From Afipia massiliensis (GTDB taxonomy: Bacteria; Pseudomonadota; Alphaproteobacteria; Rhizobiales; Xanthobacteraceae), in NCBI RefSeq assembly GCF_014203115.1, contig NZ_JACHIJ010000006.1:62001-126000 (forward strand): 64,000 nucleotides of DNA. Direction: 5' to 3'. Below the pieces are notes generated by a model. The model saw only the letters and a program-made list of their open reading frames with translations, ran no database searches and was not told the origin of the DNA. Shown piece by piece: positions 1 to 64,000 of this stretch; position 1 is the first letter of the stretch, and every line of letters begins with the position of its first letter. The position numbers were made by a program, and so were the translations under genes.

Positions 1-230
1 CTCGGTTCCAAGCCACTATCGCAGTCAGTCGCTGTCCTGAACGCAAGCCTGAACTGCAAGGAGCGCGATGCACTGCGTCGTAAATGCCGCACGCGCGAGC
101 CAATGCGGCTACCTTTGAGAACGTCAACATAAGATCAAAGGGTTTTTGCGCGCACGCAAAGGCGTCTGCTGCATAAATCTGCTTTCTCCATCGCGGGGGC
201 TGAAAAGCCTAGCAAGATGGGGAACTTGAG
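1..230. other. Left-edge stretch with no assignable gene
   Basis: No recognisable gene lies before the receptor at 231. One forward frame is open from base 1 to a TAA at 130-132 and could be the tail of a gene lying mostly outside the window, but its translation (short, Arg- and Ser-rich) matches no family I know. The stretch just before 231 carries a GGGGAA-like ribosome site. I looked for a Fur, RirA or Irr-type iron box and did not find a convincing one. Confidence 0.3.
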
Positions 231-2549
231 ATGGGGCGGCAGTTTTCGAAGGATGTTTTGCGCGTGACGATGAGAAGCGCGCTGGGTGCGGCGATTTTGG
301 GCGGCGCCTGTCAGGCAACGCCTTCGTTCGCGCAATCTTCGGCACCGCCGTCGGAAAAGCAGTCGGCGACGACTCTCCCAGAGGTCAGGGTGGCAGGCCA
401 GCGTGCACGTCCGCGCCGCGCCGCGCGTGTCGATCCAGCACCTGCACCCGCACAGCCTGTTCCAGCTCAGGTCGGCGAACGCGGCACTGGGCCGGTTGTC
501 GGCTATTCCGCCCGGCAAAGCGTGACGGCGACGAAGACTGACACGCCGTTGTTGGAGACGCCGCAGTCCATCTCTGTCGTGACGAAAGACCAGATCAAGG
601 ATCAGGGTGCGCAGACGGTTCAGGACGCACTTCAGTACACGCCGGGTGTCTCGATCCAGGGCTACGGCGCCAACGCTTTCTTCGACGGTTTCAAGGTTCG
701 GGGATTCGATGCCCCTCAGTATCTGGATGGTTTGCGGCTGCCCAAAGACGGCCTGCAGTTCGGGATGCCGAAGATCGAGCCATACGGCCTTGAACGGCTG
801 GAGGTGTTGAAAGGCCCATCCTCGGGTCTTTATGGGCAGACTGACCCAGGCGGCTTCATCAACATGATCAGCAAGCGGCCGACTGCGACGCCGCACTTTG
901 AAGCTGCAGGCACGTTTGGCTCGTTCAACCGCATCCAGGGTGCGTTCGATTTCGGCGGTCCGATCGACAAGAACGGCGAGTTTCTTTATCGCGTGGTGGG
1001 TCTTGCCCGCCAGAGCGACACACAGACCGATTTCGTGCAGGACAACAAGGTCTTCATTGCGCCGAGCTTCACATGGCGGCCGACGACAGACACTTCGTTC
1101 ACGATCCTCTCGCACTATCAGAAGATCGACAACAAGGGTTACCAGCAGTACGTGCCCGGACAGGTATCATTCCTGCCGAATCCAAATGGGCGCGTCCCCT
1201 ACAGCCGCTACATTGGTGAACCGAGCCTGGACGGCTACAAACTCGAGCAGGCCGCAATCGGCTATGCGTTAGAACATCGCTTCGACAACAATCTGCAGTT
1301 CCGCCAGAATGTGCGTTACATGGAGGTGACCAACAATTTGCAGAGCGTGCGTTCGGAGGGGATGTTTTCAACTACCTTTCCTCCAACGCCTGCGACGACG
1401 AGCAACTCGCTCGTGAGCCGCAGCTATAACTACGTCAGCTCAAAGGCGCAGAATCTCACCGCCGACAATCAGCTACAGGCAGATTTCCGAACCGGCGCGT
1501 TGACTCACAAGGTTCTCGTGGGCCTGGATTATCTGAACCAGACAGGAAGCTCGGACTATCGAAGTCGGGGGATCGATCCGATCAATGCATATAATCCGAT
1601 TTACGGAGTGACTTTTGTCCCTCCTGCGAGTTCGCTATCTCCCTTCATGCTGTTGAACAACAAGATCGATCAGGTCGGCTTGTATGCTCAGGACCAGATC
1701 AAGCTGGATCGCTGGACATTGTCGCTGACCGGCCGACAGGACTTCGTGAACACCGAGTTGGAGAGCCTCGCAGCCTATCCGAAACCGGGTACTTATCGTC
1801 GCAGCGATTCAGCGCAAACCGGCCGCGTGGGTCTGAACTATCTGTTCGATTTCGGCCTGTCGCCGTATGCCAACTATTCGACATCATTTGTCCCGAACGC
1901 CAACGCGAGCCGGAACGGACAGGCATTCAAGCCGACGACCGGTGAGGGCTGGGAGGCCGGCGTGAAGTTCCAGCCTGTCGGCACCAATCTGATGCTGACT
2001 GCCGCCTATTTCGACATCAAGCAGAATGACGTGCTGACAGCGGATCCCGTCGACTTCCTCTTCAGTGTACAGACTGATGCGGTTCGCTCGCGCGGTGTCG
2101 AGTTGGAAGCGCGTGGCAACATCACACGCGAACTCGAAATCATCGCGGGCTACTCACATACGGACGCCAAGATCACCGCGAGTGCTATCGGCGCTCAAGG
2201 AAAATATGTGAATGGCGTGCCGATCGATCAGGCCTCGTTGTGGGCGAAGTACACCTGGTTCGATGGTCCGCTCGCGGGTCTCGGTCTGGGAGCAGGTGTT
2301 CGCTATGCCGGCGAGAGCTATGGCGATCTTTACAACACGTTTGTTCTTCCCGACTACACGCTGTTCGATGCGAGTGTGAGCTATGACTTCGGCTACGTGC
2401 GGCCGGAGATGAAAGGTTGGACCGCGCAGGTCACCGCAAAAAACCTGACGAACCGCTACTATGTCGCATCGTGTTTGACCGGCCTGGCCTATTGCGGCCT
2501 TGGAACCGCCCGCACGATTCTCGGAACTCTCAGATATTCCTGGAACTAA
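231..2549 (+). CDS. TonB-dependent siderophore receptor
   Basis: A 772-residue outer-membrane receptor that would import a ferric siderophore using TonB/ExbBD energy. An N-terminal signal peptide ends near residue 35 (ATPSFA then QSS). A Pro/Ala-rich linker follows, then the plug domain with the usual 'LLETPQSISVVTKDQI' and 'DALQYTPGVSIQGYG' motifs (about residues 105-145). The rest is a beta barrel ending in a final strand at RYSWN. Size is normal for the FhuA/FpvA-like family. There is no clear N-terminal signalling domain, so it is probably not a sigma/anti-sigma transducer. It is followed 12 bases later by a PepSY membrane protein, a frequent partner in iron uptake. The particular siderophore cannot be read from sequence. 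A reverse-strand open frame over its first 900 bases is a shadow. Confidence 0.93.
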   Translation: MGRQFSKDVLRVTMRSALGAAILGGACQATPSFAQSSAPPSEKQSATTLPEVRVAGQRARPRRAARVDPAPAPAQPVPAQVGERGTGPVVGYSARQSVTATKTDTPLLETPQSISVVTKDQIKDQGAQTVQDALQYTPGVSIQGYGANAFFDGFKVRGFDAPQYLDGLRLPKDGLQFGMPKIEPYGLERLEVLKGPSSGLYGQTDPGGFINMISKRPTATPHFEAAGTFGSFNRIQGAFDFGGPIDKNGEFLYRVVGLARQSDTQTDFVQDNKVFIAPSFTWRPTTDTSFTILSHYQKIDNKGYQQYVPGQVSFLPNPNGRVPYSRYIGEPSLDGYKLEQAAIGYALEHRFDNNLQFRQNVRYMEVTNNLQSVRSEGMFSTTFPPTPATTSNSLVSRSYNYVSSKAQNLTADNQLQADFRTGALTHKVLVGLDYLNQTGSSDYRSRGIDPINAYNPIYGVTFVPPASSLSPFMLLNNKIDQVGLYAQDQIKLDRWTLSLTGRQDFVNTELESLAAYPKPGTYRRSDSAQTGRVGLNYLFDFGLSPYANYSTSFVPNANASRNGQAFKPTTGEGWEAGVKFQPVGTNLMLTAAYFDIKQNDVLTADPVDFLFSVQTDAVRSRGVELEARGNITRELEIIAGYSHTDAKITASAIGAQGKYVNGVPIDQASLWAKYTWFDGPLAGLGLGAGVRYAGESYGDLYNTFVLPDYTLFDASVSYDFGYVRPEMKGWTAQVTAKNLTNRYYVASCLTGLAYCGLGTARTILGTLRYSWN

Positions 2550-2561
2550 GGGAGCACCACA

Positions 2562-3728
2562 TTGGCAGGCACAGGCAAGTCATTGCGTCGATGGGGCTGG
2601 ACGCACAAGTGGTCCAGCATCATCTGCACCGTGTTCATGTTGATGCTCTGCATCACCGGCTTGCCGCTGATCTTCCATCACGAGATCGATCATCTGCTGC
2701 ATGAGGAAGTGCAGGCGGCACCGGTGCCGGAAGGGACGCCGCGCGCCAACCTCGATCTCGTTGTAAAGAACAGTCTGACAAGAGATCCGGGAATGGTGCC
2801 GCATTTCCTGATCTGGGATCCGGATGATGCCAATGCGCTGATGGTGAGCATCGGCAAGACGCTGGAGGCCAGCCCGGTCGACAACCGCATCGTCCGTGTG
2901 GACGCTCACACCGCGGCCTATCTCGATGCACCGGACGTCACCGGGCGTTTCACCTACATCATGCTCAAGCTGCACACCGACATGTTCGCCGGTCTGCCCG
3001 GAAAACTGTTCCTCGGGCTGATGGGAATCCTGTTCTGTGTGGCGATCATTTCCGGCATCGTCGTCTACGCGCCGTCGATGCGGAAACTGAAGTTCGGAAC
3101 CTACCGGCGTGACCGGCTGCGCGTGGTCCGCTGGCTCGACATTCACAATATTACCGGCATCGTGCTGGTGATGTGGATGCTGGTGGTCGGATTCACCGGC
3201 GTCATCAATACCTGGGCCGAACTCGTCATCAAGGTCTGGCAGTTCGGGCAACTCGCGGAAATGACCGCGCAATACAAGGACAAGCCGCTGCCGGCGAATC
3301 CGTCGTCGATAGACGCTGCGGTGCAGGTGGCGATCAAGGCCGAGCCGAACATGAAGCCGGCCTTCGTGGCGTTTCCCGGCACCATCTTCAGCAGCAAGAG
3401 TCACTACGCTGTGTTCATGCGCGGCAACACGCCGCTCACGGCGAAATTGCTCAAACCGGCGCTGATCGATGCGGACACCGGCGTTCTGACCGACAGTCGT
3501 CCCCTGCCGTGGTATGTCGCGACACTGCTGATCTCGCAGCCGCTGCACTTTGGTGACTACGGCGGCATGCCGCTGAAGATCATATGGGCGATCCTCGACA
3601 TCATCACCATCGCTGTACTCATCACCGGCCTTTACCTCTGGCTGCGCCGGCGTCAGTCCGGTGTCAGCATCGAGCGGGTCGTCGTCGATGCCTCGGCGTC
3701 GGATCATCGCCCGGTCTATACGTCATGA
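2562..3728 (+). CDS. PepSY-associated transmembrane protein
   Basis: A 388-residue inner-membrane protein of the PepSY_TM family (COG3182). The start is TTG at 2562, preceded by GGAG at 2551-2554; no better start is in frame. I see four hydrophobic segments, near residues 14-35, 147-167, 196-215 and 340-362, with PepSY-like periplasmic stretches between them. The long loop after the first helix contains 'LKLHTDMFAGLPGKLFLG', and the family's conserved His residues at membrane edges are present (HKW near residue 12, LKLHTD, DIHN). Such proteins are often encoded beside TonB receptors and are suspected to reduce ferric siderophores or help release iron, but this is not proven for most members. 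The gene is co-transcribed with the receptor and overlaps the next small gene by 4 bases. Confidence 0.88.
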   Translation: MAGTGKSLRRWGWTHKWSSIICTVFMLMLCITGLPLIFHHEIDHLLHEEVQAAPVPEGTPRANLDLVVKNSLTRDPGMVPHFLIWDPDDANALMVSIGKTLEASPVDNRIVRVDAHTAAYLDAPDVTGRFTYIMLKLHTDMFAGLPGKLFLGLMGILFCVAIISGIVVYAPSMRKLKFGTYRRDRLRVVRWLDIHNITGIVLVMWMLVVGFTGVINTWAELVIKVWQFGQLAEMTAQYKDKPLPANPSSIDAAVQVAIKAEPNMKPAFVAFPGTIFSSKSHYAVFMRGNTPLTAKLLKPALIDADTGVLTDSRPLPWYVATLLISQPLHFGDYGGMPLKIIWAILDIITIAVLITGLYLWLRRRQSGVSIERVVVDASASDHRPVYTS

Positions 3729-3916
3729 AGTACAAGCCACAGCCACGCCGGCAGTCCAACGGTCAGATTTTCGCGATCCCGATCGTGCTCGGTGTGCTGA
3801 GTATCATCGGACTCGTATCGGCGCTGGTCGGAGACGGCGTGTGGGACGGTGTGTCCTGGGTCACGCTGGCGATTCCGATCCTGCTGTGCGGATACTTCTT
3901 TGTCAGGCGTAGCTGA
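3725..3916 (+). CDS. Small two-helix membrane protein
   Basis: A 63-residue protein whose ATG overlaps the stop of the PepSY gene in an ATGA arrangement, so translation is probably coupled. It starts with a basic, hydrophilic stretch (KYKPQPRRQSNGQ), has one hydrophobic helix (FAIPIVLGVLSIIGLVSALV), a short loop with DGVWDG, and a second helix (VTLAIPILLCGYFFV), ending in basic RRS. I do not recognise a named family. Position suggests an accessory role to the PepSY protein or receptor in iron uptake, which is inference only. The other open frames over this stretch are shadows. Confidence 0.7.
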   Translation: MKYKPQPRRQSNGQIFAIPIVLGVLSIIGLVSALVGDGVWDGVSWVTLAIPILLCGYFFVRRS

Positions 3917-3919
3917 ACG

Positions 3920-4381
3920 TCACACCGGCAGCGCGATCGAATACTTCACCTGGCTGAGCGCGAAGCTCGACTCGATCGAGGCGATGCCGTCGAGCCGAGT
4001 CAGCTTGGTCTTGATGAAGTTTTCATAGGACGGAAGGTCGGCGGTGACCACGCGGAGCAGGTAATCCCGGTTGCCGGTCATCAGGTAACATTCCAGCACC
4101 TCCTTCCACTTCGAGATCGCCTTGGCGAAGCGGTCGAGATCTTCTTCCTTCTGCCGTTCCAGCTTGATCGAAATGAACACGCTGACCGGCAGCCCGACGG
4201 ATGTCTGGTCGACCATCGCGATGTAGCGTGAGATCACGCCGCGCTCCTCGAGCAGTTTCACGCGGCGGTGGCAGGGCGACACCGACAGACCGACTTGATC
4301 GGCGAGGTCCTGCATGGTGACGCGGCTGTCTGTCTGCAGAATCGTCAGGATCTTGCGGTCGATGGCGTCGAGGGCGGCCAC
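3920..4381 (-). CDS. Lrp/AsnC family transcriptional regulator
   Basis: A 153-residue regulator with GTG start at 4381 (no in-frame ATG just upstream). It has an N-terminal winged helix-turn-helix ('ILTILQTDSRVTMQDLADQV', about residues 12-31, then 'SVSPCHRRVKLLEERGVI') and a C-terminal RAM/effector domain ('LMTGNRDYLLRVVTADL'). Length and layout are standard for Lrp/AsnC proteins, which usually sense an amino acid or related ligand as octamers. It is transcribed away from the E1-type enzyme at 4486, with about 100 bases between containing a perfect palindrome, so control of that gene and of itself is likely. This pairing recalls mdeR next to mdeB in Pseudomonas putida, where the Lrp-type MdeR acts on methionine catabolism; no mdeA is present here. 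Confidence 0.92.
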   Translation of the reverse strand: MAALDAIDRKILTILQTDSRVTMQDLADQVGLSVSPCHRRVKLLEERGVISRYIAMVDQTSVGLPVSVFISIKLERQKEEDLDRFAKAISKWKEVLECYLMTGNRDYLLRVVTADLPSYENFIKTKLTRLDGIASIESSFALSQVKYSIALPV

Positions 4382-4409
4382 TGGAATGAAATCTCGTGAG
4401 GATTACAAT

Positions 4410-4430
4410 TATTAGTATGGTATACTAATA
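4410..4430. promoter_or_regulatory. 21-bp palindrome, probable Lrp-type operator
   Basis: Two perfect 9-base arms, TATTAGTAT and ATACTAATA, flank a 3-base centre in the AT-rich gap between the divergent regulator and E1 genes. Size and AT-richness fit an Lrp/AsnC dimer site. The site lies 56 bases before the TTG start of the E1 gene and 29 bases before the regulator start, so one site could serve both promoters. Confidence 0.6.
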
Positions 4431-4485
4431 TCGGCCGGCCAGTCGAGAAGATTTGAGATTTTAAAGCGCGAGGCGAGGAATAGCA

Positions 4486-6876
4486 TTGGTCCCGAACCCC
4501 TTGCCGGTGACCGTCATGCCCATCGAACCCTCGCGTCTGGAGACCCTGTCGGCCCTCACCAAGAAGGTGCTGTGGCTGTCGTCGTGGACCATTCACCACG
4601 CCAATCATGTCAGGCCGGATTCGGACGGGCTGAAAGTTGGCGGCCATCAGGCCTCATCAGCCTCGCTGGCGACGATCATGTCGGCGCTATATTTCGGCGT
4701 GCTCAAGCCGGAAGATCGCGTCGCGGTGAAGCCGCATGCCAGTCCGGTGTTTCATGCGATTCAATATCTGCTCGGGCAGCAGACCCGCGAGAAGCTGGAG
4801 AATTTTCGCGGCTTCAAGGGCGCGCAGTCCTATCCGTCGCGTACCAAGGATATCGACGACGTGGATTTCTCCACCGGCTCGGTCGGGCTCGGCGTGGCGC
4901 AGACGCTGTTTTCGTCGCTGGTGCAGGACTATGTGAAATCGCATGGCTGGATGAAGGACAGACCTGAGGGGCGCATGATCGCGCTGGTCGGCGATGCCGA
5001 ACTCGATGAAGGCAATATCTTTGAAGCGTTGCTGGAAGGCTGGAAGCAAGGCCTGCGCAACACCTGGTGGGTCATCGACTACAACCGCCAGAGTCTCGAC
5101 GCGGTGATCCGCGAGGGGCTTTGGGAAAAGCTTGAGACCATGTTCCGCAATTTCGGCTGGGACGTGGTGATCGTGAAATACGGCAAGTTGATGCAGGCCG
5201 CATTTGCTGAACCGGGCGGTGAAGCGCTGCGAAAGTGGATCGATGGCTGTCCGAACCAGATGTATGCGGCGCTGTGCTTTCAGGGCGGCGCGGCGTTCCG
5301 CAAGCATCTGCTCGATGACATCGGCGATCAGGGCCCGGCAACGAAACTGATCGAGAAGCGCAGCGACGACGAGCTGCTGGCACTGATGTCGAATCTCGGT
5401 GGCCATGACATGGCGAGCATGCTGGAAGCGTTCGAGTCGGTCGATCATGACCGGCCGGTGTGCTTCATTGCCTACACCATCAAGGGCGTCGGCTTGCCGT
5501 TCCAGGGTCACAAGGACAACCACGCCGGGCTGATGACCGTCGCGCAGATGGAAACCTTTCGCGCGGCGCAGAACATTCGTCCTGGCCACGAATGGGACCG
5601 GCTGGAAGGCCTGCCGCTCGATCACGCGCGCATCGAAGCGTTCCTGAAGAACGTGACGTTCGCGCGCGATGGTGCGCGGCGGCTGGATGCACCGAAGATC
5701 GAGGTGCCAGCGAGCCTTAACGTGACACTGACGCCGCGGATGGCCACGCAACAGGGCTTCGGACTGGTGCTGAATGAACTTGCGCGCAGCGACACCAAGC
5801 TCGCCGAGCGCATCGTCACCACATCGCCCGATGTGACGGTCTCGACAAATCTTGGTGCATGGGTCAACCGGCGCGGGCTGTTTGCGGTTGCCGAAAAGGC
5901 CGATCTATACCGCAAGGAGAAGATTCCCTCGACGTTTGCATGGGATTACTCGCCGAAAGGCCAGCATATGGAGCTCGGCATCGCGGAGATGAATCTCTTC
6001 ATCATGCTCTCCGCGCTCGGCCTGTCACATTCCATCAACGGCGAGCGGCTGCTGCCGGTGGGCACATTGTATGATCCTTTCATAGAGCGCGGCCTCGATG
6101 CGCTGAATTACGCCTGCTATCAGGATGCGCGCTTCATGGTGGCGGCCACGCCGTCGGGCATCACGCTGGCGCCGGAAGGCGGCGCGCATCAGTCGATCGC
6201 AACGCCTTTGATCGGCATGGCGCAGGATGGTCTTTCGTCATTCGAGCCTGCGTTCGTGGACGAACTCGCGGTGATCATGCGCTGGGGTTTCGATCACATG
6301 CAGCGCGACGATGATGGCGGATCGGTCTACCTGCGCTTGTCGACGCGTACGCTGGATCAGCCGCAACGGACGATGACGCCCGAGCTTGAAAGCGACATCG
6401 CGGCGGGGGCGTACTGGCTGCGCAAGCCGGGTCCGAATGCTGAACTGGTGATTGCATATACCGGCGCTGTCGCGCCCGAAGCCATCGAGGCAACGGGATT
6501 GCTTGGGGAGTCGCGCCGGGACATTGGCCTGCTTGCGATTACATCCGCCGACCGTTTGCTTGCGGGTTGGACGACGTCGCGCAAACAGCGCCGTACGGGC
6601 GGCCCGCGCGAGCAAAGTCACATCGAGCGGTTGCTTGCGCCGCTGGCACGCGATTGCGGGCTTATCACTGTGATCGACGGACATCCGGCGACACTGGGAT
6701 GGCTCGGAAGCGTCCATGGCCATCGCGTCGAAGCGCTCGGCGTCGAGAAGTTCGGCCAGACCGGCACCATCGGCGATCTCTATGGCCACTATGGTCTCGA
6801 CACCAACACCATCATCGACGCCGCGGCGAGCCTGACCTTCGGCTCGCCGATCCGGCATCGCAAGATGGCGATGTAA
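4486..6876 (+). CDS. AceE/MdeB-like thiamine-diphosphate E1 2-oxoacid dehydrogenase
   Basis: A 796-residue protein of the homodimeric pyruvate dehydrogenase E1 (AceE)/transketolase superfamily. The ThDP motif is visible as 'VGDAELDEGNIFEALLEG' followed about 20 residues later by the 'DYNRQSLD' segment (about residues 165-205); the usual GDG is GDA. The central and C-terminal transketolase-like domains are present ('LGIAEMNLFIMLSALGLSHS', 'APEGGAHQS'). It is somewhat shorter than typical AceE (about 880-890). The TTG start has GAGGAA six bases upstream; an ATG at 4516 is an alternative. No E2 or E3 gene is adjacent, so it would share those subunits with another complex. Pairing with an Lrp regulator suggests a 2-oxobutyrate- or branched-oxoacid-type substrate like MdeB rather than housekeeping pyruvate dehydrogenase. 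Substrate is inferred. Confidence 0.75.
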   Translation: MVPNPLPVTVMPIEPSRLETLSALTKKVLWLSSWTIHHANHVRPDSDGLKVGGHQASSASLATIMSALYFGVLKPEDRVAVKPHASPVFHAIQYLLGQQTREKLENFRGFKGAQSYPSRTKDIDDVDFSTGSVGLGVAQTLFSSLVQDYVKSHGWMKDRPEGRMIALVGDAELDEGNIFEALLEGWKQGLRNTWWVIDYNRQSLDAVIREGLWEKLETMFRNFGWDVVIVKYGKLMQAAFAEPGGEALRKWIDGCPNQMYAALCFQGGAAFRKHLLDDIGDQGPATKLIEKRSDDELLALMSNLGGHDMASMLEAFESVDHDRPVCFIAYTIKGVGLPFQGHKDNHAGLMTVAQMETFRAAQNIRPGHEWDRLEGLPLDHARIEAFLKNVTFARDGARRLDAPKIEVPASLNVTLTPRMATQQGFGLVLNELARSDTKLAERIVTTSPDVTVSTNLGAWVNRRGLFAVAEKADLYRKEKIPSTFAWDYSPKGQHMELGIAEMNLFIMLSALGLSHSINGERLLPVGTLYDPFIERGLDALNYACYQDARFMVAATPSGITLAPEGGAHQSIATPLIGMAQDGLSSFEPAFVDELAVIMRWGFDHMQRDDDGGSVYLRLSTRTLDQPQRTMTPELESDIAAGAYWLRKPGPNAELVIAYTGAVAPEAIEATGLLGESRRDIGLLAITSADRLLAGWTTSRKQRRTGGPREQSHIERLLAPLARDCGLITVIDGHPATLGWLGSVHGHRVEALGVEKFGQTGTIGDLYGHYGLDTNTIIDAAASLTFGSPIRHRKMAM

Positions 6877-6984
6877 ACGCAGCTCGCGCGGCGGTTTTTA
6901 ACCACGCGCAGCATCCAGTGAAATGCCGAGTTGACCGGAAGCGGGAACATCATCACCATTGGCTCATACGGGTTTAGGTGCTGA

Positions 6985-7776
6985 ATGACCGAGCTTTCCA
7001 ACCGCCAATCCGACATTCTGAACATCGCGCGCGCCTCCGGGCGGGTGACGGTGGAGGATCTGGCGCGACGCTTTGAAGTCTCGGCGCAGACCATCCGCAA
7101 GGATCTGAACGACCTGTGCGACCGCCGCTCGATGACGCGGGTTCACGGCGGCGCGATCATCGCCTCCGGCGTGGAAAACCTCGCCTACGAAGCCCGCCGG
7201 TTCGTCGCGGCGGAAGAAAAGAAAGCCATTGGCATCGCGGCGGCGGCGCAGATTCCCAACGGCTGCTCGCTGTTCATCAACATCGGCACCACGACGGAAG
7301 AAGTCGCGAGCGCTCTGACGGCGACGCATGAGGACCTGCTGGTCATCACCAACAATCTGAACGTAGCGATGCTGCTGTACCGCCATCCGCGCATCGAGGT
7401 CATCGTGGCCGGCGGCACGGTGCGGCGCGCCGACGGCGCTGTGATCGGCTCGACCGCGAACAACCTGATCACACAGTTCAAGGTCGATTACGCCATCATC
7501 GGCGCATCTGCGATCGACGAGGAGGGCGCGCTGCTCGACTTCGATTATCGCGAAGTGCAGGCCGCGCAGGCCATTATCGCCAATGCGCGCAGCGTGATGC
7601 TGGTGGCGGACAGCACCAAGTTAAGCCGCAACGCGCCGGTGCGGATCGCGCATCTGAGCCAGATCCATACGTTTGTGACCGACCTGCCATTGCCGGCCGG
7701 GCTTCAGGCCATCTGCAACAGCCGCGGCATCGAGGTGATTGCCGCGATGCCGGACAAGCCTGCGGACGTGGCCTGA
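6985..7776 (+). CDS. glpR: DeoR-family glycerol-3-phosphate regulon repressor
   Basis: A 263-residue DeoR-family repressor. The N-terminal helix-turn-helix is clear ('VEDLARRFEVSAQTIRKDLN', about residues 25-44, followed by RVHGGA). The C-terminal sugar-phosphate sensor domain carries 'INIGTTTEEVA', 'ITNNLNVA' and 'VIVAGGTVRR', typical of GlpR; the late 'DFDYREVQAAQAII' and 'VADSTKLSR' motifs are also present. It precedes glpD and the glp transporter genes by 247 bases in the same direction, so it is the obvious local repressor, relieved by glycerol 3-phosphate by analogy with E. coli. The 108 bases before it hold only a short, weak ribosome site and no other gene. Confidence 0.92.
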   Translation: MTELSNRQSDILNIARASGRVTVEDLARRFEVSAQTIRKDLNDLCDRRSMTRVHGGAIIASGVENLAYEARRFVAAEEKKAIGIAAAAQIPNGCSLFINIGTTTEEVASALTATHEDLLVITNNLNVAMLLYRHPRIEVIVAGGTVRRADGAVIGSTANNLITQFKVDYAIIGASAIDEEGALLDFDYREVQAAQAIIANARSVMLVADSTKLSRNAPVRIAHLSQIHTFVTDLPLPAGLQAICNSRGIEVIAAMPDKPADVA

Positions 7777-8023
7777 CGGCTGCTCTTCCGCGCGGGCGGA
7801 GAGGGTGCGTTAGCCTTTCAGGTTGATCGTGCTGCTCGGGGCCGCAAGTCAGTCGGTTCCGCTATTAACATCTTAATTATTTGATTTTATGTGATTTTCT
7901 GCGCGCGGGGATGCGCCTGCCTGTAAAATCGTCACATTGCTTGCTTTCGTTTATGGTTGTGATTTAATCACAATCGAAAGCGAAATCGCTATAAGCGAAA
8001 ATAGCGGGCGCTGGGGAGACGCG
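7777..8023 (+). promoter_or_regulatory. glpD-glpSTPQUV promoter region with a 17-bp palindrome
   Basis: This gene-free stretch is the control region of the glp operon. Its second half is unusually AT-rich. A perfect odd-centred palindrome, TTGTGATTTAATCACAA, lies at 7957-7973. Around it are TCG-containing half-site-like pieces (TTTCGTTT at 7945, TCGAAAGCGAAA at 7974, AGCGAAAATAGCG at 7994) of the kind DeoR/GlpR repressors bind. A strong GGGGAG ribosome site at 8013-8018 precedes the GTG start of glpD. Which sequence is the true GlpR site, and where the -35/-10 boxes lie, is inferred. Confidence 0.5.
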
Positions 8024-9568
8024 GTGGGACAGGTTTTCGACCTCGCAATCATTGGCGGCGGGATCAACGGCTGCGGCATTGCCCGCGATGCCGTGGGCCG
8101 CGGAAATTCCGTCTTCCTTTGCGAAATGAACGATCTCGCCAGCGGCACCTCGTCCTGGTCGAGCAAGCTGATTCACGGCGGTCTGCGCTATCTCGAATAT
8201 TACGAGTTCCGTCTGGTTCGCGAGGCACTGCTGGAGCGGGAAGTGCTCTGGCAGATCGCCCCGCACATCATCCGTCCGCTGCGCTTCGTGCTGCCGCATC
8301 ATGCCGGGCTGCGTCCGGCCTGGCTGCTGCGTCTCGGCCTCTTCATGTACGACCATCTCGGCGGGCGGCGTCTGCTTCCGGCCACGCGCACGGTCGATCT
8401 CAGCCGCGATCCGGTCGGCCAGCCGCTAGCGTCGGGCCGCTTCACCAAGGGCTTCGAGTATTCGGACTGTTTCGTCGACGACGCGCGCCTTGTGGTCCTC
8501 AACGCGCGCGATGCGGCGGATCGCGGTGCGGTGATCCGCACGCGGACGCGCGCCGTCGAGGCGAAGCGTCAGGGCGATTGCTGGCAGGTTCTGCTGGAGG
8601 ACACTGTCACCGGTGCGAAAAGCAGTATCCAGGCGCGGGCGCTGGTCAACGCGGGCGGGCCGTGGGTCGAGGACGTGCTGAACGGGCGCGCCGGAATCAA
8701 CGCCAAGGCCAAGGTGCGTCTGGTGCAAGGTTCGCACATCGTGGTGCCGCGGCTTTACGATCACGATCGCGCCTACACATTCCAGAACGCCGACGGCCGC
8801 GTGGTCTTTGTCATTCCGTTCCAGAACGTTTTTTCGCTGATCGGCACCACCGATCGCGACTACGATGGCGATCCGTCCAAGGTGAAAGCCTCGGTGGAGG
8901 AAATCGCCTATCTGTGCCAGTCGGTGAACGATTATCTCGCCAGGTCCGTGAAGCCAGAAGACGTGGTGTGGGCCTATGCCGGCGTGCGTCCGCTGTATGA
9001 CGACGGCGCCAGCGAAGCCAAGGCGGCCACGCGGGATTACGTGTTCGAATACGATGCGCCGGGCGGGCTGCCGCTGCTGTCGATTTTCGGCGGCAAGATC
9101 ACGACCTACCGCCGCTTGTCCGAAGAGGCGCTGGAGCGGCTCGAGCAATATCTTCCGGGAAAAGCCAAGCCTGCGGGCTGGACCGGCACCACGCCGTTGC
9201 CCGGCGGCGATCTCGACGTGTCCGCGATTCCGGCGCTGGCGGATGAACTGGTCCGCGACAATTCGTTCCTGTCGCGCTCCCTCGCGCTCCGGCTTGCGCA
9301 CGCCTATGGTACGCGGGCCAGCAAGGTTCTCGACAGGGCGTCATCCGCTGCGGACCTCGGACAGGTGTTCGGTGACACCCTGACGGAACGTGAAGTCCGC
9401 TACCTGATCGCGCACGAATTCGCGCGCACCGCCGAGGACATTGTCTGGCGACGATCCAAGCTGGGCTTGCGTCTCTCCGCCGATGAAGTGAAGGCGCTCG
9501 ATGACTGGATCGCCACGCATCGCAGCGGCTTCGATACGCCGCTGAAGGAAGCCGGAGGCCGCGGATGA
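8024..9568 (+). CDS. glpD: Aerobic glycerol-3-phosphate dehydrogenase
   Basis: A 514-residue FAD enzyme that oxidises glycerol 3-phosphate to dihydroxyacetone phosphate and passes electrons to quinone at the inner membrane. The N-terminal dinucleotide fold reads 'DLAIIGGGINGCGIARDAVG' from residue 5, followed by the family motif 'GTSSWSSKLIHGGLRYLE'. 'GGKITTYRRLSEEAL' marks the end of the catalytic domain, and the C-terminal helical domain (EVRYLIAHEFARTAEDI) is complete. I chose GTG 8024 because GGGGAG lies at the right distance and the protein then begins MGQVFDL as in homologues; the frame stays open back to 7937, but that extension would cover the operator. It overlaps glpS by 4 bases (ATGA). 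No glpK or glpF is in the window. Confidence 0.95.
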   Translation: MGQVFDLAIIGGGINGCGIARDAVGRGNSVFLCEMNDLASGTSSWSSKLIHGGLRYLEYYEFRLVREALLEREVLWQIAPHIIRPLRFVLPHHAGLRPAWLLRLGLFMYDHLGGRRLLPATRTVDLSRDPVGQPLASGRFTKGFEYSDCFVDDARLVVLNARDAADRGAVIRTRTRAVEAKRQGDCWQVLLEDTVTGAKSSIQARALVNAGGPWVEDVLNGRAGINAKAKVRLVQGSHIVVPRLYDHDRAYTFQNADGRVVFVIPFQNVFSLIGTTDRDYDGDPSKVKASVEEIAYLCQSVNDYLARSVKPEDVVWAYAGVRPLYDDGASEAKAATRDYVFEYDAPGGLPLLSIFGGKITTYRRLSEEALERLEQYLPGKAKPAGWTGTTPLPGGDLDVSAIPALADELVRDNSFLSRSLALRLAHAYGTRASKVLDRASSAADLGQVFGDTLTEREVRYLIAHEFARTAEDIVWRRSKLGLRLSADEVKALDDWIATHRSGFDTPLKEAGGRG

Positions 9569-10644
9569 GCGTCACCCTCGACCAGGTTTCGCGCGAGGTT
9601 AACGGCGTTCCCTGGATTCGAGACGTGTCGCTGACGCTTGAGCGCGGAACTTTGAGCGTGCTGCTCGGGCCGACGCTGTCGGGCAAGACCTCGATCATGC
9701 GGCTGCTGGCGGGGCTCGATAAGCCGACCTCCGGCCGCATCCTTGTGGACGGCAAGGACGTCACCGGCTTCGATGTGCGCAAGCGCTCGGTGGCGATGGT
9801 CTATCAGCAGTTCATCAATTACCCGACGCTGTCGGTCTACGAAAATATCGCCTCGCCGCTGCGGGTGCAGGGCGTGGCGCGCGACGAGATCGAAACCCGC
9901 GTGCGGGACGCGGCGAAGTTGCTCAAGCTGGAGCCTTATCTCAACCGCACGCCGTTGCAGCTCTCCGGCGGCCAGCAGCAGCGCACGGCAATCGCGCGTG
10001 CGCTGGTCAAGGGCGCGGACCTTGTGCTGCTCGACGAACCGCTCGCCAATCTCGACTACAAGCTGCGCGAGGAATTGCGCACCGAATTGCCGCGCATCTT
10101 TGAAGAATCTGGCGCGATCTTTGTCTATGCCACCACCGAACCCTCCGAAGCCTTGCTGCTCGGCGGCCGCACGGTCTGCATGGGCGAGGGACAGGCGCTG
10201 CAGGTCGGCGAGACGCCACAGGTTTATCGGCGTCCCGATACGGTGGAAGTGGCCGAGGTGTTTTCCGATCCGCCGCTGAACACTGTCAGCATCGAGAAAA
10301 AGAACGGCTCGATCTTCTATTCCGGCGGCGAGCGCGCCTCGGTAGCGGGTCTTTATGAAGGCCTCAGCGACGGCGCCTACAAGGTTGGCTTTCGCGCGCA
10401 CCAGCTCAACGTCGCCGGTGCATCGCCCGGCCGGCACGCGTTCGTCACCACCGTCAGTGTCACCGAGATTACCGGTTCAGAGAGCTTCGTGCATCTCAAG
10501 CGCGAGGGCTACAACTGGGTTGCGGTGCTGCCGGGCATTCACGAATTCCTGCCGGGGCAGGAACTGGACGCGGTGCTCGACCCGAACGATCTCTTTATCT
10601 TCGATCAAGCCGGCCGGCTCGTCGCCGCGCCGACGGCAATGTGA
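9565..10644 (+). CDS. glpS: Glycerol ABC transporter ATP-binding protein GlpS
   Basis: A 359-residue MalK/UgpC-type ATPase, first transport gene of a rhizobial-style glpSTPQUV glycerol system. It has Walker A 'GPTLSGKT' (35-42), Q-loop 'VYQQF', canonical signature LSGGQ (133-137) and Walker B 'LVLLDE' (153-158). The H-loop His is missing: the segment reads YATTEP, with Thr191 where the family has His. The C-terminal TOBE-type regulatory domain is present. Its partner GlpT has the opposite pattern (degenerate signature, H-loop intact), so the pair would form one working and one degenerate ATP site. Translation is coupled to glpD. In Rhizobium leguminosarum this system moves glycerol; specificity here is by analogy. 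Confidence 0.9.
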   Translation: MSVTLDQVSREVNGVPWIRDVSLTLERGTLSVLLGPTLSGKTSIMRLLAGLDKPTSGRILVDGKDVTGFDVRKRSVAMVYQQFINYPTLSVYENIASPLRVQGVARDEIETRVRDAAKLLKLEPYLNRTPLQLSGGQQQRTAIARALVKGADLVLLDEPLANLDYKLREELRTELPRIFEESGAIFVYATTEPSEALLLGGRTVCMGEGQALQVGETPQVYRRPDTVEVAEVFSDPPLNTVSIEKKNGSIFYSGGERASVAGLYEGLSDGAYKVGFRAHQLNVAGASPGRHAFVTTVSVTEITGSESFVHLKREGYNWVAVLPGIHEFLPGQELDAVLDPNDLFIFDQAGRLVAAPTAM

Positions 10645-10653
10645 GGGATTAGC

Positions 10654-11724
10654 ATGGCCCGCATCGACCTCGTCGATCTGGCCCATTCCTACGGCGGCGA
10701 TGCCTATGCGCTGAAGCCAATGACCATGACGTGGCGGCAGGGCGGTGCCTACGCTCTGCTCGGTCCCTCAGGCTGCGGCAAGACCACGCTCCTTAACATC
10801 ATATCCGGCATCGTCACGCCGTCGCACGGCAAGGTGCTGTTCGATGGTGCGGACATCACGCGCTCGACCACACGCGAGCGCAACATCGCGCAGGTGTTCC
10901 AGTTCCCGGTGATCTACGACACCATGACGGTCGGCGAAAACCTTGCGTTTCCGCTCAAGAACCGCGGCCAGCCGCGCAACGTGATTGATGCGCGAGTCGC
11001 CGAGATCGCCAAGCTGCTCGATCTCACGCCCTTTCTCGACCGCAAGGCGGTGCGGCTCAGCGCCGACGCCAAGCAGAAGATTTCGCTGGGCCGCGGGCTC
11101 GTGCGATCGGACGTCTCGGCGGTGCTGTTCGACGAGCCGCTCACAGTGATCGATCCGCATCTGAAGTGGGAACTGCGCTCCAAGCTCAAGGCGCTGCATC
11201 AGGCGCTCGACCTCACCATGATCTACGTCACCCACGACCAGACCGAGGCGTTGACTTTTGCCGACACGGTGGTGGTGATGCACGACGGCAGCGTCGTGCA
11301 GAGCGGCACGCCGGAAGAACTGTTCGCCAAGCCCGCGCACACGTTCGTCGGCTATTTCATCGGCTCGCCCGGCATGAACATCGTGCCGGCGCAGGTGAAA
11401 GGCAACGAGGCGAGGATTGACGGCCATACCATCCGGCTGAACCGGACCTACGACAGCCTGCCGCTCGGCGCGAAAATCGAAATCGGCGTGCGGCCGGAAT
11501 TCGTCCATGTCGCGGCGTCTGCACCCGGCCTGTTGTCGGCCCAGATCGAACGGATCGATGACCTCGGCCGGGTGCGTTTCGCGCGCGTGCGCATCGGTGA
11601 CGTGAAGTTCGCGGCGCGCGTACCGAACGGGTTCACTGTTCCGGACAAAACCGCCGGTCTCGTTTTCGATCCTGCTCATATCCACGTCTATGCGGACAGT
11701 CTTCTGGTCGAGGGGCGCGCCTGA
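10654..11724 (+). CDS. glpT: Glycerol ABC transporter ATP-binding protein GlpT
   Basis: A 356-residue ATPase, second of the pair. It is preceded by a GAGGG ribosome site. Walker A is canonical ('GPSGCGKTT', 38-46). The ABC signature is degenerate: LSADA at 135-139 in place of LSGGQ, followed by KQKISLGRGLV. Walker B reads 'AVLFDEPL' with the catalytic Glu, and the D-loop is the unusual TVIDPH. The H-loop is intact (YVTHDQ, His194). A TOBE-like C-terminal domain follows. It should heterodimerise with GlpS beneath the GlpP/GlpQ permeases. It ends with a 1-base overlap (TGATG) with glpP. It should not be confused with the unrelated E. coli antiporter of the same name. Confidence 0.9.
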   Translation: MARIDLVDLAHSYGGDAYALKPMTMTWRQGGAYALLGPSGCGKTTLLNIISGIVTPSHGKVLFDGADITRSTTRERNIAQVFQFPVIYDTMTVGENLAFPLKNRGQPRNVIDARVAEIAKLLDLTPFLDRKAVRLSADAKQKISLGRGLVRSDVSAVLFDEPLTVIDPHLKWELRSKLKALHQALDLTMIYVTHDQTEALTFADTVVVMHDGSVVQSGTPEELFAKPAHTFVGYFIGSPGMNIVPAQVKGNEARIDGHTIRLNRTYDSLPLGAKIEIGVRPEFVHVAASAPGLLSAQIERIDDLGRVRFARVRIGDVKFAARVPNGFTVPDKTAGLVFDPAHIHVYADSLLVEGRA

Positions 11725-12626
11725 TGGACAAGACGATCAACAACAAGGCCTGGTTTCTCGTGCTGCCGGTGTTCCTGATCGTGGCGTTCTCCGCGATCCT
11801 GCCGCTGATGACGGTGGTCAATTACTCGGTGCAGGACACGTTCGGAAACAATCAGTTTTTCTGGAACGGCGTCGGCTGGTTCAAGGAACTGCTCGATCCC
11901 TCGACCGATCTCGGCGACCGGTTCCTGGCATCGCTCGGCCGAAATCTGCTGTTCTCAGCGATCATTCTCGCCATCCAAGTGCCGCTTGGTATTCTGGTCG
12001 CGCTGTCGATGCCGCGCGAAGGCTGGCGGGTCGCGGCGTGTCTCGTCATTCTGGCGCTGCCGCTGCTCATTCCTTGGAACGTGGTCGGCACCATCTGGCA
12101 GATCTTCGGGCGTCCCGACATCGGATTGCTTGGCTATACGCTGAACAAGATGGGGCTGGACTACAATTACGTGTCCAACAGCTTCGACGCCTGGGCGACC
12201 ATCATCGTCATGGACGTCTGGCACTGGACCAGCCTTGTTGCGTTGCTGTGTTACGCGGGGCTGAAGTCCATCCCCGACGCCTACTATCAGGCGGCGCAGA
12301 TCGACGGCGCCTCGCGCTGGGCGGTGTTCACCGCCATCCAGTTGCCGAAGATGAAGCGCGTGCTGCTGATCGCGGTGCTGCTGCGGTTCATGGACAGCTT
12401 CATGATCTATACCGAGCCGTTCGTCGTCACCGGCGGCGGTCCTGGTAATTCCACCACGTTCGTCTCGATCGAACTCGTCAAGATCGCGCTCGGCCAGTTC
12501 GATCTTGGCAAGGCCGCCGCGTTGTCGATCGTCTACAATCTGGTCATTCTGATCGTGTGCTGGGTGTTCTACACGGTGATGACGAACGCCGACAACGAGC
12601 GCCCACAAACGACGGGAGGTGCGTGA
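11724..12626 (+). CDS. glpP: Glycerol ABC transporter permease GlpP
   Basis: A 300-residue inner-membrane permease of the MalF/UgpA type with six predicted helices; the first is at residues 10-30 (FLVLPVFLIVAFSAILPLMT). The cytoplasmic EAA loop that docks onto the ATPase is visible as 'YYQAAQIDGASRWAVFTAIQ' near residues 190-210. Short overlaps on both sides (TGATG) show it is translated as part of the operon. It would form the transmembrane pore with GlpQ. Length and motifs are ordinary for the family. Confidence 0.92.
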   Translation: MDKTINNKAWFLVLPVFLIVAFSAILPLMTVVNYSVQDTFGNNQFFWNGVGWFKELLDPSTDLGDRFLASLGRNLLFSAIILAIQVPLGILVALSMPREGWRVAACLVILALPLLIPWNVVGTIWQIFGRPDIGLLGYTLNKMGLDYNYVSNSFDAWATIIVMDVWHWTSLVALLCYAGLKSIPDAYYQAAQIDGASRWAVFTAIQLPKMKRVLLIAVLLRFMDSFMIYTEPFVVTGGGPGNSTTFVSIELVKIALGQFDLGKAAALSIVYNLVILIVCWVFYTVMTNADNERPQTTGGA

Positions 12627-13432
12627 TGCATACCATTCCCGGCCGCCGCATCATTATGGTCTTGTTCCTGACGTTCCTGCTGTTGCCGATCTACTGGCTC
12701 GTCAACATGAGCTTCAAGACCAACACGGAAATCGTCACGACGATGACGTTGTGGCCGAATAATCCAACGCTGGCTCATTACAAGCGCATCTTTACCGATT
12801 CGAGCTGGTATTCCGGATACATCAATTCGCTGCAGTACGTTGTCATCAACACCGTTATCTCGATTTCCTTCGCGCTGCCCGCAGCGTACGCGTTCTCGCG
12901 CTATCGGTTCCTCGGCGACAAGCACCTGTTTTTCTGGCTGCTGTCGAACCGCATGGCGCCGCCGGCGGTGTTCGCGCTTCCGTTCTTCAATCTGTATTCG
13001 GCGATCAACCTGTTCGATACGCCGTGGGCGGTCGCGCTCGCGCATTGCCTGTTCAATGTGCCGCTGGCGGTGTGGATTCTCGAAGGCTTCGTGTCCGGCG
13101 TGCCGAAGGAGATCGACGAGACCGCGTTCCTCGACGGCTATTCGTTCCCGCGCTTCTTCGTGAAGATCCTGATGCCGCTGATTGCGAGCGGCATCGGCGT
13201 CGCGGCGTTTTTCTGCTTCATGTTCTCATGGGTGGAACTGCTGTTGGCGCGGACGCTAACGTCGGTCAACGCCAAACCGATCGCAGCGACGATGACGCGC
13301 ACGGTTTCGGCGTCCGGAATGGATTGGGGCCTGCTGGCCGCGGCCGGTGTCCTGACCATTATTCCCGGCGCGCTGGTGATCTGGTTTGTCCGCAACTACA
13401 TCGCGCGCGGCTTCGCGCTCGGACGGGTGTAA
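12626..13432 (+). CDS. glpQ: Glycerol ABC transporter permease GlpQ
   Basis: A 268-residue MalG/UgpE-type permease. ATG 12626 overlaps the glpP stop by one base; the frame is open further upstream but that would overlap glpP. Six helices are predicted, beginning at residue 9 ('IIMVLFLTFLLLPIYWLVNM'). The EAA motif reads 'EIDETAFLDGYSFPRFFVKI'. It pairs with GlpP. It is unrelated to the E. coli glycerophosphodiesterase that carries the same symbol. Two bases separate it from the next gene. Confidence 0.92.
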   Translation: MHTIPGRRIIMVLFLTFLLLPIYWLVNMSFKTNTEIVTTMTLWPNNPTLAHYKRIFTDSSWYSGYINSLQYVVINTVISISFALPAAYAFSRYRFLGDKHLFFWLLSNRMAPPAVFALPFFNLYSAINLFDTPWAVALAHCLFNVPLAVWILEGFVSGVPKEIDETAFLDGYSFPRFFVKILMPLIASGIGVAAFFCFMFSWVELLLARTLTSVNAKPIAATMTRTVSASGMDWGLLAAAGVLTIIPGALVIWFVRNYIARGFALGRV

Positions 13433-13434
13433 CC

Positions 13435-13761
13435 ATGGAACACATCGCATGGATGGCCTGGACGGTGCCCACGGCGATCTTCTTCTGCCTGCTGGGTGGA
13501 ACGCTCGCGACCATGACCTGGCTCGCGCTGCGTTACCCGGAAGCAGAGCGCGTCGGAGTTTTACGTATTCCCACCACCCGCGGCGATCGCCTGTTCATTT
13601 CGCTGATCGCGGCTGCGGTCATTCATCTGTTGTGGATTGCATTTGCGGGCACCAACCCGATTGCAACGCTCCCGATAGGAGAGGGAGTCGAAGTATCGAG
13701 TTTGTGGATCGCCACCGTCATTTCGCTCGTCTCGGCTGTTGTCATATTTCGCAACGTCTAG
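13435..13761 (+). CDS. glpU: DUF2160 small membrane protein GlpU
   Basis: A 108-residue protein starting at ATG 13435, two bases after the glpQ stop. It shows three hydrophobic segments: 'TVPTAIFFCLLGGTLATMTW' (about 10-29), 'LFISLIAAAVIHLLWIAFAG' (about 50-69) and 'SLWIATVISLVSAVVIFRNV' at the end. This matches the DUF2160 proteins found between the permease and binding-protein genes in rhizobial glp operons and named GlpU there. Its role is not established; it may stabilise the transporter. The inverted-repeat pair begins at the very next base. Confidence 0.88.
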   Translation: MEHIAWMAWTVPTAIFFCLLGGTLATMTWLALRYPEAERVGVLRIPTTRGDRLFISLIAAAVIHLLWIAFAGTNPIATLPIGEGVEVSSLWIATVISLVSAVVIFRNV

Positions 13762-13838
13762 CCAGTGATCCGGTTCTGACATTCGTGTGAGATCTTTTGC
13801 AGGCACTTTTACGAATGTCAGAACCAAAGGATCACTGG
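13762..13838. repeat. Inverted repeat, left member of a hairpin pair
   Basis: The left arm CCAGTGATCC + GGTTCTGACATTCGT starts right after the glpU stop. The right arm, read on the other strand, is the same except for three T inserted after CCAGTGATCC. The loop is about 24 bases. It could fold into a long mRNA hairpin between glpU and glpV. It has the same design as the element at 13850-13926. Confidence 0.8.
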
Positions 13839-13849
13839 AATCATAGTTT

Positions 13850-13926
13850 ACTGGCGTCCTTTCGAATCCGGCATTCGCACCGAAGTTGCTGCAGAATGAA
13901 GCGAATGCCGGATTCGGGACACCAGT
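13850..13926. repeat. Inverted repeat, right member of a hairpin pair
   Basis: The left arm is ACTGGCGTCC + TTT + CGAATCCGGCATTCGC. The right arm, on the other strand, is ACTGGTGTCC + CGAATCCGGCATTCGC. It has the same length and the same three-T bulge after a CC as its neighbour, but in the opposite arm and with a different inner sequence. A smaller hairpin with TCCGGG/CCCGGA arms follows at 13941-13957, and the GGAGG of glpV comes next. The stretch 13762-13985 holds no gene. Confidence 0.8.
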
Positions 13927-13985
13927 GAAAAAGAGGCAGATCCGGGATCAACCCGGACCTGGAGTTGTGTTCAACGGAGGAAATC

Positions 13986-15764
13986 ATGCGACCAGCTACA
14001 AAGAGAAATCGTCTTCTGACGATGGCAAGTGCAGTGGCATTGATGGCGGCATCGGCGGTGGTCAGCGGACCTGCTTTCGCCGATGAAGCGGCGGCAAAGA
14101 AGTGGATCGATGCCGAGTTCCAGCCTTCGACCCTGTCGAAGGACGACCAGATGAAAGAGATGCAGTGGTTCATCAAGGCTGCTGAACCCTTCAAGGGCAT
14201 GGAGATCAACGTCGTGTCGGAAACGATCACGACGCATGAGTATGAGGCCGGAACACTGGCCAAGGCCTTCTCCGAGATTACCGGCATCAAGCTCAAGCAC
14301 GACCTCATCCAGGAAGGCGACGTGGTCGAAAAGATCCAGACCCAGATGCAGTCGGGCAAAAACGTCTATGACGGCTGGATCAACGACAGCGACCTGATCG
14401 GAACGCATTTCCGCTATGGGCAGGCCATCGCGCTGTCGGATTACATGGCGGGCGAAGGCAAGGACGTGACGTCGCCGACCCTGGATATCAATGACTTTAT
14501 CGGACGCTCGTTCACGACCGCGCCCGACAAGAAGCTGTATCAGCTGCCTGACCAGCAGTTCGCGAACCTGTACTGGTTCCGGTACGACTGGTTCACCAAT
14601 CCGGACTACAAGGCGAAGTTCAAGGCCAAATATGGCTACGAACTCGGCGTGCCGGTGAACTGGTCCGCCTATGAAGACATCGCGGACTTCTTCACCAACG
14701 ACATCAAGGAAATCAACGGCGTCAAGGTCTATGGTCACATGGACTACGGCAAGAAGGATCCGTCGCTCGGCTGGCGGTTCACCGACGCCTGGCTTTCGAT
14801 GGCGGGCAACGGCGACAGGGGCATTCCGAACGGCCTTCCTGTCGACGAGTGGGGCATCCGCATGGAAGGCTGCCGTCCGGTCGGCTCATCGGTTGAACGC
14901 GGCGGTGACACCAACGGACCTGCGTCGGTCTATTCGATCGTGAAATATCTCGACTGGCTGAAGAAGTATGCCCCGCCGCAGGCGCAAGGCATGACTTTCT
15001 CCGAGTCGGGCCCGGTGCCGGCGCAGGGCGCTATCGCCCAGCAGATGTTCTGGTACACGGCGTTCACTGCGGACATGGTCAAGCCCGGCCTGCCGGTGAT
15101 GAACGCGGACGGTACGCCGAAGTGGCGTATGGCTCCTTCGCCGAAGGGTGCCTACTGGAAGGAAGGCATGAAGCTCGGGTATCAGGACGTGGGCTCGGGT
15201 ACGCTGCTCAAGTCGACGCCGCCGGATCGCCGCAAGGCAGCCTGGCTCTATCTGCAGTTCATCACTTCGAAGTCGGTGTCGCTGAAGAAGAGCCACGTCG
15301 GTCTCACCTTCATTCGTGAATCCGACATCTGGGACAAGTCGTTCACCGAACGGGCGCCGAAGCTCGGCGGTCTGATCGAATTCTACCGCTCGCCTGCGCG
15401 CGTGCAGTGGTCTCCGACCGGAAACAACATCCCGGATTATCCGAAGCTGGCCCAGCTCTGGTGGCAGAACATCGGCGATGCCTCGTCCGGTGCGAAGACC
15501 GCGCAGGCTGCGATGGATTCGCTGGCTGCGGCCCAGGACTCGGTGCTTGAACGCCTCGAGAAATCGGGCGTGCAGGGCGCCTGCGGCCCGAAGCTCAACA
15601 AGAAAGAAACGGCCGAGTTCTGGTTCGCGAAGTCTGAGAAGGACGGCAACGTCGCGCCTCAGCGCAAACTGGCGAACGAAAAGCCAAAGGGCGAAACCGT
15701 CGACTACGACACGCTGATCAAGTCGTGGCCGGCATCGCCGCCGAAGCGCGCCGAGGCGAAATAA
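13986..15764 (+). CDS. glpV: Glycerol ABC transporter substrate-binding protein GlpV
   Basis: A 592-residue periplasmic binding protein, unusually large for the class but normal for the GlpV type. ATG 13986 has GGAGG at 13976-13980; a GTG at 13965 has no such site. The signal peptide runs to about residue 31 (SGPAFA, then DEA). The mature protein carries the bilobed fold of extracellular solute-binding family 1. Transcription from the glp promoter must read through two hairpins to reach it. It delivers glycerol (by analogy) to GlpPQ. A strong terminator follows 26 bases after its stop, closing the operon. Confidence 0.92.
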   Translation: MRPATKRNRLLTMASAVALMAASAVVSGPAFADEAAAKKWIDAEFQPSTLSKDDQMKEMQWFIKAAEPFKGMEINVVSETITTHEYEAGTLAKAFSEITGIKLKHDLIQEGDVVEKIQTQMQSGKNVYDGWINDSDLIGTHFRYGQAIALSDYMAGEGKDVTSPTLDINDFIGRSFTTAPDKKLYQLPDQQFANLYWFRYDWFTNPDYKAKFKAKYGYELGVPVNWSAYEDIADFFTNDIKEINGVKVYGHMDYGKKDPSLGWRFTDAWLSMAGNGDRGIPNGLPVDEWGIRMEGCRPVGSSVERGGDTNGPASVYSIVKYLDWLKKYAPPQAQGMTFSESGPVPAQGAIAQQMFWYTAFTADMVKPGLPVMNADGTPKWRMAPSPKGAYWKEGMKLGYQDVGSGTLLKSTPPDRRKAAWLYLQFITSKSVSLKKSHVGLTFIRESDIWDKSFTERAPKLGGLIEFYRSPARVQWSPTGNNIPDYPKLAQLWWQNIGDASSGAKTAQAAMDSLAAAQDSVLERLEKSGVQGACGPKLNKKETAEFWFAKSEKDGNVAPQRKLANEKPKGETVDYDTLIKSWPASPPKRAEAK

Positions 15765-15790
15765 GCGGCATCGAACAGATCAATATGACA

Positions 15791-15822
15791 AAGGCCGGGA
15801 GCGATCCCGGCCTTCTTCTTTT
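15791..15822 (+). terminator. Rho-independent terminator of the glp operon
   Basis: A perfect 8-base stem, GGCCGGGA / TCCCGGCC, with a 4-base loop is followed at once by TTCTTCTTTT. It lies 26 bases after the glpV stop. Confidence 0.88.
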
Positions 15823-16111
15823 GATGCAGCGCACTCTGTCGGGTGTTGTTGACAGGCCGTCGCTGTTTGGCTGTACTTCACGCACTGATGACTCCAAGAT
15901 TTTCTGAATTCAGGAGCAAGGAGATCCAGCGGGCGGCACAGGGCCACAACGAGGCTGCGCATTTTCAAGGCAGCCGTTGGCTGTTGCCGAAACTGTTCAA
16001 GCAAAAACGCATAGCTAATCGACACAAGATATGAGCGAGGCGATCGGTAGGATCGCGACGTGACCAAGGCGATCGTTAGAATCGCGGCACGTTGGGGGAG
16101 GGATACCTGGA
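15823..16111. promoter_or_regulatory. Gene-free gap before livH with a 20-base direct repeat
   Basis: No supported gene lies here; the open frames on both strands have no family features. Near the right end an imperfect 20-base unit occurs twice: AGGCGATCGGTAGGATCGCG at 16038 and AGGCGATCGTTAGAATCGCG at 16067, 29 bases apart (about 2.8 helical turns). This could be a regulator site for the liv operon. GGGGGAGGG before the ATG at 16112 is the ribosome site. Confidence 0.4.
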
Positions 16112-16987
16112 ATGCTGGACTTCGTTCAGCAGTTGGTGAGCGGTATTGCGCTCGGCTGTGTTTATGGCCTGATCGCACTTGGCTTTGTCCTTGTTTACAA
16201 AGCCACCGAGGTCGTCAACTTCGCGCAAGGCGATCTGATGATGCTGGGCGGGTTCTTCGCCTTCACCTTCATCAGTCTGCTTGGCTTCAACTACTGGCTT
16301 GGATTTGTCGCGGCGGTCGGCGCCATGGCGCTGTTCGGCATGCTGGCCGAACGCCTCGTGGTGCGGCCGATCCTCGGCTATCCGCAGTTTTCCATCATCA
16401 TGGCGACCATCGGGCTCGGCTTTTTCCTGCGCTCGGTCGCCGGAATGGTCTGGGGCACCGACGATCTCAAGATCGAAACGCCGTTCAGCCAGGGTGTGCT
16501 GCGGCTGGGGAGCCTGGTGCTGGCCTATGACAAGCTCTCGGTAATTGCCGCGACGATCATCCTCTGCGGCGTCCTGTATCTGTTTTTCAACAAGACCACG
16601 CTCGGCACCGCGATGCGTGCCAGTTCCGAGAACATGCTCGCGGCCTACTACATGGGCATTCCCGTCAAGCGCGTGGTGTCGATCGTCTGGGCGATCAGTG
16701 CCGCCGTCGCGACCTGCGCCGGCGTCCTGCTGGCGCCGATCACCTTCGTCCACTCCAACGTCGGCCTTGTGCTGGGACTGAAGGCATTCCCCGCGGCTGT
16801 GCTGGGTGGATTCGGGTCGATCCCGGGGGCTGTGGTCGGCGGAATCCTGATCGGCGTGATCGAAAGCATGGCCGGCTTTTATCTGCCTCAGGGATGGAAG
16901 GATGTCGCGCCCTACATCGTGCTGCTCGCGGTGCTGCTGCTGAAACCCGAAGGCATCTTCGGGCTTCACACGCGCAAGAAAGTCTGA
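16112..16987 (+). CDS. livH: Liv-type ABC transporter permease LivH
   Basis: A 291-residue inner-membrane permease of the branched-chain amino-acid (HAAT) family. It begins with the typical 'VSGIALGCVYGLIALGFVLV' (about 9-28) and 'VVNFAQGDLMMLGGF' motifs. The later 'GLKAFPAAVLGGFGSIPGA' and 'GGILIGVIES' motifs mark LivH rather than LivM. First gene of livHMGF. Because this operon carries an acyl-CoA synthetase, the substrate may be an organic or fatty acid rather than an amino acid; many such systems in Bradyrhizobium-type genomes are linked to aromatic or acyl-CoA catabolism. Confidence 0.92.
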   Translation: MLDFVQQLVSGIALGCVYGLIALGFVLVYKATEVVNFAQGDLMMLGGFFAFTFISLLGFNYWLGFVAAVGAMALFGMLAERLVVRPILGYPQFSIIMATIGLGFFLRSVAGMVWGTDDLKIETPFSQGVLRLGSLVLAYDKLSVIAATIILCGVLYLFFNKTTLGTAMRASSENMLAAYYMGIPVKRVVSIVWAISAAVATCAGVLLAPITFVHSNVGLVLGLKAFPAAVLGGFGSIPGAVVGGILIGVIESMAGFYLPQGWKDVAPYIVLLAVLLLKPEGIFGLHTRKKV

Positions 16988-16996
16988 GGGGCGCCG

Positions 16997-18148
16997 ATGC
17001 GGTTTCTTTTCAAGACAGATTATAACGACGACATCCGGCTGATCCCGCATAGCGGATACATCTGGTCCTACGGCGCGCTGCTGGTGCTGCTGGTGATCGC
17101 GCCGTTCGTTCTGAGCAGCTATCTCGTCAGCCAGCTTGTCTTCGTCTGCATCTATGCCATCGTCGGCGTCGGGCTGATGATCCTGACAGGATTCACCGGG
17201 CAGGCCTCGCTGGGACACGCGGCGTTCCTTGCCATCGGTGCCTATACCGCCGCCTATCTTCAGCAGATGGGCGTACCCTTCATCGTCTACTTTCTGGCAG
17301 CGGGCGTGCTGACCGGATTGATCGGCGCGATGGTTGGATTTCCGGCGTTGCGGTTGCAGGGCATCTATCTTGTCATCGCCACCATCTCGTTCGCGCTGAT
17401 CGTCGAAGAGATTCTGGCGCGCTGGGAGAGCGTCACGCACGGCAACGACGGCATGCGCGTCCGTGCGATCCAGATGCTCGGCGGCAGCATCACGCGCGAC
17501 AGCCCGACCTTCTATTATATGTGCCTCGGTCTCTTGATCCTGGTCATTGTCGGCACGCTCAACCTGATGCGCTCGCCGACCGGGCGCGCGTTCGTCGCCA
17601 TCCGTGACAGCGAGACGGCGGCCAAGAGCATGGGCATCAACGTCGCGCGCTACAAGGTGAAGTCGTTCGCCCTCAGCGCGGCGATCACCGGCCTCGCGGG
17701 CGTACTCTTTGCCCACAAGATGTCCTTCATCAGCCCGGAGATGTTCACACTCCAGCTATCCATCGAATTTATCATGGTGATCATCATCGGCGGCGTGATC
17801 AGCCTGCACGGCGCGGTACTCGGCGCGATCTTCATCGTCATGGTCGATCCGTTCCTGACCTTCCTGAAAGATGACATTCCGGGTGTAGTTGCGGGTCTTG
17901 CCGCCACGTTCGGCGCCGGCGTCGAGCAGGTGGCCAGCATCAAGAACAACGTCGCGGCGATCGCCTCGGCCAACGGCCTTAAGGGCGCGATCTACGGCCT
18001 GATCATCATGCTGTTCATCCTGTTCGAGCCCTACGGCATCTATGGCCGCTGGCTGAAGATCAAGCTCTTCTTCCAGCTCTTTCCGCTCTACAAGCGCGCG
18101 ACCTTCAAGCGGCAGAAGATCTACGTCAAATCGGAGCGGAACCGATGA
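16997..18148 (+). CDS. livM: Liv-type ABC transporter permease LivM
   Basis: A 383-residue permease, partner of LivH. It shows the conserved 'LTGFTGQASLGHAAFLAIGA' block near residues 56-75 and 'GRAFVAIRDSETAAKSMGIN' near 195-214, the cytoplasmic loop touching the ATPase. About ten hydrophobic segments are present. The C-terminus is basic ('YKRATFKRQKIYVKSERNR'). It starts nine bases after livH and overlaps livG by 4 bases, so it is part of one operon. Confidence 0.92.
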   Translation: MRFLFKTDYNDDIRLIPHSGYIWSYGALLVLLVIAPFVLSSYLVSQLVFVCIYAIVGVGLMILTGFTGQASLGHAAFLAIGAYTAAYLQQMGVPFIVYFLAAGVLTGLIGAMVGFPALRLQGIYLVIATISFALIVEEILARWESVTHGNDGMRVRAIQMLGGSITRDSPTFYYMCLGLLILVIVGTLNLMRSPTGRAFVAIRDSETAAKSMGINVARYKVKSFALSAAITGLAGVLFAHKMSFISPEMFTLQLSIEFIMVIIIGGVISLHGAVLGAIFIVMVDPFLTFLKDDIPGVVAGLAATFGAGVEQVASIKNNVAAIASANGLKGAIYGLIIMLFILFEPYGIYGRWLKIKLFFQLFPLYKRATFKRQKIYVKSERNR

Positions 18149-18903
18149 GCTGTTTCCGCGCCGAAAATCTCTCGCTTCATTTTGGCGGGCTGAAAGCGGT
18201 GGATTCCGTCAGCTTCGCGGTGGAGAAGGGTGAAATCCTTTCGATCATCGGTCCCAACGGGGCCGGCAAAAGCTCGATCTTCAACCTGATCTCGCGCCTC
18301 TATGAGCCGACTTCTGGCCGTCTCTATTTCGAGGATCAGGACATTACCGAGGAGCCCGCTTACGGTATCGCCAAGCTGGGCATCGCGCGCACCTTCCAGA
18401 ACATCGAACTGTTCGAAAATGCCACCGTTCTCAGCAACCTTCTGGTCGGGCGGCACCGGCACTCCACCACCACCCTCTGGCAGGAGTTGCTATTCCTGCC
18501 GAACGTCCGCCGCGACGAAAAAGCGCATCGCCGCCGCGTCGAGCAGGTCATTGATTTCCTTGACCTTGCCGCCCATCGGGACAAGCTCATCTCCGGATTG
18601 CCCTATGGCGTACGCAAGGTGATCGAGCTGGCCCGCGCACTGTGCACGGAGCCGAAGCTGATCCTGCTCGACGAACCCTCGTCGGGCCTGAATGTGGAGG
18701 AGACCGACGACATGTCGTTCTGGATCCGCGACATGAAGACCGAGCTTGGCATCACCGTGTTGATGGTCGAGCACGACATGACACTGGTCAACCGCGTCTC
18801 CGACCGGGTGATCGCGCTGAACTACGGCAAAGTGCTGGCCATGGGCACGCCGGCCGAAGTGCAGGCGCATCCCGATGTCGTCGCAGCCTATCTCGGCACA
18901 TGA
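18145..18903 (+). CDS. livG: Liv-type ABC transporter ATPase LivG
   Basis: A 252-residue ATPase. Walker A is 'GPNGAGKSS' (about 38-46), followed by the LivG-specific 'GIARTFQNIELFENATVLSN'. The signature segment reads 'LPYGVRKVIELARALC': the LSGGQ position is LPYGV, a variant common in LivG proteins of aromatic-acid and fatty-acid clusters. Walker B is 'LILLDEPSSGLN' and the H-loop 'VEHDM' is present. It overlaps livM by 4 bases and is followed 10 bases later by livF. Confidence 0.9.
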   Translation: MSCFRAENLSLHFGGLKAVDSVSFAVEKGEILSIIGPNGAGKSSIFNLISRLYEPTSGRLYFEDQDITEEPAYGIAKLGIARTFQNIELFENATVLSNLLVGRHRHSTTTLWQELLFLPNVRRDEKAHRRRVEQVIDFLDLAAHRDKLISGLPYGVRKVIELARALCTEPKLILLDEPSSGLNVEETDDMSFWIRDMKTELGITVLMVEHDMTLVNRVSDRVIALNYGKVLAMGTPAEVQAHPDVVAAYLGT

Positions 18904-18913
18904 GGACGATGTC

Positions 18914-19693
18914 ATGAGCAGTCCCGACATCATTCTCAAGCTGAGCAACATCGAAAGTTTTTACGGGCCGATCATGGCGATCCGCGGCATCAGCCTCGAG
19001 GTGCCGCGCGGCAAGATCGTCACGTTGCTGGGCGCCAACGGCGCGGGCAAGACCACCGTGCTCAAGACGATTTCCGGCATTCTCGATCCGCAGAAAGGCT
19101 CCATCGAATTCAAGGGGCAGCCGATTCAGCGCATGGAGGCCGACAAGATCGTGCGGCTAGGCCTCAGTCATGTGCCCGAAGGCCGCGAGGTGTTCCCGTT
19201 CCTCAGCGTGCGTGAAAACCTGATGATGGGAGCATATCCGCGCAAGGATCACGACGGTGTCGCCGCCGATCTGGAGCGCGTCTACGGCTATTTTCCGCGC
19301 CTGCGCGAGCGCATCAACCAGCCTGCGGGGCAGCTTTCCGGCGGCGAACAGCAGATGCTGGCGATCGGCCGCGCGCTGATGAACCGCCCGGCACTGCTGC
19401 TGCTGGACGAGCCGTCACTCGGGCTGTCGCCTATTCTGGTGAAGGAAATTTTCACCATCATCAAGCGCGTCAACGCGGAGCAGGGCATGTCGATCCTGCT
19501 GGTCGAGCAGAACGCGAAGGTGGCGCTGGAGACCGCGGATTACGGATACGTGCTGGAAATCGGCCGTGTGGTGATGAACGACACCTGCGAGCGCCTGATG
19601 ATGTCGCAGGATATTCAGGAGTTCTACCTCGGCGCCAAGGAAGACGGCGCGCGGGGCGAGCGGCGCTGGAAGAAGAAAAAGACCTGGCGGTAA
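18914..19693 (+). CDS. livF: Liv-type ABC transporter ATPase LivF
   Basis: A 259-residue ATPase. ATG 18914 follows the livG stop by 10 bases with a GAGGA site; an upstream in-frame ATG at 18875 would overlap livG. Walker A 'GANGAGKTT', signature 'LSGGEQQMLAIGRALM', Walker B 'LLLLDEPSLGLS' and H-loop replacement 'VEQNA' (normal for LivF) are visible. After the usual 'EFYLGAKED' end there is a basic tail, 'RGERRWKKKKTWR'. The 141 bases after it hold no gene but contain loosely repeated GACCTGGCG-like pieces and lead to the synthetase gene. Confidence 0.9.
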   Translation: MSSPDIILKLSNIESFYGPIMAIRGISLEVPRGKIVTLLGANGAGKTTVLKTISGILDPQKGSIEFKGQPIQRMEADKIVRLGLSHVPEGREVFPFLSVRENLMMGAYPRKDHDGVAADLERVYGYFPRLRERINQPAGQLSGGEQQMLAIGRALMNRPALLLLDEPSLGLSPILVKEIFTIIKRVNAEQGMSILLVEQNAKVALETADYGYVLEIGRVVMNDTCERLMMSQDIQEFYLGAKEDGARGERRWKKKKTWR

Positions 19694-19834
19694 GTAGCCG
19701 GCGATAAAAACAAGAACCTGGCGATAAGCCGGGCAACACAAGCAGGAGAAAAAGACCGGCGTTTCAAGCCGCGCGAGAGGAACGACATGAGGCCGCGTAG
19801 CCGCTGCGCGGATACGGCGGAAAGGGAGCGAGAA

Positions 19835-21673
19835 ATGGCGAGACCCGCAGTGATCACCGTCGCGGACACGATCGCGAAGAGCTTTCTGCTCGCGGTTGAA
19901 ACGCGCGGCGACAAGGCAGCGATCCGGGAAAAGCATCTCGGCGTCTGGCAGTCGACAAGCTGGCGTGAATGGCTCCAGACCGCAAGAGAGATCGCTTATG
20001 CGCTTCATGCGGTCAGCTTTAAGCCGGGCGACGTCGCTTCCATTGTCTCGAATGCGACGCCGCAATGGGTGTTCGCCGATATGGGCGTGCTCTGCGCGGG
20101 CGGCGTCTCGTCGGGCATCTACCCGACGGACTCGGCGACCCAGGTCGAATATCTCATCAATGACTCGCGGACGCGGGTGATCTTCGCTGAGGACGACGAG
20201 CAGCTCGACAAGGTGCTGTCGTGCCGCGCCCGCTGCCCGACGCTTGAGAAGATCGTCGTATTCGACATGGAGGGCCTCAGCGGCTTCAGCGATCCGATGG
20301 TGATGTCGCTTGACGAATTCATGGCGCTCGGGCGCAACCACATGAACGGCCGCGACGCGCTGTGGGACGAGATGATCGCCAGCCGCGGCACGAACGATCT
20401 GGCCATTCTCGTCTACACCTCGGGAACCACCGGGCCTCCGAAGGGCGCGATGCATTCCAATCGCAGCGTCACCCATCAGATGCGCTACGCCGATTACCTT
20501 CTGGTGCCGACGGATCATGAGGAGCGGCTGGTGTTCCTGCCGCTGTGCCATGTCGCCGAGCGGATCGGCGGCTACTATCTGTCCATCGCCGTTGGCTCCA
20601 TAATGAATTTCGCGGAAAGTCCGGAAACCGTGCCGGACAATCTGCGCGAGGTGCAGCCGACCGCGTTTCTGGCGGTGCCGCGGATCTGGGAGAAATTCTA
20701 CTCTGCCATCACGATTGCCCTGAAGGATGCAACGCCGCTCCAGCAGTGGATGTATCGCCAAGCGCTCGGCGTTGGCCAGCGTCTGACTGAGTACAGACTT
20801 GAGGGGGAAACGCCGCCGCTGTCGTTGCGGCTCGCGGGCAAGGCGGCCTACTGGCTGGTGTTCCGCAACATCCGCCGCATGCTCGGACTCGATCGCGTCC
20901 GCATCGCGTTCACGGGCGCCGCGCCGATCTCGCCCGATCTGATCCGCTGGTATCTCGCCATCGGCCTCGACATGCGCGAGGTCTATGGCCAGACCGAGAA
21001 TTGTGGCGTGGCGACGCTGATGCCGAATGACCGCATCAAGCTCGGCTCGGTCGGAAAGGCGGCGCCTTGGGGCGAAGTCATGATCTGCCCGAAGGGGGAG
21101 ATCCTCGTCAAAGGCGATTACCTGTTCATGGGCTATCTGAACCAGCCCGAAAAGACCGCCGAGACCATCGACGCCAAGGGCTGGCTGCACACCGGCGACG
21201 TCGGCACCATCGACAACGAAGGCTTCGTCAAGATCACCGACCGGATGAAGGACATCATCATCACGTCCGGCGGCAAGAACATCACGCCATCGGAAATCGA
21301 GAACCAGCTCAAGTTCTCGCCCTATATTTCGGACGCGGTGGTGATCGGCGACAAGCGGCCGTTCCTGACATGCCTGGTGATGATCGATCACGAGAACGTC
21401 GAGAAGTTCGCGCAGGACTACAACATTCCCTTCACGAACTATGCGAGCCTGTGCCGCGCGGCTGAAATCCAGGATCTCATCAAGCGCGAGATCGAGGTCG
21501 TTAACCAGAACTTCGCCCGCGTGGAAACCATCAAGAAATTCCACCTGATCGAGCGGCAACTGACGCCCGAAGACGAGGAATTGACACCGACCATGAAGCT
21601 GAAGCGGAGCTTCGTGAACAAATCCTACGCAGCCGAGATCGATGCAATGTACCGGGCGGGCGCCATGGCGTAA
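19835..21673 (+). CDS. Long-chain-type AMP-forming acyl-CoA synthetase
   Basis: A 612-residue member of the ANL family, FadD15-like, which activates a carboxylic acid to its CoA thioester with ATP. ATG 19835 has GGGAG just upstream and gives the usual beginning; the frame is open 16 codons earlier without a site. The phosphate loop 'YTSGTTGPPKGAMH' is near residues 194-207. The A5-like motif is 'EVYGQTENCG', the hinge region 'HTGDVGTIDNEGFVKITDR' and the lid 'KDIIITSGGKNITPSEIEN'. It sits between livF and the binding protein, suggesting that the transported acid is activated on entry. Substrate chain length is not readable. Confidence 0.9.
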   Translation: MARPAVITVADTIAKSFLLAVETRGDKAAIREKHLGVWQSTSWREWLQTAREIAYALHAVSFKPGDVASIVSNATPQWVFADMGVLCAGGVSSGIYPTDSATQVEYLINDSRTRVIFAEDDEQLDKVLSCRARCPTLEKIVVFDMEGLSGFSDPMVMSLDEFMALGRNHMNGRDALWDEMIASRGTNDLAILVYTSGTTGPPKGAMHSNRSVTHQMRYADYLLVPTDHEERLVFLPLCHVAERIGGYYLSIAVGSIMNFAESPETVPDNLREVQPTAFLAVPRIWEKFYSAITIALKDATPLQQWMYRQALGVGQRLTEYRLEGETPPLSLRLAGKAAYWLVFRNIRRMLGLDRVRIAFTGAAPISPDLIRWYLAIGLDMREVYGQTENCGVATLMPNDRIKLGSVGKAAPWGEVMICPKGEILVKGDYLFMGYLNQPEKTAETIDAKGWLHTGDVGTIDNEGFVKITDRMKDIIITSGGKNITPSEIENQLKFSPYISDAVVIGDKRPFLTCLVMIDHENVEKFAQDYNIPFTNYASLCRAAEIQDLIKREIEVVNQNFARVETIKKFHLIERQLTPEDEELTPTMKLKRSFVNKSYAAEIDAMYRAGAMA

Positions 21674-21790
21674 GCTCCCGGCGATATTGCGTCACAAGAA
21701 GCGCATTCCGCGGCCCGCAAAGGCCGCTCAGCGGCGAAGGTAACAAGGCCCGGCCTTCGCTGAATATGGGCCAACAGAGAGGAGACCGTT

Positions 21791-22990
21791 ATGTCGAAAT
21801 CGTTCAAGGCGTTTGGCCTTGCGGTGGGTGCGTTCGCGCTGACCCAGTCGCCGGCCTTCGCGCAGACCAAGGTGACCAACGAGGGCATCTCGCCGGCCGA
21901 GATCGTCATCGGCTCGCATCAGGATCTTTCGGGCCCCATCAAGGTCTGGGGCGTGCCGGTGTCCAACGGCATGAAGATGGCGGCCGATGAGATCAATGCC
22001 GCCGGCGGCATCAACGGGCGCAAGATCAAGCTGATCATCGAAGACAGCGGTTACGATCCGAAGCGCTCGGTGCTGGCCTCCCAGAAGCTGATCGAGAAGG
22101 ACAAGATCTTCGCCATGGTCGGCCCGATGGGCTCGCCGACGGTGCTTGCCGCGCAGGACATCCTGTTCGACGCGGGCGTGCTGCAGCTCTTCCCGCTGAC
22201 GGCGGCGGAGTTCACCTTCAAGTTCGATCCGGCGAAGCCGCAGGAGAGATTGAAGTTCAACAACATCCTGCCCTATGTCGAAAGCACGCGGGCGGCGGTG
22301 AAATACATGATCGAGACCAAGAAGTTCACCAAGCCCTGCATCATGCATCAGGACGACGAGTACGGCAAAAGTGTGCTCGATGGCTTCACCCAGCAGGCCA
22401 CTGCGATGAAGCTGACGCCGGCCTCGGTCACGAGCTACAAGCGTGGCGCATCCGATTTCAGCGCGCAGGTCGCCAAGATGAAATCCGACGGCTGCGATCT
22501 TGTTGTGCTCGGAACGGTGATCCGCGAAACTATCGGCGCGATGGGCGAAGCCAAGAAGCTCGGCTGGGATGTGACGTTCCTCGGCGCGACGCCCACCAAC
22601 GTGCTCGAAGTGCCCGCGCTCGGCAAGGATATGGTTGAAGGGCTCTATGCGGCGTCCGGGTTCGAAATTCCCTATGAGGACACCGCAAAGGGCAAGGTGA
22701 AGGACTGGCTTGTGAACTACAAAAAGGCGTTTGGTTCCGACGCCAATACGCAGGCGATCATCGGTTACAACGCGATGATGACCTTCGCCTACTACGCCAA
22801 CAAGGCAGGCAAGGATCTGACCGGCGCCAAGATGCTGGCTTCGCTCGAGTCCGGTGACGTGTTCCAGGATATATTTAGTTCGCCGCCGACCAAATTCTCG
22901 AAAACGAACCACCTTGCCACCACGGTGACGCAGGTTCAGCAGGTCAAGAGCGGCCGCTGGGTTCTGGTGAAGGATGGCCTGATGTTCTGA
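21791..22990 (+). CDS. Liv-type ABC transporter substrate-binding protein
   Basis: A 399-residue periplasmic binding protein of the LivJ/LivK class (Peripla_BP_6). A signal peptide ends around residue 25 (SPAFA, then QTK). 'GISPAEIVIGSHQDLSGPI' opens the first lobe, with 'GMKMAADEINAAGGINGRKI' following, both hallmarks of the family. GAGGAG precedes the ATG. It is the last gene of the liv operon and is closed by a strong terminator. The family binds amino acids, aromatic acids or other small acids; the ligand here is unknown, but the neighbouring synthetase points to a carboxylic acid. Confidence 0.92.
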   Translation: MSKSFKAFGLAVGAFALTQSPAFAQTKVTNEGISPAEIVIGSHQDLSGPIKVWGVPVSNGMKMAADEINAAGGINGRKIKLIIEDSGYDPKRSVLASQKLIEKDKIFAMVGPMGSPTVLAAQDILFDAGVLQLFPLTAAEFTFKFDPAKPQERLKFNNILPYVESTRAAVKYMIETKKFTKPCIMHQDDEYGKSVLDGFTQQATAMKLTPASVTSYKRGASDFSAQVAKMKSDGCDLVVLGTVIRETIGAMGEAKKLGWDVTFLGATPTNVLEVPALGKDMVEGLYAASGFEIPYEDTAKGKVKDWLVNYKKAFGSDANTQAIIGYNAMMTFAYYANKAGKDLTGAKMLASLESGDVFQDIFSSPPTKFSKTNHLATTVTQVQQVKSGRWVLVKDGLMF

Positions 22991-23009
22991 GCGTTTCGTT
23001 CTGAGCGAC

Positions 23010-23047
23010 ATCGCGTGTGCGGGTTGCCCGCGCACGCGATTTTCTTT
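23010..23047 (+). terminator. Rho-independent terminator of the liv operon
   Basis: A 14-base stem, ATCGCGTGTGCGGG against CCCGCGCACGCGAT with one G-T pair, and a TTG loop is followed by TTTCTTT. It lies 20 bases after the binding-protein stop and separates this operon from the kinase gene at 23083. Confidence 0.9.
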
Positions 23048-23082
23048 ACGGTCCGGCTCCCAACCGAGAGCCGACATTCCAT

Positions 23083-24072
23083 ATGAGCATTGAAAGTCCG
23101 GTCAAGGCCAGCATCGCGCGCTGGTTTCCTGGAGCCACGGGTATCGATCGCCTGGCTCAGTTGTCCGGTGGCGCCAGCCAGGAAACCTGGTCGTTCGACG
23201 TCCTGCATCCATCCGGAAACATCGCCGTCATTCTGCGCCGCGCTCCGTCAGGCTATGGCGCTGCGCCGGGCCGTGCCGCTGGCCTCGAGGCCGAAGCGGT
23301 TCTGATGCAGCAGGCGTATGAAGCGGGGATACCGTCGCCGCGTGTGCGTTATGTTTTGCGCGCAGAAGACCAGCTTGGCAGCGGCTTCATCATGGACCGC
23401 GTCGACGGCGAGACCATCCCGCGCAAGATTCTGCGCGATGCTCAGTTCGCGCAGGCGCGCAATGTGCTGGCCAGCCAGCTCGGCAAGGTGATGGCCGAGA
23501 TTCATGCACTTGACAAATCCCGGCTTCCAAAACTGCGGCTGATGACGGTCGCAGGCGAGATCGACGATCTCACAACAGAATACAAATCATTCGACTGGCC
23601 GCGTCCGGTGTTCGATCTGGCCCTGCGGTGGCTGCGCGACAACGCGCCCGCGCCGTCGGATGCCGTGATGCTGGTTCACGGCGATTTCCGCCACGGCAAT
23701 CTCATTATCGGCCCCGAAGGTGTCCGCGCGGTGCTCGACTGGGAACTGGCGCATCTCGGTGACCCGATGGAAGATCTCGGCTGGATTTGCGTGAACTCGT
23801 GGCGGTTCGGCGAGATCGACAAGCCGGTCGGCGGTCTCGGCACGCGCGAGGATCTGTTCGCCGCGTATGAGGCGGCGTCAGGCCGCCCGGTGAATGTGCG
23901 GCGCGTCATGTTCTGGGAAACGCTCGGCACCTTGCGGTGGGGCATCATGTGTTGCGGCATGATGCAGCGGTTTCGCGCCGGTCCGGATCATTCGATGGAA
24001 CGCGCCATGATCGGCCGCCGCGCCTCGGAAACCGAAATCGATCTGTTGCGGCTGCTGGCGCCGCGCGCATGA
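23083..24072 (+). CDS. APH-family kinase, LvaA / ACAD10-11 kinase-domain-like
   Basis: A 329-residue phosphotransferase with the aminoglycoside-phosphotransferase/choline-kinase fold. The N-terminal loop 'QLSGGASQETWSFDV' (about 24-38) matches the acyl-CoA-linked subgroup. The catalytic loop is 'LVHGDFRHGNLI' (about 197-208) and the metal site 'LDWELAHLGDPMEDLGW' follows. ATG 23083 lies after the terminator; an earlier in-frame start would overlap it. Proteins of this subgroup include LvaA of Pseudomonas putida, which phosphorylates 4-hydroxyvaleryl-CoA, and the N-terminal domain of human ACAD10/11. It is followed by a DUF6285 gene and, after one reverse gene, an acyl-CoA dehydrogenase, the same set as lvaABC. 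The acyl-CoA substrate is inferred. An inverted repeat overlaps its stop. Confidence 0.82.
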   Translation: MSIESPVKASIARWFPGATGIDRLAQLSGGASQETWSFDVLHPSGNIAVILRRAPSGYGAAPGRAAGLEAEAVLMQQAYEAGIPSPRVRYVLRAEDQLGSGFIMDRVDGETIPRKILRDAQFAQARNVLASQLGKVMAEIHALDKSRLPKLRLMTVAGEIDDLTTEYKSFDWPRPVFDLALRWLRDNAPAPSDAVMLVHGDFRHGNLIIGPEGVRAVLDWELAHLGDPMEDLGWICVNSWRFGEIDKPVGGLGTREDLFAAYEAASGRPVNVRRVMFWETLGTLRWGIMCCGMMQRFRAGPDHSMERAMIGRRASETEIDLLRLLAPRA

Positions 24073-24113
24073 TGCCGAAAAGTGCGAAGCGGTTTTCGGA
24101 TAACATCATGCGC
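24065..24113. repeat. Inverted repeat overlapping the kinase stop codon
   Basis: The arms are GCGCATGATG-CCGAAAA and TTTTCGG-(ATAA)-CATCATGCGC around an 11-base loop. The first arm includes the TGA of the kinase gene. The core GAAAAGTG...AAGCGGTTTTCGG is a sequence I recognise as frequent between genes in Rhizobiales. The hairpin would sit between the kinase and DUF6285 genes on the mRNA. Confidence 0.75.
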
Positions 24114-24149
24114 AATGGAGCATGACGCCGATGACAAAGGACATGTGAA

Positions 24150-24521
24150 ATGCAGGATCAACCGACGCCGGTCGAACTGATCAACGCGGTCGCGGAGTTT
24201 CTTCGCGCAGATGTCGCGCCGCAATTGTCCGGCCACGCCGCATTCAAGCTGCGCGTGGGGCTCAACGCGCTCGATCTGGTCGTGCGACAGCTTACGCATG
24301 AAGCATCCGGCGATGCCGCCGAGGCCGAGCGGCTATCAAAGCTGCTCGGCGCGTCGGGCTCGCTGGAAGACCTCAACCGGCTGCTGTCAGCGCGTATCGC
24401 GAGCGGCGAGATGGGCTTCCAGACGCCGGGACTTACCGAACACGTCTGGCAGACCACGATGGACAAGCTGGCCATCGACCAGCCGAACTATGCGTCCTAT
24501 CGCCGCGAGCGCGATACTTAG
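24150..24521 (+). CDS. DUF6285 protein, LvaB-like partner of the kinase
   Basis: A 123-residue, all-helical soluble protein without cysteines or signal peptide. It opens with 'PTPVELINAVAEFLRADVAP' and continues with 'FKLRVGLNALDLVVRQL', which I recognise as the DUF6285 pattern; these genes commonly follow APH-family kinases of the acyl-CoA type. In P. putida the comparably small LvaB is needed for LvaA activity, so a similar helper role is likely. That LvaB itself belongs to this family is from memory and should be checked. The gene ends at 24521, directly abutting the reverse-strand crotonase stop at 24522. Confidence 0.75.
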   Translation: MQDQPTPVELINAVAEFLRADVAPQLSGHAAFKLRVGLNALDLVVRQLTHEASGDAAEAERLSKLLGASGSLEDLNRLLSARIASGEMGFQTPGLTEHVWQTTMDKLAIDQPNYASYRRERDT

Positions 24522-25301
24522 CTATCTGCCCTTCCACTGCGGCGGGCGTTTTTCCGCGAACGCCTTGGGACCTTCGATGTAATCCTCGGACGCGGCCAGC
24601 GCCTTGACGGCCGGATAGTCGAACTGTTCCGCCAGCGCCTGCTCCAGCGACACGCCGAGGCCGCGATGCATGGCCTGCTTCGAGGCGCGGATCGACATCG
24701 GGCCGTTCTGCAAAATGAGATTCGCCCAGCGCTCCGCACCCGCCAAAGCTTCGCCCTTCGGCACGACTTCGTTGACAAAGCCAAGTTCAAGTCCCTCGCG
24801 CGCGGGAACGTGGCGTCCGGTGAGGATCATGCCCATGGCGCGCTTGAGGCCGATCAGGCGCGGAAGGCGGTGCAACCCGCCGGCGAGCGCGGCGAGGCCG
24901 ACACGCGGTTCCGGCAGTGCGAAGGTGGCGTTTTCTGCTGCGATGATGAGGTCGCACGCCAGCGCAATTTCGAAACCGCCGCCCATGGCGACGCCGTTGA
25001 CGGCGGCGATGATCGGCTTGTCGCAATCGAAGCGGTGGGTCAGTCCGGCGAAGCCGCTGGTATCCCAGCCGCGCTGGCCGCCCTGGGCCTGCCATTTCAG
25101 GTCGTTGCCAGCGGAAAACGCCCGGTCACCTGCGCCCGTCACGATCGCGATCCATTGATCCGGATCCTTGTTGAACTCGTCGAAAACGCGATGCATTTCA
25201 AAGTGCATCGGGGAATGCACGGCGTTCATCACGTCGGGACGATTGAGTGTGACGATGGTGAGCGGACCTTTGCGGTCCACCTTGGCGAATTCATAGGCCA
25301 T
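24522..25301 (-). CDS. Enoyl-CoA hydratase (crotonase family)
   Basis: A 259-residue crotonase. ATG 25301 has AAGGAAA upstream and yields the normal beginning MAYEFAKVD; an earlier in-frame start at 25331 lacks a site. The oxyanion-hole segment is 'DRAFSAGNDLKWQ'. Both acid/base glutamates of true hydratases are present: in 'GGGFEIALACD' and in 'FALPEPRVGLAALAGG'. It therefore probably hydrates an enoyl-CoA. It is embedded in reverse orientation between the DUF6285 gene and the dehydrogenase, and is divergent from the latter across a 199-base gap. In an Lva-type route a hydratase would follow phosphate elimination. Confidence 0.9.
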   Translation of the reverse strand: MAYEFAKVDRKGPLTIVTLNRPDVMNAVHSPMHFEMHRVFDEFNKDPDQWIAIVTGAGDRAFSAGNDLKWQAQGGQRGWDTSGFAGLTHRFDCDKPIIAAVNGVAMGGGFEIALACDLIIAAENATFALPEPRVGLAALAGGLHRLPRLIGLKRAMGMILTGRHVPAREGLELGFVNEVVPKGEALAGAERWANLILQNGPMSIRASKQAMHRGLGVSLEQALAEQFDYPAVKALAASEDYIEGPKAFAEKRPPQWKGR

Positions 25302-25350
25302 GAGCGATTTCCTTACGCTGCGTTGCAACACTTGAGCGATGTTGTCGTGC

Positions 25351-25392
25351 CTTAATTAGACAGCAAAGAAGCCGCTTCACAAATTAATTAAG
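25351..25392. promoter_or_regulatory. AT-rich inverted repeat in a divergent promoter region
   Basis: Arms CTTAATTA (25351-25358) and TAATTAAG (25385-25392) lie 26 bases apart, in the otherwise gene-free 25302-25500 gap between the divergent crotonase and dehydrogenase genes. Such spaced arms could bind the AraC regulator encoded at 26855 or form promoter elements. No clear -35/-10 pair can be assigned. Confidence 0.4.
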
Positions 25393-25500
25393 CGCTTGAC
25401 TAACGCCCTCAGCCTTATCTTAATTCCCACCCATCGTCGGCTCTCGCGAGCACCGTGGCGAAAACAAAAAACCAAGTCCGGGGATGCTGGGAGTCGCGCG

Positions 25501-26796
25501 TTGGATTTTTCGCTGCCTGACGATTTGACCGCCTATTTGTCCGAGCTCGATCGTTTCATCGATCAGAAAATCAAGCCGCTCGAGCAGCGCGACGACAACA
25601 TCCGTTTCTTCGATCATCGCCGCGAGTGGGCGCGGACGGATTTCGACAAGGGCGGCCTTCCTCGCCACGAATGGGAAGACCTGCTGCGTCAGGCGAAAAA
25701 TCTTGCCGATGAAGCCGGGCATCTGCGGTTTGCTATTCCTTCGCGCTACGGCGGCAAGGACGGTTCGAATCTCTGGATGGCGGTGATCCGCGAGCATTTC
25801 GCCGCCAAGGGTCTTGGCCTGCACAACGATTTGCAGAACGAACATTCGATCGTCGGGAACTTTCCGCTCGTTACCATGCTGGATCGCTATGGCCGCGACG
25901 ACCAGAAGGCGATGATCGAAGGTTCCCTTACCGGAAAATACCGCATTACTTTCGGTCTCACCGAACCCGACCATGGGTCAGACGCCACCCACATGGAAAC
26001 GCGCGCTGTTCAGGCCACGCGTGATGGCGTCAGCGGGTGGGTCATCAACGGCGAGAAGATGTGGACGACCGGCATGCATGTCGCCACCCACTGCGCGACG
26101 TTCGTGCGGACATCGGGCAACGACGGCGATGCGCGGGGCATCACATGTTTTCTCGTGCCGGCAAACGCCAAGGGCGTGAAGGTCGAGGAATATCTGTGGA
26201 CCTTCAACATGCCGACCGATCATCCACGTGTCAGCTTCACGGATGTGTTCGTGCCGGACGATGCGCTGTTCGGCGAGGTCGGGCGCGGGCTGTCGCTGGC
26301 GCAATGCTTCGTGCATGAGAACCGGATTCGTCAGGCTGCCAGTTCGCTTGGGGCGGCCGTCTATTGCATCAACGAGAGCGTGCATTACGCGCGCGAGCGC
26401 AAGCCGTTCGGTCACGCGCTGGCCGAGAACCAGGCGATCCAGTGGCCGCTGGTGGAACTTGCGACCCAGGCCGAGATGCTGCGGCTCCTGATCCGCAAGA
26501 CGGCGTGGGAAATGGACCGCATGACCCAGCCTGAGGTCGAGCAGCGGCTCTCCGACAAGGTGTCGATGTGCAATTTCTGGGCGAATCGGCTGTGCTGCGA
26601 AGCGGCGGACCGCGCGATGCAGGTGCACGGCGGCATGGGCTACTCGCGGCACAAGCCGTTCGAGCACATCTACCGCCATCACCGGCGCTATCGCATCACC
26701 GAGGGCAGCGAGGAAATCCAGAAGCGCAAGGTCGCTGGATTCCTGTTCGGCTACATGGGTGCGGGAAAATTAGAGACGACGGAGAAGAGCCGCTAA
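25501..26796 (+). CDS. Acyl-CoA dehydrogenase, LvaC / ACAD11-like candidate
   Basis: A 431-residue flavoprotein of the acyl-CoA dehydrogenase family. I chose TTG 25501 because GGGAG lies seven bases upstream and the protein then begins MDFSLPDDL as homologues do; the frame is open to 25396 without family-like sequence. The flavin-binding motif is 'FGLTEPDHGSDATHMETRA' and the second substrate motif is 'INGEKMWTTGMH'. The C-terminal 'YRITEGSEEIQKRKVAGF' has Glu at the MCAD-type catalytic base position. The TEP..GSDAT pattern resembles ACAD10/11. With the kinase and DUF6285 genes it completes an LvaABC-like set, in which LvaC removes phosphate from 4-phosphoacyl-CoA. An ordinary dehydrogenase remains possible. 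Confidence 0.82.
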   Translation: MDFSLPDDLTAYLSELDRFIDQKIKPLEQRDDNIRFFDHRREWARTDFDKGGLPRHEWEDLLRQAKNLADEAGHLRFAIPSRYGGKDGSNLWMAVIREHFAAKGLGLHNDLQNEHSIVGNFPLVTMLDRYGRDDQKAMIEGSLTGKYRITFGLTEPDHGSDATHMETRAVQATRDGVSGWVINGEKMWTTGMHVATHCATFVRTSGNDGDARGITCFLVPANAKGVKVEEYLWTFNMPTDHPRVSFTDVFVPDDALFGEVGRGLSLAQCFVHENRIRQAASSLGAAVYCINESVHYARERKPFGHALAENQAIQWPLVELATQAEMLRLLIRKTAWEMDRMTQPEVEQRLSDKVSMCNFWANRLCCEAADRAMQVHGGMGYSRHKPFEHIYRHHRRYRITEGSEEIQKRKVAGFLFGYMGAGKLETTEKSR

Positions 26797-26854
26797 TTCA
26801 GGTTTCACAAGAGGCGAACAATCGTCCGTGGAAAAAATGTTTCTGGAGGAAACG

Positions 26855-27670
26855 ATGCGCAGGTGTACGTCTGGCCGGTCCGACCGGTTCATGCTGATCA
26901 GTTCGGAGCGGGTGTTTTACGCCGGGCTGCACGGCAAGCCATCAGTGCGCACGCTCGGCGCGCTCGCGGTCTGTGTGCCCTTGCATGGGACAGCGCGTCT
27001 CGAAATCGAGGGACAGCCGCCGCGCGTTAGCGAAATCCTCGCCGTTCCCGCCTACCTGCCGCACAAGATCACGTCGGAGTCCCGCGAAATTCTCGGACTT
27101 CTGATCGAGCCCGAGTCGGTCTGCGATGAAGATCTCGCGGAGATCCTTCGCCAATGCGACGATCCGGCGGCGGCGAGCCATCTCGCGGCCCGGTTTCGCG
27201 AGATCTATGCGACCATGGCGCTGAGCGGCACGAGCGGTTTCACGTCGGCCGATTTCGACCAGATATTTCTCCAGCGCCGCCTGAAGCAGCGGGAACTGGA
27301 TACGCGCATATCGACCGTCGTGTCGCGTTTTCAGGCCAAGCCGTCGAGCAGTATTTCGGGTGACGATTGCGCCAGCGGCGTCAAGCTGTCGCTGTCGCGC
27401 TTCCTGCATCTGTTCAAGGACGAGACCAGCATGAACTTCAAGACTTTCCGCGCCTGGAAGCGCGCGCGGAATATCCTGCATCACGTCAATGTCGAGCGAA
27501 ATCTCGCGCATTTCGCGCTCGATGCCGGCTATCCGGACTCGACGCATTTCAGCCACTCGCTGCGCCGTATTTACGGGCTGCAGCCGAGTGCGCTGTTTTC
27601 CGGCTCGCGGCGCCTGCAGATCATCAACGGCAGGGATGTTGCGAGCGACGCAACGGGAATGCGGGCTTAA
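26855..27670 (+). CDS. AraC-family transcriptional regulator
   Basis: A 271-residue regulator. ATG 26855 has GGAGGA at 26845-26850; a GTG at 26828 is a weaker alternative. The N-terminal part is a cupin-like sensor ('RTLGALAVCVPLHGTARLEI', then 'SEILAVPAYLPHKI'). The C-terminal double helix-turn-helix includes 'NFKTFRAWKRARNILHHV' and 'LAHFALDAGYPDSTHFSHSL', followed by RRIYGLQPS. It lies 58 bases after the dehydrogenase in the same direction and is the only regulator near the Lva-like module, so it is the likely local controller. It converges on the GST gene with a 4-base overlap of the two stop codons. Confidence 0.9.
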   Translation: MRRCTSGRSDRFMLISSERVFYAGLHGKPSVRTLGALAVCVPLHGTARLEIEGQPPRVSEILAVPAYLPHKITSESREILGLLIEPESVCDEDLAEILRQCDDPAAASHLAARFREIYATMALSGTSGFTSADFDQIFLQRRLKQRELDTRISTVVSRFQAKPSSSISGDDCASGVKLSLSRFLHLFKDETSMNFKTFRAWKRARNILHHVNVERNLAHFALDAGYPDSTHFSHSLRRIYGLQPSALFSGSRRLQIINGRDVASDATGMRA

Positions 27671-28329
27671 GTAGCAGCAGGGACTCTTGGCGCGACGCCT
27701 TGTTCGGCGCCGGCTTTGTCCTGCGCCGCGATCGCCTTGCGGAATCCCTCGCGCTGCTTGAGCCGCTCCCAATAGGCTGCGACAGCCGGCGTGAACTGTG
27801 CGGACAGTCCGTTGGACTGCGCGAACATCAGCGCATAGCCGACTGAGATGTCCGCTGCGGTGAAGCGGCCCGCGCAAACCGTCTCCGATTCGGACACCGC
27901 GGTTTCGAGCGAGCGCAGCCGCGCCAGAAACCAGCGCGCGTAGTCGGTGGCGGCCTGCGGATTTCTGCGTTCCTCCGGCTCAAGCTGCGCATAGCGGAAA
28001 TAGATGGTCTGCGGGAACGTCAGCGTCGCTTCGCCGAAGAACAGCCAGTTCAGATATGCGCCATAGGCGGGTTCATCGACAGTGACGTTGAGGGGCGTGG
28101 GGCCGTATTTTGTCACGAGATAATGGCAGATCGCGGAGGACTCGGTCATCCGGGTCTCGCCGTCGATCAGCAGCGGAATCGTGCCGAGCGGGTTCAACTC
28201 AAGATACTCACGCTTCAGGAAACGCGGCGGGAACGGCAGCATTTTCAGGTCGTAGGGAATACCGACTTCTTCCAGCGTCCAGAGCGGACGGAAGGAGCGC
28301 GCGCTGGCGCAGTGAAATAGCGTGAGCAT
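27667..28329 (-). CDS. Glutathione S-transferase family protein
   Basis: A 220-residue soluble GST. The N-terminal thioredoxin-like domain begins 'MLTLFHCASARSFRPLWTLE' with the usual Ser/Cys region near residues 8-12 and the glutathione-binding 'IPLLIDGETRMTESSAICHY' (about 52-71). The C-terminal helical domain follows ('FTAADISVGYALMFAQSNG'). Size is typical. It is transcribed in the same direction as the two acyl-CoA dehydrogenases upstream of it, 60 bases from the nearer one, so may be the last gene of their unit. Substrate is unknown; GSTs in catabolic clusters often act on reactive intermediates. Confidence 0.9.
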   Translation of the reverse strand: MLTLFHCASARSFRPLWTLEEVGIPYDLKMLPFPPRFLKREYLELNPLGTIPLLIDGETRMTESSAICHYLVTKYGPTPLNVTVDEPAYGAYLNWLFFGEATLTFPQTIYFRYAQLEPEERRNPQAATDYARWFLARLRSLETAVSESETVCAGRFTAADISVGYALMFAQSNGLSAQFTPAVAAYWERLKQREGFRKAIAAQDKAGAEQGVAPRVPAAT

Positions 28330-28389
28330 ATTGAACTCGTCCTTGCTTCTCGATGTTATACAGCGCGGATCGTTGATTGACGCAAGCGC

Positions 28390-29541
28390 TTACTGCTCCG
28401 GCAAGGTACCCATGTATTTACACAGCACGCTGAGCATCACTTCGTCCGCGCCGCCGCCGATCGAGGTCAGCCGCCGGTCACGGTAGGCACGGCTGACGCG
28501 GGTCTCGTTCATGAAGCCCATGCCGCCCCAGTATTGCAGGCAGGCGTCGGGAATCTCTCGCCCGAGGCGACCGGCCTTCAGTTTTCCCATGGTCGCCAGC
28601 GGGGTCACGTCGTTGCCGTTGATGTATTCCTCGCAGGCGCGATAGAGCAGGGAACGCAGCAGTTCGACTTCCGTTTTCAGTTCGGCGAGGCGGAAGTGGA
28701 TCACCTGATTATCGAGCAGCGGTTTTCCGAACGCCTTGCGGGCGCGGGTATATTCGATGGTTTCGTCGATGGTCTTTTCGTGAGACTTCAGGCATGCGGC
28801 CACCGCCCACAGCCGCTCCTCCTGAAATTGCAGCATCTGGTAGGTGAAGCCCTTGCCTTCCTCGCCGATGCGGTTGCGCTTGGGCACGCGCACGTCGGTG
28901 AACTTGATTTCAGCCGTGTCCGAGCAATGCATGCCGAGTTTGTCCAGCTTGCGCAGAATCTCGACGCCCTTGGTCTTCATCGGCAGGCAGATCAGTGATT
29001 TGTTGCGGTGAACCGGCCCTTCGCCAGTGTTGGCCAGGAGGCACATCCAGTCAGCCTGCGTGCCGTTGGTGATCCACATCTTGCCGCCGTTGATGACGTA
29101 GTCGTCGCCGTCGGAGCGGGCCGTGGTCTTGATTGAGGCCACGTCCGATCCGGCGCCCGGTTCGGAGACACCGATGCAGGCGACGTAATCGCCTGCGATA
29201 GACGGCGCGAGAAACTCGCGCTTCATCTCGTCCGACCCGAACCGCGCCAGCGCCGGCGTCGCCATGTCGGTCTGCACGCCGATCGACATGCCGACGCCGC
29301 CGGCATTGATGGCGCCGAGTTCCTCCGCCATCACCATGCCGTAGCTGTAGTCGAGACCGGCGCCGCCGTATTCCACGGGCTTGCACAGGCCGAGCAGGCC
29401 GAGGTCGCCCATCTTCTTGAACACCTGATGCGCCGGATAGATCTCGTCGCGCTCCCATTCATCGACAAACGGGTTGATCTCGTTCTTGATGAACTGCTGC
29501 ATGGTGCGGCGGATGGCGTCGTGCTCTTGCGTAAACTGCAT
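28390..29541 (-). CDS. Acyl-CoA dehydrogenase (citronellyl/isovaleryl type)
   Basis: A 383-residue acyl-CoA dehydrogenase. It has 'CIGVSEPGAGSDVASIKTTA' (flavin site) and 'YVINGGKMWITNGTQADWM'. At the MCAD-type catalytic base position near the C-terminus it has Gly ('SIGGGADEVMLSVL'), while the alternative base of isovaleryl/long-chain enzymes is present in the helix 'FQEERLWAVAACL'. This places it with branched-chain or terpenoid acyl-CoA dehydrogenases such as IVD, LCAD or AtuD. It is 28 bases downstream of another dehydrogenase. With the carboxylase and crotonase genes nearby this supports a branched acyl-CoA route. Confidence 0.88.
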   Translation of the reverse strand: MQFTQEHDAIRRTMQQFIKNEINPFVDEWERDEIYPAHQVFKKMGDLGLLGLCKPVEYGGAGLDYSYGMVMAEELGAINAGGVGMSIGVQTDMATPALARFGSDEMKREFLAPSIAGDYVACIGVSEPGAGSDVASIKTTARSDGDDYVINGGKMWITNGTQADWMCLLANTGEGPVHRNKSLICLPMKTKGVEILRKLDKLGMHCSDTAEIKFTDVRVPKRNRIGEEGKGFTYQMLQFQEERLWAVAACLKSHEKTIDETIEYTRARKAFGKPLLDNQVIHFRLAELKTEVELLRSLLYRACEEYINGNDVTPLATMGKLKAGRLGREIPDACLQYWGGMGFMNETRVSRAYRDRRLTSIGGGADEVMLSVLCKYMGTLPEQ

Positions 29542-29569
29542 TGCGTTTCCTGATGTTTTTTTATGTTTC

Positions 29570-30736
29570 TCAGAGACCCATCTGGCGGCTCGCCAGATCT
29601 TTCATGATTTCCTCGGTGCCGCCGCCGATGGCGTTGACCTTCGCCTCGCGGTAGATGCGCTCGACCTTCGGCCCGCGCATGAAGCCCGCGCCGCCGAAAA
29701 TCTGCACGGCTTCGGACGCACAGAAGGCCATGGTCTGCGTCGCCTGGTTTTTGCACATGCAGACTTCGGCGACGGGATTGTCGCCTTGCTCCAGCCGCCA
29801 GATCAGCATTTCCAGCATCGCCTGTGTTGCCGCCACGCGCTGCGCCATGTCCACGATCTTGTGGCGGATCACCTGATGATCGGCGAGGCGCTTGCCGAAG
29901 GTCTTGCGTTCGCGGGCATAGGCGATGGCTTCCTCGACGCAGACCCGCGCGAAGCCGGTACAACCGGCCGCAAGGCCAAGCCGCTCGCTGTTGAAGTTCT
30001 TCATGATCAGCTTGAAGCCCGCGTTCTCGGTGCCGATCAGGTTGCCCGCAGGCACGCGGCAGTCGTCGAAATAGAGCGTCGCGGTATCGGAGGCCCACCA
30101 GCCCATTTTCTTGAGCGGAGTGCGTGAGAAGCCCGGCGTATCGCGTTCGATCAAAAGGAGGCTGACGCCGCTGGCGCCGTCGCCGCCGGTGCGCACCGCC
30201 ACGGTGTAGTAATCCGCGCGCATGCCGGAGGTGATGAAGGTCTTCTCACCCCTGACCACATAGTGGTCGCCGTCGCGCCGCGCGGTGGTGCGCAGATTGG
30301 CGACGTCCGATCCGCCGCCGGGTTCGGTGATCGCCAGCGCGGAAATCTTCCGGCCTGCAAGAATGTCCGGCAGCACGCGCGCCTTCAACTCATCCGACCC
30401 GCCGTAGACGATGGGTGGCGCGCCGATGGTATGGCTTTTCAGGCTCGCGCTGATGCCGCCTGCGCCGGCGCGGGCCAGCTCCTGCGCTGCGATCATCGAC
30501 ATGAAGCGGTCGCAGGGCACGCCGCCATATTCTTCCGGGAAACCGAGCTGAAGCAGGCCGATGGAGGCTGCTTTCAGGTAGAGCTCGCGCGGAAATTCGC
30601 CAGCCTCATCCCATTGCGCTGCAAAAGGCTCGATCTCCGTCGCCACGAAGCGCCGCAACATATCGCGGAACGCCAAATGTTCTGCGTTGAGAAAGGGGCT
30701 GACCGGTTCATCGGCGAACCGTTCCGGGGCGTTCAT
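29570..30736 (-). CDS. Acyl-CoA dehydrogenase
   Basis: A 388-residue acyl-CoA dehydrogenase with a near-perfect AAGGAGGA site before its ATG. Motifs: 'SALAITEPGGGSDVANLRTT' (flavin), 'YVVRGEKTFITSGMRADYY', and C-terminal 'VNAIGGGTEEIMKDLASRQ'. Like its neighbour at 28390 it lacks Glu at the MCAD position and has it in the helix 'NFNSERLGLAAGCT', so an IVD/LCAD-type mechanism is expected. It is first gene of the reverse unit that continues into the second dehydrogenase and perhaps the GST. It is divergent from the BKACE operon across a 182-base gap that probably holds both promoters. Confidence 0.9.
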   Translation of the reverse strand: MNAPERFADEPVSPFLNAEHLAFRDMLRRFVATEIEPFAAQWDEAGEFPRELYLKAASIGLLQLGFPEEYGGVPCDRFMSMIAAQELARAGAGGISASLKSHTIGAPPIVYGGSDELKARVLPDILAGRKISALAITEPGGGSDVANLRTTARRDGDHYVVRGEKTFITSGMRADYYTVAVRTGGDGASGVSLLLIERDTPGFSRTPLKKMGWWASDTATLYFDDCRVPAGNLIGTENAGFKLIMKNFNSERLGLAAGCTGFARVCVEEAIAYARERKTFGKRLADHQVIRHKIVDMAQRVAATQAMLEMLIWRLEQGDNPVAEVCMCKNQATQTMAFCASEAVQIFGGAGFMRGPKVERIYREAKVNAIGGGTEEIMKDLASRQMGL

Positions 30737-30918
30737 TGCGATCCTCCTTGGCAGGAGATTTATGGCCCGTTTGTGGGGTCAAGACTTGCGTTAAGCCGCC
30801 AAGTCTTCTGAAATTGTGCTTCCGGAAATTGTGGCAAGCCCAGCTAGTTTTCACAAGACGCTGGCGGTCCCGTCCTCCTACCGTTCGGAGCAATTCGCGA
30901 TGAACCTGAGGGCCCAAA
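30737..30918. promoter_or_regulatory. Divergent promoter region, dehydrogenase unit and BKACE-carboxylase operon
   Basis: A gene-free 182-base stretch between two units pointing away from each other. The sequence GAAATTGTG occurs twice 16 bases apart (near 30810 and 30826). No convincing palindrome or sigma-70 promoter could be assigned. A GAGGG ribosome site precedes the ATG at 30919. Confidence 0.4.
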
Positions 30919-31782
30919 ATGGATAAAGCCGTCGTCACCTGCGCGCTCAACGGCGTCCTGACCAATCCCAAGCAGCACCATGTCCCGGTGACCCCGGAGG
31001 AAATGGCGCGGGAGGCCAAGGCCGCGTTCAACGCGGGCGCGTCGGTGATGCACATGCATCTGCGCCAGCAGGAACCCGACAAGGGGCATATGCCGTCGTG
31101 GGACGTGAACCTGTCGAAGGAAGTCCAGCAGGCGATCCGCGAGGCGTGCCCCGGCGTCATCATCAATCACACCACGGGCGTCAGCGGACCGAACTATCAG
31201 GGCGCGCTCGATTGTGTGCGCGAGACCAAGCCGGAAATGGCCGCCTGCAATGCCGGTTCGCTGAACTACCTGAAGGTCAAAGCCGATGGCTCCTGGGCCT
31301 GGCCGCCGCATGTGTTCGACAACGCGCCGGACAAGATCCAGAAATATCTCGACGTGATGAAGGTGGCGAAGTCGCTCCCGGAATTCGAATGTTTCGACGT
31401 CGGCATCGTGCGCAGCGTGGCGATGTACAAACAGAACGGGATGTATTCCGGGCCGCTCGAATACAATTTCGTCATGGGCGTCGCGTCGGGCATGCCCGCC
31501 GATCCCGATCTGCTGCCGATTTTGCTCAAGCTGAAACTGCCGGACGCCAACTGGAGCGTCACCGCGATTGGCCGCGAGGAGATCTGGCCGCTGCATCTGC
31601 GCTGCGCCGAGCTCGGCGGTCATCTGCGTACTGGCCTCGAAGATACGTTCTATCTCGGGGACGGCACCAAGGTGACCTCGAACGGACAGTTGATCGAAGG
31701 CATCGTCGCCTGCGCGCGCAAGGCCGGACGCGAGATTGCCTCGCCTGACGAAGCGCGGAAGATTCTCAAGCTGATGCACTAA
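30919..31782 (+). CDS. Beta-keto acid cleavage enzyme (BKACE, DUF849)
   Basis: A 287-residue TIM-barrel enzyme of the BKACE family. These zinc enzymes cleave a beta-keto acid with acetyl-CoA, giving acetoacetate and a new CoA ester; the founding member, Kce, acts on 3-keto-5-aminohexanoate. The metal motif His45-x-His47 is present in 'AGASVMHMHLRQ'. Other hallmarks include 'GVIINHTTGVSG', 'ECFDVGIVRSVAMY' and 'LRTGLEDTFYLGDG'. Length is normal. It opens an operon with an acyl-CoA ligase, a biotin-dependent carboxylase and a crotonase. The real substrate cannot be inferred; lysine fermentation is unlikely here as other lysine genes are absent. A second, broken BKACE lies at 37853. Confidence 0.9.
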   Translation: MDKAVVTCALNGVLTNPKQHHVPVTPEEMAREAKAAFNAGASVMHMHLRQQEPDKGHMPSWDVNLSKEVQQAIREACPGVIINHTTGVSGPNYQGALDCVRETKPEMAACNAGSLNYLKVKADGSWAWPPHVFDNAPDKIQKYLDVMKVAKSLPEFECFDVGIVRSVAMYKQNGMYSGPLEYNFVMGVASGMPADPDLLPILLKLKLPDANWSVTAIGREEIWPLHLRCAELGGHLRTGLEDTFYLGDGTKVTSNGQLIEGIVACARKAGREIASPDEARKILKLMH

Positions 31783-31832
31783 CGACAGCCGAAACGGACT
31801 GAGAGCCGTGGCTGAGGCAGGGAGGTAACGTC

Positions 31833-33437
31833 ATGAGCGATCTGACTGCAACGGGCGGCGTGCCTGGTCCCGGACGTATCGGGCGCGTGGCTGTCGGCGA
31901 TATCCTGCGTCGTGCCGCCTGCCGATTCCCGAACCGCATCGCGCTGACCGATGGCGCGCGGCAGGTCACGTTCACCGAGATCGAGCACGACGCCAATCGC
32001 TTCGCCAACTATCTGGTGGCGCGCGGGCTCAAGCCCGGCGAGAAGATCTCGACCATCTGCAACAACTCGGTCGAATTCGTCAAAGCGTTGTTCGGCATTC
32101 ACCGCGCGGGGCTGGTCTGGGTGCCGATCAACACCATGCTCGGCCCGGCGGACATGGATTATATCCTCGACCATGCCGGGGTTCGTTTCGCCCTGATCGA
32201 CGACAACCTTCACGCGCAGCCGGACCGGTGCGCCGCGTTGGAAAAGCGCGGCGTCGATCTGATCGCGATTGACCTCGCCGGCCACGCCCGGGAGCAGGGG
32301 CTCGAGAATTTCAACGACCTGATCAAGGGACAGTCCATTATCGAGCCCGAGATCGCGTTCGACGACCGCGATCTGGCGATGATCATCTACACGTCGGGTA
32401 CGACGTCCCGGCCGAAAGGCGCGATGCACTGCCATCTTGCAGTGGTGATGGCGGCGATGAGCAACGTCATCGAAATGCATCTCGACCGCAACGACGGCAT
32501 CACCGGCCAGTTTCCGCTATTCCATTGCGCCGCTCATGTCCTGCTGCTGACGTACCTCTCGGTCGGCGGCAAACTCGCCATCATGCGCGGCTTCGATCCG
32601 GTGGCCTGCATGGAGGCGATCCAGCGCGACAAGCTGACGGTGTTCATCGGATTGCCGGCGATGTATCAGGCGATCCTCGATCATCCGCGCCGCAAGGAAT
32701 TCGATCTCACCAGCCTGCGCACCTGCGTCTACACCATGGCGCCGATGCCAAGGCCGTTGCTGGAGCGCTGCATTGCGGAGCTTTGCCCGACATTCGTTCA
32801 GCCGAGCGGGCAGACGGAAATGTATCCGGCGACGACGATGTCGCAGCCGGATCGCCAACTCGCGCGCTTCGGCAACTACTGGGGCGAGTCGATGATCGTC
32901 AACGAGACCGCGATCATGGACGACGAGGGAAATCTGCTGCCGCCCGGACAGATCGGTGAAATCGTGCACCGCGGGCCGAACGTCATGATGGGCTATTACA
33001 AGGACCCGGACGCCACCGCGGCGGCGCGCAAGTTCGGCTGGCATCACACCGGCGATCTGGCCCTGATCGATGAGCACGGCGAGGTGCTGTTCATCGACCG
33101 CAAGAAGGACATGATCAAGTCCGGTGGCGAGAACGTCGCCTCGGTCAAGATCGAGGAAACGCTGCTGGCGCATCCGGCAGTGCTGAACGCCGCAGTCGTC
33201 GGCCTGCCGCATCCGCAGTGGGGTGAGGCGGTGTCGGCCTTCGTCAAGCTGAAGCCCGGCGCACAGACCGGCGAGGCCGATATCATCGAGCATTGCCGCA
33301 AGTCGCTCGGCGGATTCCAGATCCCCAAGCTGGTGCGAATTCTCGACGAGATGCCGATGACCGCGACCGGCAAGCTGCGCAAGGTCGAACTGCGCCAGAA
33401 GTTCGTCGATCATTTCAACGCGACCACGGCGGCGTGA
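31833..33437 (+). CDS. AMP-forming acyl-CoA synthetase/ligase
   Basis: A 534-residue ANL-family ligase. The phosphate loop is 'IIYTSGTTSRPKGAMH' (about 184-199). The substrate region includes 'QFPLFHCAAHVLLLTYLSVG', where the His may line the pocket. The hinge and lid are 'HHTGDLALIDEHGEVLFIDR' and 'KKDMIKSGGENVASVKIEE', and the C-terminal catalytic lysine sits in 'MTATGKLRKVELR'. It belongs to the short/medium-chain and aromatic acid ligase group rather than long-chain FadD. It lies between BKACE and the carboxylase beta gene, so it likely generates the CoA ester entering this route. Its stop nearly overlaps a possible GTG start of the next gene. Confidence 0.9.
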   Translation: MSDLTATGGVPGPGRIGRVAVGDILRRAACRFPNRIALTDGARQVTFTEIEHDANRFANYLVARGLKPGEKISTICNNSVEFVKALFGIHRAGLVWVPINTMLGPADMDYILDHAGVRFALIDDNLHAQPDRCAALEKRGVDLIAIDLAGHAREQGLENFNDLIKGQSIIEPEIAFDDRDLAMIIYTSGTTSRPKGAMHCHLAVVMAAMSNVIEMHLDRNDGITGQFPLFHCAAHVLLLTYLSVGGKLAIMRGFDPVACMEAIQRDKLTVFIGLPAMYQAILDHPRRKEFDLTSLRTCVYTMAPMPRPLLERCIAELCPTFVQPSGQTEMYPATTMSQPDRQLARFGNYWGESMIVNETAIMDDEGNLLPPGQIGEIVHRGPNVMMGYYKDPDATAAARKFGWHHTGDLALIDEHGEVLFIDRKKDMIKSGGENVASVKIEETLLAHPAVLNAAVVGLPHPQWGEAVSAFVKLKPGAQTGEADIIEHCRKSLGGFQIPKLVRILDEMPMTATGKLRKVELRQKFVDHFNATTAA

Positions 33438-33451
33438 AAGCAAAACCATCC

Positions 33452-35071
33452 ATGACGGTGATTGAGAACTCCATTTCCCACGCCAGCGAGACCTATCAGG
33501 CCAATCGCGCGGGCATGCTCGCGCAGATCGCACGGGTCAACGCCGTGGTGGGGCGCACCAGCGCGGCATCCGAACTGTCCAAGAAGAGATTCCACGAGCG
33601 CGGGCAGTTGCTGCCGCGCGAGCGCATCGCGCTGCTGCTCGATCCGGGCGCGCCGTTCCTCGAACTCTCCGCGCTGGCCGGATATTGTCTTGATACGCCG
33701 GACCCCGAGAAGAGCATTCCCGGCGGCGGGACCATCGCAGGCATCGGATTTGTGTCCGGCGTTCGCTGCATGGTAACCGCCAGCGATTCCGGCATCGAGG
33801 CCGGATCGCTGCAACCGATGGGGCTCGACAAGCGGCTTCGGTCGCAGGAGATCGCGCTGGAGAACAAGCTGCCGTCGGTGCAACTGGTGGAAAGCGCCGG
33901 CGCGAACCTGATGCGTTACCGCGTCGAGGATTTCATCCGCGGCGGCACCACGTTTCGCAATCTCGCATTGCTCTCCGCAGCCGGATTGCCGGTGATCACC
34001 GTGACCCACGGCTCGTCCACGGCGGGCGGCGCTTACCAGACCGGTCTCTCGGACTACATCGTGATGGTGCGCGGTCGCACGCGCGCGTTCCTTGCCGGGC
34101 CGCCGCTGCTCAAAGCCGCGACGGGTGAAATCGCGACGGAAGAAGAACTCGGCGGCGCGGAGATGCACACCAGCATTTCCGGGCTCGGCGATTATCTTGC
34201 CGAAGATGACCGCGAGGCGCTCGGTATCGCCCGGCAGATCATGGCCGATCTCAACTGGGATCGCGCGCAGCCGGAAAGCGGTGAGCCGGCTCGTGAGCCG
34301 TTGTACGATACGGAAGAATTGCTCGGCATCATGCCGATGGACCACAAGCGGCCCGTCGACATGAAGCAGATCATTGCGCGTATTCTCGACGGCTCAGAGT
34401 TCCTCGAGATTGGCGCGAATTACGGCCCCGCGACCGTCTGCGGTCACGGCCGCATCGGCGGCCAGGCCGTCGGCATCATCACCAACAACGGTCCGCTGGA
34501 CCCGAACGGCGCTAACAAGGCGACGCACTTCATTCAGGCCTGCTGCCAGTCGCGCACGCCGATCCTGTATCTGAACAACACCACGGGCTACATGGTCGGC
34601 AAGGCTTACGAAGAAGCCGGCATGATCAAGCACGGTTCGAAAATGATTCAGGCCGTGACCAACGCCACCGTGCCGCAGATCACAATCTACTGCGGCGCGT
34701 CGTTCGGCGCGGGCAACTACGGCATGTGCGGGCGCGGCTTTCATCCGCGCTTCTGTTTCTCGTGGCCCAACGCCAAGACCGCCGTGATGGGCGGCGAACA
34801 GGCCGCCGGAACCATGGCGATTGTCGCCGAAGCCGCCGCCGCGCGGCGCGGCAAGCCGCTTGAGCCGGAGAAGCTGGAAGCGATGAAGTCGCAGATCATC
34901 GATGTGTTCGAAAAGCAGATGGATGTGTTTGCCACCAGCGGGCGGCTGCTCGATGACGGCGTGATCGATCCGCGCGACACCCGCGCGGTGCTGATCAATG
35001 TGCTGGCGATCTGCCGCGAGGCGGAACTGCGTAATCCGCAGAAGGTCCAGTTCTCGGTGGCACGGCCATGA
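33452..35071 (+). CDS. Acyl-CoA carboxylase carboxyltransferase (beta) subunit, geranyl-CoA-type candidate
   Basis: A 539-residue carboxyltransferase subunit that moves CO2 from biotin to an acyl-CoA. Two crotonase-fold halves are present; the first holds 'HGSSTAGGAYQTGLSDYIV' and 'FLAGPPLLKAATGEIATEE', then LGGAEMH. The second holds 'YGPATVCGHGRIGGQAVGI' and 'GASFGAGNYGMCGRGFHPRF'. The GLSDY...ATEEELGGAEMH pattern is closer to geranyl-CoA carboxylase (AtuC) than to methylcrotonyl- or propionyl-CoA carboxylases as I remember them. I chose ATG 33452; a GTG at 33434 overlapping the previous stop (GTGA) is an alternative. It overlaps the alpha-subunit gene by 4 bases. Exact substrate is uncertain. 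Confidence 0.85.
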   Translation: MTVIENSISHASETYQANRAGMLAQIARVNAVVGRTSAASELSKKRFHERGQLLPRERIALLLDPGAPFLELSALAGYCLDTPDPEKSIPGGGTIAGIGFVSGVRCMVTASDSGIEAGSLQPMGLDKRLRSQEIALENKLPSVQLVESAGANLMRYRVEDFIRGGTTFRNLALLSAAGLPVITVTHGSSTAGGAYQTGLSDYIVMVRGRTRAFLAGPPLLKAATGEIATEEELGGAEMHTSISGLGDYLAEDDREALGIARQIMADLNWDRAQPESGEPAREPLYDTEELLGIMPMDHKRPVDMKQIIARILDGSEFLEIGANYGPATVCGHGRIGGQAVGIITNNGPLDPNGANKATHFIQACCQSRTPILYLNNTTGYMVGKAYEEAGMIKHGSKMIQAVTNATVPQITIYCGASFGAGNYGMCGRGFHPRFCFSWPNAKTAVMGGEQAAGTMAIVAEAAAARRGKPLEPEKLEAMKSQIIDVFEKQMDVFATSGRLLDDGVIDPRDTRAVLINVLAICREAELRNPQKVQFSVARP

Positions 35072-37062
35072 ACCCAACTATGAGCGCGGTGAAGCTGACG
35101 CCGTTCCGCAAAATCCTGATCGCCAATCGCGGCGAGATCGCGCTGCGCGTCATGCGCACCGCCAAGCGCCTCGGCTACGAAACCGTTGCGGTCTATTCGA
35201 CCGCCGATGCGAATGCGCGTCACGTTCGCGAGGCGGATCAGGCGGTGTGGATCGGCGAGTCACAGCCGTCGCAATCCTATCTGCGGATCGACGGCATTAT
35301 CGAAGCGGCAAAGGCAAGCGGCGCGGATGCCGTTCATCCCGGCTACGGTTTTCTCGCGGAGAACGCGGAATTCGCCAAAGCCTGTCGCGCGGCGGGGCTG
35401 GTGTTCATCGGCCCGTCGCCCGAGGCGATCCATGCCATGGGCAACAAGGCCGGCGCCAAGGACATCATGCAGAAGGCGGGTGTGCCCTGCGTGCCCGGCT
35501 ATCAGGGCGAGGACCAGAGCGACGCCACGATGCTCACCGCCGCGAAGCGCATCGGCTTTCCGGTGATGATCAAGGCCGTGGCGGGTGGCGGCGGGCGCGG
35601 CATGCGGCTCGTGCCGGACGAGGCGGCGTTTCCGGATTCGCTGCGTGCGGCGCGCTCGGAGGCGCAGAATGCGTTCGGCGATCCGCACGTCATCCTCGAA
35701 CGTGCCATCGTTCAGCCGCGCCACATCGAAATCCAGGTGTTCGGCGATCGTCACGGCAACGCAATCCATCTCGGCGAGCGCGATTGCTCGGTGCAGCGGC
35801 GTCATCAAAAATTGATCGAAGAAGCCCCGTCGCCTGCGGTGTCGCCGGAGTTGCGCGCGCGAATGGGCGCGACGGCCGTCGCGGCGGTGAAGGCGATCAG
35901 CTATGAGGGCGCGGGCACGCTGGAATTCCTGCTCGATGCTGCTGGAAATTACTACTTCATGGAAATGAACACACGGCTGCAGGTCGAGCATCCAGTGACG
36001 GAGGCAATCACCGGCCTCGATCTGGTCGAGCTTCAGTTGCGCGTTGCGGGCGGCGAGCCGCTGCCGCTAACACAGGACGAGGTGAAGTTCTCCGGTCACG
36101 CCATCGAGGTGCGGCTCTGCGCGGAAGACGCCGCACATGGCTTCATGCCGCAGTCGGGGCGGATGCTGCGCTGGCGCGCGCCGTCGGAATTGCGAGTCGA
36201 GGATGCGCTCGAATCCGGCGGCGAGATTCCGCCGTTCTACGATTCGATGATTGCCAAGATCATTAGCCATGGCGCGACGCGGGACGAGGCTCGGCGCAGG
36301 CTGACGGCGGGTCTGGCGCAGATGAGCGCATTGGGCGTCACCACCAACCAGTCATTCCTCGCGTGCAGCCTCGATCATCCGGCCTTCGCCGCAGGGCAGG
36401 CGACCACGGCGTTCATCGATGAACATTCATCCGATCTGCTTGGCGTGAAAACCAGCGAGGGTCTGCACACAGCCGTCGCAGCGCTTCTGGTTCACGTCTC
36501 GGCCATTGGACCGGTTCATGCGCAGCAGCATCTGGGTCTGGCGCATGGCTATCCGATTCCGATGCGGCTCAACCTCGATGGCCACATCGTCGAGCCGACG
36601 GTGCGGCGCGAGCGCGGCGATGTGTTCCGGGTCGGGCTTGCGGAGTCCGAACACGCCCTGACGCTCGGGGCGCGCAATGGCGATGTGCTTCATTTCACCA
36701 GCGACGGCGTTCTCGACTCAGCGACGTTCGTGCGCGAGGGGGCGGATCTCTATTTCAACTTCGCCGGGGCGACGTCGCATGTGCGCGATCTGTCCCATGC
36801 GGCCGTGATGAAAGCGGGCGATGCCGGGTCGGACGGCAAGCTGCGGGCATCGATGAACGGGCGCGTGGTGTCGGTGCTGGCCAAGGCCGGGGACACTGTC
36901 GCGGCCGGCGCGCCGATCATTGTGCTCGAAGCCATGAAAATGCAGCATGTTCATGCCGCCCCGGTGTCGGGTAAGCTTGCCACGCTGAACGCTGCGGAAG
37001 GCGATCAGGTCACGACCGGATTCGTGATTGCGGAGATCGAGGCAACGCAAGACGCTGCCTAA
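35068..37062 (+). CDS. Acyl-CoA carboxylase biotin carboxylase/carrier (alpha) subunit
   Basis: A 664-residue alpha subunit. The biotin carboxylase domain starts 'ILIANRGEIALRVMRTAKRL' (about 14-33). The ATP-grasp Gly-rich loop is 'AVAGGGGRGMRLV', the catalytic region is 'EMNTRLQVEHPVTEAITGLD', and the BC C-terminal domain follows. The last 75 residues are a biotinyl domain with 'VLEAMKMQH', biotin lysine 624. The arrangement (BC, linker, BCCP) is that of MCC/GCC/PCC alpha chains. Its start overlaps the beta stop (ATGA), so equal synthesis of both chains is expected. It is followed 10 bases later by a crotonase of the methylglutaconyl type. Confidence 0.92.
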   Translation: MNPTMSAVKLTPFRKILIANRGEIALRVMRTAKRLGYETVAVYSTADANARHVREADQAVWIGESQPSQSYLRIDGIIEAAKASGADAVHPGYGFLAENAEFAKACRAAGLVFIGPSPEAIHAMGNKAGAKDIMQKAGVPCVPGYQGEDQSDATMLTAAKRIGFPVMIKAVAGGGGRGMRLVPDEAAFPDSLRAARSEAQNAFGDPHVILERAIVQPRHIEIQVFGDRHGNAIHLGERDCSVQRRHQKLIEEAPSPAVSPELRARMGATAVAAVKAISYEGAGTLEFLLDAAGNYYFMEMNTRLQVEHPVTEAITGLDLVELQLRVAGGEPLPLTQDEVKFSGHAIEVRLCAEDAAHGFMPQSGRMLRWRAPSELRVEDALESGGEIPPFYDSMIAKIISHGATRDEARRRLTAGLAQMSALGVTTNQSFLACSLDHPAFAAGQATTAFIDEHSSDLLGVKTSEGLHTAVAALLVHVSAIGPVHAQQHLGLAHGYPIPMRLNLDGHIVEPTVRRERGDVFRVGLAESEHALTLGARNGDVLHFTSDGVLDSATFVREGADLYFNFAGATSHVRDLSHAAVMKAGDAGSDGKLRASMNGRVVSVLAKAGDTVAAGAPIIVLEAMKMQHVHAAPVSGKLATLNAAEGDQVTTGFVIAEIEATQDAA

Positions 37063-37072
37063 GGAGTCATTC

Positions 37073-37849
37073 ATGTCTGACGCACCAGTTTTGCACGAGA
37101 AGCGCGGCCACGCGTATTGGATCACGATCAATCGCCCCGACAAGCGCAACGCCCTGAACGCCTCGGTCATCGCCGGGATCGTCGATGGTTACCGCCGCGC
37201 CCATGAGGACAACGATGTGCGCGTGATCGTGCTGACCGGCGCGGGGACCAAGGCGTTCTGCGCCGGAGCGGACCTGCAGCCGGGGGCGGGCTTTGCATTC
37301 GACCTGTCGCAGCCCAATCTCGCCTATGCCGACATGCTGCGCATGGCGCAGAACGCGACCAAACCGACCATCGCGCGCGTCAACGGTGTCTGCATGGCGG
37401 GCGGGATCGGGCTGCTGTGCATGACCGACATGGCGGTGGCGGCGGATGATGTGGTGTTCGGCCTGCCCGAAGTGAAGGTCGGCGTATTCCCGATGCAGGT
37501 GCTGAGCCTGCTGCAGGCGATCGCGCCGCCGCGTCTGGTGCGCGAATGGTGTTTCACTGGTGAGCCGTTCACGGCATCGGAGGCGAAGGACGCGGGACTG
37601 CTTAATCATGTGGTGCCCGCCGCCGATCTCGATGCCAAGGTCGAATGGCTGGTGGGACGTCTGATTGACAAGTCGCCGACCGCGATTCGCCGCGGGAAGT
37701 ATGCCATGCGCGCGCTGGCCTCGATGTCGTTCGATCAGGGCATTGCTTATACGGAGTCGCAGATCGCCGTGCTGGCCATGACGCAGGATGCGAAGGAGGG
37801 CCTCGCGGCCTTCGCGGAAAAGCGCAAGCCGGTGTGGACCGGGAAATAG
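37073..37849 (+). CDS. Enoyl-CoA hydratase, methylglutaconyl/isohexenylglutaconyl type
   Basis: A 258-residue crotonase with AAGGAG overlapping the previous stop. The oxyanion-hole segment is 'GTKAFCAGADLQPG'. At the first acid/base site Gly replaces Glu ('CMAGGIGLLCMTDMAV'); the second Glu is present ('VFGLPEVKVGVFPMQV'). This Gly/Glu pattern is what I recall for LiuC and AtuE, which hydrate 3-methylglutaconyl-CoA and isohexenylglutaconyl-CoA, the products of the carboxylase and substrates of the next step. Position directly after the carboxylase pair fits that job. Assignment to AtuE versus LiuC is not possible by eye. Confidence 0.85.
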   Translation: MSDAPVLHEKRGHAYWITINRPDKRNALNASVIAGIVDGYRRAHEDNDVRVIVLTGAGTKAFCAGADLQPGAGFAFDLSQPNLAYADMLRMAQNATKPTIARVNGVCMAGGIGLLCMTDMAVAADDVVFGLPEVKVGVFPMQVLSLLQAIAPPRLVREWCFTGEPFTASEAKDAGLLNHVVPAADLDAKVEWLVGRLIDKSPTAIRRGKYAMRALASMSFDQGIAYTESQIAVLAMTQDAKEGLAAFAEKRKPVWTGK

Positions 37850-37852
37850 CCG

Positions 37853-38730
37853 ATGCCCAAGGTCTGGATCGAAGCCGCGCTGAACGGGCCATGGACCCGC
37901 GCGAAACAGCCAGGCATTCCCGTCGCGGTCGAGGAGATCGTCGCGGACGGTATCGCCTGCGCCGAGGCGGGCGCGGCGATTATCCATGCCCACGCCTATG
38001 ACGTGACGACCGGACATCAGAAAGACGACTGGGAAATCTACGCGCGCATCATCGAGGGAATCCGCGCCAAGGCGGATGTCATCGTTTATCCGACGATTCC
38101 GAGCCCTGCATTGGGGCAGGCCGACACAGTCAAGCGCTTCGGGCATACGGCGGAGCTTGCCAAACGTGACTGATCGAATGGGCGGTGATCGATCCCGGAT
38201 CGGTTCACTTCACGCGCTTCGATGATCTGGCCCACGGCGGGATTTACCAGAATCCGCACGCTGACATTCTTGAGGGCATGCGGATCGCGCGTGCACACAA
38301 TGTCCATCCGAGCTACGCGATCTATGAGCCGGGCTTCACGCGGCTCGGCGCCGCGCTTACGGCCATCGCGCCGCCGTCACCCACGCCGGTCTATCGCTTC
38401 ATGTTTTCGGAAGAGTTCGCCTGGGGCTTCCCACCACGCGAGACCTATCTCGACGCGCATCTGGCGTTGCTGGCGGAAGCGGCCCCCGGTGCGCCGTGGA
38501 TGATCGCAGGCCTCGGTGTCGACATCACGCCATTGATTCCGCACACGGTGGCGCGCGGCGGTCACGTCCGCGTTGGGCTTGAAGACATCAACTGGGGAAG
38601 TACGCAGACCAACGAAGCGCTGGTGAAGGACGCGGTGCGGCGCGTTCGGAAAACCGGCGGCGAACCGGCCACGACGGCTGAAGTCAGAAATGCTCTGCGC
38701 GTGATGGATGCGGCGCGGGGACGATCATAG
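37853..38730 (+). pseudogene. BKACE (DUF849) gene with a one-base frameshift
   Basis: A second beta-keto acid cleavage enzyme gene, about 292 residues if intact. The first part (37853-38173) reads normally through 'AGAAIIHAHAYDVTTG' with the metal-binding HxH, up to 'GHTAELAKRD', then hits TGA. The rest continues in the next frame as LIEWAVIDPGSVHF and runs to a normal end at 38730. Restoring one C at about 38170 (CGTGAC[C]TGATC) would join the two parts perfectly, so this is a single-base deletion. No other damage is visible, so the event is recent or a sequencing error. The start lies three bases after the crotonase stop, in the same operon. The intact copy at 30919 is only distantly similar, so the two are not simple duplicates. 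Confidence 0.85.
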
Positions 38731-38763
38731 CGTGGGATGAGTTAAGGCCGATGCGATAGAGTC

Positions 38764-38805
38764 GTCATCCTGAGGTGCGAGCCTTTGCGAGCCTCGAAGG
38801 ATGAC
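38764..38805. repeat. Palindromic repeat family A, copy 1
   Basis: GTCATCCTGAGGTGCGAGC and GCGAGCCTCGAAGGATGAC form an imperfect hairpin with a short centre. It lies in the 151-base gap after the broken BKACE gene. The same unit recurs at 38819, 49922, 50001 and 50372. Confidence 0.85.
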
Positions 38806-38818
38806 GGGTTCACAATGC

Positions 38819-38866
38819 CGTCGCCCTTCGAGGCCTCCGCTTCGCTTCGGCACCTCAGGGTGACGG
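38819..38866. repeat. Palindromic repeat family A, copy 2 (diverged, opposite orientation)
   Basis: CCCTTCGAGGCCTCCGC...GGCACCTCAGGGTGACG is a diverged copy of the family, inverted relative to the copy 14 bases to its left, so the two also form a larger inverted pair between two convergent transcription units. Confidence 0.75.
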
Positions 38867-38881
38867 CGTGGAACGACGCTC

Positions 38882-39679
38882 CTAGCGCCCCTTGAACACC
38901 GGCTTACGCTTTTCCATGAAGGCGGCGCGGCCTTCCTTGTAGTCTTCGCTCTTGAAACACGCATTGACCAGCTCTTCGCAGCGCTTCATGTTGCGCATGA
39001 GCTCGTCCTTGCAGGCCTCGCCGACGATGAACTTGATTGAGTCCACCGTCAGCGGTGCATTGGCGGCAATCGTGGCGGCGTAGTTCTTCACAAAGAACTC
39101 GAGTTCGTGGTTTTCGACGATGCGGTTCACGAGGCCCATCTCGACAGCTTCCATCGCCTCGAACAGTCGCGCGGTGAAGAAAATCTCCTTGGTGAAGGAC
39201 GGACCGACCACGTCCATCAGCCGCTTCACTCCGGGATAGCCGTAGCCGAGGCCGAGCTTGGCGGCGGGCACCGCGAAGCGTGCATCCTCCGAACAGATGC
39301 GCAGGTCGCAGCAGCTCGCCAGCCCCATGCCGCCGCCGACGCAGAACCCGCGGATCATCGCGATGGTCGGCTTCGGAAACTCGTGCACGCTGGCATAGGC
39401 GGCCTCGACCGCCTCGTTGTATTTCTTCACGCCAGCCTCGGTGGCGCGCTCGTCGCCGAATTTCGAAATGTCCGCGCCCGCGACGAAAGCCTTGTCGCCC
39501 GCGCCGGCCAGGACCACCACGCGGATGCTGTCGTCCTTGGCGTATTCGGTCATCAGCTGGGTGCAGGCTTCCCACATCTCCAGCGACATCGCGTTGCGGC
39601 GCTCGGGATTGTTGAAAATCACATAGCCGACGTTGCCGTCCTTGCGGGAGATCACCTTGTCGGTCGAAGCCATAGCCAT
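38882..39679 (-). CDS. Crotonase-family protein lacking both hydratase glutamates
   Basis: A 265-residue crotonase-fold protein. The oxyanion-hole part is normal ('DKAFVAGADISKFGD'). The two positions that hold catalytic Glu in enoyl-CoA hydratases read Gly ('GGGMGLASCCDLRICS') and Ala ('RFAVPAAKLGLGYGYPG'). It may therefore catalyse an isomerase, decarboxylase, thioesterase or other reaction rather than hydration. Length and the C-terminal 'FLEKRKP'-like end (FMEKRKPVFKGR) are typical. It is 12 bases downstream of a class III CoA-transferase in the same direction, so both probably act on the same CoA ester. The start may be ATG 39679 or 39673. Confidence 0.85.
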   Translation of the reverse strand: MAMASTDKVISRKDGNVGYVIFNNPERRNAMSLEMWEACTQLMTEYAKDDSIRVVVLAGAGDKAFVAGADISKFGDERATEAGVKKYNEAVEAAYASVHEFPKPTIAMIRGFCVGGGMGLASCCDLRICSEDARFAVPAAKLGLGYGYPGVKRLMDVVGPSFTKEIFFTARLFEAMEAVEMGLVNRIVENHELEFFVKNYAATIAANAPLTVDSIKFIVGEACKDELMRNMKRCEELVNACFKSEDYKEGRAAFMEKRKPVFKGR

Positions 39680-39691
39680 GTTCCTTAAAAT

Positions 39692-40876
39692 TCAGACGAC
39701 CTTGCTCTCTTGAAGCGAGGTAATCTCCTGTTCACTGAAACCGAATTCCGTCAGCACCTCAAAGGTCTGCTCGCCGACAAGGGGCGGGCGCGCGGCCATG
39801 CGGCTCGGGGTGCGCGACAGCGTCACCGGCTGGGCGACGAGGTGCTTGCCTGCGTCCGGCAACCGCTGCGCGATGCCGAGGTGCCTGACCTGCTCGTCAT
39901 CGAACACCTGATCGATGGAGTAGATGGGCCCGCACGGCACGCCAGCCTCGTTGAGGATAGTAACCCATTCGCCGGTGCTGCGCTTCGCCATATACGTGCC
40001 GATGGCGGCGTTCAGCGCGTCGCGGTTCTTCGAGCGCAGCGCGATCGTCGCATAGTCGGGATGCGTCAGCAGATCCGGTGCTTCAATGGCCTGCGCAAAA
40101 CGCTCCCAGATCCGCCCGCCGGTGGTGGCGATATTGATGAAGCTGTCGCTGGTCTTGAACACGCCGGTCGGAATGCTGGTCGGGTGATTGTTGCCGGCCT
40201 GCTGCGGCACGTCGCCGTCCACCAGCCAGCGCGCGGCCTGGAAGTCGAGCATGAAGATCTGCGCCTGCAGCAGCGAGGTCTGCACCCACTGGCCTTCGCC
40301 GGAAACATCGCGCTCCAGCAGCGCCGTCATGATGCCGAGCGCGCAGAACAATCCCGCCGTCAGGTCAGCAACCGGAATTCCGGCGCGCACCGGACCTTGT
40401 CCCGGCAATCCGGTGATCGACATCAGGCCGCCCATGCCCTGCGCGATCTGGTCGAAGCCGGGGCGCTTGGAATAAGGGCCGTCCTGTCCGAACCCGGAAA
40501 TGCTGGCATAAACGAGGCGCGGATTGATCGCACGCATGCTGGCGTAGTCGATGCCGAGCTTGTCCTTCACGTCGGGACGGAAGTTCTCGACGATCACGTC
40601 GGCCTTCGCGGCGAGACGCTTGAACACCTCAAGCCCTTTCGGGTCTTTCAGGTTCAGCGTCATCGCGCGCTTGTTGCGGTGAAGATTCTGGAAGTCGGGG
40701 CCGTGACGCGGACCGCCGGGCTGCTCGCTGTCGGCGAGATCGGTCGGCGCTTCGATCTTGATGACGTTCGCGCCCCAGTCCGACAATTGGCGCACGGCGG
40801 TCGGCCCGGAGCGAATCCGGGTCAGATCCAGCACCGTGAAGCGCGAAAGGGCGGACGAGGCGCGGGGAAACGTCAT
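39692..40876 (-). CDS. CoA-transferase family III (CaiB/BaiF)
   Basis: A 394-residue CoA-transferase of the formyl-CoA:oxalate/CaiB family. It begins 'FTVLDLTRIRSGPTAVRQLS' and 'GANVIKIEAP', typical of the Rossmann half. The catalytic Asp is in 'AGIPVADLTAGLFCALG' (near residue 172). 'NFRPDVKDKLGIDY' and 'ISGFGQDGPY' are further family motifs. Such enzymes transfer CoA between a donor thioester and a free acid. It stands between the GlcG-like gene (17 bases upstream) and the atypical crotonase, and is likely co-transcribed with both. The acids involved are unknown. Confidence 0.92.
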   Translation of the reverse strand: MTFPRASSALSRFTVLDLTRIRSGPTAVRQLSDWGANVIKIEAPTDLADSEQPGGPRHGPDFQNLHRNKRAMTLNLKDPKGLEVFKRLAAKADVIVENFRPDVKDKLGIDYASMRAINPRLVYASISGFGQDGPYSKRPGFDQIAQGMGGLMSITGLPGQGPVRAGIPVADLTAGLFCALGIMTALLERDVSGEGQWVQTSLLQAQIFMLDFQAARWLVDGDVPQQAGNNHPTSIPTGVFKTSDSFINIATTGGRIWERFAQAIEAPDLLTHPDYATIALRSKNRDALNAAIGTYMAKRSTGEWVTILNEAGVPCGPIYSIDQVFDDEQVRHLGIAQRLPDAGKHLVAQPVTLSRTPSRMAARPPLVGEQTFEVLTEFGFSEQEITSLQESKVV

Positions 40877-40893
40877 CGATTTCTCCGGCGAGA

Positions 40894-41328
40894 TTACCCG
40901 GCGTTGCCGACGAGACCGGCAGCGGCGATGCCCGCGAGTGCGGCGGTTTCGTCGTTGTCGGAGGTGTCGCCGCTGATGCCGATGGCGCCGAGCAGGTTGC
41001 CGTCCTTGTCATTGATGAGGACGCCGCCCGGCACCGGCACCAGCGCGCCGCGCGCCATGGTGTTGATGGCGTCGACAAAATACGGCTGTTCGTTGGCGCG
41101 CTTGAAGATCGCGCGCGATCCCATGCCCAGCGCCAGCGCGCCGTAGGCCTTGCCGTGGGCGACTTCGCCGCGCAGCAGGCTGGTGTTGTCTTCCGCAATG
41201 AAAGTCTTGAGCGTGCCGCGTGCGTCGAGGATCGCGATGGCCATCGGCTTCAGCTTCAGTTCGCGGCACTTGGCGAGGGCGGCGTCGGAAATCTTGCGGG
41301 CAACATCAAGGGTCAGGTCAGTCATCAA
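40894..41328 (-). CDS. GlcG/HbpS family haem-binding-like protein
   Basis: A 144-residue protein of the GlcG/HbpS family (DUF336). It has the conserved opening 'LDVARKISDAALAKCRELKL', the 'VAHGKAYGALALGMGS' helix and 'GALVPVPGGVLINDKDGNLL' followed by GAIGISGD, all diagnostic. No signal peptide is seen. Members occur next to glycolate oxidase genes in E. coli (glcG) and in haem-sensing pairs in Streptomyces; the biochemical role is poorly known. Here it lies 21 bases downstream of a GlcD/GlcF-like fusion enzyme, which supports a link to 2-hydroxyacid oxidation. Confidence 0.9.
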   Translation of the reverse strand: MMTDLTLDVARKISDAALAKCRELKLKPMAIAILDARGTLKTFIAEDNTSLLRGEVAHGKAYGALALGMGSRAIFKRANEQPYFVDAINTMARGALVPVPGGVLINDKDGNLLGAIGISGDTSDNDETAALAGIAAAGLVGNAG

Positions 41329-41349
41329 ATACGTCCTTTGTGGGGTAGT

Positions 41350-44337
41350 TTATGAAAGTGCAGGGGCTTTCGCCGCGCCGTTGTCCAGACTTATGGCAAG
41401 GACGCGGGCGACGTGCAATGCGCCACGACCCGAACCGTCCTTGATTTGATGGCGGCAGGACGTGCCGTCGGCCACGATCAGCGCATCATCGGCCGCCTTG
41501 CGTACAGCGGGCAGCAGGGATGCTTCAGCCATGTCCATGGAAACGTCGTAGGTCTCGGCTCCGTAGCCGAATGCGCCGGCCATGCCGCAGCAGCTGGATT
41601 CGATCTTTTCGACCTTCAGGCCGGGCACCAGCCGCAAAATCTTCTCGACCGGCGCGAAGGCCCCGAACGACTTCTGGTGGCAGTGGCCGTGCACCAGCGC
41701 GTTCTTCTCAATGGCGCCGAGCGGCAGTTTTAGCTGCCCGGTCTCGGCTTCGCGCACCAGAAATTCCTCGAACAGCAGGGCGTGGGCGCTGACTTGCTTG
41801 GCGGTGTCGTCAGAACGCAACGACAGCAGTTCGTCGCGAAGAGTCAGAAGACAGCTCGGTTCAAGCCCGACGATCGGCACGCCGCGCTCCGCAAACGGAA
41901 ACAGCGTTTCGACCACACGCTTGAGTTCAGCCTTCGCGTTCTCAACCAGTCCCGCCGACAGGAACGTGCGGCCGCAACACAGCGCCCGGCCGCCATCCTT
42001 GGCGTGGGGCAGGTGGACGCGATAGCCGCCGTCAACGAGAACGCGCAGCGCTGCATCGAGATTTTCGCGCTCGTAGGCGCGGTTGAAGGTGTCGGCGAAC
42101 AGCACGACCTCGCGGCCGCCTTCCGGTCCATAGGCTTCGCCCGCCGGCGCAAACACATCGCGCCGGAATTCTGGCAGCGCGCGGGCGGCGCTGATGCCCG
42201 CAATTTCCTCGAACAGCCAGCGCAAAATTTGGCTTCTGTTGCGCAGGTTGGCGAGCCACGCAAACCGTGACGCCAGCGCCGCGTAATGCGGCAGGTAACC
42301 CACCAGCCGGTCGCGTAGCGTCAGACCGTGTTTCGCGACGCGCGCCGCCAGTACCTCGATTTTCATTTTCGCCATATCGACGCCGGTCGGGCATTCGTGG
42401 CGGCAGGCCTTGCAGGAAACGCAAAGCTTCATTGTCTCCATCATCGCATCGGACGACAGCGCGTCGGGACCAAGCTGTCCGGAGATCGCCAGCCGCAGCG
42501 TATTGGCGCGGCCGCGTGTGACGTCCTTCTCGTTGCGCGTGGCGCGATACGACGGACACATCACGCCGCCCTCGAGCTTGCGGCACGCGCCGTTGTTGTT
42601 GCACATCTCGACCGCGCCCTGGAAACCGCCGGCGGCGCCGGGATATGCCGACCAATCCATCACCGTCTTGATGTTCTCGACTTTGTAACCGGGCGCGTAG
42701 CGAAACAGCGAGCGGTCATCCATCTTCGGCGGATGCACGATCTTGCCGGGATTGAGCGTGTTGTCCGGATCGAAGCGCTCCTTCACTTCTTCGAAGGCGT
42801 GAACGATCTGCGGGCCAAACATCTGGGCGTGGAATTCCGAGCGCACGATGCCGTCGCCGTGTTCGCCCGAATGCGAGCCTTTGTACTCGCGCACCATCGC
42901 GAAGGCTTCCTCGGCGATGGCACGCATCGCCTTGACGTCCTTGTCGAGCTTCAGGTTCAGGACGGGGCGCACATGCAGGCAGCCTTCGGAAGCATGCGCG
43001 TACATTGTGCCGCGTGTGCCGTGTTTCTCGAACACCTTGTTCAGGCGTTCGGTGTAGTCGGCGAGGTGCGGCAGCGGCACCGCGCAGTCCTCGACGAAGG
43101 AGACAGGTTTTCCCTCCTGCTTCATCGACATCATGATGTTGAGGCCGGAGGTGCGGAAATCCGTGATCGCCGCCTGCATCGCAGGCTCGACCACATCGAC
43201 CACGCCGCCCCATTTGCGTCTCTGCTGACCCCAGCCGAAACCGAGATCGCCCATCAACTCGCCGAGCTGCTTCAACTTGGCGAGATTGGCGGCCTGATCC
43301 GCTTCGGCAAACTCCACGATAAGCAGCGCTTCCGGCTCGCCCTTCACCACGGCTTCGATGGTCGGCCGGAACATTGCGATGTCGCGGCCGAGCGCGACCA
43401 TGGTGCTGTCGACCAGTTCGACCGCAATCGGTTTCAGCTTCACCAGATGCTGGGTGGCGTCCATTGCTTCGTAGAAGCTGCCGAAATGGCAGACGCCGAA
43501 CACCTTCGAGCCGATCAGCGGCCACAGCTTCAGCTCGATGCGCGTGGTGAAAGCGAGCGTGCCTTCGGAGCCGACCAGCAGGTGCGCCATGTTGTTGATC
43601 GGCTGCGGTGTCAGCGCATCGAGATTGTAACCGCCGACCCGGCGCTGCACGTGCGGAAACCGTGTCGCGATCTCGGAGGCCTCGCGCTCGCCAATCGCCA
43701 GCAGGTCGCGAAACAGATCGCGGCCCGGCATTTCGGTGTTCTGCCACGCCATGTCGCGCGGCACTTCACCGAAATGCAGGAGCGTGCCGTCGGCCAGCGC
43801 GGCGTCCATCGAAATGGTGTTGTCGCGCATGGTGCCATAGCGCAGCGAGCGCCCGCCGCAGGAATTGTTGCCGGCCATGCCGCCGATGGTGGCGCGCGAC
43901 GCGGTCGAGACGTCGACCGGAAACCACAGCCCGTGTTTCTTCAGTTGCCGGTTGAGATCGTCGAGCACGATGCCTGGCTCGACCACGCAGGTGCGCTTCT
44001 CGACATCGAGTGAGATGATCTTGTTCAGATACTTCGATGTATCGACCACAATCCCGCTGTTGACGGTCTGGCCGCATTGCGAGGTGCCGCCGCCGCGCGG
44101 CGTGACGATGCGGCCGTCGTCGCGTGCAATCGCCATCGCACGCAGGGCATCATCCATCGTGCGGGGCACGACCACGCCGAACGGCTTGATCTGGTAGAAC
44201 GAGGCATCGGTGGCGTAGCGCCCGAGATCGAACGGATTGAACAGCACGTCGCCGGAAATCTCGCGCGAGAGCCGCGCGGCGAGGGCGCTGTCCTGCGCGG
44301 TGGCATTTCCGGTTGCGGCTTTCTGCTGAGCCATCAT
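41350..44337 (-). CDS. FAD/Fe-S D-2-hydroxyacid dehydrogenase (GlcD-GlcF-like fusion)
   Basis: A 995-residue fusion enzyme. Residues about 30-480 are a VAO-type FAD domain ('TPRGGGTSQCGQTVNSGIVV' and 'IGGMAGNNSCGGRSLRYG') with the FAD-oxidase C-terminal part. Residues about 636-650 hold a cysteine cluster, 'CVSCKACRHECPTGVDM', that can ligate a 4Fe-4S centre. Two CCG-type cysteine-rich domains follow ('ALCCGRTFLSAGL' and 'ESSCCGMAGAFGYG'). The build matches fused D-lactate/glycolate dehydrogenases that oxidise a 2-hydroxyacid to a 2-oxoacid at the membrane. Neighbours (GlcG-like, GntR/FCD, serine-glyoxylate aminotransferase) favour glycolate or a related acid. D-lactate remains possible. Confidence 0.88.
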   Translation of the reverse strand: MMAQQKAATGNATAQDSALAARLSREISGDVLFNPFDLGRYATDASFYQIKPFGVVVPRTMDDALRAMAIARDDGRIVTPRGGGTSQCGQTVNSGIVVDTSKYLNKIISLDVEKRTCVVEPGIVLDDLNRQLKKHGLWFPVDVSTASRATIGGMAGNNSCGGRSLRYGTMRDNTISMDAALADGTLLHFGEVPRDMAWQNTEMPGRDLFRDLLAIGEREASEIATRFPHVQRRVGGYNLDALTPQPINNMAHLLVGSEGTLAFTTRIELKLWPLIGSKVFGVCHFGSFYEAMDATQHLVKLKPIAVELVDSTMVALGRDIAMFRPTIEAVVKGEPEALLIVEFAEADQAANLAKLKQLGELMGDLGFGWGQQRRKWGGVVDVVEPAMQAAITDFRTSGLNIMMSMKQEGKPVSFVEDCAVPLPHLADYTERLNKVFEKHGTRGTMYAHASEGCLHVRPVLNLKLDKDVKAMRAIAEEAFAMVREYKGSHSGEHGDGIVRSEFHAQMFGPQIVHAFEEVKERFDPDNTLNPGKIVHPPKMDDRSLFRYAPGYKVENIKTVMDWSAYPGAAGGFQGAVEMCNNNGACRKLEGGVMCPSYRATRNEKDVTRGRANTLRLAISGQLGPDALSSDAMMETMKLCVSCKACRHECPTGVDMAKMKIEVLAARVAKHGLTLRDRLVGYLPHYAALASRFAWLANLRNRSQILRWLFEEIAGISAARALPEFRRDVFAPAGEAYGPEGGREVVLFADTFNRAYERENLDAALRVLVDGGYRVHLPHAKDGGRALCCGRTFLSAGLVENAKAELKRVVETLFPFAERGVPIVGLEPSCLLTLRDELLSLRSDDTAKQVSAHALLFEEFLVREAETGQLKLPLGAIEKNALVHGHCHQKSFGAFAPVEKILRLVPGLKVEKIESSCCGMAGAFGYGAETYDVSMDMAEASLLPAVRKAADDALIVADGTSCRHQIKDGSGRGALHVARVLAISLDNGAAKAPALS

Positions 44338-44382
44338 TTGGTTCTCGGGCCCAACTGTCAGGTGTTGCCTGCGTTTCTTCGA

Positions 44383-44492
44383 CCTCTCCCCGGTGGGGAG
44401 AGGTCGGCGCGAAGCGCCGGGTGAAGGGGACTGATGTTCAACTCAAGCATTCATTGCCCCTCACCCCAGCCCTCTCCCCAACGGGGAGAGGG
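44383..44492. repeat. Inverted repeat of the CTCTCCCC/GGGGAGAG type
   Basis: Two short hairpins, CCTCTCCCCGGTGGGGAGAGG at 44383-44403 (written as arms CCTCTCCCC and GGGGAGAGG) and CCTCTCCCCAACGGGGAGAGG at 44471-44491, lie in the gap between the GntR gene and the dehydrogenase it precedes. The sequence between also carries CACCC/GGGTG arms, so the whole 110 bases can fold as one long element. I recognise this as a repeat widespread between genes in Rhizobiales. No gene is present in 44338-44504. Confidence 0.75.
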
Positions 44493-44504
44493 GGCTGTAT
44501 CGCC

Positions 44505-45248
44505 TCAGGTGGTACTGTCGCGCAACGCCGAAACATCGGCCGCCGGGCGTCCGCTCGGCTGATGTTCGCGCATATACTCGCACACAGCCTCGCATTTGCC
44601 GCGCATATGGTCGAACATCAGCTTGCTGAGTTCTTCGCCGTTGCGGCGGCGCAGGGCGTCCACCATCGCTTCATGCTCGCGCATGGCGTCGCTCAGCCGG
44701 TCGCGCCGCAACAGGTTGGCCGAATAGCGCAGCCGCCGCACCATGGCGTTCGCGGCCGCATAGCTCGAACTCAGGAACGGGTTTTGCGCGGCGTCCACGA
44801 TGGACTGGTGAATCTTCTGGTTCAGCCGGAAATAATCGGTCAGTTCCTGGCGGATATAGTGGCTGTACATCTCCAGATGCATCCGTTCGATCCGGGCGAT
44901 GTCCTCGTCGGAAATGCGTTCGCAGGCGACGCGGCCCGCCAGCGCATCGAGCCCGGCAATTAGCTCGAACAGATGCCGGATGTCCTGTTCGGAAAACTGG
45001 CGCACCCGCGCGCCGCGGTTTGGCAGCAGCTCGATCAGGCCTTCCGACGCCAGCACCTTCAGCGCCTCGCGCAGCGGCGTGCGCGACACGTCGAAGCGTT
45101 CGCACAGTTCGCGCTCGGGAATGCGGCTGCCCGGCTCAAGGTGTCCCTCGACAATGAAGTCACGGATCTGCCCGAGCAGGTCGTCGTGCAGGGAAGCCGG
45201 GGAGGTCTCGACAACCTCAAGGGACTTGGCGCGCAAAAGATTATTCAA
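44505..45248 (-). CDS. GntR family (FCD) transcriptional regulator
   Basis: A 247-residue regulator with an N-terminal winged helix ('GSRIPERELCERFDVSRTPL', then REALKVLASEGLIELLPNRG) and a C-terminal FCD all-helical ligand domain ('LFELIAGLDALAGRVACERI', 'NQKIHQSIVDAAQNPFLSSS', with the metal-binding His positions in IHQ and MREHEAM). Such regulators sense small organic acids; the E. coli glycolate regulator GlcC is of this type. It lies upstream of the FAD/Fe-S dehydrogenase in the same direction and is divergent from sgaA, with two palindromes in between. It probably controls both. Confidence 0.92.
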   Translation of the reverse strand: MNNLLRAKSLEVVETSPASLHDDLLGQIRDFIVEGHLEPGSRIPERELCERFDVSRTPLREALKVLASEGLIELLPNRGARVRQFSEQDIRHLFELIAGLDALAGRVACERISDEDIARIERMHLEMYSHYIRQELTDYFRLNQKIHQSIVDAAQNPFLSSSYAAANAMVRRLRYSANLLRRDRLSDAMREHEAMVDALRRRNGEELSKLMFDHMRGKCEAVCEYMREHQPSGRPAADVSALRDSTT

Positions 45249-45442
45249 AATCCGAAGCCTCCGGAGGGGTGTAACGCTGAAAATCGATCAGCAGGACACG
45301 CTTTGCGGCGATAAACCGATTGGTATCGGATTTTTTGGTTGTGAAAAAGGAAAATCTGAATACAATTCAGCCAAAGAAATTCTTGCGATGCACAATTATT
45401 TGCATGCAAAAGCGTTAACAGGATCTTAGGGAGCGCCGATCG
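45249..45442. promoter_or_regulatory. Divergent GntR/sgaA control region with two palindromes
   Basis: Perfect palindromes CTGAATACAATTCAG (45356-45370, centre ACA) and TTTGCATGCAAA (45399-45410) lie 28 bases apart in an AT-rich 194-base gap. Either could be the FCD-regulator site. A weak stem CCGAT/ATCGG followed by ATTTTTT is at 45316-45336. GGGAG precedes the sgaA ATG. Confidence 0.5.
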
Positions 45443-46654
45443 ATGTCCAACGCCTCTGTCCACACCGGACGGCATTTCCTCCAGATTCCCGGACCGACCA
45501 ATGTGCCCGACCGCGTGTTGCGGGCGATGGACATGCCGACCATCGATCATCGCGGGCCGGAATTCGCGCAGCTTGGGCTCGATGTGATCGAGGGCTCCAA
45601 GAAAGTCTTCAAAACCAGAAACCCGGTCATCATCTATCCCTCGTCCGGCACCGGCGCCTGGGAAGCCGCCATCGTCAACACGCTGTCGCCCGGCGACAAG
45701 GTGCTGATGGTCGAGACCGGCCACTTCGCGACGCTGTGGCGCGCGCTGGCCGACAGGTTGAAGATCGACGTCGAGTTCGTACCGGGCGACTGGCGCCACG
45801 GCGTCAACCCGGACGATATCGAACAGCGCCTCGGCAAGGACAAGCAGCACGCCATCAAGGCGGTGATGGTCGTCCATAACGAAACCTCGACCGGGGTGAC
45901 CAGCCGGATTCACGAGGTCCGCAAGGCGATCGACCGCGCAAAACATCCGGCGCTGCTGATGGTCGATTCGATTTCGGGCCTTGGCTCGATCGAATACGAT
46001 CACGACGGCTGGGGCGTGGACGTTACCGTGTCCTGCTCGCAGAAGGGGCTGATGCTGCCGCCGGGCCTCGGCTTCAATGCCGTTTCCGAAAAGGCGCTCG
46101 CGGCGTCGAAGGCCAACAGTTCGCTGCGGTCCTACTGGGACTGGCACGAGATCATCGCTGCCAACAAAAGCGGCTCGTGGTCCTACACGCCTGCAACGAA
46201 CCTTCTCTACGGTCTGAAGGAAGCCGTCGCGATGTTGCTGGAAGAGGGGCTGGACAATGTGTTCGCCCGCCACAAGCGCTATTCCGCGGCGACGCGCGCG
46301 GCGGTGGAGACGTGGGGCCTCGAAAATCTCTGCCTCGACCCGCGCGAATATTCGCCAATTCTGACCGCGGTGGTGATGCCCGAAGGGCACGACGCCGATC
46401 AGTTCCGCAAGGTGACGCTCGACAATTTCGACATGTCGCTGGGCTCGGGCCTGAGCAAGGTGAAGGGCAAGGTGTTCCGCATCGGCCATCTCGGCCATTT
46501 CAACGATCTGATGCTGATGGGCACGCTGGCCGGTGTCGAAATGGCGCTCGATCTCGCGAAAGTGCCGCATCGCAAGGGCGGTGTGATGGCGGCGATGGAT
46601 GTGCTGACCGGGCGCGAGGCGAAGTCCTCGCATGCAAAAACGGCGGTGGCGTAA
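45443..46654 (+). CDS. sgaA: Serine-glyoxylate aminotransferase
   Basis: A 403-residue class V PLP enzyme that converts glyoxylate and serine to glycine and hydroxypyruvate. It begins 'GRHFLQIPGPTNVPDRVLRA', typical of SgaA. The PLP lysine is Lys201 in 'VSCSQKGLMLPPGLGF'; Asp175 in 'LMVDSISGLGS' would contact the pyridine nitrogen. The C-terminal 'FRIGHLGHFNDLMLMGTL' matches the family. It is divergent from the GntR/FCD regulator and the glycolate-type dehydrogenase, so it would consume the glyoxylate formed there. The tctCBA genes follow 106 bases later and may share regulation. Confidence 0.92.
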   Translation: MSNASVHTGRHFLQIPGPTNVPDRVLRAMDMPTIDHRGPEFAQLGLDVIEGSKKVFKTRNPVIIYPSSGTGAWEAAIVNTLSPGDKVLMVETGHFATLWRALADRLKIDVEFVPGDWRHGVNPDDIEQRLGKDKQHAIKAVMVVHNETSTGVTSRIHEVRKAIDRAKHPALLMVDSISGLGSIEYDHDGWGVDVTVSCSQKGLMLPPGLGFNAVSEKALAASKANSSLRSYWDWHEIIAANKSGSWSYTPATNLLYGLKEAVAMLLEEGLDNVFARHKRYSAATRAAVETWGLENLCLDPREYSPILTAVVMPEGHDADQFRKVTLDNFDMSLGSGLSKVKGKVFRIGHLGHFNDLMLMGTLAGVEMALDLAKVPHRKGGVMAAMDVLTGREAKSSHAKTAVA

Positions 46655-46760
46655 CGCCGCGCTGGCGGCGTCAATGATGAACTCGAAATCCGCAGCATAG
46701 CGGAAACACAAACAAGGTCCGGCGCAGCCGGGCTTCATAAAACACACAGGGAGAAACCGG

Positions 46761-47741
46761 ATGAAGACTCTGATCAAGGCGACAAGTGTGCTTGCGCTGC
46801 TGGCGGCGACACCGGCAATGGCATGGGAGCCGGCCAAGCCGGTCGAGATCGTTGTCGCGGCCGGCGCCGGCGGCGCATCCGACCAGATGGCGCGCATGAT
46901 GCAGGCCGCGATCCAGAAGAACAACCTGATGAAGCAGCCCGTCATCGTGTCGCTGAAGGGCGGTGCGTCCGGTGCGGAAGCGCTGATGTACATGAAGGGC
47001 AGCGACGGCGATCCCAACAAGGTGCTGATCGCCTATTCGCTGATCTACATGCTGCCGCTGTCGGCGAAGATTCCGTTCAACTGGCGCGATCTGACGCCGG
47101 TTTCGGTGATCGCGATGGACCAGTTCGTGCTGTGGGACAATGCCTCCGGTCCCAAGACCGTGAAGGATTTCATCGCTGCCGCGAAAGCCTCCAGTTCGCC
47201 GTTCAAGATGGGCGGCACCGGCTCGAAGCGCGAGGATCACGTTCTTACGGTCTTCATGGAAAAGAAGACCGGCGCGAAGTTCTCCTACCTGCCTTACAAG
47301 TCGGGCGGCGAGGCGGCGACCCAGCTCGTCGGTAACCACACCGAGTCCAACGTCAACAATCCGTCGGAGAATCTTGAAGTGTGGCGCGCCGGTCAGGTGC
47401 GTGCGCTGTGCGTGTTCGACAAGGAGCGCATCGCCTACAAGACCAAGGTCACCGAGACGCAGTCCTGGAACGACATTCCGACCTGCAAGGAAGAAGGCCT
47501 CGACATGCAGTACTTGATGCTGCGCGCGATGTTCCTTCCCGGCAAGGTCACGCCCGAGCAGACCGCATTCTATGACGATCTGTTCAAGAAGGTGACACAG
47601 ACCACGGAATACAAGGAATACATGGAGAAGCAGGCCTTGAAGCCGGTCTATCTCAACGGCAAGGACATGCTCAAATTCCTTGAAGAGGACGATGCCCTGA
47701 ACAAGGCGCTGATGACCGAAGCAGGCTTCGTCGCAAAATAA
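46761..47741 (+). CDS. tctC: Tripartite tricarboxylate transporter substrate-binding protein TctC
   Basis: A 326-residue periplasmic binding protein of the Bug/TctC family. The signal peptide ends near residue 21 (TPAMA, then WEP). The typical 'PVEIVVAAGAGGASDQMARM' opening and the 'FKMGGTGSKREDHVLT' pocket segment are visible, with two cysteines later (RALCV, PTCKEE). GGGAGAAA precedes its ATG. It is first of tctCBA. Bug proteins bind carboxylic acids such as citrate, tartrate or hydroxy acids; in this context a hydroxy- or dicarboxylic acid feeding the glyoxylate genes is plausible but unproven. A terminator-like hairpin separates it from tctB. Confidence 0.9.
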   Translation: MKTLIKATSVLALLAATPAMAWEPAKPVEIVVAAGAGGASDQMARMMQAAIQKNNLMKQPVIVSLKGGASGAEALMYMKGSDGDPNKVLIAYSLIYMLPLSAKIPFNWRDLTPVSVIAMDQFVLWDNASGPKTVKDFIAAAKASSSPFKMGGTGSKREDHVLTVFMEKKTGAKFSYLPYKSGGEAATQLVGNHTESNVNNPSENLEVWRAGQVRALCVFDKERIAYKTKVTETQSWNDIPTCKEEGLDMQYLMLRAMFLPGKVTPEQTAFYDDLFKKVTQTTEYKEYMEKQALKPVYLNGKDMLKFLEEDDALNKALMTEAGFVAK

Positions 47742-47758
47742 CCTCGGCAACCGAGGTC

Positions 47759-47797
47759 TGGCGCCGTCGTCCAAGCGGCGGCGCCAATTTTTTATTT
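47759..47797 (+). terminator. Intra-operon terminator/attenuator between tctC and tctB
   Basis: An 11-base stem, TGGCGCCGTCG against CGGCGGCGCCA with one G-T pair, is followed by ATTTTTTATTT. A smaller CCTCGG/CCGAGG hairpin lies at 47742-47756. It probably allows more binding protein than permease to be made. Confidence 0.75.
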
Positions 47798-47826
47798 CCC
47801 TCACAACAGCGCCGGCGGACTCCGAC

Positions 47827-48366
47827 ATGGCCCAAGACATCGAAATCGTCGTCGAAGACCCGACCGCGCCGGACGAGAATTCGCCCGCGATCACCAACAA
47901 TCGCACGGTCGAGATGGTGGTCATGACGTTGCTACTCGGGCTCGCAGTGGTGCTGGGCTTCGACAATTGGCGCACCGGCGCTTCATGGGATGCCACAGGC
48001 CCGGAGGCTGGCTATTTTCCGTTTTATCTCTCCGTGATCCTCGGCGGCGCGGCGCTCTACGGACTCGTTAGCGTCGTCATCAAGCGCACCCAAGGATTGG
48101 AAACCTTCGTCACTCGTTCGCAGCTGCGCCGTGTGCTGCAGGTGTTCGTGCCGACGCTGATGTTCTGTCTCGCGATGCAATGGCTCGGCCTTTATGTGGC
48201 GAGCTTCCTGCTGATCTCGGGCTTCATGGCGATTATCGGCAAGATCGCATGGTGGAAGTCGCTGCTCACCGCATTTATCTTCGTCGCGATCATGTTCGGG
48301 ACGTTCGATGTCGCCTTCGACGTCATCATGCCGAAGGGTCCGCTCGAAGCGGCCATCGGACGCTAA
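47827..48366 (+). CDS. tctB: Tripartite tricarboxylate transporter small membrane subunit TctB
   Basis: A 179-residue membrane protein of the TctB family with four hydrophobic segments: residues about 30-45 (VVMTLLLGLAVVLGF), 60-85, 100-125 and 130-165. The opening stretch is acidic and soluble. The family feature 'GPEAGYFPFYLSVILGGAAL' is present. It lies 85 bases after tctC, beyond a terminator-like hairpin, and 21 bases before tctA. Confidence 0.88.
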   Translation: MAQDIEIVVEDPTAPDENSPAITNNRTVEMVVMTLLLGLAVVLGFDNWRTGASWDATGPEAGYFPFYLSVILGGAALYGLVSVVIKRTQGLETFVTRSQLRRVLQVFVPTLMFCLAMQWLGLYVASFLLISGFMAIIGKIAWWKSLLTAFIFVAIMFGTFDVAFDVIMPKGPLEAAIGR

Positions 48367-48387
48367 GACAGAACCGGGGATACGATC

Positions 48388-49902
48388 ATGGAAGCACTCG
48401 GTCTGTTGTTTCACGGCTTCGCGGTTCTCTTCACCTGGAAGATTCTTGCGCTGATGATGGTCGGGCTGGTGCTCGGCATCTTTGTCGGTGTGCTGCCGGG
48501 GCTCGGCGGACCCAATGGCGTCGCGATCCTGTTGCCGCTCACGTTCTCGATGGATCCGACATCGGCCATCGTGATGCTGTCGTGCATCTATTGGGGCGCG
48601 CTGTTCGGTGGCGCGATCACCTCGATCCTGTTCAACATTCCCGGCGAAGCATGGTCGGTGGCGACCACCTTCGACGGCTATCCGATGGCGCAGCAGGGCA
48701 AGGCTGCGGAAGCGCTGACCGCGGCGTTCACCTCGTCGTTCATCGGCTCGCTGGTCGCGGTGATGCTGATCACATTCCTGGCGCCGAGCATTGCTGGCTT
48801 TGCACTCAAGTTCGGGCCGCCAGAATTCTTCGCGGTCTATCTTCTGACGTTCTGCTCGTTCGTCGGCCTCGGCCGCGAAGCCAAGCACAAGACCGTCATC
48901 TCCATGGCGCTGGGCCTGTTGCTTGCGGGCGTCGGCCTCGACACCGTGTCGGGCCAGTTGCGCATGACCTTCGGCTCGAACGACCTGCTGCGCGGCGTCA
49001 ACTTCCTTGTCGCGGTGATCGGCCTCTTCGGCATCAGCGAAATCCTGCTGACCATGGAAGAGCGCCTTGCGCTGCGCGGTCATGCAGCACGTATCAGCCT
49101 GCGGACAGTCTGGAGCGTCTGGAAGGATCTGCCGAAGTACTGGGCGACACTGGTCCGCTCGTCCGTCATCGGATGCTGGCTCGGCATCACGCCGGGCGGC
49201 GCCATTGCAGCCTCGTTCATGGGCTACAATCTCGCCAAGCGCTTTTCCAAGGACAAGGAATCCTTCGGCAAGGGCCGCATCGAAGGCGTGTTCGCGCCGG
49301 AAACAGCCGCCCACGCATCGGGCACGGCGGCGCTGCTGCCGATGCTGGCACTCGGCATTCCTGGCTCCGGCACCGCGGCGATCCTGCTCGGCGGCCTGAT
49401 GGTGTGGGGACTCAATCCCGGCCCGCTGCTGTTCGTGGAGCACAAGGATTTCGTCTGGGGCCTGATCGCGTCGATGTATCTCGGCAACGTCGTCGGCCTC
49501 GTGCTGGTGTTGACGACCGTGCCGATCTTCGCCTCGATCCTGCGCGTGCCGTTCGCCGCCATCGCGCCGATGATCGTGGTGTCGTGCGCGATTGGCGCTT
49601 ACGCCATCCAGAACGCGATGTTCGACATCTGGCTGATGCTGCTGTTCGGCGTGGTCGGCTACGTGTTCAAGAAGATCGGCATTCCGCTGGCGCCGTTCAC
49701 GCTGGCGCTGGTGCTCGGCAGCCGCGCCGAGGATGCGTTCCGCCTTGCCATGATCGGATCGGGCGGGGACGTGAAGGTGTTTTGGTCGAACGGTCTCGTC
49801 GGCTCGATCACGACGCTGGCGTTCGTGCTATTGTTCTGGCCGCTGATCGACAAGGCGTTCGAAGGCATCGGACGCCTGCGGCGGCGGCCAGCGAGCGCGT
49901 AG
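48388..49902 (+). CDS. tctA: Tripartite tricarboxylate transporter large permease TctA
   Basis: A 504-residue permease with about eleven or twelve hydrophobic segments. The diagnostic TctA motif is 'GVLPGLGGPNGVAILLPLTF' (about 30-49) and a second copy-like motif 'GIPGSGTAAILLGGLMVWGL' (about 328-347) marks the internal repeat. 'YWGALFGGAITSILFNIPGE' is also conserved. It forms the transport channel with TctB and receives substrate from TctC, driven by an ion gradient rather than ATP. It ends the operon; family A repeats follow within 20 bases. Confidence 0.92.
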   Translation: MEALGLLFHGFAVLFTWKILALMMVGLVLGIFVGVLPGLGGPNGVAILLPLTFSMDPTSAIVMLSCIYWGALFGGAITSILFNIPGEAWSVATTFDGYPMAQQGKAAEALTAAFTSSFIGSLVAVMLITFLAPSIAGFALKFGPPEFFAVYLLTFCSFVGLGREAKHKTVISMALGLLLAGVGLDTVSGQLRMTFGSNDLLRGVNFLVAVIGLFGISEILLTMEERLALRGHAARISLRTVWSVWKDLPKYWATLVRSSVIGCWLGITPGGAIAASFMGYNLAKRFSKDKESFGKGRIEGVFAPETAAHASGTAALLPMLALGIPGSGTAAILLGGLMVWGLNPGPLLFVEHKDFVWGLIASMYLGNVVGLVLVLTTVPIFASILRVPFAAIAPMIVVSCAIGAYAIQNAMFDIWLMLLFGVVGYVFKKIGIPLAPFTLALVLGSRAEDAFRLAMIGSGGDVKVFWSNGLVGSITTLAFVLLFWPLIDKAFEGIGRLRRRPASA

Positions 49903-49921
49903 CGACTATTTGGGGGCGTCG

Positions 49922-49964
49922 CCATCCTTCGAGGCTCGCAAGAGCTCGCGCCTCAGGATGACGG
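49922..49964. repeat. Palindromic repeat family A, copy 3
   Basis: CCATCCTTCGAGGCTCGC...GCGCCTCAGGATGACGG, 20 bases after the tctA stop. It is inverted relative to the copy at 50001. Confidence 0.85.
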
Positions 49965-50000
49965 AATCCGCATCCACCAATATTTATCCACGCAAGGAAC

Positions 50001-50048
50001 GTCATCCTGAGGTGCGAGCCGCCTTTTGCGGCGAGCCTCGAAGGATGA
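50001..50048. repeat. Palindromic repeat family A, copy 4
   Basis: GTCATCCTGAGGTGCGAGC...GCGAGCCTCGAAGGATGA with an extra GCCGCC/GGCG centre. It lies 13 bases before the end of the broken GIY-YIG gene. Confidence 0.85.
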
Positions 50049-50060
50049 AGGAAGAGAGCA

Positions 50061-50366
50061 TTAAACCTGCTTCGGCTGCCCGCCACGTCGGCTTGCGAAA
50101 TTCTGGACTGTCTCCCAATCAGATCGTATGAGTGCCTGCTTCTTCGCGCGGCCCCCAACCTTTGATCTGTCTTTCGGCTGCGATCGCATCGGTGATCCGA
50201 TCGAAATATTGAGACCAAGCCAGTTCAACCGGTCGTCTCGAATGAGTGTAACCGGGAAAATATCTCTGATTGTGCTGATTGACCCTGATGGCGAGATCGC
50301 CTCCGTCGCGCAACCGACGTAAAACGACTTGTCCGCGCACAAGAGAATGTAGACGTGCGCCCCCAT
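50061..50366 (-). pseudogene. GIY-YIG nuclease-family gene with two compensating frameshifts
   Basis: Read on the reverse strand from ATG 50366, the protein begins 'MGAHVYILLCADKSFYVGCA', the GIY-YIG signature (VYIL...YVG). After about 20 residues the frame must shift by a missing base (near 50300) to continue as 'LAIRVNQHNQRYFPGYTHSR' and RPVELAWSQYFDRITDAIAAERQIKGW. Then an extra base, in a run of five C at 50152-50156, returns it to the first frame to end 'KKQALIRSDWETVQ...'. The composite is about 100 residues, the normal size for small YhbQ-like GIY-YIG proteins. Two indels in so short a gene make it a likely pseudogene; sequencing error in the homopolymer is the alternative. Family A repeats sit within 15 bases of both ends. 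Confidence 0.8.
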
Positions 50367-50371
50367 CGCTC

Positions 50372-50414
50372 GCCATCCTTCGAGGCTCGCAAGAGCTCGC
50401 ACCTCAGGATGACG
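50372..50414. repeat. Palindromic repeat family A, copy 5
   Basis: CCATCCTTCGAGGCTCGC...GCACCTCAGGATGACG, five bases upstream of the GIY-YIG start, so any promoter of that gene would have to lie in or beyond the repeat. It has the same orientation as copy 3. Confidence 0.85.
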
Positions 50415-50429
50415 AGCTTGTTTTCCGTG

Positions 50430-50795
50430 TTACGCCTGCGCCGCGCTGATCACCTTGCACGCGCCTTCGGCGGCTTCAGTGTCGATGAAGGGGAATTTCG
50501 TTTTCTTGAACAGCTTCGTGGTCTTCGGCTTGACCTTCAGCGCCAGCTTCTGCTCGGTTTCGATCTTCCGGCCGCCGGTCTTCGACATGTAATCGCATTT
50601 CACGCGGATGTCCTTGACCGCGAAATCATTGTCGTTGGTGACGGTGATGTCCGCGGTTCCGATGTTGTTGGAGCCGGGCTTGCGCCACTTCTCGATCGAG
50701 ATCTTGACCTTGTCGCCGGGCTCGGCGGCGGTGGCTGCGCCGGTCGCGCCGAGAAAGATCGCGGCGATGGCGGAAACGATGATCGTTGTCTTCAT
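50430..50795 (-). CDS. Small secreted protein of unknown function
   Basis: A 121-residue protein with a clear signal peptide (MKTTIIVSAIAAIFLGATGA then ATAA, cleavage near residue 24). The mature part is about 97 residues, beta-rich and basic, with two cysteines ('VKCDYMSKTGG' and 'EGACKVISAAQA') that could form one disulfide. 'ADITVTNDNDFAVKDIRVKC' resembles FxLYD-like beta-sandwich domains of envelope proteins, but I cannot name the family with confidence. It is a lone gene: repeat material lies downstream and the divergent amidase lies 171 bases away. Confidence 0.75.
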   Translation of the reverse strand: MKTTIIVSAIAAIFLGATGAATAAEPGDKVKISIEKWRKPGSNNIGTADITVTNDNDFAVKDIRVKCDYMSKTGGRKIETEQKLALKVKPKTTKLFKKTKFPFIDTEAAEGACKVISAAQA

Positions 50796-50966
50796 GGTCG
50801 TAATCCTGACTGTTCCAATGCGGCCTCGACCGCCGGAGCGGCGGCCATAAATCCAAAGCGGCCTTAAAATCCAAAAAAGAACGTGCAGCCATTGAGCGCG
50901 AGCGTTTCACCGTTACTATAACGGCCGCGACATCGATGCGGCAACGGCTGTTGAACAGGAATTGCA

Positions 50967-52370
50967 ATGAACGATATCTGGCGACTCTCGGCAGCCGATC
51001 TTGCGGCGCACATCCGCTCACGCACGCTCTCGGCGAGGGAGGCCGCGCAGGCCGCCCTCGATCGATTGAATGCCGTCAATCCCGCGATCAATGCCGTGGT
51101 CGATCATCGGCCCGAAGACACGCTGGCACAGGCCGACGCAGTTGATGCCGCGCTTGCGAAGGGCGAAAATCCCGGCGCGCTCGCAGGTGTGCCGATCACG
51201 ATCAAGGTCAACATCGACCAAGCCGGATTCGCTACCACGAACGGCGTGAAGTTGCAGCGTGACCTGGTGGCGCAGACCAACAGTCCGGTGGTGGACAATC
51301 TGCGCAAGGCAGGCGCAGTGATTGTCGGGCGCACAAACGCACCGGCATTCTCGTACCGCTGGTTCACGACCAACTTGCTGCATGGCGACACAAAGAATCC
51401 ACGCGATCCCTCGATCACGCCGGGCGGATCGTCGGGCGGCGCGGCGTCCGCCGTCACGGCAGGTATCGGCCATATCGCGCACGGCACCGACATCGCGGGC
51501 TCGATCCGCTATCCGGCCTATGCCTGCGGGGTTCACGGCCTTCGTCCTTCGCTCGGCCGCATTCCCGCATTCAATGCCGCGCTCCCGGAACGGCCCATCG
51601 GCCCCCAGATCACGGCGGTCTCCGGCCCGATTGCGCGCACCGTAGGGGATGTGCGGCTGGCGCTCCATGCCATGGCGCAGCGCGATGTGCGCGACCCTTG
51701 GTGGGTGCCCGCACCGCTCGAAGGGCCGGCGCGGCGCAAGCACGCCGCGATATGCCTGCGCCCCGGCGGCCTTGAGACGGTCAAGGAAGTCACCGACGCG
51801 GTCGTGGACGCCGGCAAGCGGCTGGAGCGGGCAGGCTGGAGCGTCGAGGAAGTCACCGAGATTCCGCCGTTCGAAGAAGCGGCAGAGTTGCAGGTCAAGC
51901 TGTGGCTCGCGGACGGCTACGACGCGATGCTCGATGCCGCCGAGCGCGAAGGCGATCCGGGCGCGCTTGCGGTGCTGCGCGGTCACGAGAAGATGGCGCG
52001 CTCGATCGACCTCGCTGCATTCTCCAAAGCGCTGACGCGGCGCGCGACGCTGGTCCGCGCCTGGGGGACATTCTTCGAGACCTATGCCGTCATCGTGATG
52101 CCGCCGTGCGGCGAACTGCCGTTTCCATGGCAACTCGATTTGAAGGACGACACGTCGTTCCGGCGGGTGTGGCGGGCGCAGATGCCGCAGATCGCGCTGC
52201 CGTTCATCGGCATGCCGGGACTGACGGTTTCGACCGGGCTGGTCGGCCGCATTCCTGTCGGCGTTCAGATCGTCGCCGGACGCTACAGGGAAGATCTCTG
52301 CTTGCTGGCGGGCGAGGCAATCGAGGCGGGCGGCGTGCCCGTAAGCCCGATCGATCCGGTGCTGGCCTGA
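50967..52370 (+). CDS. Amidase (amidase signature family)
   Basis: A 467-residue amidase-signature enzyme. The Ser-Ser-Lys triad can be placed: Lys80 in 'GVPITIKVNIDQ', Ser155/156 in 'TPGGSSGGAASAV' and Ser179 in 'GTDIAGSIRYPAYACG'. Size is typical. It hydrolyses a carboxamide to an acid and ammonia; substrate is not predictable, and it is not the GatA of a GatCAB set because gatB/gatC are absent. It is followed after 444 bases by an MFS transporter in the same direction. A reverse-strand open frame overlaps its last 90 bases. Confidence 0.92.
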   Translation: MNDIWRLSAADLAAHIRSRTLSAREAAQAALDRLNAVNPAINAVVDHRPEDTLAQADAVDAALAKGENPGALAGVPITIKVNIDQAGFATTNGVKLQRDLVAQTNSPVVDNLRKAGAVIVGRTNAPAFSYRWFTTNLLHGDTKNPRDPSITPGGSSGGAASAVTAGIGHIAHGTDIAGSIRYPAYACGVHGLRPSLGRIPAFNAALPERPIGPQITAVSGPIARTVGDVRLALHAMAQRDVRDPWWVPAPLEGPARRKHAAICLRPGGLETVKEVTDAVVDAGKRLERAGWSVEEVTEIPPFEEAAELQVKLWLADGYDAMLDAAEREGDPGALAVLRGHEKMARSIDLAAFSKALTRRATLVRAWGTFFETYAVIVMPPCGELPFPWQLDLKDDTSFRRVWRAQMPQIALPFIGMPGLTVSTGLVGRIPVGVQIVAGRYREDLCLLAGEAIEAGGVPVSPIDPVLA

Positions 52371-52564
52371 AGGCGGCGCTTGGCGCTGAATACACTCTCG
52401 GTATCCGCGAGAAGTTGCTGTGTGCGCCTGACCACGCTTCGTCCGGCCTTGAGATCGCGGTTGGCGACGTGAAGCAGGCGATGCCCCTCGACGACGAGTT
52501 CACGGGCATGCTTCAACTGCTCGTCAAACGAGACAACCGCTGCCTCTGGCTTGGCCGTCGTCAT
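52283..52564 (-). CDS. Possible small helical protein overlapping the amidase end
   Basis: A 93-residue reverse-strand frame. Residues 1-60 look like a real soluble helical protein ('VVSFDEQLKHARELVVEGHR', 'LKAGRSVVRRTQQLLADTES'), while the last 30, which run antisense to the amidase gene, look like shadow translation. The upstream ATG 52564 has no strong ribosome site. I do not recognise a family. It is either a genuine small gene with an extended tail or chance. The rest of the 52371-52814 gap holds nothing I can support. Confidence 0.35.
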   Translation of the reverse strand: MTTAKPEAAVVSFDEQLKHARELVVEGHRLLHVANRDLKAGRSVVRRTQQLLADTESVFSAKRRLQASTGSIGLTGTPPASIASPASKQRSSL

Positions 52565-52814
52565 GATCCGGCTCCGTGTCCGCGCTAGTCCGACAGTCCA
52601 ACGCTGATGTTAGCCAATCGTTCAGCGTGAGTCCCGCTGAACGGCCAAACTTTCCACCAAAACCTGATCCGCAACGTAATGCTTTGGCGGTATGGGGGAA
52701 TCCGGCGTTGAACCTGACGCCGGCCGTGGCCGTCCAACCGGAAAGGCGGCAAACGCCGCCGCTTGCGAGGGCGGGCGTGCCGGTTATTCTCTCTGCACGC
52801 GGGGCGGGGTGGAC

Positions 52815-54098
52815 ATGAGCCAGACAAAGACGGCGGACCGGGGTGAACCGGCGGAAGCGTCTGCGCCGATGCCGGCGAGCAACCGCAAGGTCGGCGTCTA
52901 TCTTGCGCTGCTGCAACTGTTCTTCACGCTGGGCTGGACGATCTATGTGGTCTACCTGCCGCAGCTCGCGGCCAAGGTCGGGCTTCCTCCCGGCGCCGTC
53001 ATCGTCATTCTTCTGGTCGATCAGGCGATCTTCACCATCACCGATACGCTGATGGGTATCGCGGCGGATCGCATGACGCCGATCGTCGGGCGGCTCAGCC
53101 GCGTCGTGATCTGGCTGACGGTGGTTTCCTGCGCGGCGTTCATCGCGCTGCCGTTCGTCGCCGACCTCGGCCCGGACGCGAAGATCGCACTGATCGCGCT
53201 GACGATGACATGGGTCGTCACATCGTCGGCGTTGCGCGCGCCGCCGCTCGCCTTGCTCGGAAAGTTCGCAGCAAAACCGTCGATTCCGATGCTGTCGTGT
53301 CTCGTGATGCTCGGTTACGGCATCGCCGGCGCGGTCTCACCGTATCTCGGCGTCGTGCTGCGCAACCACGATCCGCGAATTCCCTTCGTGGTCTCGACCG
53401 TGGTGCTGCTGCTCACCGCGCTGATGATGTCGTGGATCGAGCGCCAGTTGCGCGAAGGCAAGTTGAGCGTGCCGGAGCGCAAGCCGCTGGCGGTGCCGAA
53501 ATCATGGGGCGCGCTGGCGCTGGTCTTCATCGTCGCGGTGCTTGTTCTCGCACTCGGCTATCAGCTGCACTTCAGCGTCAACAGCGCGCAGTTGTTCTTG
53601 CGGTTCGCCAAGCAGCCCGATCTGCAATGGCTGATGCCGGTGTACTGGATCGGCTTCAACATCGCGATGTTCCCAGCGAGCTTCGTCACGCGGCGGCTCG
53701 GCGGATTGCTGGTGATCGGCTGCGCGGGATTGCTCGGCGCAGGCGCGGTGTTCGGGATGGAGAATGCCACCGGGCTGAACACCATGATCGCGATGCAGTT
53801 CCTGGCCGGCGCGGCGTGGGGTTGCATCCTGATGAGCGCGGTCGCGGCTGCCATCGCGGTCAGCGGCGGCGCGGAAGGCAAGGTGCTCGGCCTGATGTTC
53901 TCCGCGCTGGCGCTGGCGACATTCGCGCGGATTGCCGCCGTGGCAGGCGGCCTGACGAAAGACCCCGCCTATCAGGCCTTGCTGCAATGGACGCCGATTC
54001 TGTGCTGGGCGCTGGCCGGCGCGGCCTTGCTGACGATTGCGGTGACGCGGCTGCGCAAATGGCGGGAGAGTGCCAATCCCGCCGATGCACCTGTCTAG
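52815..54098 (+). CDS. Major facilitator superfamily transporter
   Basis: A 427-residue membrane protein with about twelve hydrophobic segments, the first at 'VYLALLQLFFTLGWTIYVVY' (about 25-44). The loop between helices 2 and 3 has 'DTLMGIAADRMTPIVGRLSR', close to the MFS G-x-x-x-D-R-x-G-R-R motif. ATG 52815 follows a GGGGTGG stretch; the frame is open further upstream without support. The substrate is unknown. It lies downstream of the amidase and upstream of a haem-site exported protein, both in the same direction, but gaps of 444 and 101 bases leave co-transcription uncertain. Confidence 0.88.
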   Translation: MSQTKTADRGEPAEASAPMPASNRKVGVYLALLQLFFTLGWTIYVVYLPQLAAKVGLPPGAVIVILLVDQAIFTITDTLMGIAADRMTPIVGRLSRVVIWLTVVSCAAFIALPFVADLGPDAKIALIALTMTWVVTSSALRAPPLALLGKFAAKPSIPMLSCLVMLGYGIAGAVSPYLGVVLRNHDPRIPFVVSTVVLLLTALMMSWIERQLREGKLSVPERKPLAVPKSWGALALVFIVAVLVLALGYQLHFSVNSAQLFLRFAKQPDLQWLMPVYWIGFNIAMFPASFVTRRLGGLLVIGCAGLLGAGAVFGMENATGLNTMIAMQFLAGAAWGCILMSAVAAAIAVSGGAEGKVLGLMFSALALATFARIAAVAGGLTKDPAYQALLQWTPILCWALAGAALLTIAVTRLRKWRESANPADAPV

Positions 54099-54199
54099 AT
54101 AACGTGTGCATTTATTCCCGCAGTCCGGCTCCTTTTTCTCGTGGACGCTCTCCAACCTTTGACTTGGCAAAGGACAGGGGACGTCGCAGAACGAATGTC

Positions 54200-55648
54200 A
54201 TGCGAGTTCGCGTAATCCTTCAGGCGCTTTGCGTGATGCTTCCGATGGCTCTTGCAGCGACGGCGGGCCACGCGGCTGCGATGGAGCGCGGCGTTGCGAT
54301 CACCGATCCCGCAATTCTGCAACGCCTCGACAATGCGGGACTGAGCCTCGGCAAGCTGCTCGGTGCAGACGCCAACCGCTCCGGCGCGGAGCTATTCGCG
54401 TTGCCGTCGATGGGGCCATTGCAAGCCGCGACCGATCGCGATTTCAACAGCTATGTCCTCGAACACAGGGACGATCTCGACAGGCTTCATCTGTTCGACC
54501 GCGACGCGCTCAATGCGCCGGGAACGCGGTTCAGCCTGACCGGCATCGTCAACCGGATGGACCGCGCCTACGTCTCACCCGCCGAATGCGGCGAGATCCG
54601 CCTGATCTACCGGCCCATCGCCAACAGCGACTCCCCGAACAAGGAGGCTCCGCCGTCGCGCCTGCCGATGACGCTCAATCTCGTCGTGAAGGCCATGCCT
54701 GCAAGCACGAGCGATGCGACATGCGCCGAGCTGGCCCGGCGGTGGCTCGCTCTGGCCGATCAGCCCCCGACGACAGAGCGCGCGGCGATGCTCACCGCCA
54801 GCGGCGGTGCGCTCGAATGGGTGACGCGCGAGGCCATCGACCGCATCGAGATCGATGTGCAGATCGCCCGCGCATCGGCGGACGTCAACGACTTCGAGGG
54901 CAGGGCGGATTACCTGATGAAGGTGTTTCGCTACGACGGAAAGAACTTCGAAGAGTCGCCGCTGGAAAACCAGATCGACACCGCGCGAATTCAGGCCGAT
55001 GCCCGGCTGGCAGCGGACTTCAGGCAATGGCTGCTCGATCCGGTGCGGATTGCGGATCTCGATCGCGGGACGATCGTGCTGCCGGACCGGTTTCTTGCAT
55101 CGAGCGCCATCAATGTGACGCCTGCACATGATGACCTGAACAGCAAAGCACGCGCTCTGTTCACCGACGACGACATCGCTGCCGCGTTGGCGAAGGCATC
55201 CGCCAATGCGCCGCTGGAAAACCTGCAATCTCCGGCGGGCTTTATGCACAGGCTGAATGACATGACATGCAGCGGATGCCATCAGACCCGCGCAATCGGC
55301 GGCTTTCATCTTCCGGGAATGGAACGGCCGGGATGGGCGGCAGGTGCTGTGGTGGTCGCAGCATCGCCGCACTTCTTCGGCGATCAGGAGCGCCGCCGCG
55401 ACATCCTGATCGCGTTCCGCGACGGCCGCGCGCCGGATTTTACGCGGGGATTTTCCGCGCGTCCCCAGGCGCATCGCGCCAACGAACTGACCGGTACGAC
55501 CTATGTGAACGGATGGGGCGCGGTGTGTGACGCGGGTGCTGCGCCCGACAAGAGCTTCACGTCATGGACCTGCGCGGAGGGGCTGATGTGTCAGGCATCC
55601 GGCGCGAAGGATTCCCGCGCCGGTTTCTGTTTTCCGAAGAGCAATTAA
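54200..55648 (+). CDS. Exported protein with one haem-c (CXXCH) site
   Basis: A 482-residue protein with a signal peptide of about 25 residues (cleavage after GHA). Near the middle 'FSLTGIVNRMDRAYVSPAEC' and 'GEIRLIYRPIANSD' recall a pattern I remember from large exported proteins of myxobacteria and other bacteria of unknown function. A single CXXCH haem-binding site lies at residues 357-361 ('MTCSGCHQTRAIGGFHLPG'), with Met and His residues just after it that might be the second ligand. The C-terminus has four more cysteines (VCDAG, WTCAEGLMC, GFCF). It is thus probably a periplasmic c-type haem protein or one whose CXXCH binds another metal. ATG 54200 is the first start with a good signal sequence. 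Confidence 0.75.
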   Translation: MRVRVILQALCVMLPMALAATAGHAAAMERGVAITDPAILQRLDNAGLSLGKLLGADANRSGAELFALPSMGPLQAATDRDFNSYVLEHRDDLDRLHLFDRDALNAPGTRFSLTGIVNRMDRAYVSPAECGEIRLIYRPIANSDSPNKEAPPSRLPMTLNLVVKAMPASTSDATCAELARRWLALADQPPTTERAAMLTASGGALEWVTREAIDRIEIDVQIARASADVNDFEGRADYLMKVFRYDGKNFEESPLENQIDTARIQADARLAADFRQWLLDPVRIADLDRGTIVLPDRFLASSAINVTPAHDDLNSKARALFTDDDIAAALAKASANAPLENLQSPAGFMHRLNDMTCSGCHQTRAIGGFHLPGMERPGWAAGAVVVAASPHFFGDQERRRDILIAFRDGRAPDFTRGFSARPQAHRANELTGTTYVNGWGAVCDAGAAPDKSFTSWTCAEGLMCQASGAKDSRAGFCFPKSN

Positions 55649-55670
55649 CGCAACGCAGGGATTCCATGCC

Positions 55671-55748
55671 CGTTCGTCCCCGCGAAAGCGGGGACCCAGA
55701 TCTTTGAGGCCTTTGATTTCTGGATTCACGCTTTCGCGGGAATGAGCG
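55671..55748. repeat. Long inverted repeat of the CCCGCGAAAGCGGG type
   Basis: Arms CGTTCGTCCCCGCGAAAGCG and (on the other strand) CGCTCATTCCCGCGAAAGCG flank about 20 bases; each arm also contains its own CGC-GAAA-GCG hairpin. It lies between two convergent genes and may act as a bidirectional terminator. The core is a sequence common between genes in this bacterial group. Confidence 0.8.
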
Positions 55749-55774
55749 GAATTTTTTCCGATGACGTGCAGTGT

Positions 55775-56980
55775 TTACGCCACGATCCCCGCAGCGCGCA
55801 TCTTGGCGATTTCCGCTGCGGTGAAGCCCGCCGCCGCCAGCACCTCATCGCTGTTCTGGCCGACATGGGGCGCCATGCGCGGCTGCACTTTCTGCGCGCC
55901 CTCGATGAAGATCGGCGTGTTGATGGTGCGCAGGTCGCTGTCAGCAAACTGCACGACGGCTTCGGTCTCGCGCATCTGCGGATCGTCCGGAACGTCGGCG
56001 GAGATGCCGACGACGCCGAAAATGAGTCCGTTGCCGTCGAGAGTCTTGCGCCAGTGGGCGAGCGGCTTGGTCGCGAACACCTCGTCGAGGATCGCGATCA
56101 GGGCCGGTGCGTTCTTGTGGCGGATAGGCTTGGTCTCGAAGCGCGGGTCGGCGGCGAGTTCTTCGCGGCCGATCACTTTCACAAACACCGGCCACTGCTT
56201 GTCCTCGTTGAGCAGCGAGAGGATGATCCAGCGGTCGTCGCTGCACTTGTAGTGGCAGGTGACGGCATTCAGCGCGCGGTCGCGCGGCGGGCGCTTCTGG
56301 AAGGTCGCGCCGCAGAGGGCCGCCTGCGCATAGATGCCGTTGGACCAGATGCCGTTGACCATCAGGTTCGACATCACCTGCGTACCCTTGCCGGTGCGCT
56401 CGCGCTGATAGAGCGCGGTGGCGATGCCTGCGAACATCGACATCGCGCAGGGATGATCGCCCATGCCGGGCATCGAGCGGGCCGGTGTGCTCTCGTCGGT
56501 TTCGCGCACCAGGTCCATCAGGCCCGAGCGCGCCCACCATGCGTTGCTGTCGAAGCCCGGCTTGTCGGCTTCCGCGCCGATCTCGCCGTAGCCAGTGAAC
56601 GACGCATAGACCAGCCGGTCGTTGAGCGGGGCGAGGTCCTTGTAGGTGACGCCGAGCTTCTTGCGGACCGGAGGCGGGAAATTGGTGATGAACACGTCGC
56701 AGTCGGCGGCGAGCTTGCGCAACACGGCCTGCCCCTCGGGCTTGCTCAGGTCGAGCGCGAGGCTCTTCTTGTTGCGGCCTTCCAGCATCCACGCATAATT
56801 GTGCGGGCTGATGGGGTATCCCGGCAAATTAGGCAGGTTGCGGACCGGATCGCCTGCACCCGGCGGTTCGATCTTGATGACGTCGGCCCCGAAATCGGAC
56901 AGCGCCGTTGCCGCCGCGGGCGCGGCGATGAAACTGGCGCAGTCGATAACCTTGAGACCTTCGAAAATTCCCTGACCCAT
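55775..56980 (-). CDS. CoA-transferase family III (CaiB/BaiF)
   Basis: A 401-residue class III CoA-transferase. It opens 'FEGLKVIDCASFIAAPAAAT' and 'FGADVIKIEPPGAGDPVRNL'. The likely catalytic Asp aligns to 'GMGDHPCAMSMFAGIATALY' (near residue 172), the subgroup form of the motif. 'NFPPPVRKKLGVTYKDLAPL' and 'SFTGYGEIGAEADKPG' are further family marks. It is the most distal gene of a reverse-strand run with a PaaK-like ligase 49 bases upstream and a Liv-type transporter beyond, so it probably acts on the same imported acid. Confidence 0.92.
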   Translation of the reverse strand: MGQGIFEGLKVIDCASFIAAPAAATALSDFGADVIKIEPPGAGDPVRNLPNLPGYPISPHNYAWMLEGRNKKSLALDLSKPEGQAVLRKLAADCDVFITNFPPPVRKKLGVTYKDLAPLNDRLVYASFTGYGEIGAEADKPGFDSNAWWARSGLMDLVRETDESTPARSMPGMGDHPCAMSMFAGIATALYQRERTGKGTQVMSNLMVNGIWSNGIYAQAALCGATFQKRPPRDRALNAVTCHYKCSDDRWIILSLLNEDKQWPVFVKVIGREELAADPRFETKPIRHKNAPALIAILDEVFATKPLAHWRKTLDGNGLIFGVVGISADVPDDPQMRETEAVVQFADSDLRTINTPIFIEGAQKVQPRMAPHVGQNSDEVLAAAGFTAAEIAKMRAAGIVA

Positions 56981-57029
56981 GCGGTTTGTTCCCTTTTTTT
57001 GTTAAGGGCCGCCTGGGAGGTGACCCAAA

Positions 57030-58262
57030 TCAGTCGTTTTTGCGCTCGTCCGAGATCGCCTTGCCGTCATTCGGCAGCGAACCCGGTGCCACGAGGGTGA
57101 CATTGCCCTGTAGCTTTGTCACGGCACGCAGGGTCGATGCAACCTCATCCCGGAGCGATTCGCCGCTTGACGGGCATTCCGCAGACAGGGTCATGACATC
57201 GACTTCGCTGTCGCGCGTCACAACGAGGCGCAACCGCCCCAGTTCGGGGTGCCGCTTGCCGATTTCGGCGATCTGCTCGGGTCGGACGAACATGCCCTTG
57301 ACCTTAGTGGTCTGGTCGGCGCGGCCCATCCAGCCCTTGATCCGCATGTTGGTCCGGCCGCACGGGCTTTGTCCGGCCAGCACGGCGCTGAGATCGCCGA
57401 GCGCCAGGCGAACCCACGGATGATGCGGATCGAGCGTGGTGACGACGATTTCGCCGACGTCGCCGTCCGCCACCGGCTCGCCGGTTCCCGGGCGCACGAT
57501 TTCAACAATGATGTTCTCGTTGACCACCAGGCCTTCGCGCGCCGCAGTCTCGTAGGCGACGATGCCGAGGTCTGCGGTTCCGAAATTCTGATAGGCGTCG
57601 ACGCCGCGCGCCTTCATTTCGTCCTGCAGCGACTTGGGGAACGCCGCGCCCGATACCAGCGCGCGCTTGATCGAGGAGATGTCGCGGCCGGTCTTGTCCG
57701 CCGTGTCGAGCAGGATCTTCAGAAAATCCGGCGTGCCGGAATAGCCGACGGGGCGATAGGTTTCGATCAGTTCAAACTGCTGTTCGGTGTTGCCGGGGCC
57801 GCCGGGGATCACGGCGCAGCCGAGCGCGCGGGCTGAGCTATCGAAGATGAAGCCGCCGGGCGTCAGATGATAGCTGAAGGTGTTGAGCATGATGTCGCCC
57901 GGGCGAAAGCCTGCGGCGAACACCGCGCGCGCGCCGCGCCATGGATCGTCGGCGGCGACTTCCGGTTCGAAAATCGGACCGGGTGAGGTGAACAGGCGGC
58001 CGAACGATCCCGCCGGCGAGGATACGAAACCGCCGAACGGCGGCGCGGCCTTGTGCAGCGCGGGCAGTTCGGATTTGCGCAGCACCGGCAGTTTGGCGAG
58101 AGCGGCGCGGCTGGTGATGGTGGCGAGGTCGATGCCCTTGAAGCGCTCCGCATAGGCTGGTGCTTTCGCCGCAGCACGCAGCGCGCCGGGCAGCCGCGCG
58201 AACAGGTCGGCATCGCGCTCGGATGGCGAGCGGGTTTCGAGAGCATCGTAGTGGTTGGTCAT
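57030..58262 (-). CDS. Phenylacetate-CoA-ligase-like (PaaK family) enzyme
   Basis: A 410-residue member of the PaaK branch of AMP-forming ligases. 'SSPAGSFGRLFTSPG' occupies the phosphate-loop region but departs from the canonical S-SGTTG-PK form, so activity should be tested. 'GYSGTPDFLKILLDTADKTG', 'QNFGTADLGIVAYET' and 'GRADQTTKVKGMFVRPEQIA' are typical of the family. Genes of this type commonly sit beside Liv-type transporters in Bradyrhizobium-like genomes. It is 49 bases upstream of the CoA-transferase and separated from livF by a repeat-filled gap. Substrate probably aromatic or related, by family only. Confidence 0.85.
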   Translation of the reverse strand: MTNHYDALETRSPSERDADLFARLPGALRAAAKAPAYAERFKGIDLATITSRAALAKLPVLRKSELPALHKAAPPFGGFVSSPAGSFGRLFTSPGPIFEPEVAADDPWRGARAVFAAGFRPGDIMLNTFSYHLTPGGFIFDSSARALGCAVIPGGPGNTEQQFELIETYRPVGYSGTPDFLKILLDTADKTGRDISSIKRALVSGAAFPKSLQDEMKARGVDAYQNFGTADLGIVAYETAAREGLVVNENIIVEIVRPGTGEPVADGDVGEIVVTTLDPHHPWVRLALGDLSAVLAGQSPCGRTNMRIKGWMGRADQTTKVKGMFVRPEQIAEIGKRHPELGRLRLVVTRDSEVDVMTLSAECPSSGESLRDEVASTLRAVTKLQGNVTLVAPGSLPNDGKAISDERKND

Positions 58263-58278
58263 GGGTAGTCCATATGTT

Positions 58279-58383
58279 CGTCATTGCGAGGAGCGAAGCG
58301 ACGAAGCAATCCAGTCTTGCGTCAATTCTCACCGCAGGCGTGTGTGGCCATGTCTGGATTGCTTCGCTGCGCTCGCAATGACG
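58279..58383. repeat. Inverted repeat of the GTCATTGCGAGGAGCGAAG type
   Basis: The left arm (58279-58314) begins CGTCATTGCGAGGAGCGAAG and ends GCAATCCAG; the right arm (58354-58383) is CTGGATTGCTTCGCTGCGCT followed by CGCAATGACG. Together they fill the 128-base gap between livF and the PaaK-like gene. I recognise it as a very common intergenic element of Rhodopseudomonas/Nitrobacter/Bradyrhizobium-type genomes. Confidence 0.85.
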
Positions 58384-58390
58384 GATGTGG

Positions 58391-59230
58391 TTACAGCCAG
58401 CGCTTGCGGCGCTTGAAGCTCTTCAGGTTCTTGAAACTCTTGCGCTGGTCGCCTGCGCCGCCGAGATAGAATTCCTTGACGTCCTCGTTGTCGCGCAGTT
58501 CGGCGGCGGTGCCGTCGAGCACGACTTTGCCTTGCTCCATGATGTAGCCATGGCTCGCGACGGAAAGGGCCGCGCGCGCATTCTGCTCCACCAGCAGGAT
58601 GGTGACGCCGAGGTCGCGGTTGATCTGCTTGATGATGCCGAACACTTCCTTGACCAGCAGCGGCGACAGACCCATCGACGGCTCGTCCATCAGGATCATC
58701 TTCGGGCGCGCCATCATCGCGCGGCCGATCGCCAGCATCTGCTGCTCGCCGCCGGAGAGATAACCGGCGAGGCCGGTGCGTTCCTTGAGGCGCGGGAAAT
58801 ACTTGTAGACCATGTCGATGTCGTCATCGACGTTCTTGTCGCTGCGGGTGTAAGCGCCGAGCCGCAGGTTTTCCAGCGCGGTCATGTCCGCGATGATACG
58901 GCGGCCTTCCATCACCTGAAAAATTCCACGGCGTACGATCTTGTCGGGATCGATGCCGTCGATGCGCTCATTGTCGAACACGATCTCGCCGCGGGTGACT
59001 TCGCCGTCCTCGGTCTTGAGCAGTCCGGAGATCGCCTTCAGCGTGGTCGACTTGCCTGCGCCGTTGGCGCCGAGCAGCGCGACGATCGCGCCCTTCGGCA
59101 CGTCCATGCTCAGGCCGCGCAGCACGAGGATGACGTTGTCGTAAACGACCTCGATGTTGCGCACGGCCAGCAGCGGCGCGGCTGTTGCAGCGGGAGCAGG
59201 CTTTGCGTTGGGTTCAGCGGCTGTTTGCAC
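58391..59230 (-). CDS. livF: Liv-type ABC transporter ATPase LivF (second system)
   Basis: A 279-residue ATPase. A 20-residue Ala/Pro-rich N-terminal extension precedes the core. Walker A 'GANGAGKST', signature 'LSGGEQQMLAIGRAMM', Walker B 'MILMDEPSMGLSPLLVKEVF' and 'VEQNA' at the H-loop position identify LivF. After 'EFYLGGAGD' there is a basic tail, 'RKSFKNLKSFKRRKRWL', reminiscent of the tail of the LivF at 18914. It is downstream of the binding-protein gene across a 69-base gap with a strong hairpin. LivG of this system is not in the window and may lie beyond the right edge. Confidence 0.92.
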   Translation of the reverse strand: MQTAAEPNAKPAPAATAAPLLAVRNIEVVYDNVILVLRGLSMDVPKGAIVALLGANGAGKSTTLKAISGLLKTEDGEVTRGEIVFDNERIDGIDPDKIVRRGIFQVMEGRRIIADMTALENLRLGAYTRSDKNVDDDIDMVYKYFPRLKERTGLAGYLSGGEQQMLAIGRAMMARPKMILMDEPSMGLSPLLVKEVFGIIKQINRDLGVTILLVEQNARAALSVASHGYIMEQGKVVLDGTAAELRDNEDVKEFYLGGAGDQRKSFKNLKSFKRRKRWL

Positions 59231-59255
59231 GTCGGTCGTCCTGGTTGGGCAGGAT

Positions 59256-59278
59256 GCCGCCCCGCGATGCGGGGCGGC
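59256..59278 (-). promoter_or_regulatory. GC-rich intercistronic hairpin after the binding-protein gene
   Basis: GCCGCCCCGC and GCGGGGCGGC are perfect 10-base arms around a 3-base loop, with no T-run on either strand. On the reverse-strand mRNA it follows the binding-protein stop and may protect that message from 3' decay, giving more binding protein than ATPase. Confidence 0.6.
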
Positions 59279-59299
59279 GCTGTTGTGTTGAGGTCCGGC

Positions 59300-60580
59300 T
59301 TACCAGCCGAGCCATTCGTTCTTGCGCGGCAGGTCGACGGTCTTCACCTTGTCGAGCTTGATCGCGCCGTTCTTGACGAGGTCGCCGACGGACGCGTCGG
59401 TCGCACCGGACACCTTCATGCGATAGATGTCGACCTTCAGCGTCGGGCGGTGATCCTTCTCGGTCCAGGTCGAAGGATTGCAGACGCCTTCCATTCCGGC
59501 CGGAACCCAATCCTTCTTCTGATAGAAGGCCTTGAGAACGTTCTCGCCGGTTGCGCCGCCGTTCTTGGCGGCCCAATCGAGAGCTTCCTTCATGTACATC
59601 GCGGTGCAGACACCGGCGATGTAGTGAACCGGCCGATAGGTGGTGCCGGCAGCGTCGGACATCTTGGAGATCTCCTGCATGGTCTTCATGCCGGGAGCAT
59701 TGCCGCCCCAGGCCACTGCGGTGCGCAGCGGGAACACCACGCCGTCGGCGGCCGCACCGGCGGCCTTCGCAGCGTTCTCGTCCATGCCCCAGACGTTGCC
59801 CATGAACTGGACATCGACGCCGGCGGCCTTACAGGCGTTCAGCACAGAGATGTTCGAGCCGGCGGTGTTGCCCAGATAAGCGTAGTTCGCACCCGAGCTC
59901 TTCAGCGTCAGGCACTGCGCGCTGTAGTCGCCCGGCGTGAGGGCGAACACGATGGCCGGCAGAACCTCGAAGCCGAGTTCGGCGGCGAGCGCTTCACCCG
60001 CAGCCTTCGGTGCGTTCGGGTACGGATGGTTCGCGCCCATGTGAACGTACTTCGGCTTGCCGGATTTACCCTTGGTCTTCCAGTCGTCCGCCGCCCAGGT
60101 CAGCATGCCGCGCAGTGCGTCGGAATAGCTCGGACCGTAGAACAAGTTGTAGGGCGCAGCCTTGCCCTTGCCGCCCGCGCCGGTCGGATCGGACAGCGCC
60201 GCCGAGTACGATGCCGAGATGTCCGGGATCTTGTCCTGGGCGAGGAAGCCGGTGAGGGCTTCGGTATCCGCCGTGCCCCAGCCGATGATCGCGGCGACCT
60301 TGTCGGAGCCGGACCACTTCTTGTACTGCGCGATCGCGCGCGGCACCTGGTAGCCGTAATCGACGGTGTCGATCTTCACCGGCTTGCCGCCGATGCCGCC
60401 GTTCTTGTTGATCCAGGCGTAGGCGTCGGCGACGCCTTGTCCGTAAGGCGTTCCGACGTCGGATGTCGCGCCGGAATAGTCGGCGAGATGGCCCAGCGAA
60501 ACCTGCGCCTGAGCTACGCCGGCGGTGCCGCCGAGCAGCAGGGCGAGTGACGCTGTACTCAATAATTTCGTCATGGTCAT
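59300..60580 (-). CDS. Liv-type ABC transporter substrate-binding protein (second system)
   Basis: A 426-residue periplasmic binding protein. GGAGGA lies eight bases before ATG 60580. The signal peptide ends near residue 25 (GVAQA, then QVS). The opening 'SLGHLADYSGATSDVGTPYG' and 'VADAYAWINKNGGIGGKPVK' motifs mark the Peripla_BP_6 class, in the branch linked to ABC systems with PaaK- and FadD-like partners. Three cysteines are present later (QCLTL, LNACKA, VCTAM), which is more than usual. It lies between LivM and LivF genes of the same transporter. Confidence 0.92.
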   Translation of the reverse strand: MTMTKLLSTASLALLLGGTAGVAQAQVSLGHLADYSGATSDVGTPYGQGVADAYAWINKNGGIGGKPVKIDTVDYGYQVPRAIAQYKKWSGSDKVAAIIGWGTADTEALTGFLAQDKIPDISASYSAALSDPTGAGGKGKAAPYNLFYGPSYSDALRGMLTWAADDWKTKGKSGKPKYVHMGANHPYPNAPKAAGEALAAELGFEVLPAIVFALTPGDYSAQCLTLKSSGANYAYLGNTAGSNISVLNACKAAGVDVQFMGNVWGMDENAAKAAGAAADGVVFPLRTAVAWGGNAPGMKTMQEISKMSDAAGTTYRPVHYIAGVCTAMYMKEALDWAAKNGGATGENVLKAFYQKKDWVPAGMEGVCNPSTWTEKDHRPTLKVDIYRMKVSGATDASVGDLVKNGAIKLDKVKTVDLPRKNEWLGW

Positions 60581-60637
60581 AAGCGTAATCCTCCGGTTTC
60601 CTCTCGAGGTCTTCTTATTGTCTGTCCCGTTCCGACC

Positions 60638-61711
60638 TCAATGCGAGAACGGGTAGAGTTTCCAGTAAGCCTTGATTTGCCTCCACCGGTGAGCAAGTCC
60701 GTCCGGCTCGAAGATCAAAAAGATGATAATGATGACGCCGATGGCCATCTCGCGCAAGAATGCGATGTTGTTCTTGAGTCCCAGAAACTGATCGATGGTG
60801 CTGCCGCTGAGCGCGGCGCTGAGCCACTCCATCGATTCCGGCAGCAGCACCATGAAGGCGGTGCCGAGCAGCGTACCCATGATCGAGCCAATGCCGCCGA
60901 TGATGATCATGGCGAGGAAGATGATCGAGCGGTCGATGCCGAAGCCTTCGTTGGAGACGACCTGATTGTAGTGGGCATAGAGCGCGCCGCCGACGCCGGC
61001 GAAGAATGCCGCCAATCCGAACGAAAGCGTTCGGTACTTGGTAAGATTGATGCCCATGATTTCGGCGGAGAGATAATGATCGCGGACCGCCACCAGTGCG
61101 CGGCCGTCGCGCGTCCGCATCAGGTTGGTGACCAGCAGATAGCAGACGATGACGTAGGCCAGCACGACGTAGAAATACTGGCGGTCGCCGCGCAGCACCT
61201 GGCCGAAAATCGAGAACGGCTCGGCATGTGCCGGAACGCTGCCGCCGGTGAACCATTCGGCGCGCGAGAAGAAGTCGAGCAGGATGAATTGCGCCGCCAG
61301 CGTCGCGATGGCGAGATAGAGGCCTTTCAGCCGCGCCGCGGGGAGGCCGAAGATCAGGCCGACAAGTGCCGTGACGAGACCCGAGAGCGGAATGGCGAAG
61401 AACACCGGGACGTGGAGCTTGGTCGAGACATAAGCCGAGGTGAACGCGCCGAATCCGAAGAACGCAGCATGGCCGATCGAGATCTGTCCGGTGAAGCCGA
61501 CCACGATGTTGAGGCCGAGCGCGGCGATGCCGAAGATGCCGATCTGGATCAGTAGGCTCAGCGCATACTCGTTCAGCACGTAGGGTGCAAAACAGATCAG
61601 CACGATGCCCGCGATCATCGCGTTGCGGCTGGTCGTGGTCGGAAACACGGTGGTGTCCGCCGCGTAGGTGGTGCGGTAATCGCCTGCGGGAAGGAGGGTA
61701 TGGCCTGCCAT
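60638..61711 (-). CDS. livM: Liv-type ABC transporter permease LivM (second system)
   Basis: A 357-residue permease. After a polar 30-residue N-terminus come about ten hydrophobic segments with 'VVGFTGQISIGHAAFFGFGA' and 'GRALVAVRDHYLSAEIMGIN', both LivM marks. The C-terminus 'AHRWRQIKAYWKLYPFSH' is typical of this branch. It lies two bases after livH and 57 bases before the binding-protein gene. Confidence 0.92.
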   Translation of the reverse strand: MAGHTLLPAGDYRTTYAADTTVFPTTTSRNAMIAGIVLICFAPYVLNEYALSLLIQIGIFGIAALGLNIVVGFTGQISIGHAAFFGFGAFTSAYVSTKLHVPVFFAIPLSGLVTALVGLIFGLPAARLKGLYLAIATLAAQFILLDFFSRAEWFTGGSVPAHAEPFSIFGQVLRGDRQYFYVVLAYVIVCYLLVTNLMRTRDGRALVAVRDHYLSAEIMGINLTKYRTLSFGLAAFFAGVGGALYAHYNQVVSNEGFGIDRSIIFLAMIIIGGIGSIMGTLLGTAFMVLLPESMEWLSAALSGSTIDQFLGLKNNIAFLREMAIGVIIIIFLIFEPDGLAHRWRQIKAYWKLYPFSH

Positions 61712-61713
61712 GA

Positions 61714-62607
61714 TCAGATCCGCTCGATGTCTTTGGTGCCGAACAGGCCGTAAGGCTTGATCATGAGGATGATGATGAGCGCGTAGAACGGCGCGATCTC
61801 GAACAGGTTGCCCCAGTGGAGATATTCGCTGTCGACAAAGTGCGCGACGTTCTCAAGCAGCCCGATGATGATGCCGCCGACCACCGCGCCGCCGACACTG
61901 TCGAGGCCGCCGAGGATCGCCGCCGGGAACACCTTGATGCCGTAAGCCGAGAGGCCCGCCGAAACGCCGTTGACCACGGCGACGACGACACCGGCGACGG
62001 CCGAGACGGTCGCGGAAATCGCCCATGCCATCGCGAACACGCTCTTCACCGAAATGCCGAGCGACTGCGCGACCTGCTGGTTGAACGCAGTGGCGCGCAT
62101 GGCGAGGCCATACTTCGACACCTTGAAGAACCACGCCATGCCCGCCATCATCGCCACCGACACCGCGAGGCTGAGGATGTAGACGGTCTGCACCTGCATC
62201 CCGAAAATATTGACGAGCTGGGTGTTGAAGATTTTCGGGAACGGCTGGAGGTTGACGCCGAACATCCATTTCATCAGCGCCGAGAACACCGTGGACAGCG
62301 CGATCGTCACCATGATGACGGAAATGATCGGCTCGCCGATCATCGGGCGCAGGATGATGAGCTGGATCAGGATGCCGAAGATGAACATGAAGACGAGCGT
62401 GATCGGCATGCCGATCCAGAACGGCACCTGATATTTGGTGAGCAGGAACCAGCACACCCACGCGCCGATCAGCAGCAATTCGCCCTGCGCGAAGTTGACC
62501 ACCTGCGTCGCCTTGTAGATCAGCACGAAGGACATCGCGACGACGCCGTAGAGCGTGCCGACCACGAGGCCGTTGATGAGAAGTTGAACGAGAAGCTGGG
62601 TGTTCAC
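61714..62607 (-). CDS. livH: Liv-type ABC transporter permease LivH (second system)
   Basis: A 297-residue permease with the usual 'LINGLVVGTLYGVVAMSFVL' beginning and 'QVVNFAQGELLLIGAW' motif; the later 'YGIKVFPAAILGGLDSVGGA' and 'GGIIIGLLENVA' confirm LivH. Its ATG overlaps the stop of the upstream acyl-CoA synthetase gene by 4 bases, so the two are translationally coupled. Confidence 0.92.
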   Translation of the reverse strand: MNTQLLVQLLINGLVVGTLYGVVAMSFVLIYKATQVVNFAQGELLLIGAWVCWFLLTKYQVPFWIGMPITLVFMFIFGILIQLIILRPMIGEPIISVIMVTIALSTVFSALMKWMFGVNLQPFPKIFNTQLVNIFGMQVQTVYILSLAVSVAMMAGMAWFFKVSKYGLAMRATAFNQQVAQSLGISVKSVFAMAWAISATVSAVAGVVVAVVNGVSAGLSAYGIKVFPAAILGGLDSVGGAVVGGIIIGLLENVAHFVDSEYLHWGNLFEIAPFYALIIILMIKPYGLFGTKDIERI

Positions 62608-64000
62608 TCGGCGGCCTCCGCCGTCTTGTGTGACGTTCCGAGGTCGATGACGGGCAGGGTGCAGCGGATGCGCTGCGTGGTGCCGTCCTGGAAACGGATC
62701 ACGGTGTCGATGTCGATGTCGGGCTTGCCGCCGTAGATCGCATTAATAATGTCGGCGTATTTCTCGTTGATCACGGTGCGGCGGACCTTGCGGGTGCGGG
62801 TCAGTTCGCCGTCGTCGGCGTCGAGCTCCTTGTAGAGCAGCAGAAACTTGGAGATGCGCTGCGCCGGCGGCAGCGTGGCGTTGACCGCTTCGACTTCCTT
62901 GCGCAGCAGCTCGTAGGTTTCCGGGCGCGAGGACAGGTCGGTATAGGTGGTGAAGGAAATCCGGTTCTTTTCGGCCCATTTCGAGACGATGGAGAAGCGG
63001 ATGCAGAGCATGGCGGCGAGGTAATCGCGCCCGTCGCCCAGCACCACGGCTTCGGCGACGTAGGGCGAGAACTTCAGCTTGTTCTCGATATACTGCGGCG
63101 AAAAGCGGTCACCGCGCGCTGTCTGCGCCATGTCCTTGATGCGATCGATGACCACAAGCTGCTTCGCCTTGTTGAAGTAACCGGCGTCGCCCGAATGCAT
63201 CCAGCCGTCGCGGACTTCCGCAGCGGTGGCGGCCTCGTTCTTGTAGTAACCCGAGAACATGTTGGGATGGCGCACCACGATCTCGCCGACGCCGTTGACG
63301 TCGGGATCGCGGATTTCGATCTCGATGGTGTTGCCCATGGCAACGCCGGTGGTGTCGGGATCGACGGCCTCAGGCTGATGCAGGGTAAATGCGCCCAGCG
63401 TTTCGGTCTGGCCGTAGAGCGTGCGCAGCGGAACGCCCATGGCGCGGAAGAACTTGAAGGTGTCGGGGCCAAGCGCAGCGCCGCCGGTCGCCGCCGAGCG
63501 CAATCGGGTAAACCCGAGACGGTCACGCAGCGCGCGGAACACCAGCGTTTCCGCCACCATCGATGTCTTGCCTTGATCCAGCGCGGAAAGGCCGGCCTTC
63601 ATGCCGGTTTCATACAGGCTCTGCTTCATCGCGGAGGCGTCCATCACGCGGGCGCGAACGTCGGCGGCGATGGCTTCCCAGATGCGCGGCGCGAACAGCA
63701 CGAACGTCGGCGCGATCTCGCGGAAGTCGTTCATCATGGTGTCAGCCTGCTCGACGAAGTTCACCTTCATCCGGGAGAGCAAGCCTTTTCCGAGCGCGTA
63801 GACCTGCTCCATGATCCAGGGCAGGGGCAGCACCGAGACGTATTCATCGTCCGGGCCTTTCGGGTCGAAGGAGAGATACGTCGCGCAATGGCGCAGCACG
63901 CTGCCCGCGGTCAGCATCGCGAGCTTCGGGTTCGACGTGGTGCCGGACGTGGTGCAGAGGATGGCGACGTCCTCGGTGTTGGTGGCATCGACCAGCTGAT
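62604..64000 (-). CDS. Long-chain-type acyl-CoA synthetase, 5' end outside the window
   Basis: The C-terminal 465 or so residues of an ANL-family synthetase; the frame runs off the right edge. The phosphate loop is visible close to the edge as 'ILCTTSGTTSNPKLAMLTAG'. Downstream come 'LYGQTETLGAFTLHQPEAV', the hinge 'HSGDAGYFNKAKQLVVIDR' and the lid 'DMAQTARGDRFSPQYIENKL'. The last motif differs from the canonical SGGEN/GKNI form (ARGDR), and the tail carries a Lys in 'ELTRTRKVRRTVI'. It belongs to the FadD15-like group, as does the synthetase at 19835. Coupling to livH indicates that the transported acid is activated on entry. Confidence 0.9.
   Translation of the reverse strand, partial: QLVDATNTEDVAILCTTSGTTSNPKLAMLTAGSVLRHCATYLSFDPKGPDDEYVSVLPLPWIMEQVYALGKGLLSRMKVNFVEQADTMMNDFREIAPTFVLFAPRIWEAIAADVRARVMDASAMKQSLYETGMKAGLSALDQGKTSMVAETLVFRALRDRLGFTRLRSAATGGAALGPDTFKFFRAMGVPLRTLYGQTETLGAFTLHQPEAVDPDTTGVAMGNTIEIEIRDPDVNGVGEIVVRHPNMFSGYYKNEAATAAEVRDGWMHSGDAGYFNKAKQLVVIDRIKDMAQTARGDRFSPQYIENKLKFSPYVAEAVVLGDGRDYLAAMLCIRFSIVSKWAEKNRISFTTYTDLSSRPETYELLRKEVEAVNATLPPAQRISKFLLLYKELDADDGELTRTRKVRRTVINEKYADIINAIYGGKPDIDIDTVIRFQDGTTQRIRCTLPVIDLGTSHKTAEAAE

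Follow-up and report, generated by a model that had tools for sequence, protein, structure and literature searches.

The levulinate (lva) operon of Pseudomonas encodes LvaA, LvaB and LvaC together with LvaR (a PrpR-type regulator), LvaD (an SDR) and an acetate symporter. In mammals, ACAD10 and ACAD11 are kinase-dehydrogenase fusions for 4-hydroxy acids, and they convert the phosphorylated acyl-CoA without an electron acceptor. The APH fold found in such kinases is also that of many antibiotic kinases. The entry of 4-hydroxy acids into β-oxidation via kinase-coupled dehydrogenases is described as a recent finding (PMC11342911, PMC12440821), and the dehydrogenase activity of ACAD10/11 is described as hit hardest by non-conservative replacement of R626, H634 or R637 (PMC12440821). 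A 25-hydroxy steroid kinase of Sterolibacterium is presented as the kinase step of an ATP-dependent dehydration; unlike the system proposed below, it acts on tertiary C25 steroid alcohols and not on acyl-CoA, and its abstract names neither a DUF6285 protein nor an acyl-CoA dehydrogenase as partner (PMC8449060).

We analysed a 64,000-nucleotide stretch of the Afipia massiliensis genome (contig NZ_JACHIJ010000006.1, positions 62,001 to 126,000; hereafter, the window), in which a first-pass annotation had proposed an LvaABC-like module. The relevant features were as follows, ACAD-A being the name used here for the dehydrogenase family.

16112..19693, plus strand: Liv-type ABC transporter permeases and ATPases (PF02653 twice, ABC_tran twice)
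19787..21673, plus strand: acyl-CoA ligase (AMP-binding, 205 bits)
21791..22990, plus strand: Liv-type solute-binding protein (Peripla_BP_6, 205 bits)
23083..24072, plus strand: APH-fold kinase of the ACAD-A-partner clade, LvaA superclade (PF01636, tree, identity)
24150..24521, plus strand: DUF6285 protein of the LvaB family, all-helical, putative kinase subunit (PF19802, AlphaFold2, natural fusions elsewhere)
24522..25331, minus strand: enoyl-CoA hydratase (crotonase; ECH_1, 206 bits)
25501..26796, plus strand: ACAD-A, Glu-type acyl-CoA dehydrogenase with a TTG start (PF00441, 144 bits)
26828..27670, plus strand: AraC-type regulator (HTH_18, 42 bits)
33293-37062: biotin-carboxylase cluster

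Profile matches and both kinase motifs, LVHGDFRHGN and LDWELAHLGDP, confirmed the close placement of the kinase, DUF6285 and dehydrogenase genes, and the Liv transporter, acyl-CoA ligase, AraC gene and downstream biotin-carboxylase cluster named by the first-pass annotation were also recovered by profile matches. In three relatives (L098, L100 and L103), the NCBI annotation places the start at a position that aligns with the TTG at 25501. The crotonase was present between the DUF6285 and ACAD-A genes as described, but it is encoded on the minus strand, its gene converging with the former and diverging from the latter; hence, the kinase, DUF6285 and ACAD-A genes do not form one operon with it. 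Among 20 loci of the same family, the kinase, DUF6285 and ACAD-A genes occurred together in 17, and the crotonase gene adjoined DUF6285 in 15. These 17 loci and the phylum-wide co-occurrence given below show that the grouping of the three genes exceeds chance. In 24 frames scanned between 13.9 and 38.2 kb of the window, we identified the Liv transporter, ligases, hydratases, AraC, GST, carboxylase and BKACE and, unlike in the lva operon, no SDR, PrpR-type regulator or acetate symporter.

The window kinase matched PF01636 with 111 bits in a scan begun at the upstream GTG at 23017. It fell into the LvaA superclade and was 33% identical to the lva-operon kinase. The DUF6285 protein (123 residues) matched PF19802 with 104 bits and was the only match in the 5.3 Mb genome; the NCBI-named LvaB is a PF19802 protein as well (85 bits; cut-off 28.1 for both), with just 29% identity (E 0.001) between the two in a pairwise comparison. 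By sequence, the window kinase is a genuine relative of LvaA and the DUF6285 protein one of LvaB, as had been proposed. The AlphaFold2 model of the small protein was all-helical (pLDDT 91.9, pTM 0.71), and Foldseek returned no solved structure for it at E ≤ 0.001 (best 2.3). Natural fusions of the kinase and DUF6285 occur at other loci. The model of one from Novosphingobium (pTM 0.91) had the Sterolibacterium kinase among its closest solved folds (Z 23.5, rmsd 3.8, 312 residues), essentially the kinase part being compared. DUF6285 was named in no paper of the literature searched.

A tree of kinases from 49 hand-chosen loci, with matches below 60 bits dropped, placed all 44 DUF6285-partnered kinases in a single clade separate from the ACAD10/11 kinases (99/98). 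Within it, all 23 ACAD-A-linked kinases, two of them identical, fell into one subclade (33 rows, 95/91), and the kinases linked to LvaC-type enzymes (8/8) fell into the other (11 rows, 85/70). The two systems were thus unmixed except for the unclear genome G284, where ACAD-A is present but the kinase stands on the LvaA side, which counts against the explanation we favour below. The catalytic Asp and Asn (ACAD11 D220 and N225) were conserved in 33/33 and 11/11 rows of the two subclades, whereas the Arg of ACAD11 R176 was found in only 1/33 rows of the window kinase's subclade. Orthology of the window kinase to the ACAD10/11 kinases was rejected, as it scored 53 bits against 267 for a kinase on another contig (C2). 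Unlike in those fusions, the window kinase and dehydrogenase are separate frames with an additional DUF6285 protein, and the ACAD10/11-like kinase/dehydrogenase pair of this genome lies at that other locus (267 and 452 bits to PDB ACAD11 chains).

At the positions of R626, H634, R637 and D753, the window dehydrogenase has F, Q, S and E. All four diagnostic ACAD10/11/LvaC residues were absent from each of the 109 distinct ACAD-A members: the first two positions were invariably F and Q, the third was S, G or A (104, 4 and 1 sequences), and Glu replaced D753, the catalytic Asp of mouse ACAD11, in 109/109. In contrast, R, H and R (the HCMR motif) and the Asp were kept in 35/35 LvaC-type rows, and Glu at the base position was seen in only 4/38 ordinary acyl-CoA dehydrogenases. 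Our first comparison had grouped sequences by motif (RYRITEG, HCMR), so that some contrasts were built in; relabelling of 182 sequences by profile score, with identical sequences counted once (109 ACAD-A, 35 LvaC-type, 38 ordinary), gave the same result, with a smallest ACAD-A margin of 465 bits and 99 of the 109 ACAD-A sequences lying outside the profile. Two features were shared with ACAD10/11, namely, the FAD-proximal His at the H597 position (ACAD-A 109/109, LvaC-type 34/35, ordinary 0/38) and the Arg three residues before the base (109 and 35, but also 7/38 ordinary rows). Other invariant polar residues of ACAD-A, such as H393, H394, R277 and Q278, were absent from ordinary rows.

In a dehydrogenase tree whose 41 ordinary rows comprised 15 window-genome paralogs and mostly Pseudomonadota sequences, ACAD-A was monophyletic (100/100), as was the LvaC side (100/99), and the two were joined as sisters (98/96). 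ACAD-A is therefore likely a sister of the LvaC/ACAD10/11 clade and not a member of it. The identification of the window dehydrogenase as the LvaC or ACAD10/11 counterpart was rejected, since it lies outside that clade, lacks the four residues and is only 27% identical (115 bits) to the lva-operon enzyme. The first-pass annotation had named grouping with ordinary dehydrogenases as one of the outcomes that would speak against it; the enzyme is indeed not LvaC-type, but it is not ordinary by clade either, as the tree puts it in the sister family. Of the LvaABC-like module, the kinase and DUF6285 parts stood as relatives of LvaA and LvaB, and the dehydrogenase part did not. No description of the ACAD-A family was found in the literature searched, which is weak evidence of absence given that titles and abstract starts were covered and most subscription journals were outside the scope.

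The ACAD-A family is separate and widespread. Among 398 genomes of the phylum, PF19802 was found in 29 of the 30 with ACAD-A (Fisher 2e-34, uncorrected for ancestry; 17/18 genera), and the 30th had a kinase-DUF6285 fusion adjoining ACAD-A. In these genomes, DUF6285 was partly unlinked from ACAD-A and in some was fused to the kinase. In a draw of 149 genomes of the family, all 29 ACAD-A carriers had PF19802. When loci were located by ACAD-A alone, a kinase gene and a DUF6285 gene lay no more than 8 kb away in 57/80, as a fusion in 12 of the 57. We checked 18 of the 23 loci without one or both genes nearby, leaving out five (L147, L152, L196, L203 and L204) with contig edges close to the match: DUF6285 was encoded elsewhere in 17 of the 18 genomes, and for all 18 matches it was the ACAD-A-partner model that gave the neighbouring kinases their best score. 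Several genomes count against the explanation that follows. G025, of the same genus, keeps the kinase and DUF6285 without ACAD-A, and four further family genomes have a PF19802 match without ACAD-A. In Panacagrimonas, ACAD-A lies beside an ACAD10/11-type kinase with no DUF6285 match, and in the plasmid records of Halomarina PSR21 and QY30 it has no kinase within 5 kb.

Our observations comprise the genes present and their homology, the monophyly of ACAD-A and its likely sister relation, the pairing of kinase and dehydrogenase by clade, the dependence seen across genomes and the replaced residues. With slightly better than even confidence, we favour a second system of acyl-CoA dehydrogenase and coupled kinase, parallel to the known one, in which the kinase with DUF6285 would phosphorylate a hydroxyacyl-CoA and ACAD-A would process the product. 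By analogy with LvaAB, the APH-fold kinase and its DUF6285 subunit would phosphorylate the acyl-CoA hydroxyl group. ACAD-A would then take the phosphorylated acyl-CoA, starting with proton abstraction by the Glu base next to FAD, and elimination would yield an enoyl-CoA that the neighbouring hydratase could hand to β-oxidation. Since ACAD-A has neither the R/H/R phosphate clamp nor the Asp base, the phosphate is probably at a position other than C4 or bound in another kind of pocket; membership of a sister family without the known phosphate-handling residues likewise makes a different reaction probable, so that the enzyme probably does not perform the plain 4-hydroxyacyl-CoA reaction. More tentatively, ACAD-A and its DUF6285-dependent kinase might represent an undescribed ATP-dependent dehydration of non-C4 hydroxyacyl-CoAs (e.g. 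with a tertiary, branched or more remote hydroxyl) by redox-neutral flavin chemistry that relies on a Glu base and on a phosphate pocket unlike the known one, spread over Pseudomonadota, Actinomycetota and haloarchaea. The haloarchaea would use another small protein; theirs, of 157-159 residues, aligned to DUF6285 with an hhalign probability of only 8 (P 0.004), which counts against the parallel system.

Lacking R626, H634 and R637, ACAD-A may have no phosphorylated substrate in the first place. It could be an ordinary α,β-dehydrogenase that works on either side of the kinase step, with another lyase helping to remove the hydroxyl group and with electrons passing to ETF, which we regard as unlikely yet worth serious consideration. 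The invariant Glu base and the missing clamp agree with this, and neighbouring hydratases, ligases and a thiolase in Sulfitobacter also fit normal β-oxidation. ACAD-A shares its fold domains with ordinary enzymes and its Glu with CarC and further MCAD-like ones, and the best single match among solved structures was ordinary (CarC, 147 bits, versus 88 for ACAD11), which counts against the parallel system. However, ACAD-A lies outside the ordinary part of the tree, has invariant polar residues of its own and has a kinase whose clade tracks the dehydrogenase family. When the neighbours at 50 loci were clustered, the groups included ligases, hydratases, Liv binding proteins and an SDR, among others (some longest-frame picks being artefacts). 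No other lyase was recognised in the 28 listed clusters, a weak argument as the clustering missed ACAD-A at 18 of the 50 loci, nor was any pathway-specific gene hinting at the substrate.

An LvaABC-type module for 4-hydroxyacyl-CoAs, with ACAD-A performing the LvaC reaction through other residues, appears improbable. As in the lva operon, the window has a DUF6285-partnered APH-fold kinase, an LvaB-family small protein, a dehydrogenase from a sister family and a nearby acyl-CoA ligase. Against this stand the replacement of the four diagnostic residues throughout ACAD-A and the kinase in the other subclade; the hydratase on the opposite strand is a further difference from the lva operon. In addition, at least four LvaC-type enzymes are encoded at other loci of the genome, a count that reads the best-scoring frame per locus and leaves one of two neighbouring dehydrogenases unread; one of them is 59% identical (489 bits) to the lva-operon dehydrogenase and adjoins its own kinase and ligase. 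That the kinase has an unrelated role (e.g. inactivating a toxic acid or drug), the genes being neighbours by history only, is very improbable, since the macrolide and aminoglycoside kinase models that recall the antibiotic kinases of its fold matched weakly and far under their cut-offs (best 34.6 bits versus 650), and co-occurrence persists where the genes are unlinked.

Should this large sister family do a related job for other hydroxy acids, a common function would emerge for hundreds of genes whose current annotation is plain acyl-CoA dehydrogenase, phosphotransferase or DUF6285 protein, and DUF6285 would be recognised as a kinase subunit. A cluster of kinase, DUF6285 and dehydrogenase genes is not always LvaABC, and the R626/H634/R637/D753 test tells the two apart. 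Around the module, the gene order of the Liv transporter was repeated in two further genomes of the genus, and the AraC gene was present at only two of the 20 family loci, both of the same genus.

The kinase, DUF6285 and dehydrogenase genes, which the first-pass annotation had read as an LvaABC-like module, were confirmed where it had placed them, all three on the plus strand. The crotonase seen between them was also found, as a hydratase, but on the minus strand.

23083-24072, plus strand: kinase (open frame and family match)
24150-24521, plus strand: DUF6285 protein (Pfam family PF19802)
24522-25331, minus strand: hydratase, between the DUF6285 and dehydrogenase genes
25501-26796, plus strand: acyl-CoA dehydrogenase (family termed ACAD-A), TTG start at 25501
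30919-31782, plus strand: beta-keto acid cleavage enzyme (BKACE), 289 bits

The TTG start at 25501 agrees with the NCBI-annotated dehydrogenase starts in three relatives. The divergent spacer between hydratase and ACAD-A (25332-25500) carries TTAATTA-like AT-rich repeats, a candidate operator. A frame at 30844-31779 (minus strand) was rejected as a gene: it is a shadow frame without a family match, opposite the BKACE gene.

By pairwise score, the window dehydrogenase looks ordinary (CarC, 147 bits; ACAD11, 88 bits). We compared the residues corresponding to the phosphate-handling R626, H634 and R637 and the catalytic D753 described for mouse ACAD11 in PMC12440821. ACAD-A has Phe, Gln, Ser/Gly/Ala and Glu in 109/109 distinct sequences, whereas the LvaC type, the LvaC- and ACAD10/11-like dehydrogenases with an HCMR motif and an Asp base, has Arg, His, Arg and Asp in 35/35; the outcome was the same with groups labelled by motif or by profile score. 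In 38 ordinary dehydrogenases, Arg, His and Arg were found at R626, H634 and R637 in 0, 0 and 1, respectively, and the base was Asp in one and Glu in four. Another FAD-proximal His of ACAD11, H597, is conserved in ACAD-A (109/109) and the LvaC type (34/35) but in 0/38 ordinary enzymes; an Arg three residues before the base occurs in 109/109, 35/35 and 7/38.

ACAD-A and the LvaC type were sister groups in a 44-row tree (branch supports 95/87) and in a 62-row tree that contained three solved enzymes, CarC among them (98/96; ACAD-A alone 100/100, LvaC side 100/99). The 41 ordinary rows were mostly from Pseudomonadota, 15 being paralogs from the window's genome. The joining of two long stems by a deep branch can be a tree artefact, and since this branch joins two such stems, ACAD-A is likely, not certainly, the sister of the LvaC type. 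The window enzyme thus falls outside the LvaC type by residues and tree, with 27% identity to the lva-operon enzyme, and the LvaABC assignment was not borne out. The window holds a sister system of wide spread.

The relationship of the kinase and DUF6285 protein to LvaA and LvaB held up in the PF19802 matches and the kinase tree. The small protein labelled "LvaB, 4-hydroxypentanoyl-CoA kinase subunit" by NCBI in the lva operon of a Pseudomonas plasmid record matches PF19802 (85 bits), as does the window protein (104 bits). This places LvaB among the DUF6285 proteins and the window pair with the LvaAB kind. Pairwise identities to the lva operon are low (kinase 33%, small protein 29%). In a tree of 52 kinases, whose bootstrap was not fully settled, 44/44 DUF6285-partnered kinases formed a single clade (99/98) separate from ACAD10/11-type kinases. 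Arg at the position of R176, which together with R86 touches CoA in the ACAD11 model described in PMC12440821, was found in 6/6 ACAD10/11-like and 2/2 haloarchaeal kinases, but in 1/33 and 0/11 rows of the two DUF6285-partnered clades. The DUF6285 subunit may make up for the lost CoA contacts. Kinase and DUF6285 form one open frame in 12 of the best 80 of at least 586 ACAD-A loci and in eight wide loci (L077, L088, L090, L091, L092, L094, L095 and L096), and such natural fusions occur on either side of the kinase tree. In an AlphaFold2 model of one 460-residue fusion (pLDDT 92, pTM 0.91), DUF6285 forms a helical domain. Fusions and model support, without proving, a fixed kinase-subunit assembly. 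At L177 (7044-7743), one kinase is adjoined by two adjacent open frames that each match DUF6285. A histidine phosphatase gene directly follows kinase-DUF6285 on a Stutzerimonas plasmid (L104 4937-8278) and on Thermus pTT27 (L099 7028-8998). PMC6692424 describes a phosphatase-family gene in place of lvaB in P. citronellolis LA18, where a possibly overlooked DUF6285 gene is worth checking.

A pattern scan of 84,980 species, one genome each, gave at least 594 ACAD-A stretches, at least 586 of them confirmed query relatives. Among the best 80 of these, a kinase lay within 8 kb in 58, DUF6285 in 58 and both in 57. For the 23 loci without the nearby pair, 18 genomes were tested, and 17 had PF19802 elsewhere. 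At all 18 matches, the adjacent kinase scored best with the ACAD-A-partner model (margin 80-167 bits); one of them (L256) is the same place as training row L088, with identical scores. The exception, Panacagrimonas, lacked a DUF6285 match; there an ACAD10/11-type kinase adjoins ACAD-A (P. perspica, L179 6913-9302), a possible partner swap. An LvaC-type dehydrogenase lies in the 8-kb flank of ACAD-A in 15 of the best 80 loci, 13 of them from Bradyrhizobium (e.g. L205 482-1756), where the two types may thus share a pathway.

Among 398 genomes of the phylum, PF19802 occurred in 39, ACAD-A in 30 and both in 29; in the remaining ACAD-A genome (G441), a kinase-DUF6285 fusion missed by the Pfam search directly adjoins ACAD-A. 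Kinases beside DUF6285 were recorded where a locus was read. Ten genomes had PF19802 without ACAD-A. In six, read as wide loci, a neighbour is of the HCMR type (G156, G164, G193, G318, G494, G527); two have an LvaA-clade kinase and no LvaC-type gene nearby (G422, G455); and two, covered by short loci, show a DG.SEVH/DG.SEIH-type dehydrogenase end upstream (G217, G283). In the window's family, ACAD-A occurred in 29/149 genomes, all 29 with PF19802, and five had PF19802 without ACAD-A. G027 matched at 24 bits, below the cut-off; G112 has a contig edge where ACAD-A would be; G059, 90% complete, has no ACAD-A beside its kinase-DUF6285 pair; in G001 the match is weak (51 bits), the kinase is cut by the contig end and ACAD-A is absent; and G025, of the window's genus, lost ACAD-A, while its kinase, DUF6285 protein and hydratase remain, with identities of 77-94%. 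G284 is another misfit: it has ACAD-A, but its kinase falls with the LvaA side in the tree.

For the 32 dehydrogenase matches in the window's genome, the top-scoring frame was read at each of 30 retrieved loci. HCMR and the Asp base are present at four: L110, L115, L117 and L113, the last truncated at a contig end. One of these LvaC-type enzymes, with 59% identity to the lva-operon dehydrogenase, is accompanied by a kinase and a ligase on contig C5 (446.7-449.0 kb; L221 6257-10330), and no DUF6285 match was found beside it. Its kinase sits on a long branch far from the LvaA clade. The proposed split counterpart of ACAD10/11 does exist in this genome, but away from the window, since a dehydrogenase and kinase pair on contig C2 scores 452 and 267 bits against ACAD11.

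The comparisons establish relatedness, gene pairing and genomic dependence. By analogy with LvaABC and ACAD10/11, the kinase would phosphorylate a hydroxyacyl-CoA and the dehydrogenase would begin by removing the C2 proton, a mechanism discussed in PMC11342911. Because the phosphate-handling residues are replaced and a separate LvaC set is present in the same genome, we infer that substrate or phosphate position differs from the LvaC type. Kinase priming of an alcohol for dehydration is not new in principle, as it is known for steroids (PMC8449060). The neighbourhood (Liv transporter, two ligases, hydratases, biotin carboxylase and BKACE) suggests that the cell imports and degrades an acid, perhaps a branched one. 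We name no substrate because, among 20 family loci, the Liv-ligase-AraC surroundings are confined to the two of the window's genus.

Elsewhere, the cluster order is ligase-kinase-DUF6285-ACAD-A-hydratases-thiolase-TRAP transporter in Sulfitobacter and DUF6285-kinase-ACAD-A in Nocardia. A fifth haloarchaeal plasmid, of Halomarina PSR21, has ACAD-A and no kinase match within 5 kb. Four others (Halomarina BCD28, two Natrinema, Haloterrigena) carry ACAD-A, a kinase and an uncharacterised 157-159-residue protein together:

L100 4343-7233: ACAD-A, small protein, kinase
L103 6001-8822: ACAD-A, small protein, kinase
L225 5001-7830: ACAD-A, small protein, kinase
L226 5001-7820: ACAD-A, small protein, kinase

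Comparison of the small protein with DUF6285 did not establish membership, and the two haloarchaeal kinases in the 52-kinase tree branch outside its DUF6285 clade. The Halomarina BCD28 cluster additionally has Liv permeases, and hydantoinase/oxoprolinase genes adjoin three of the four triads.
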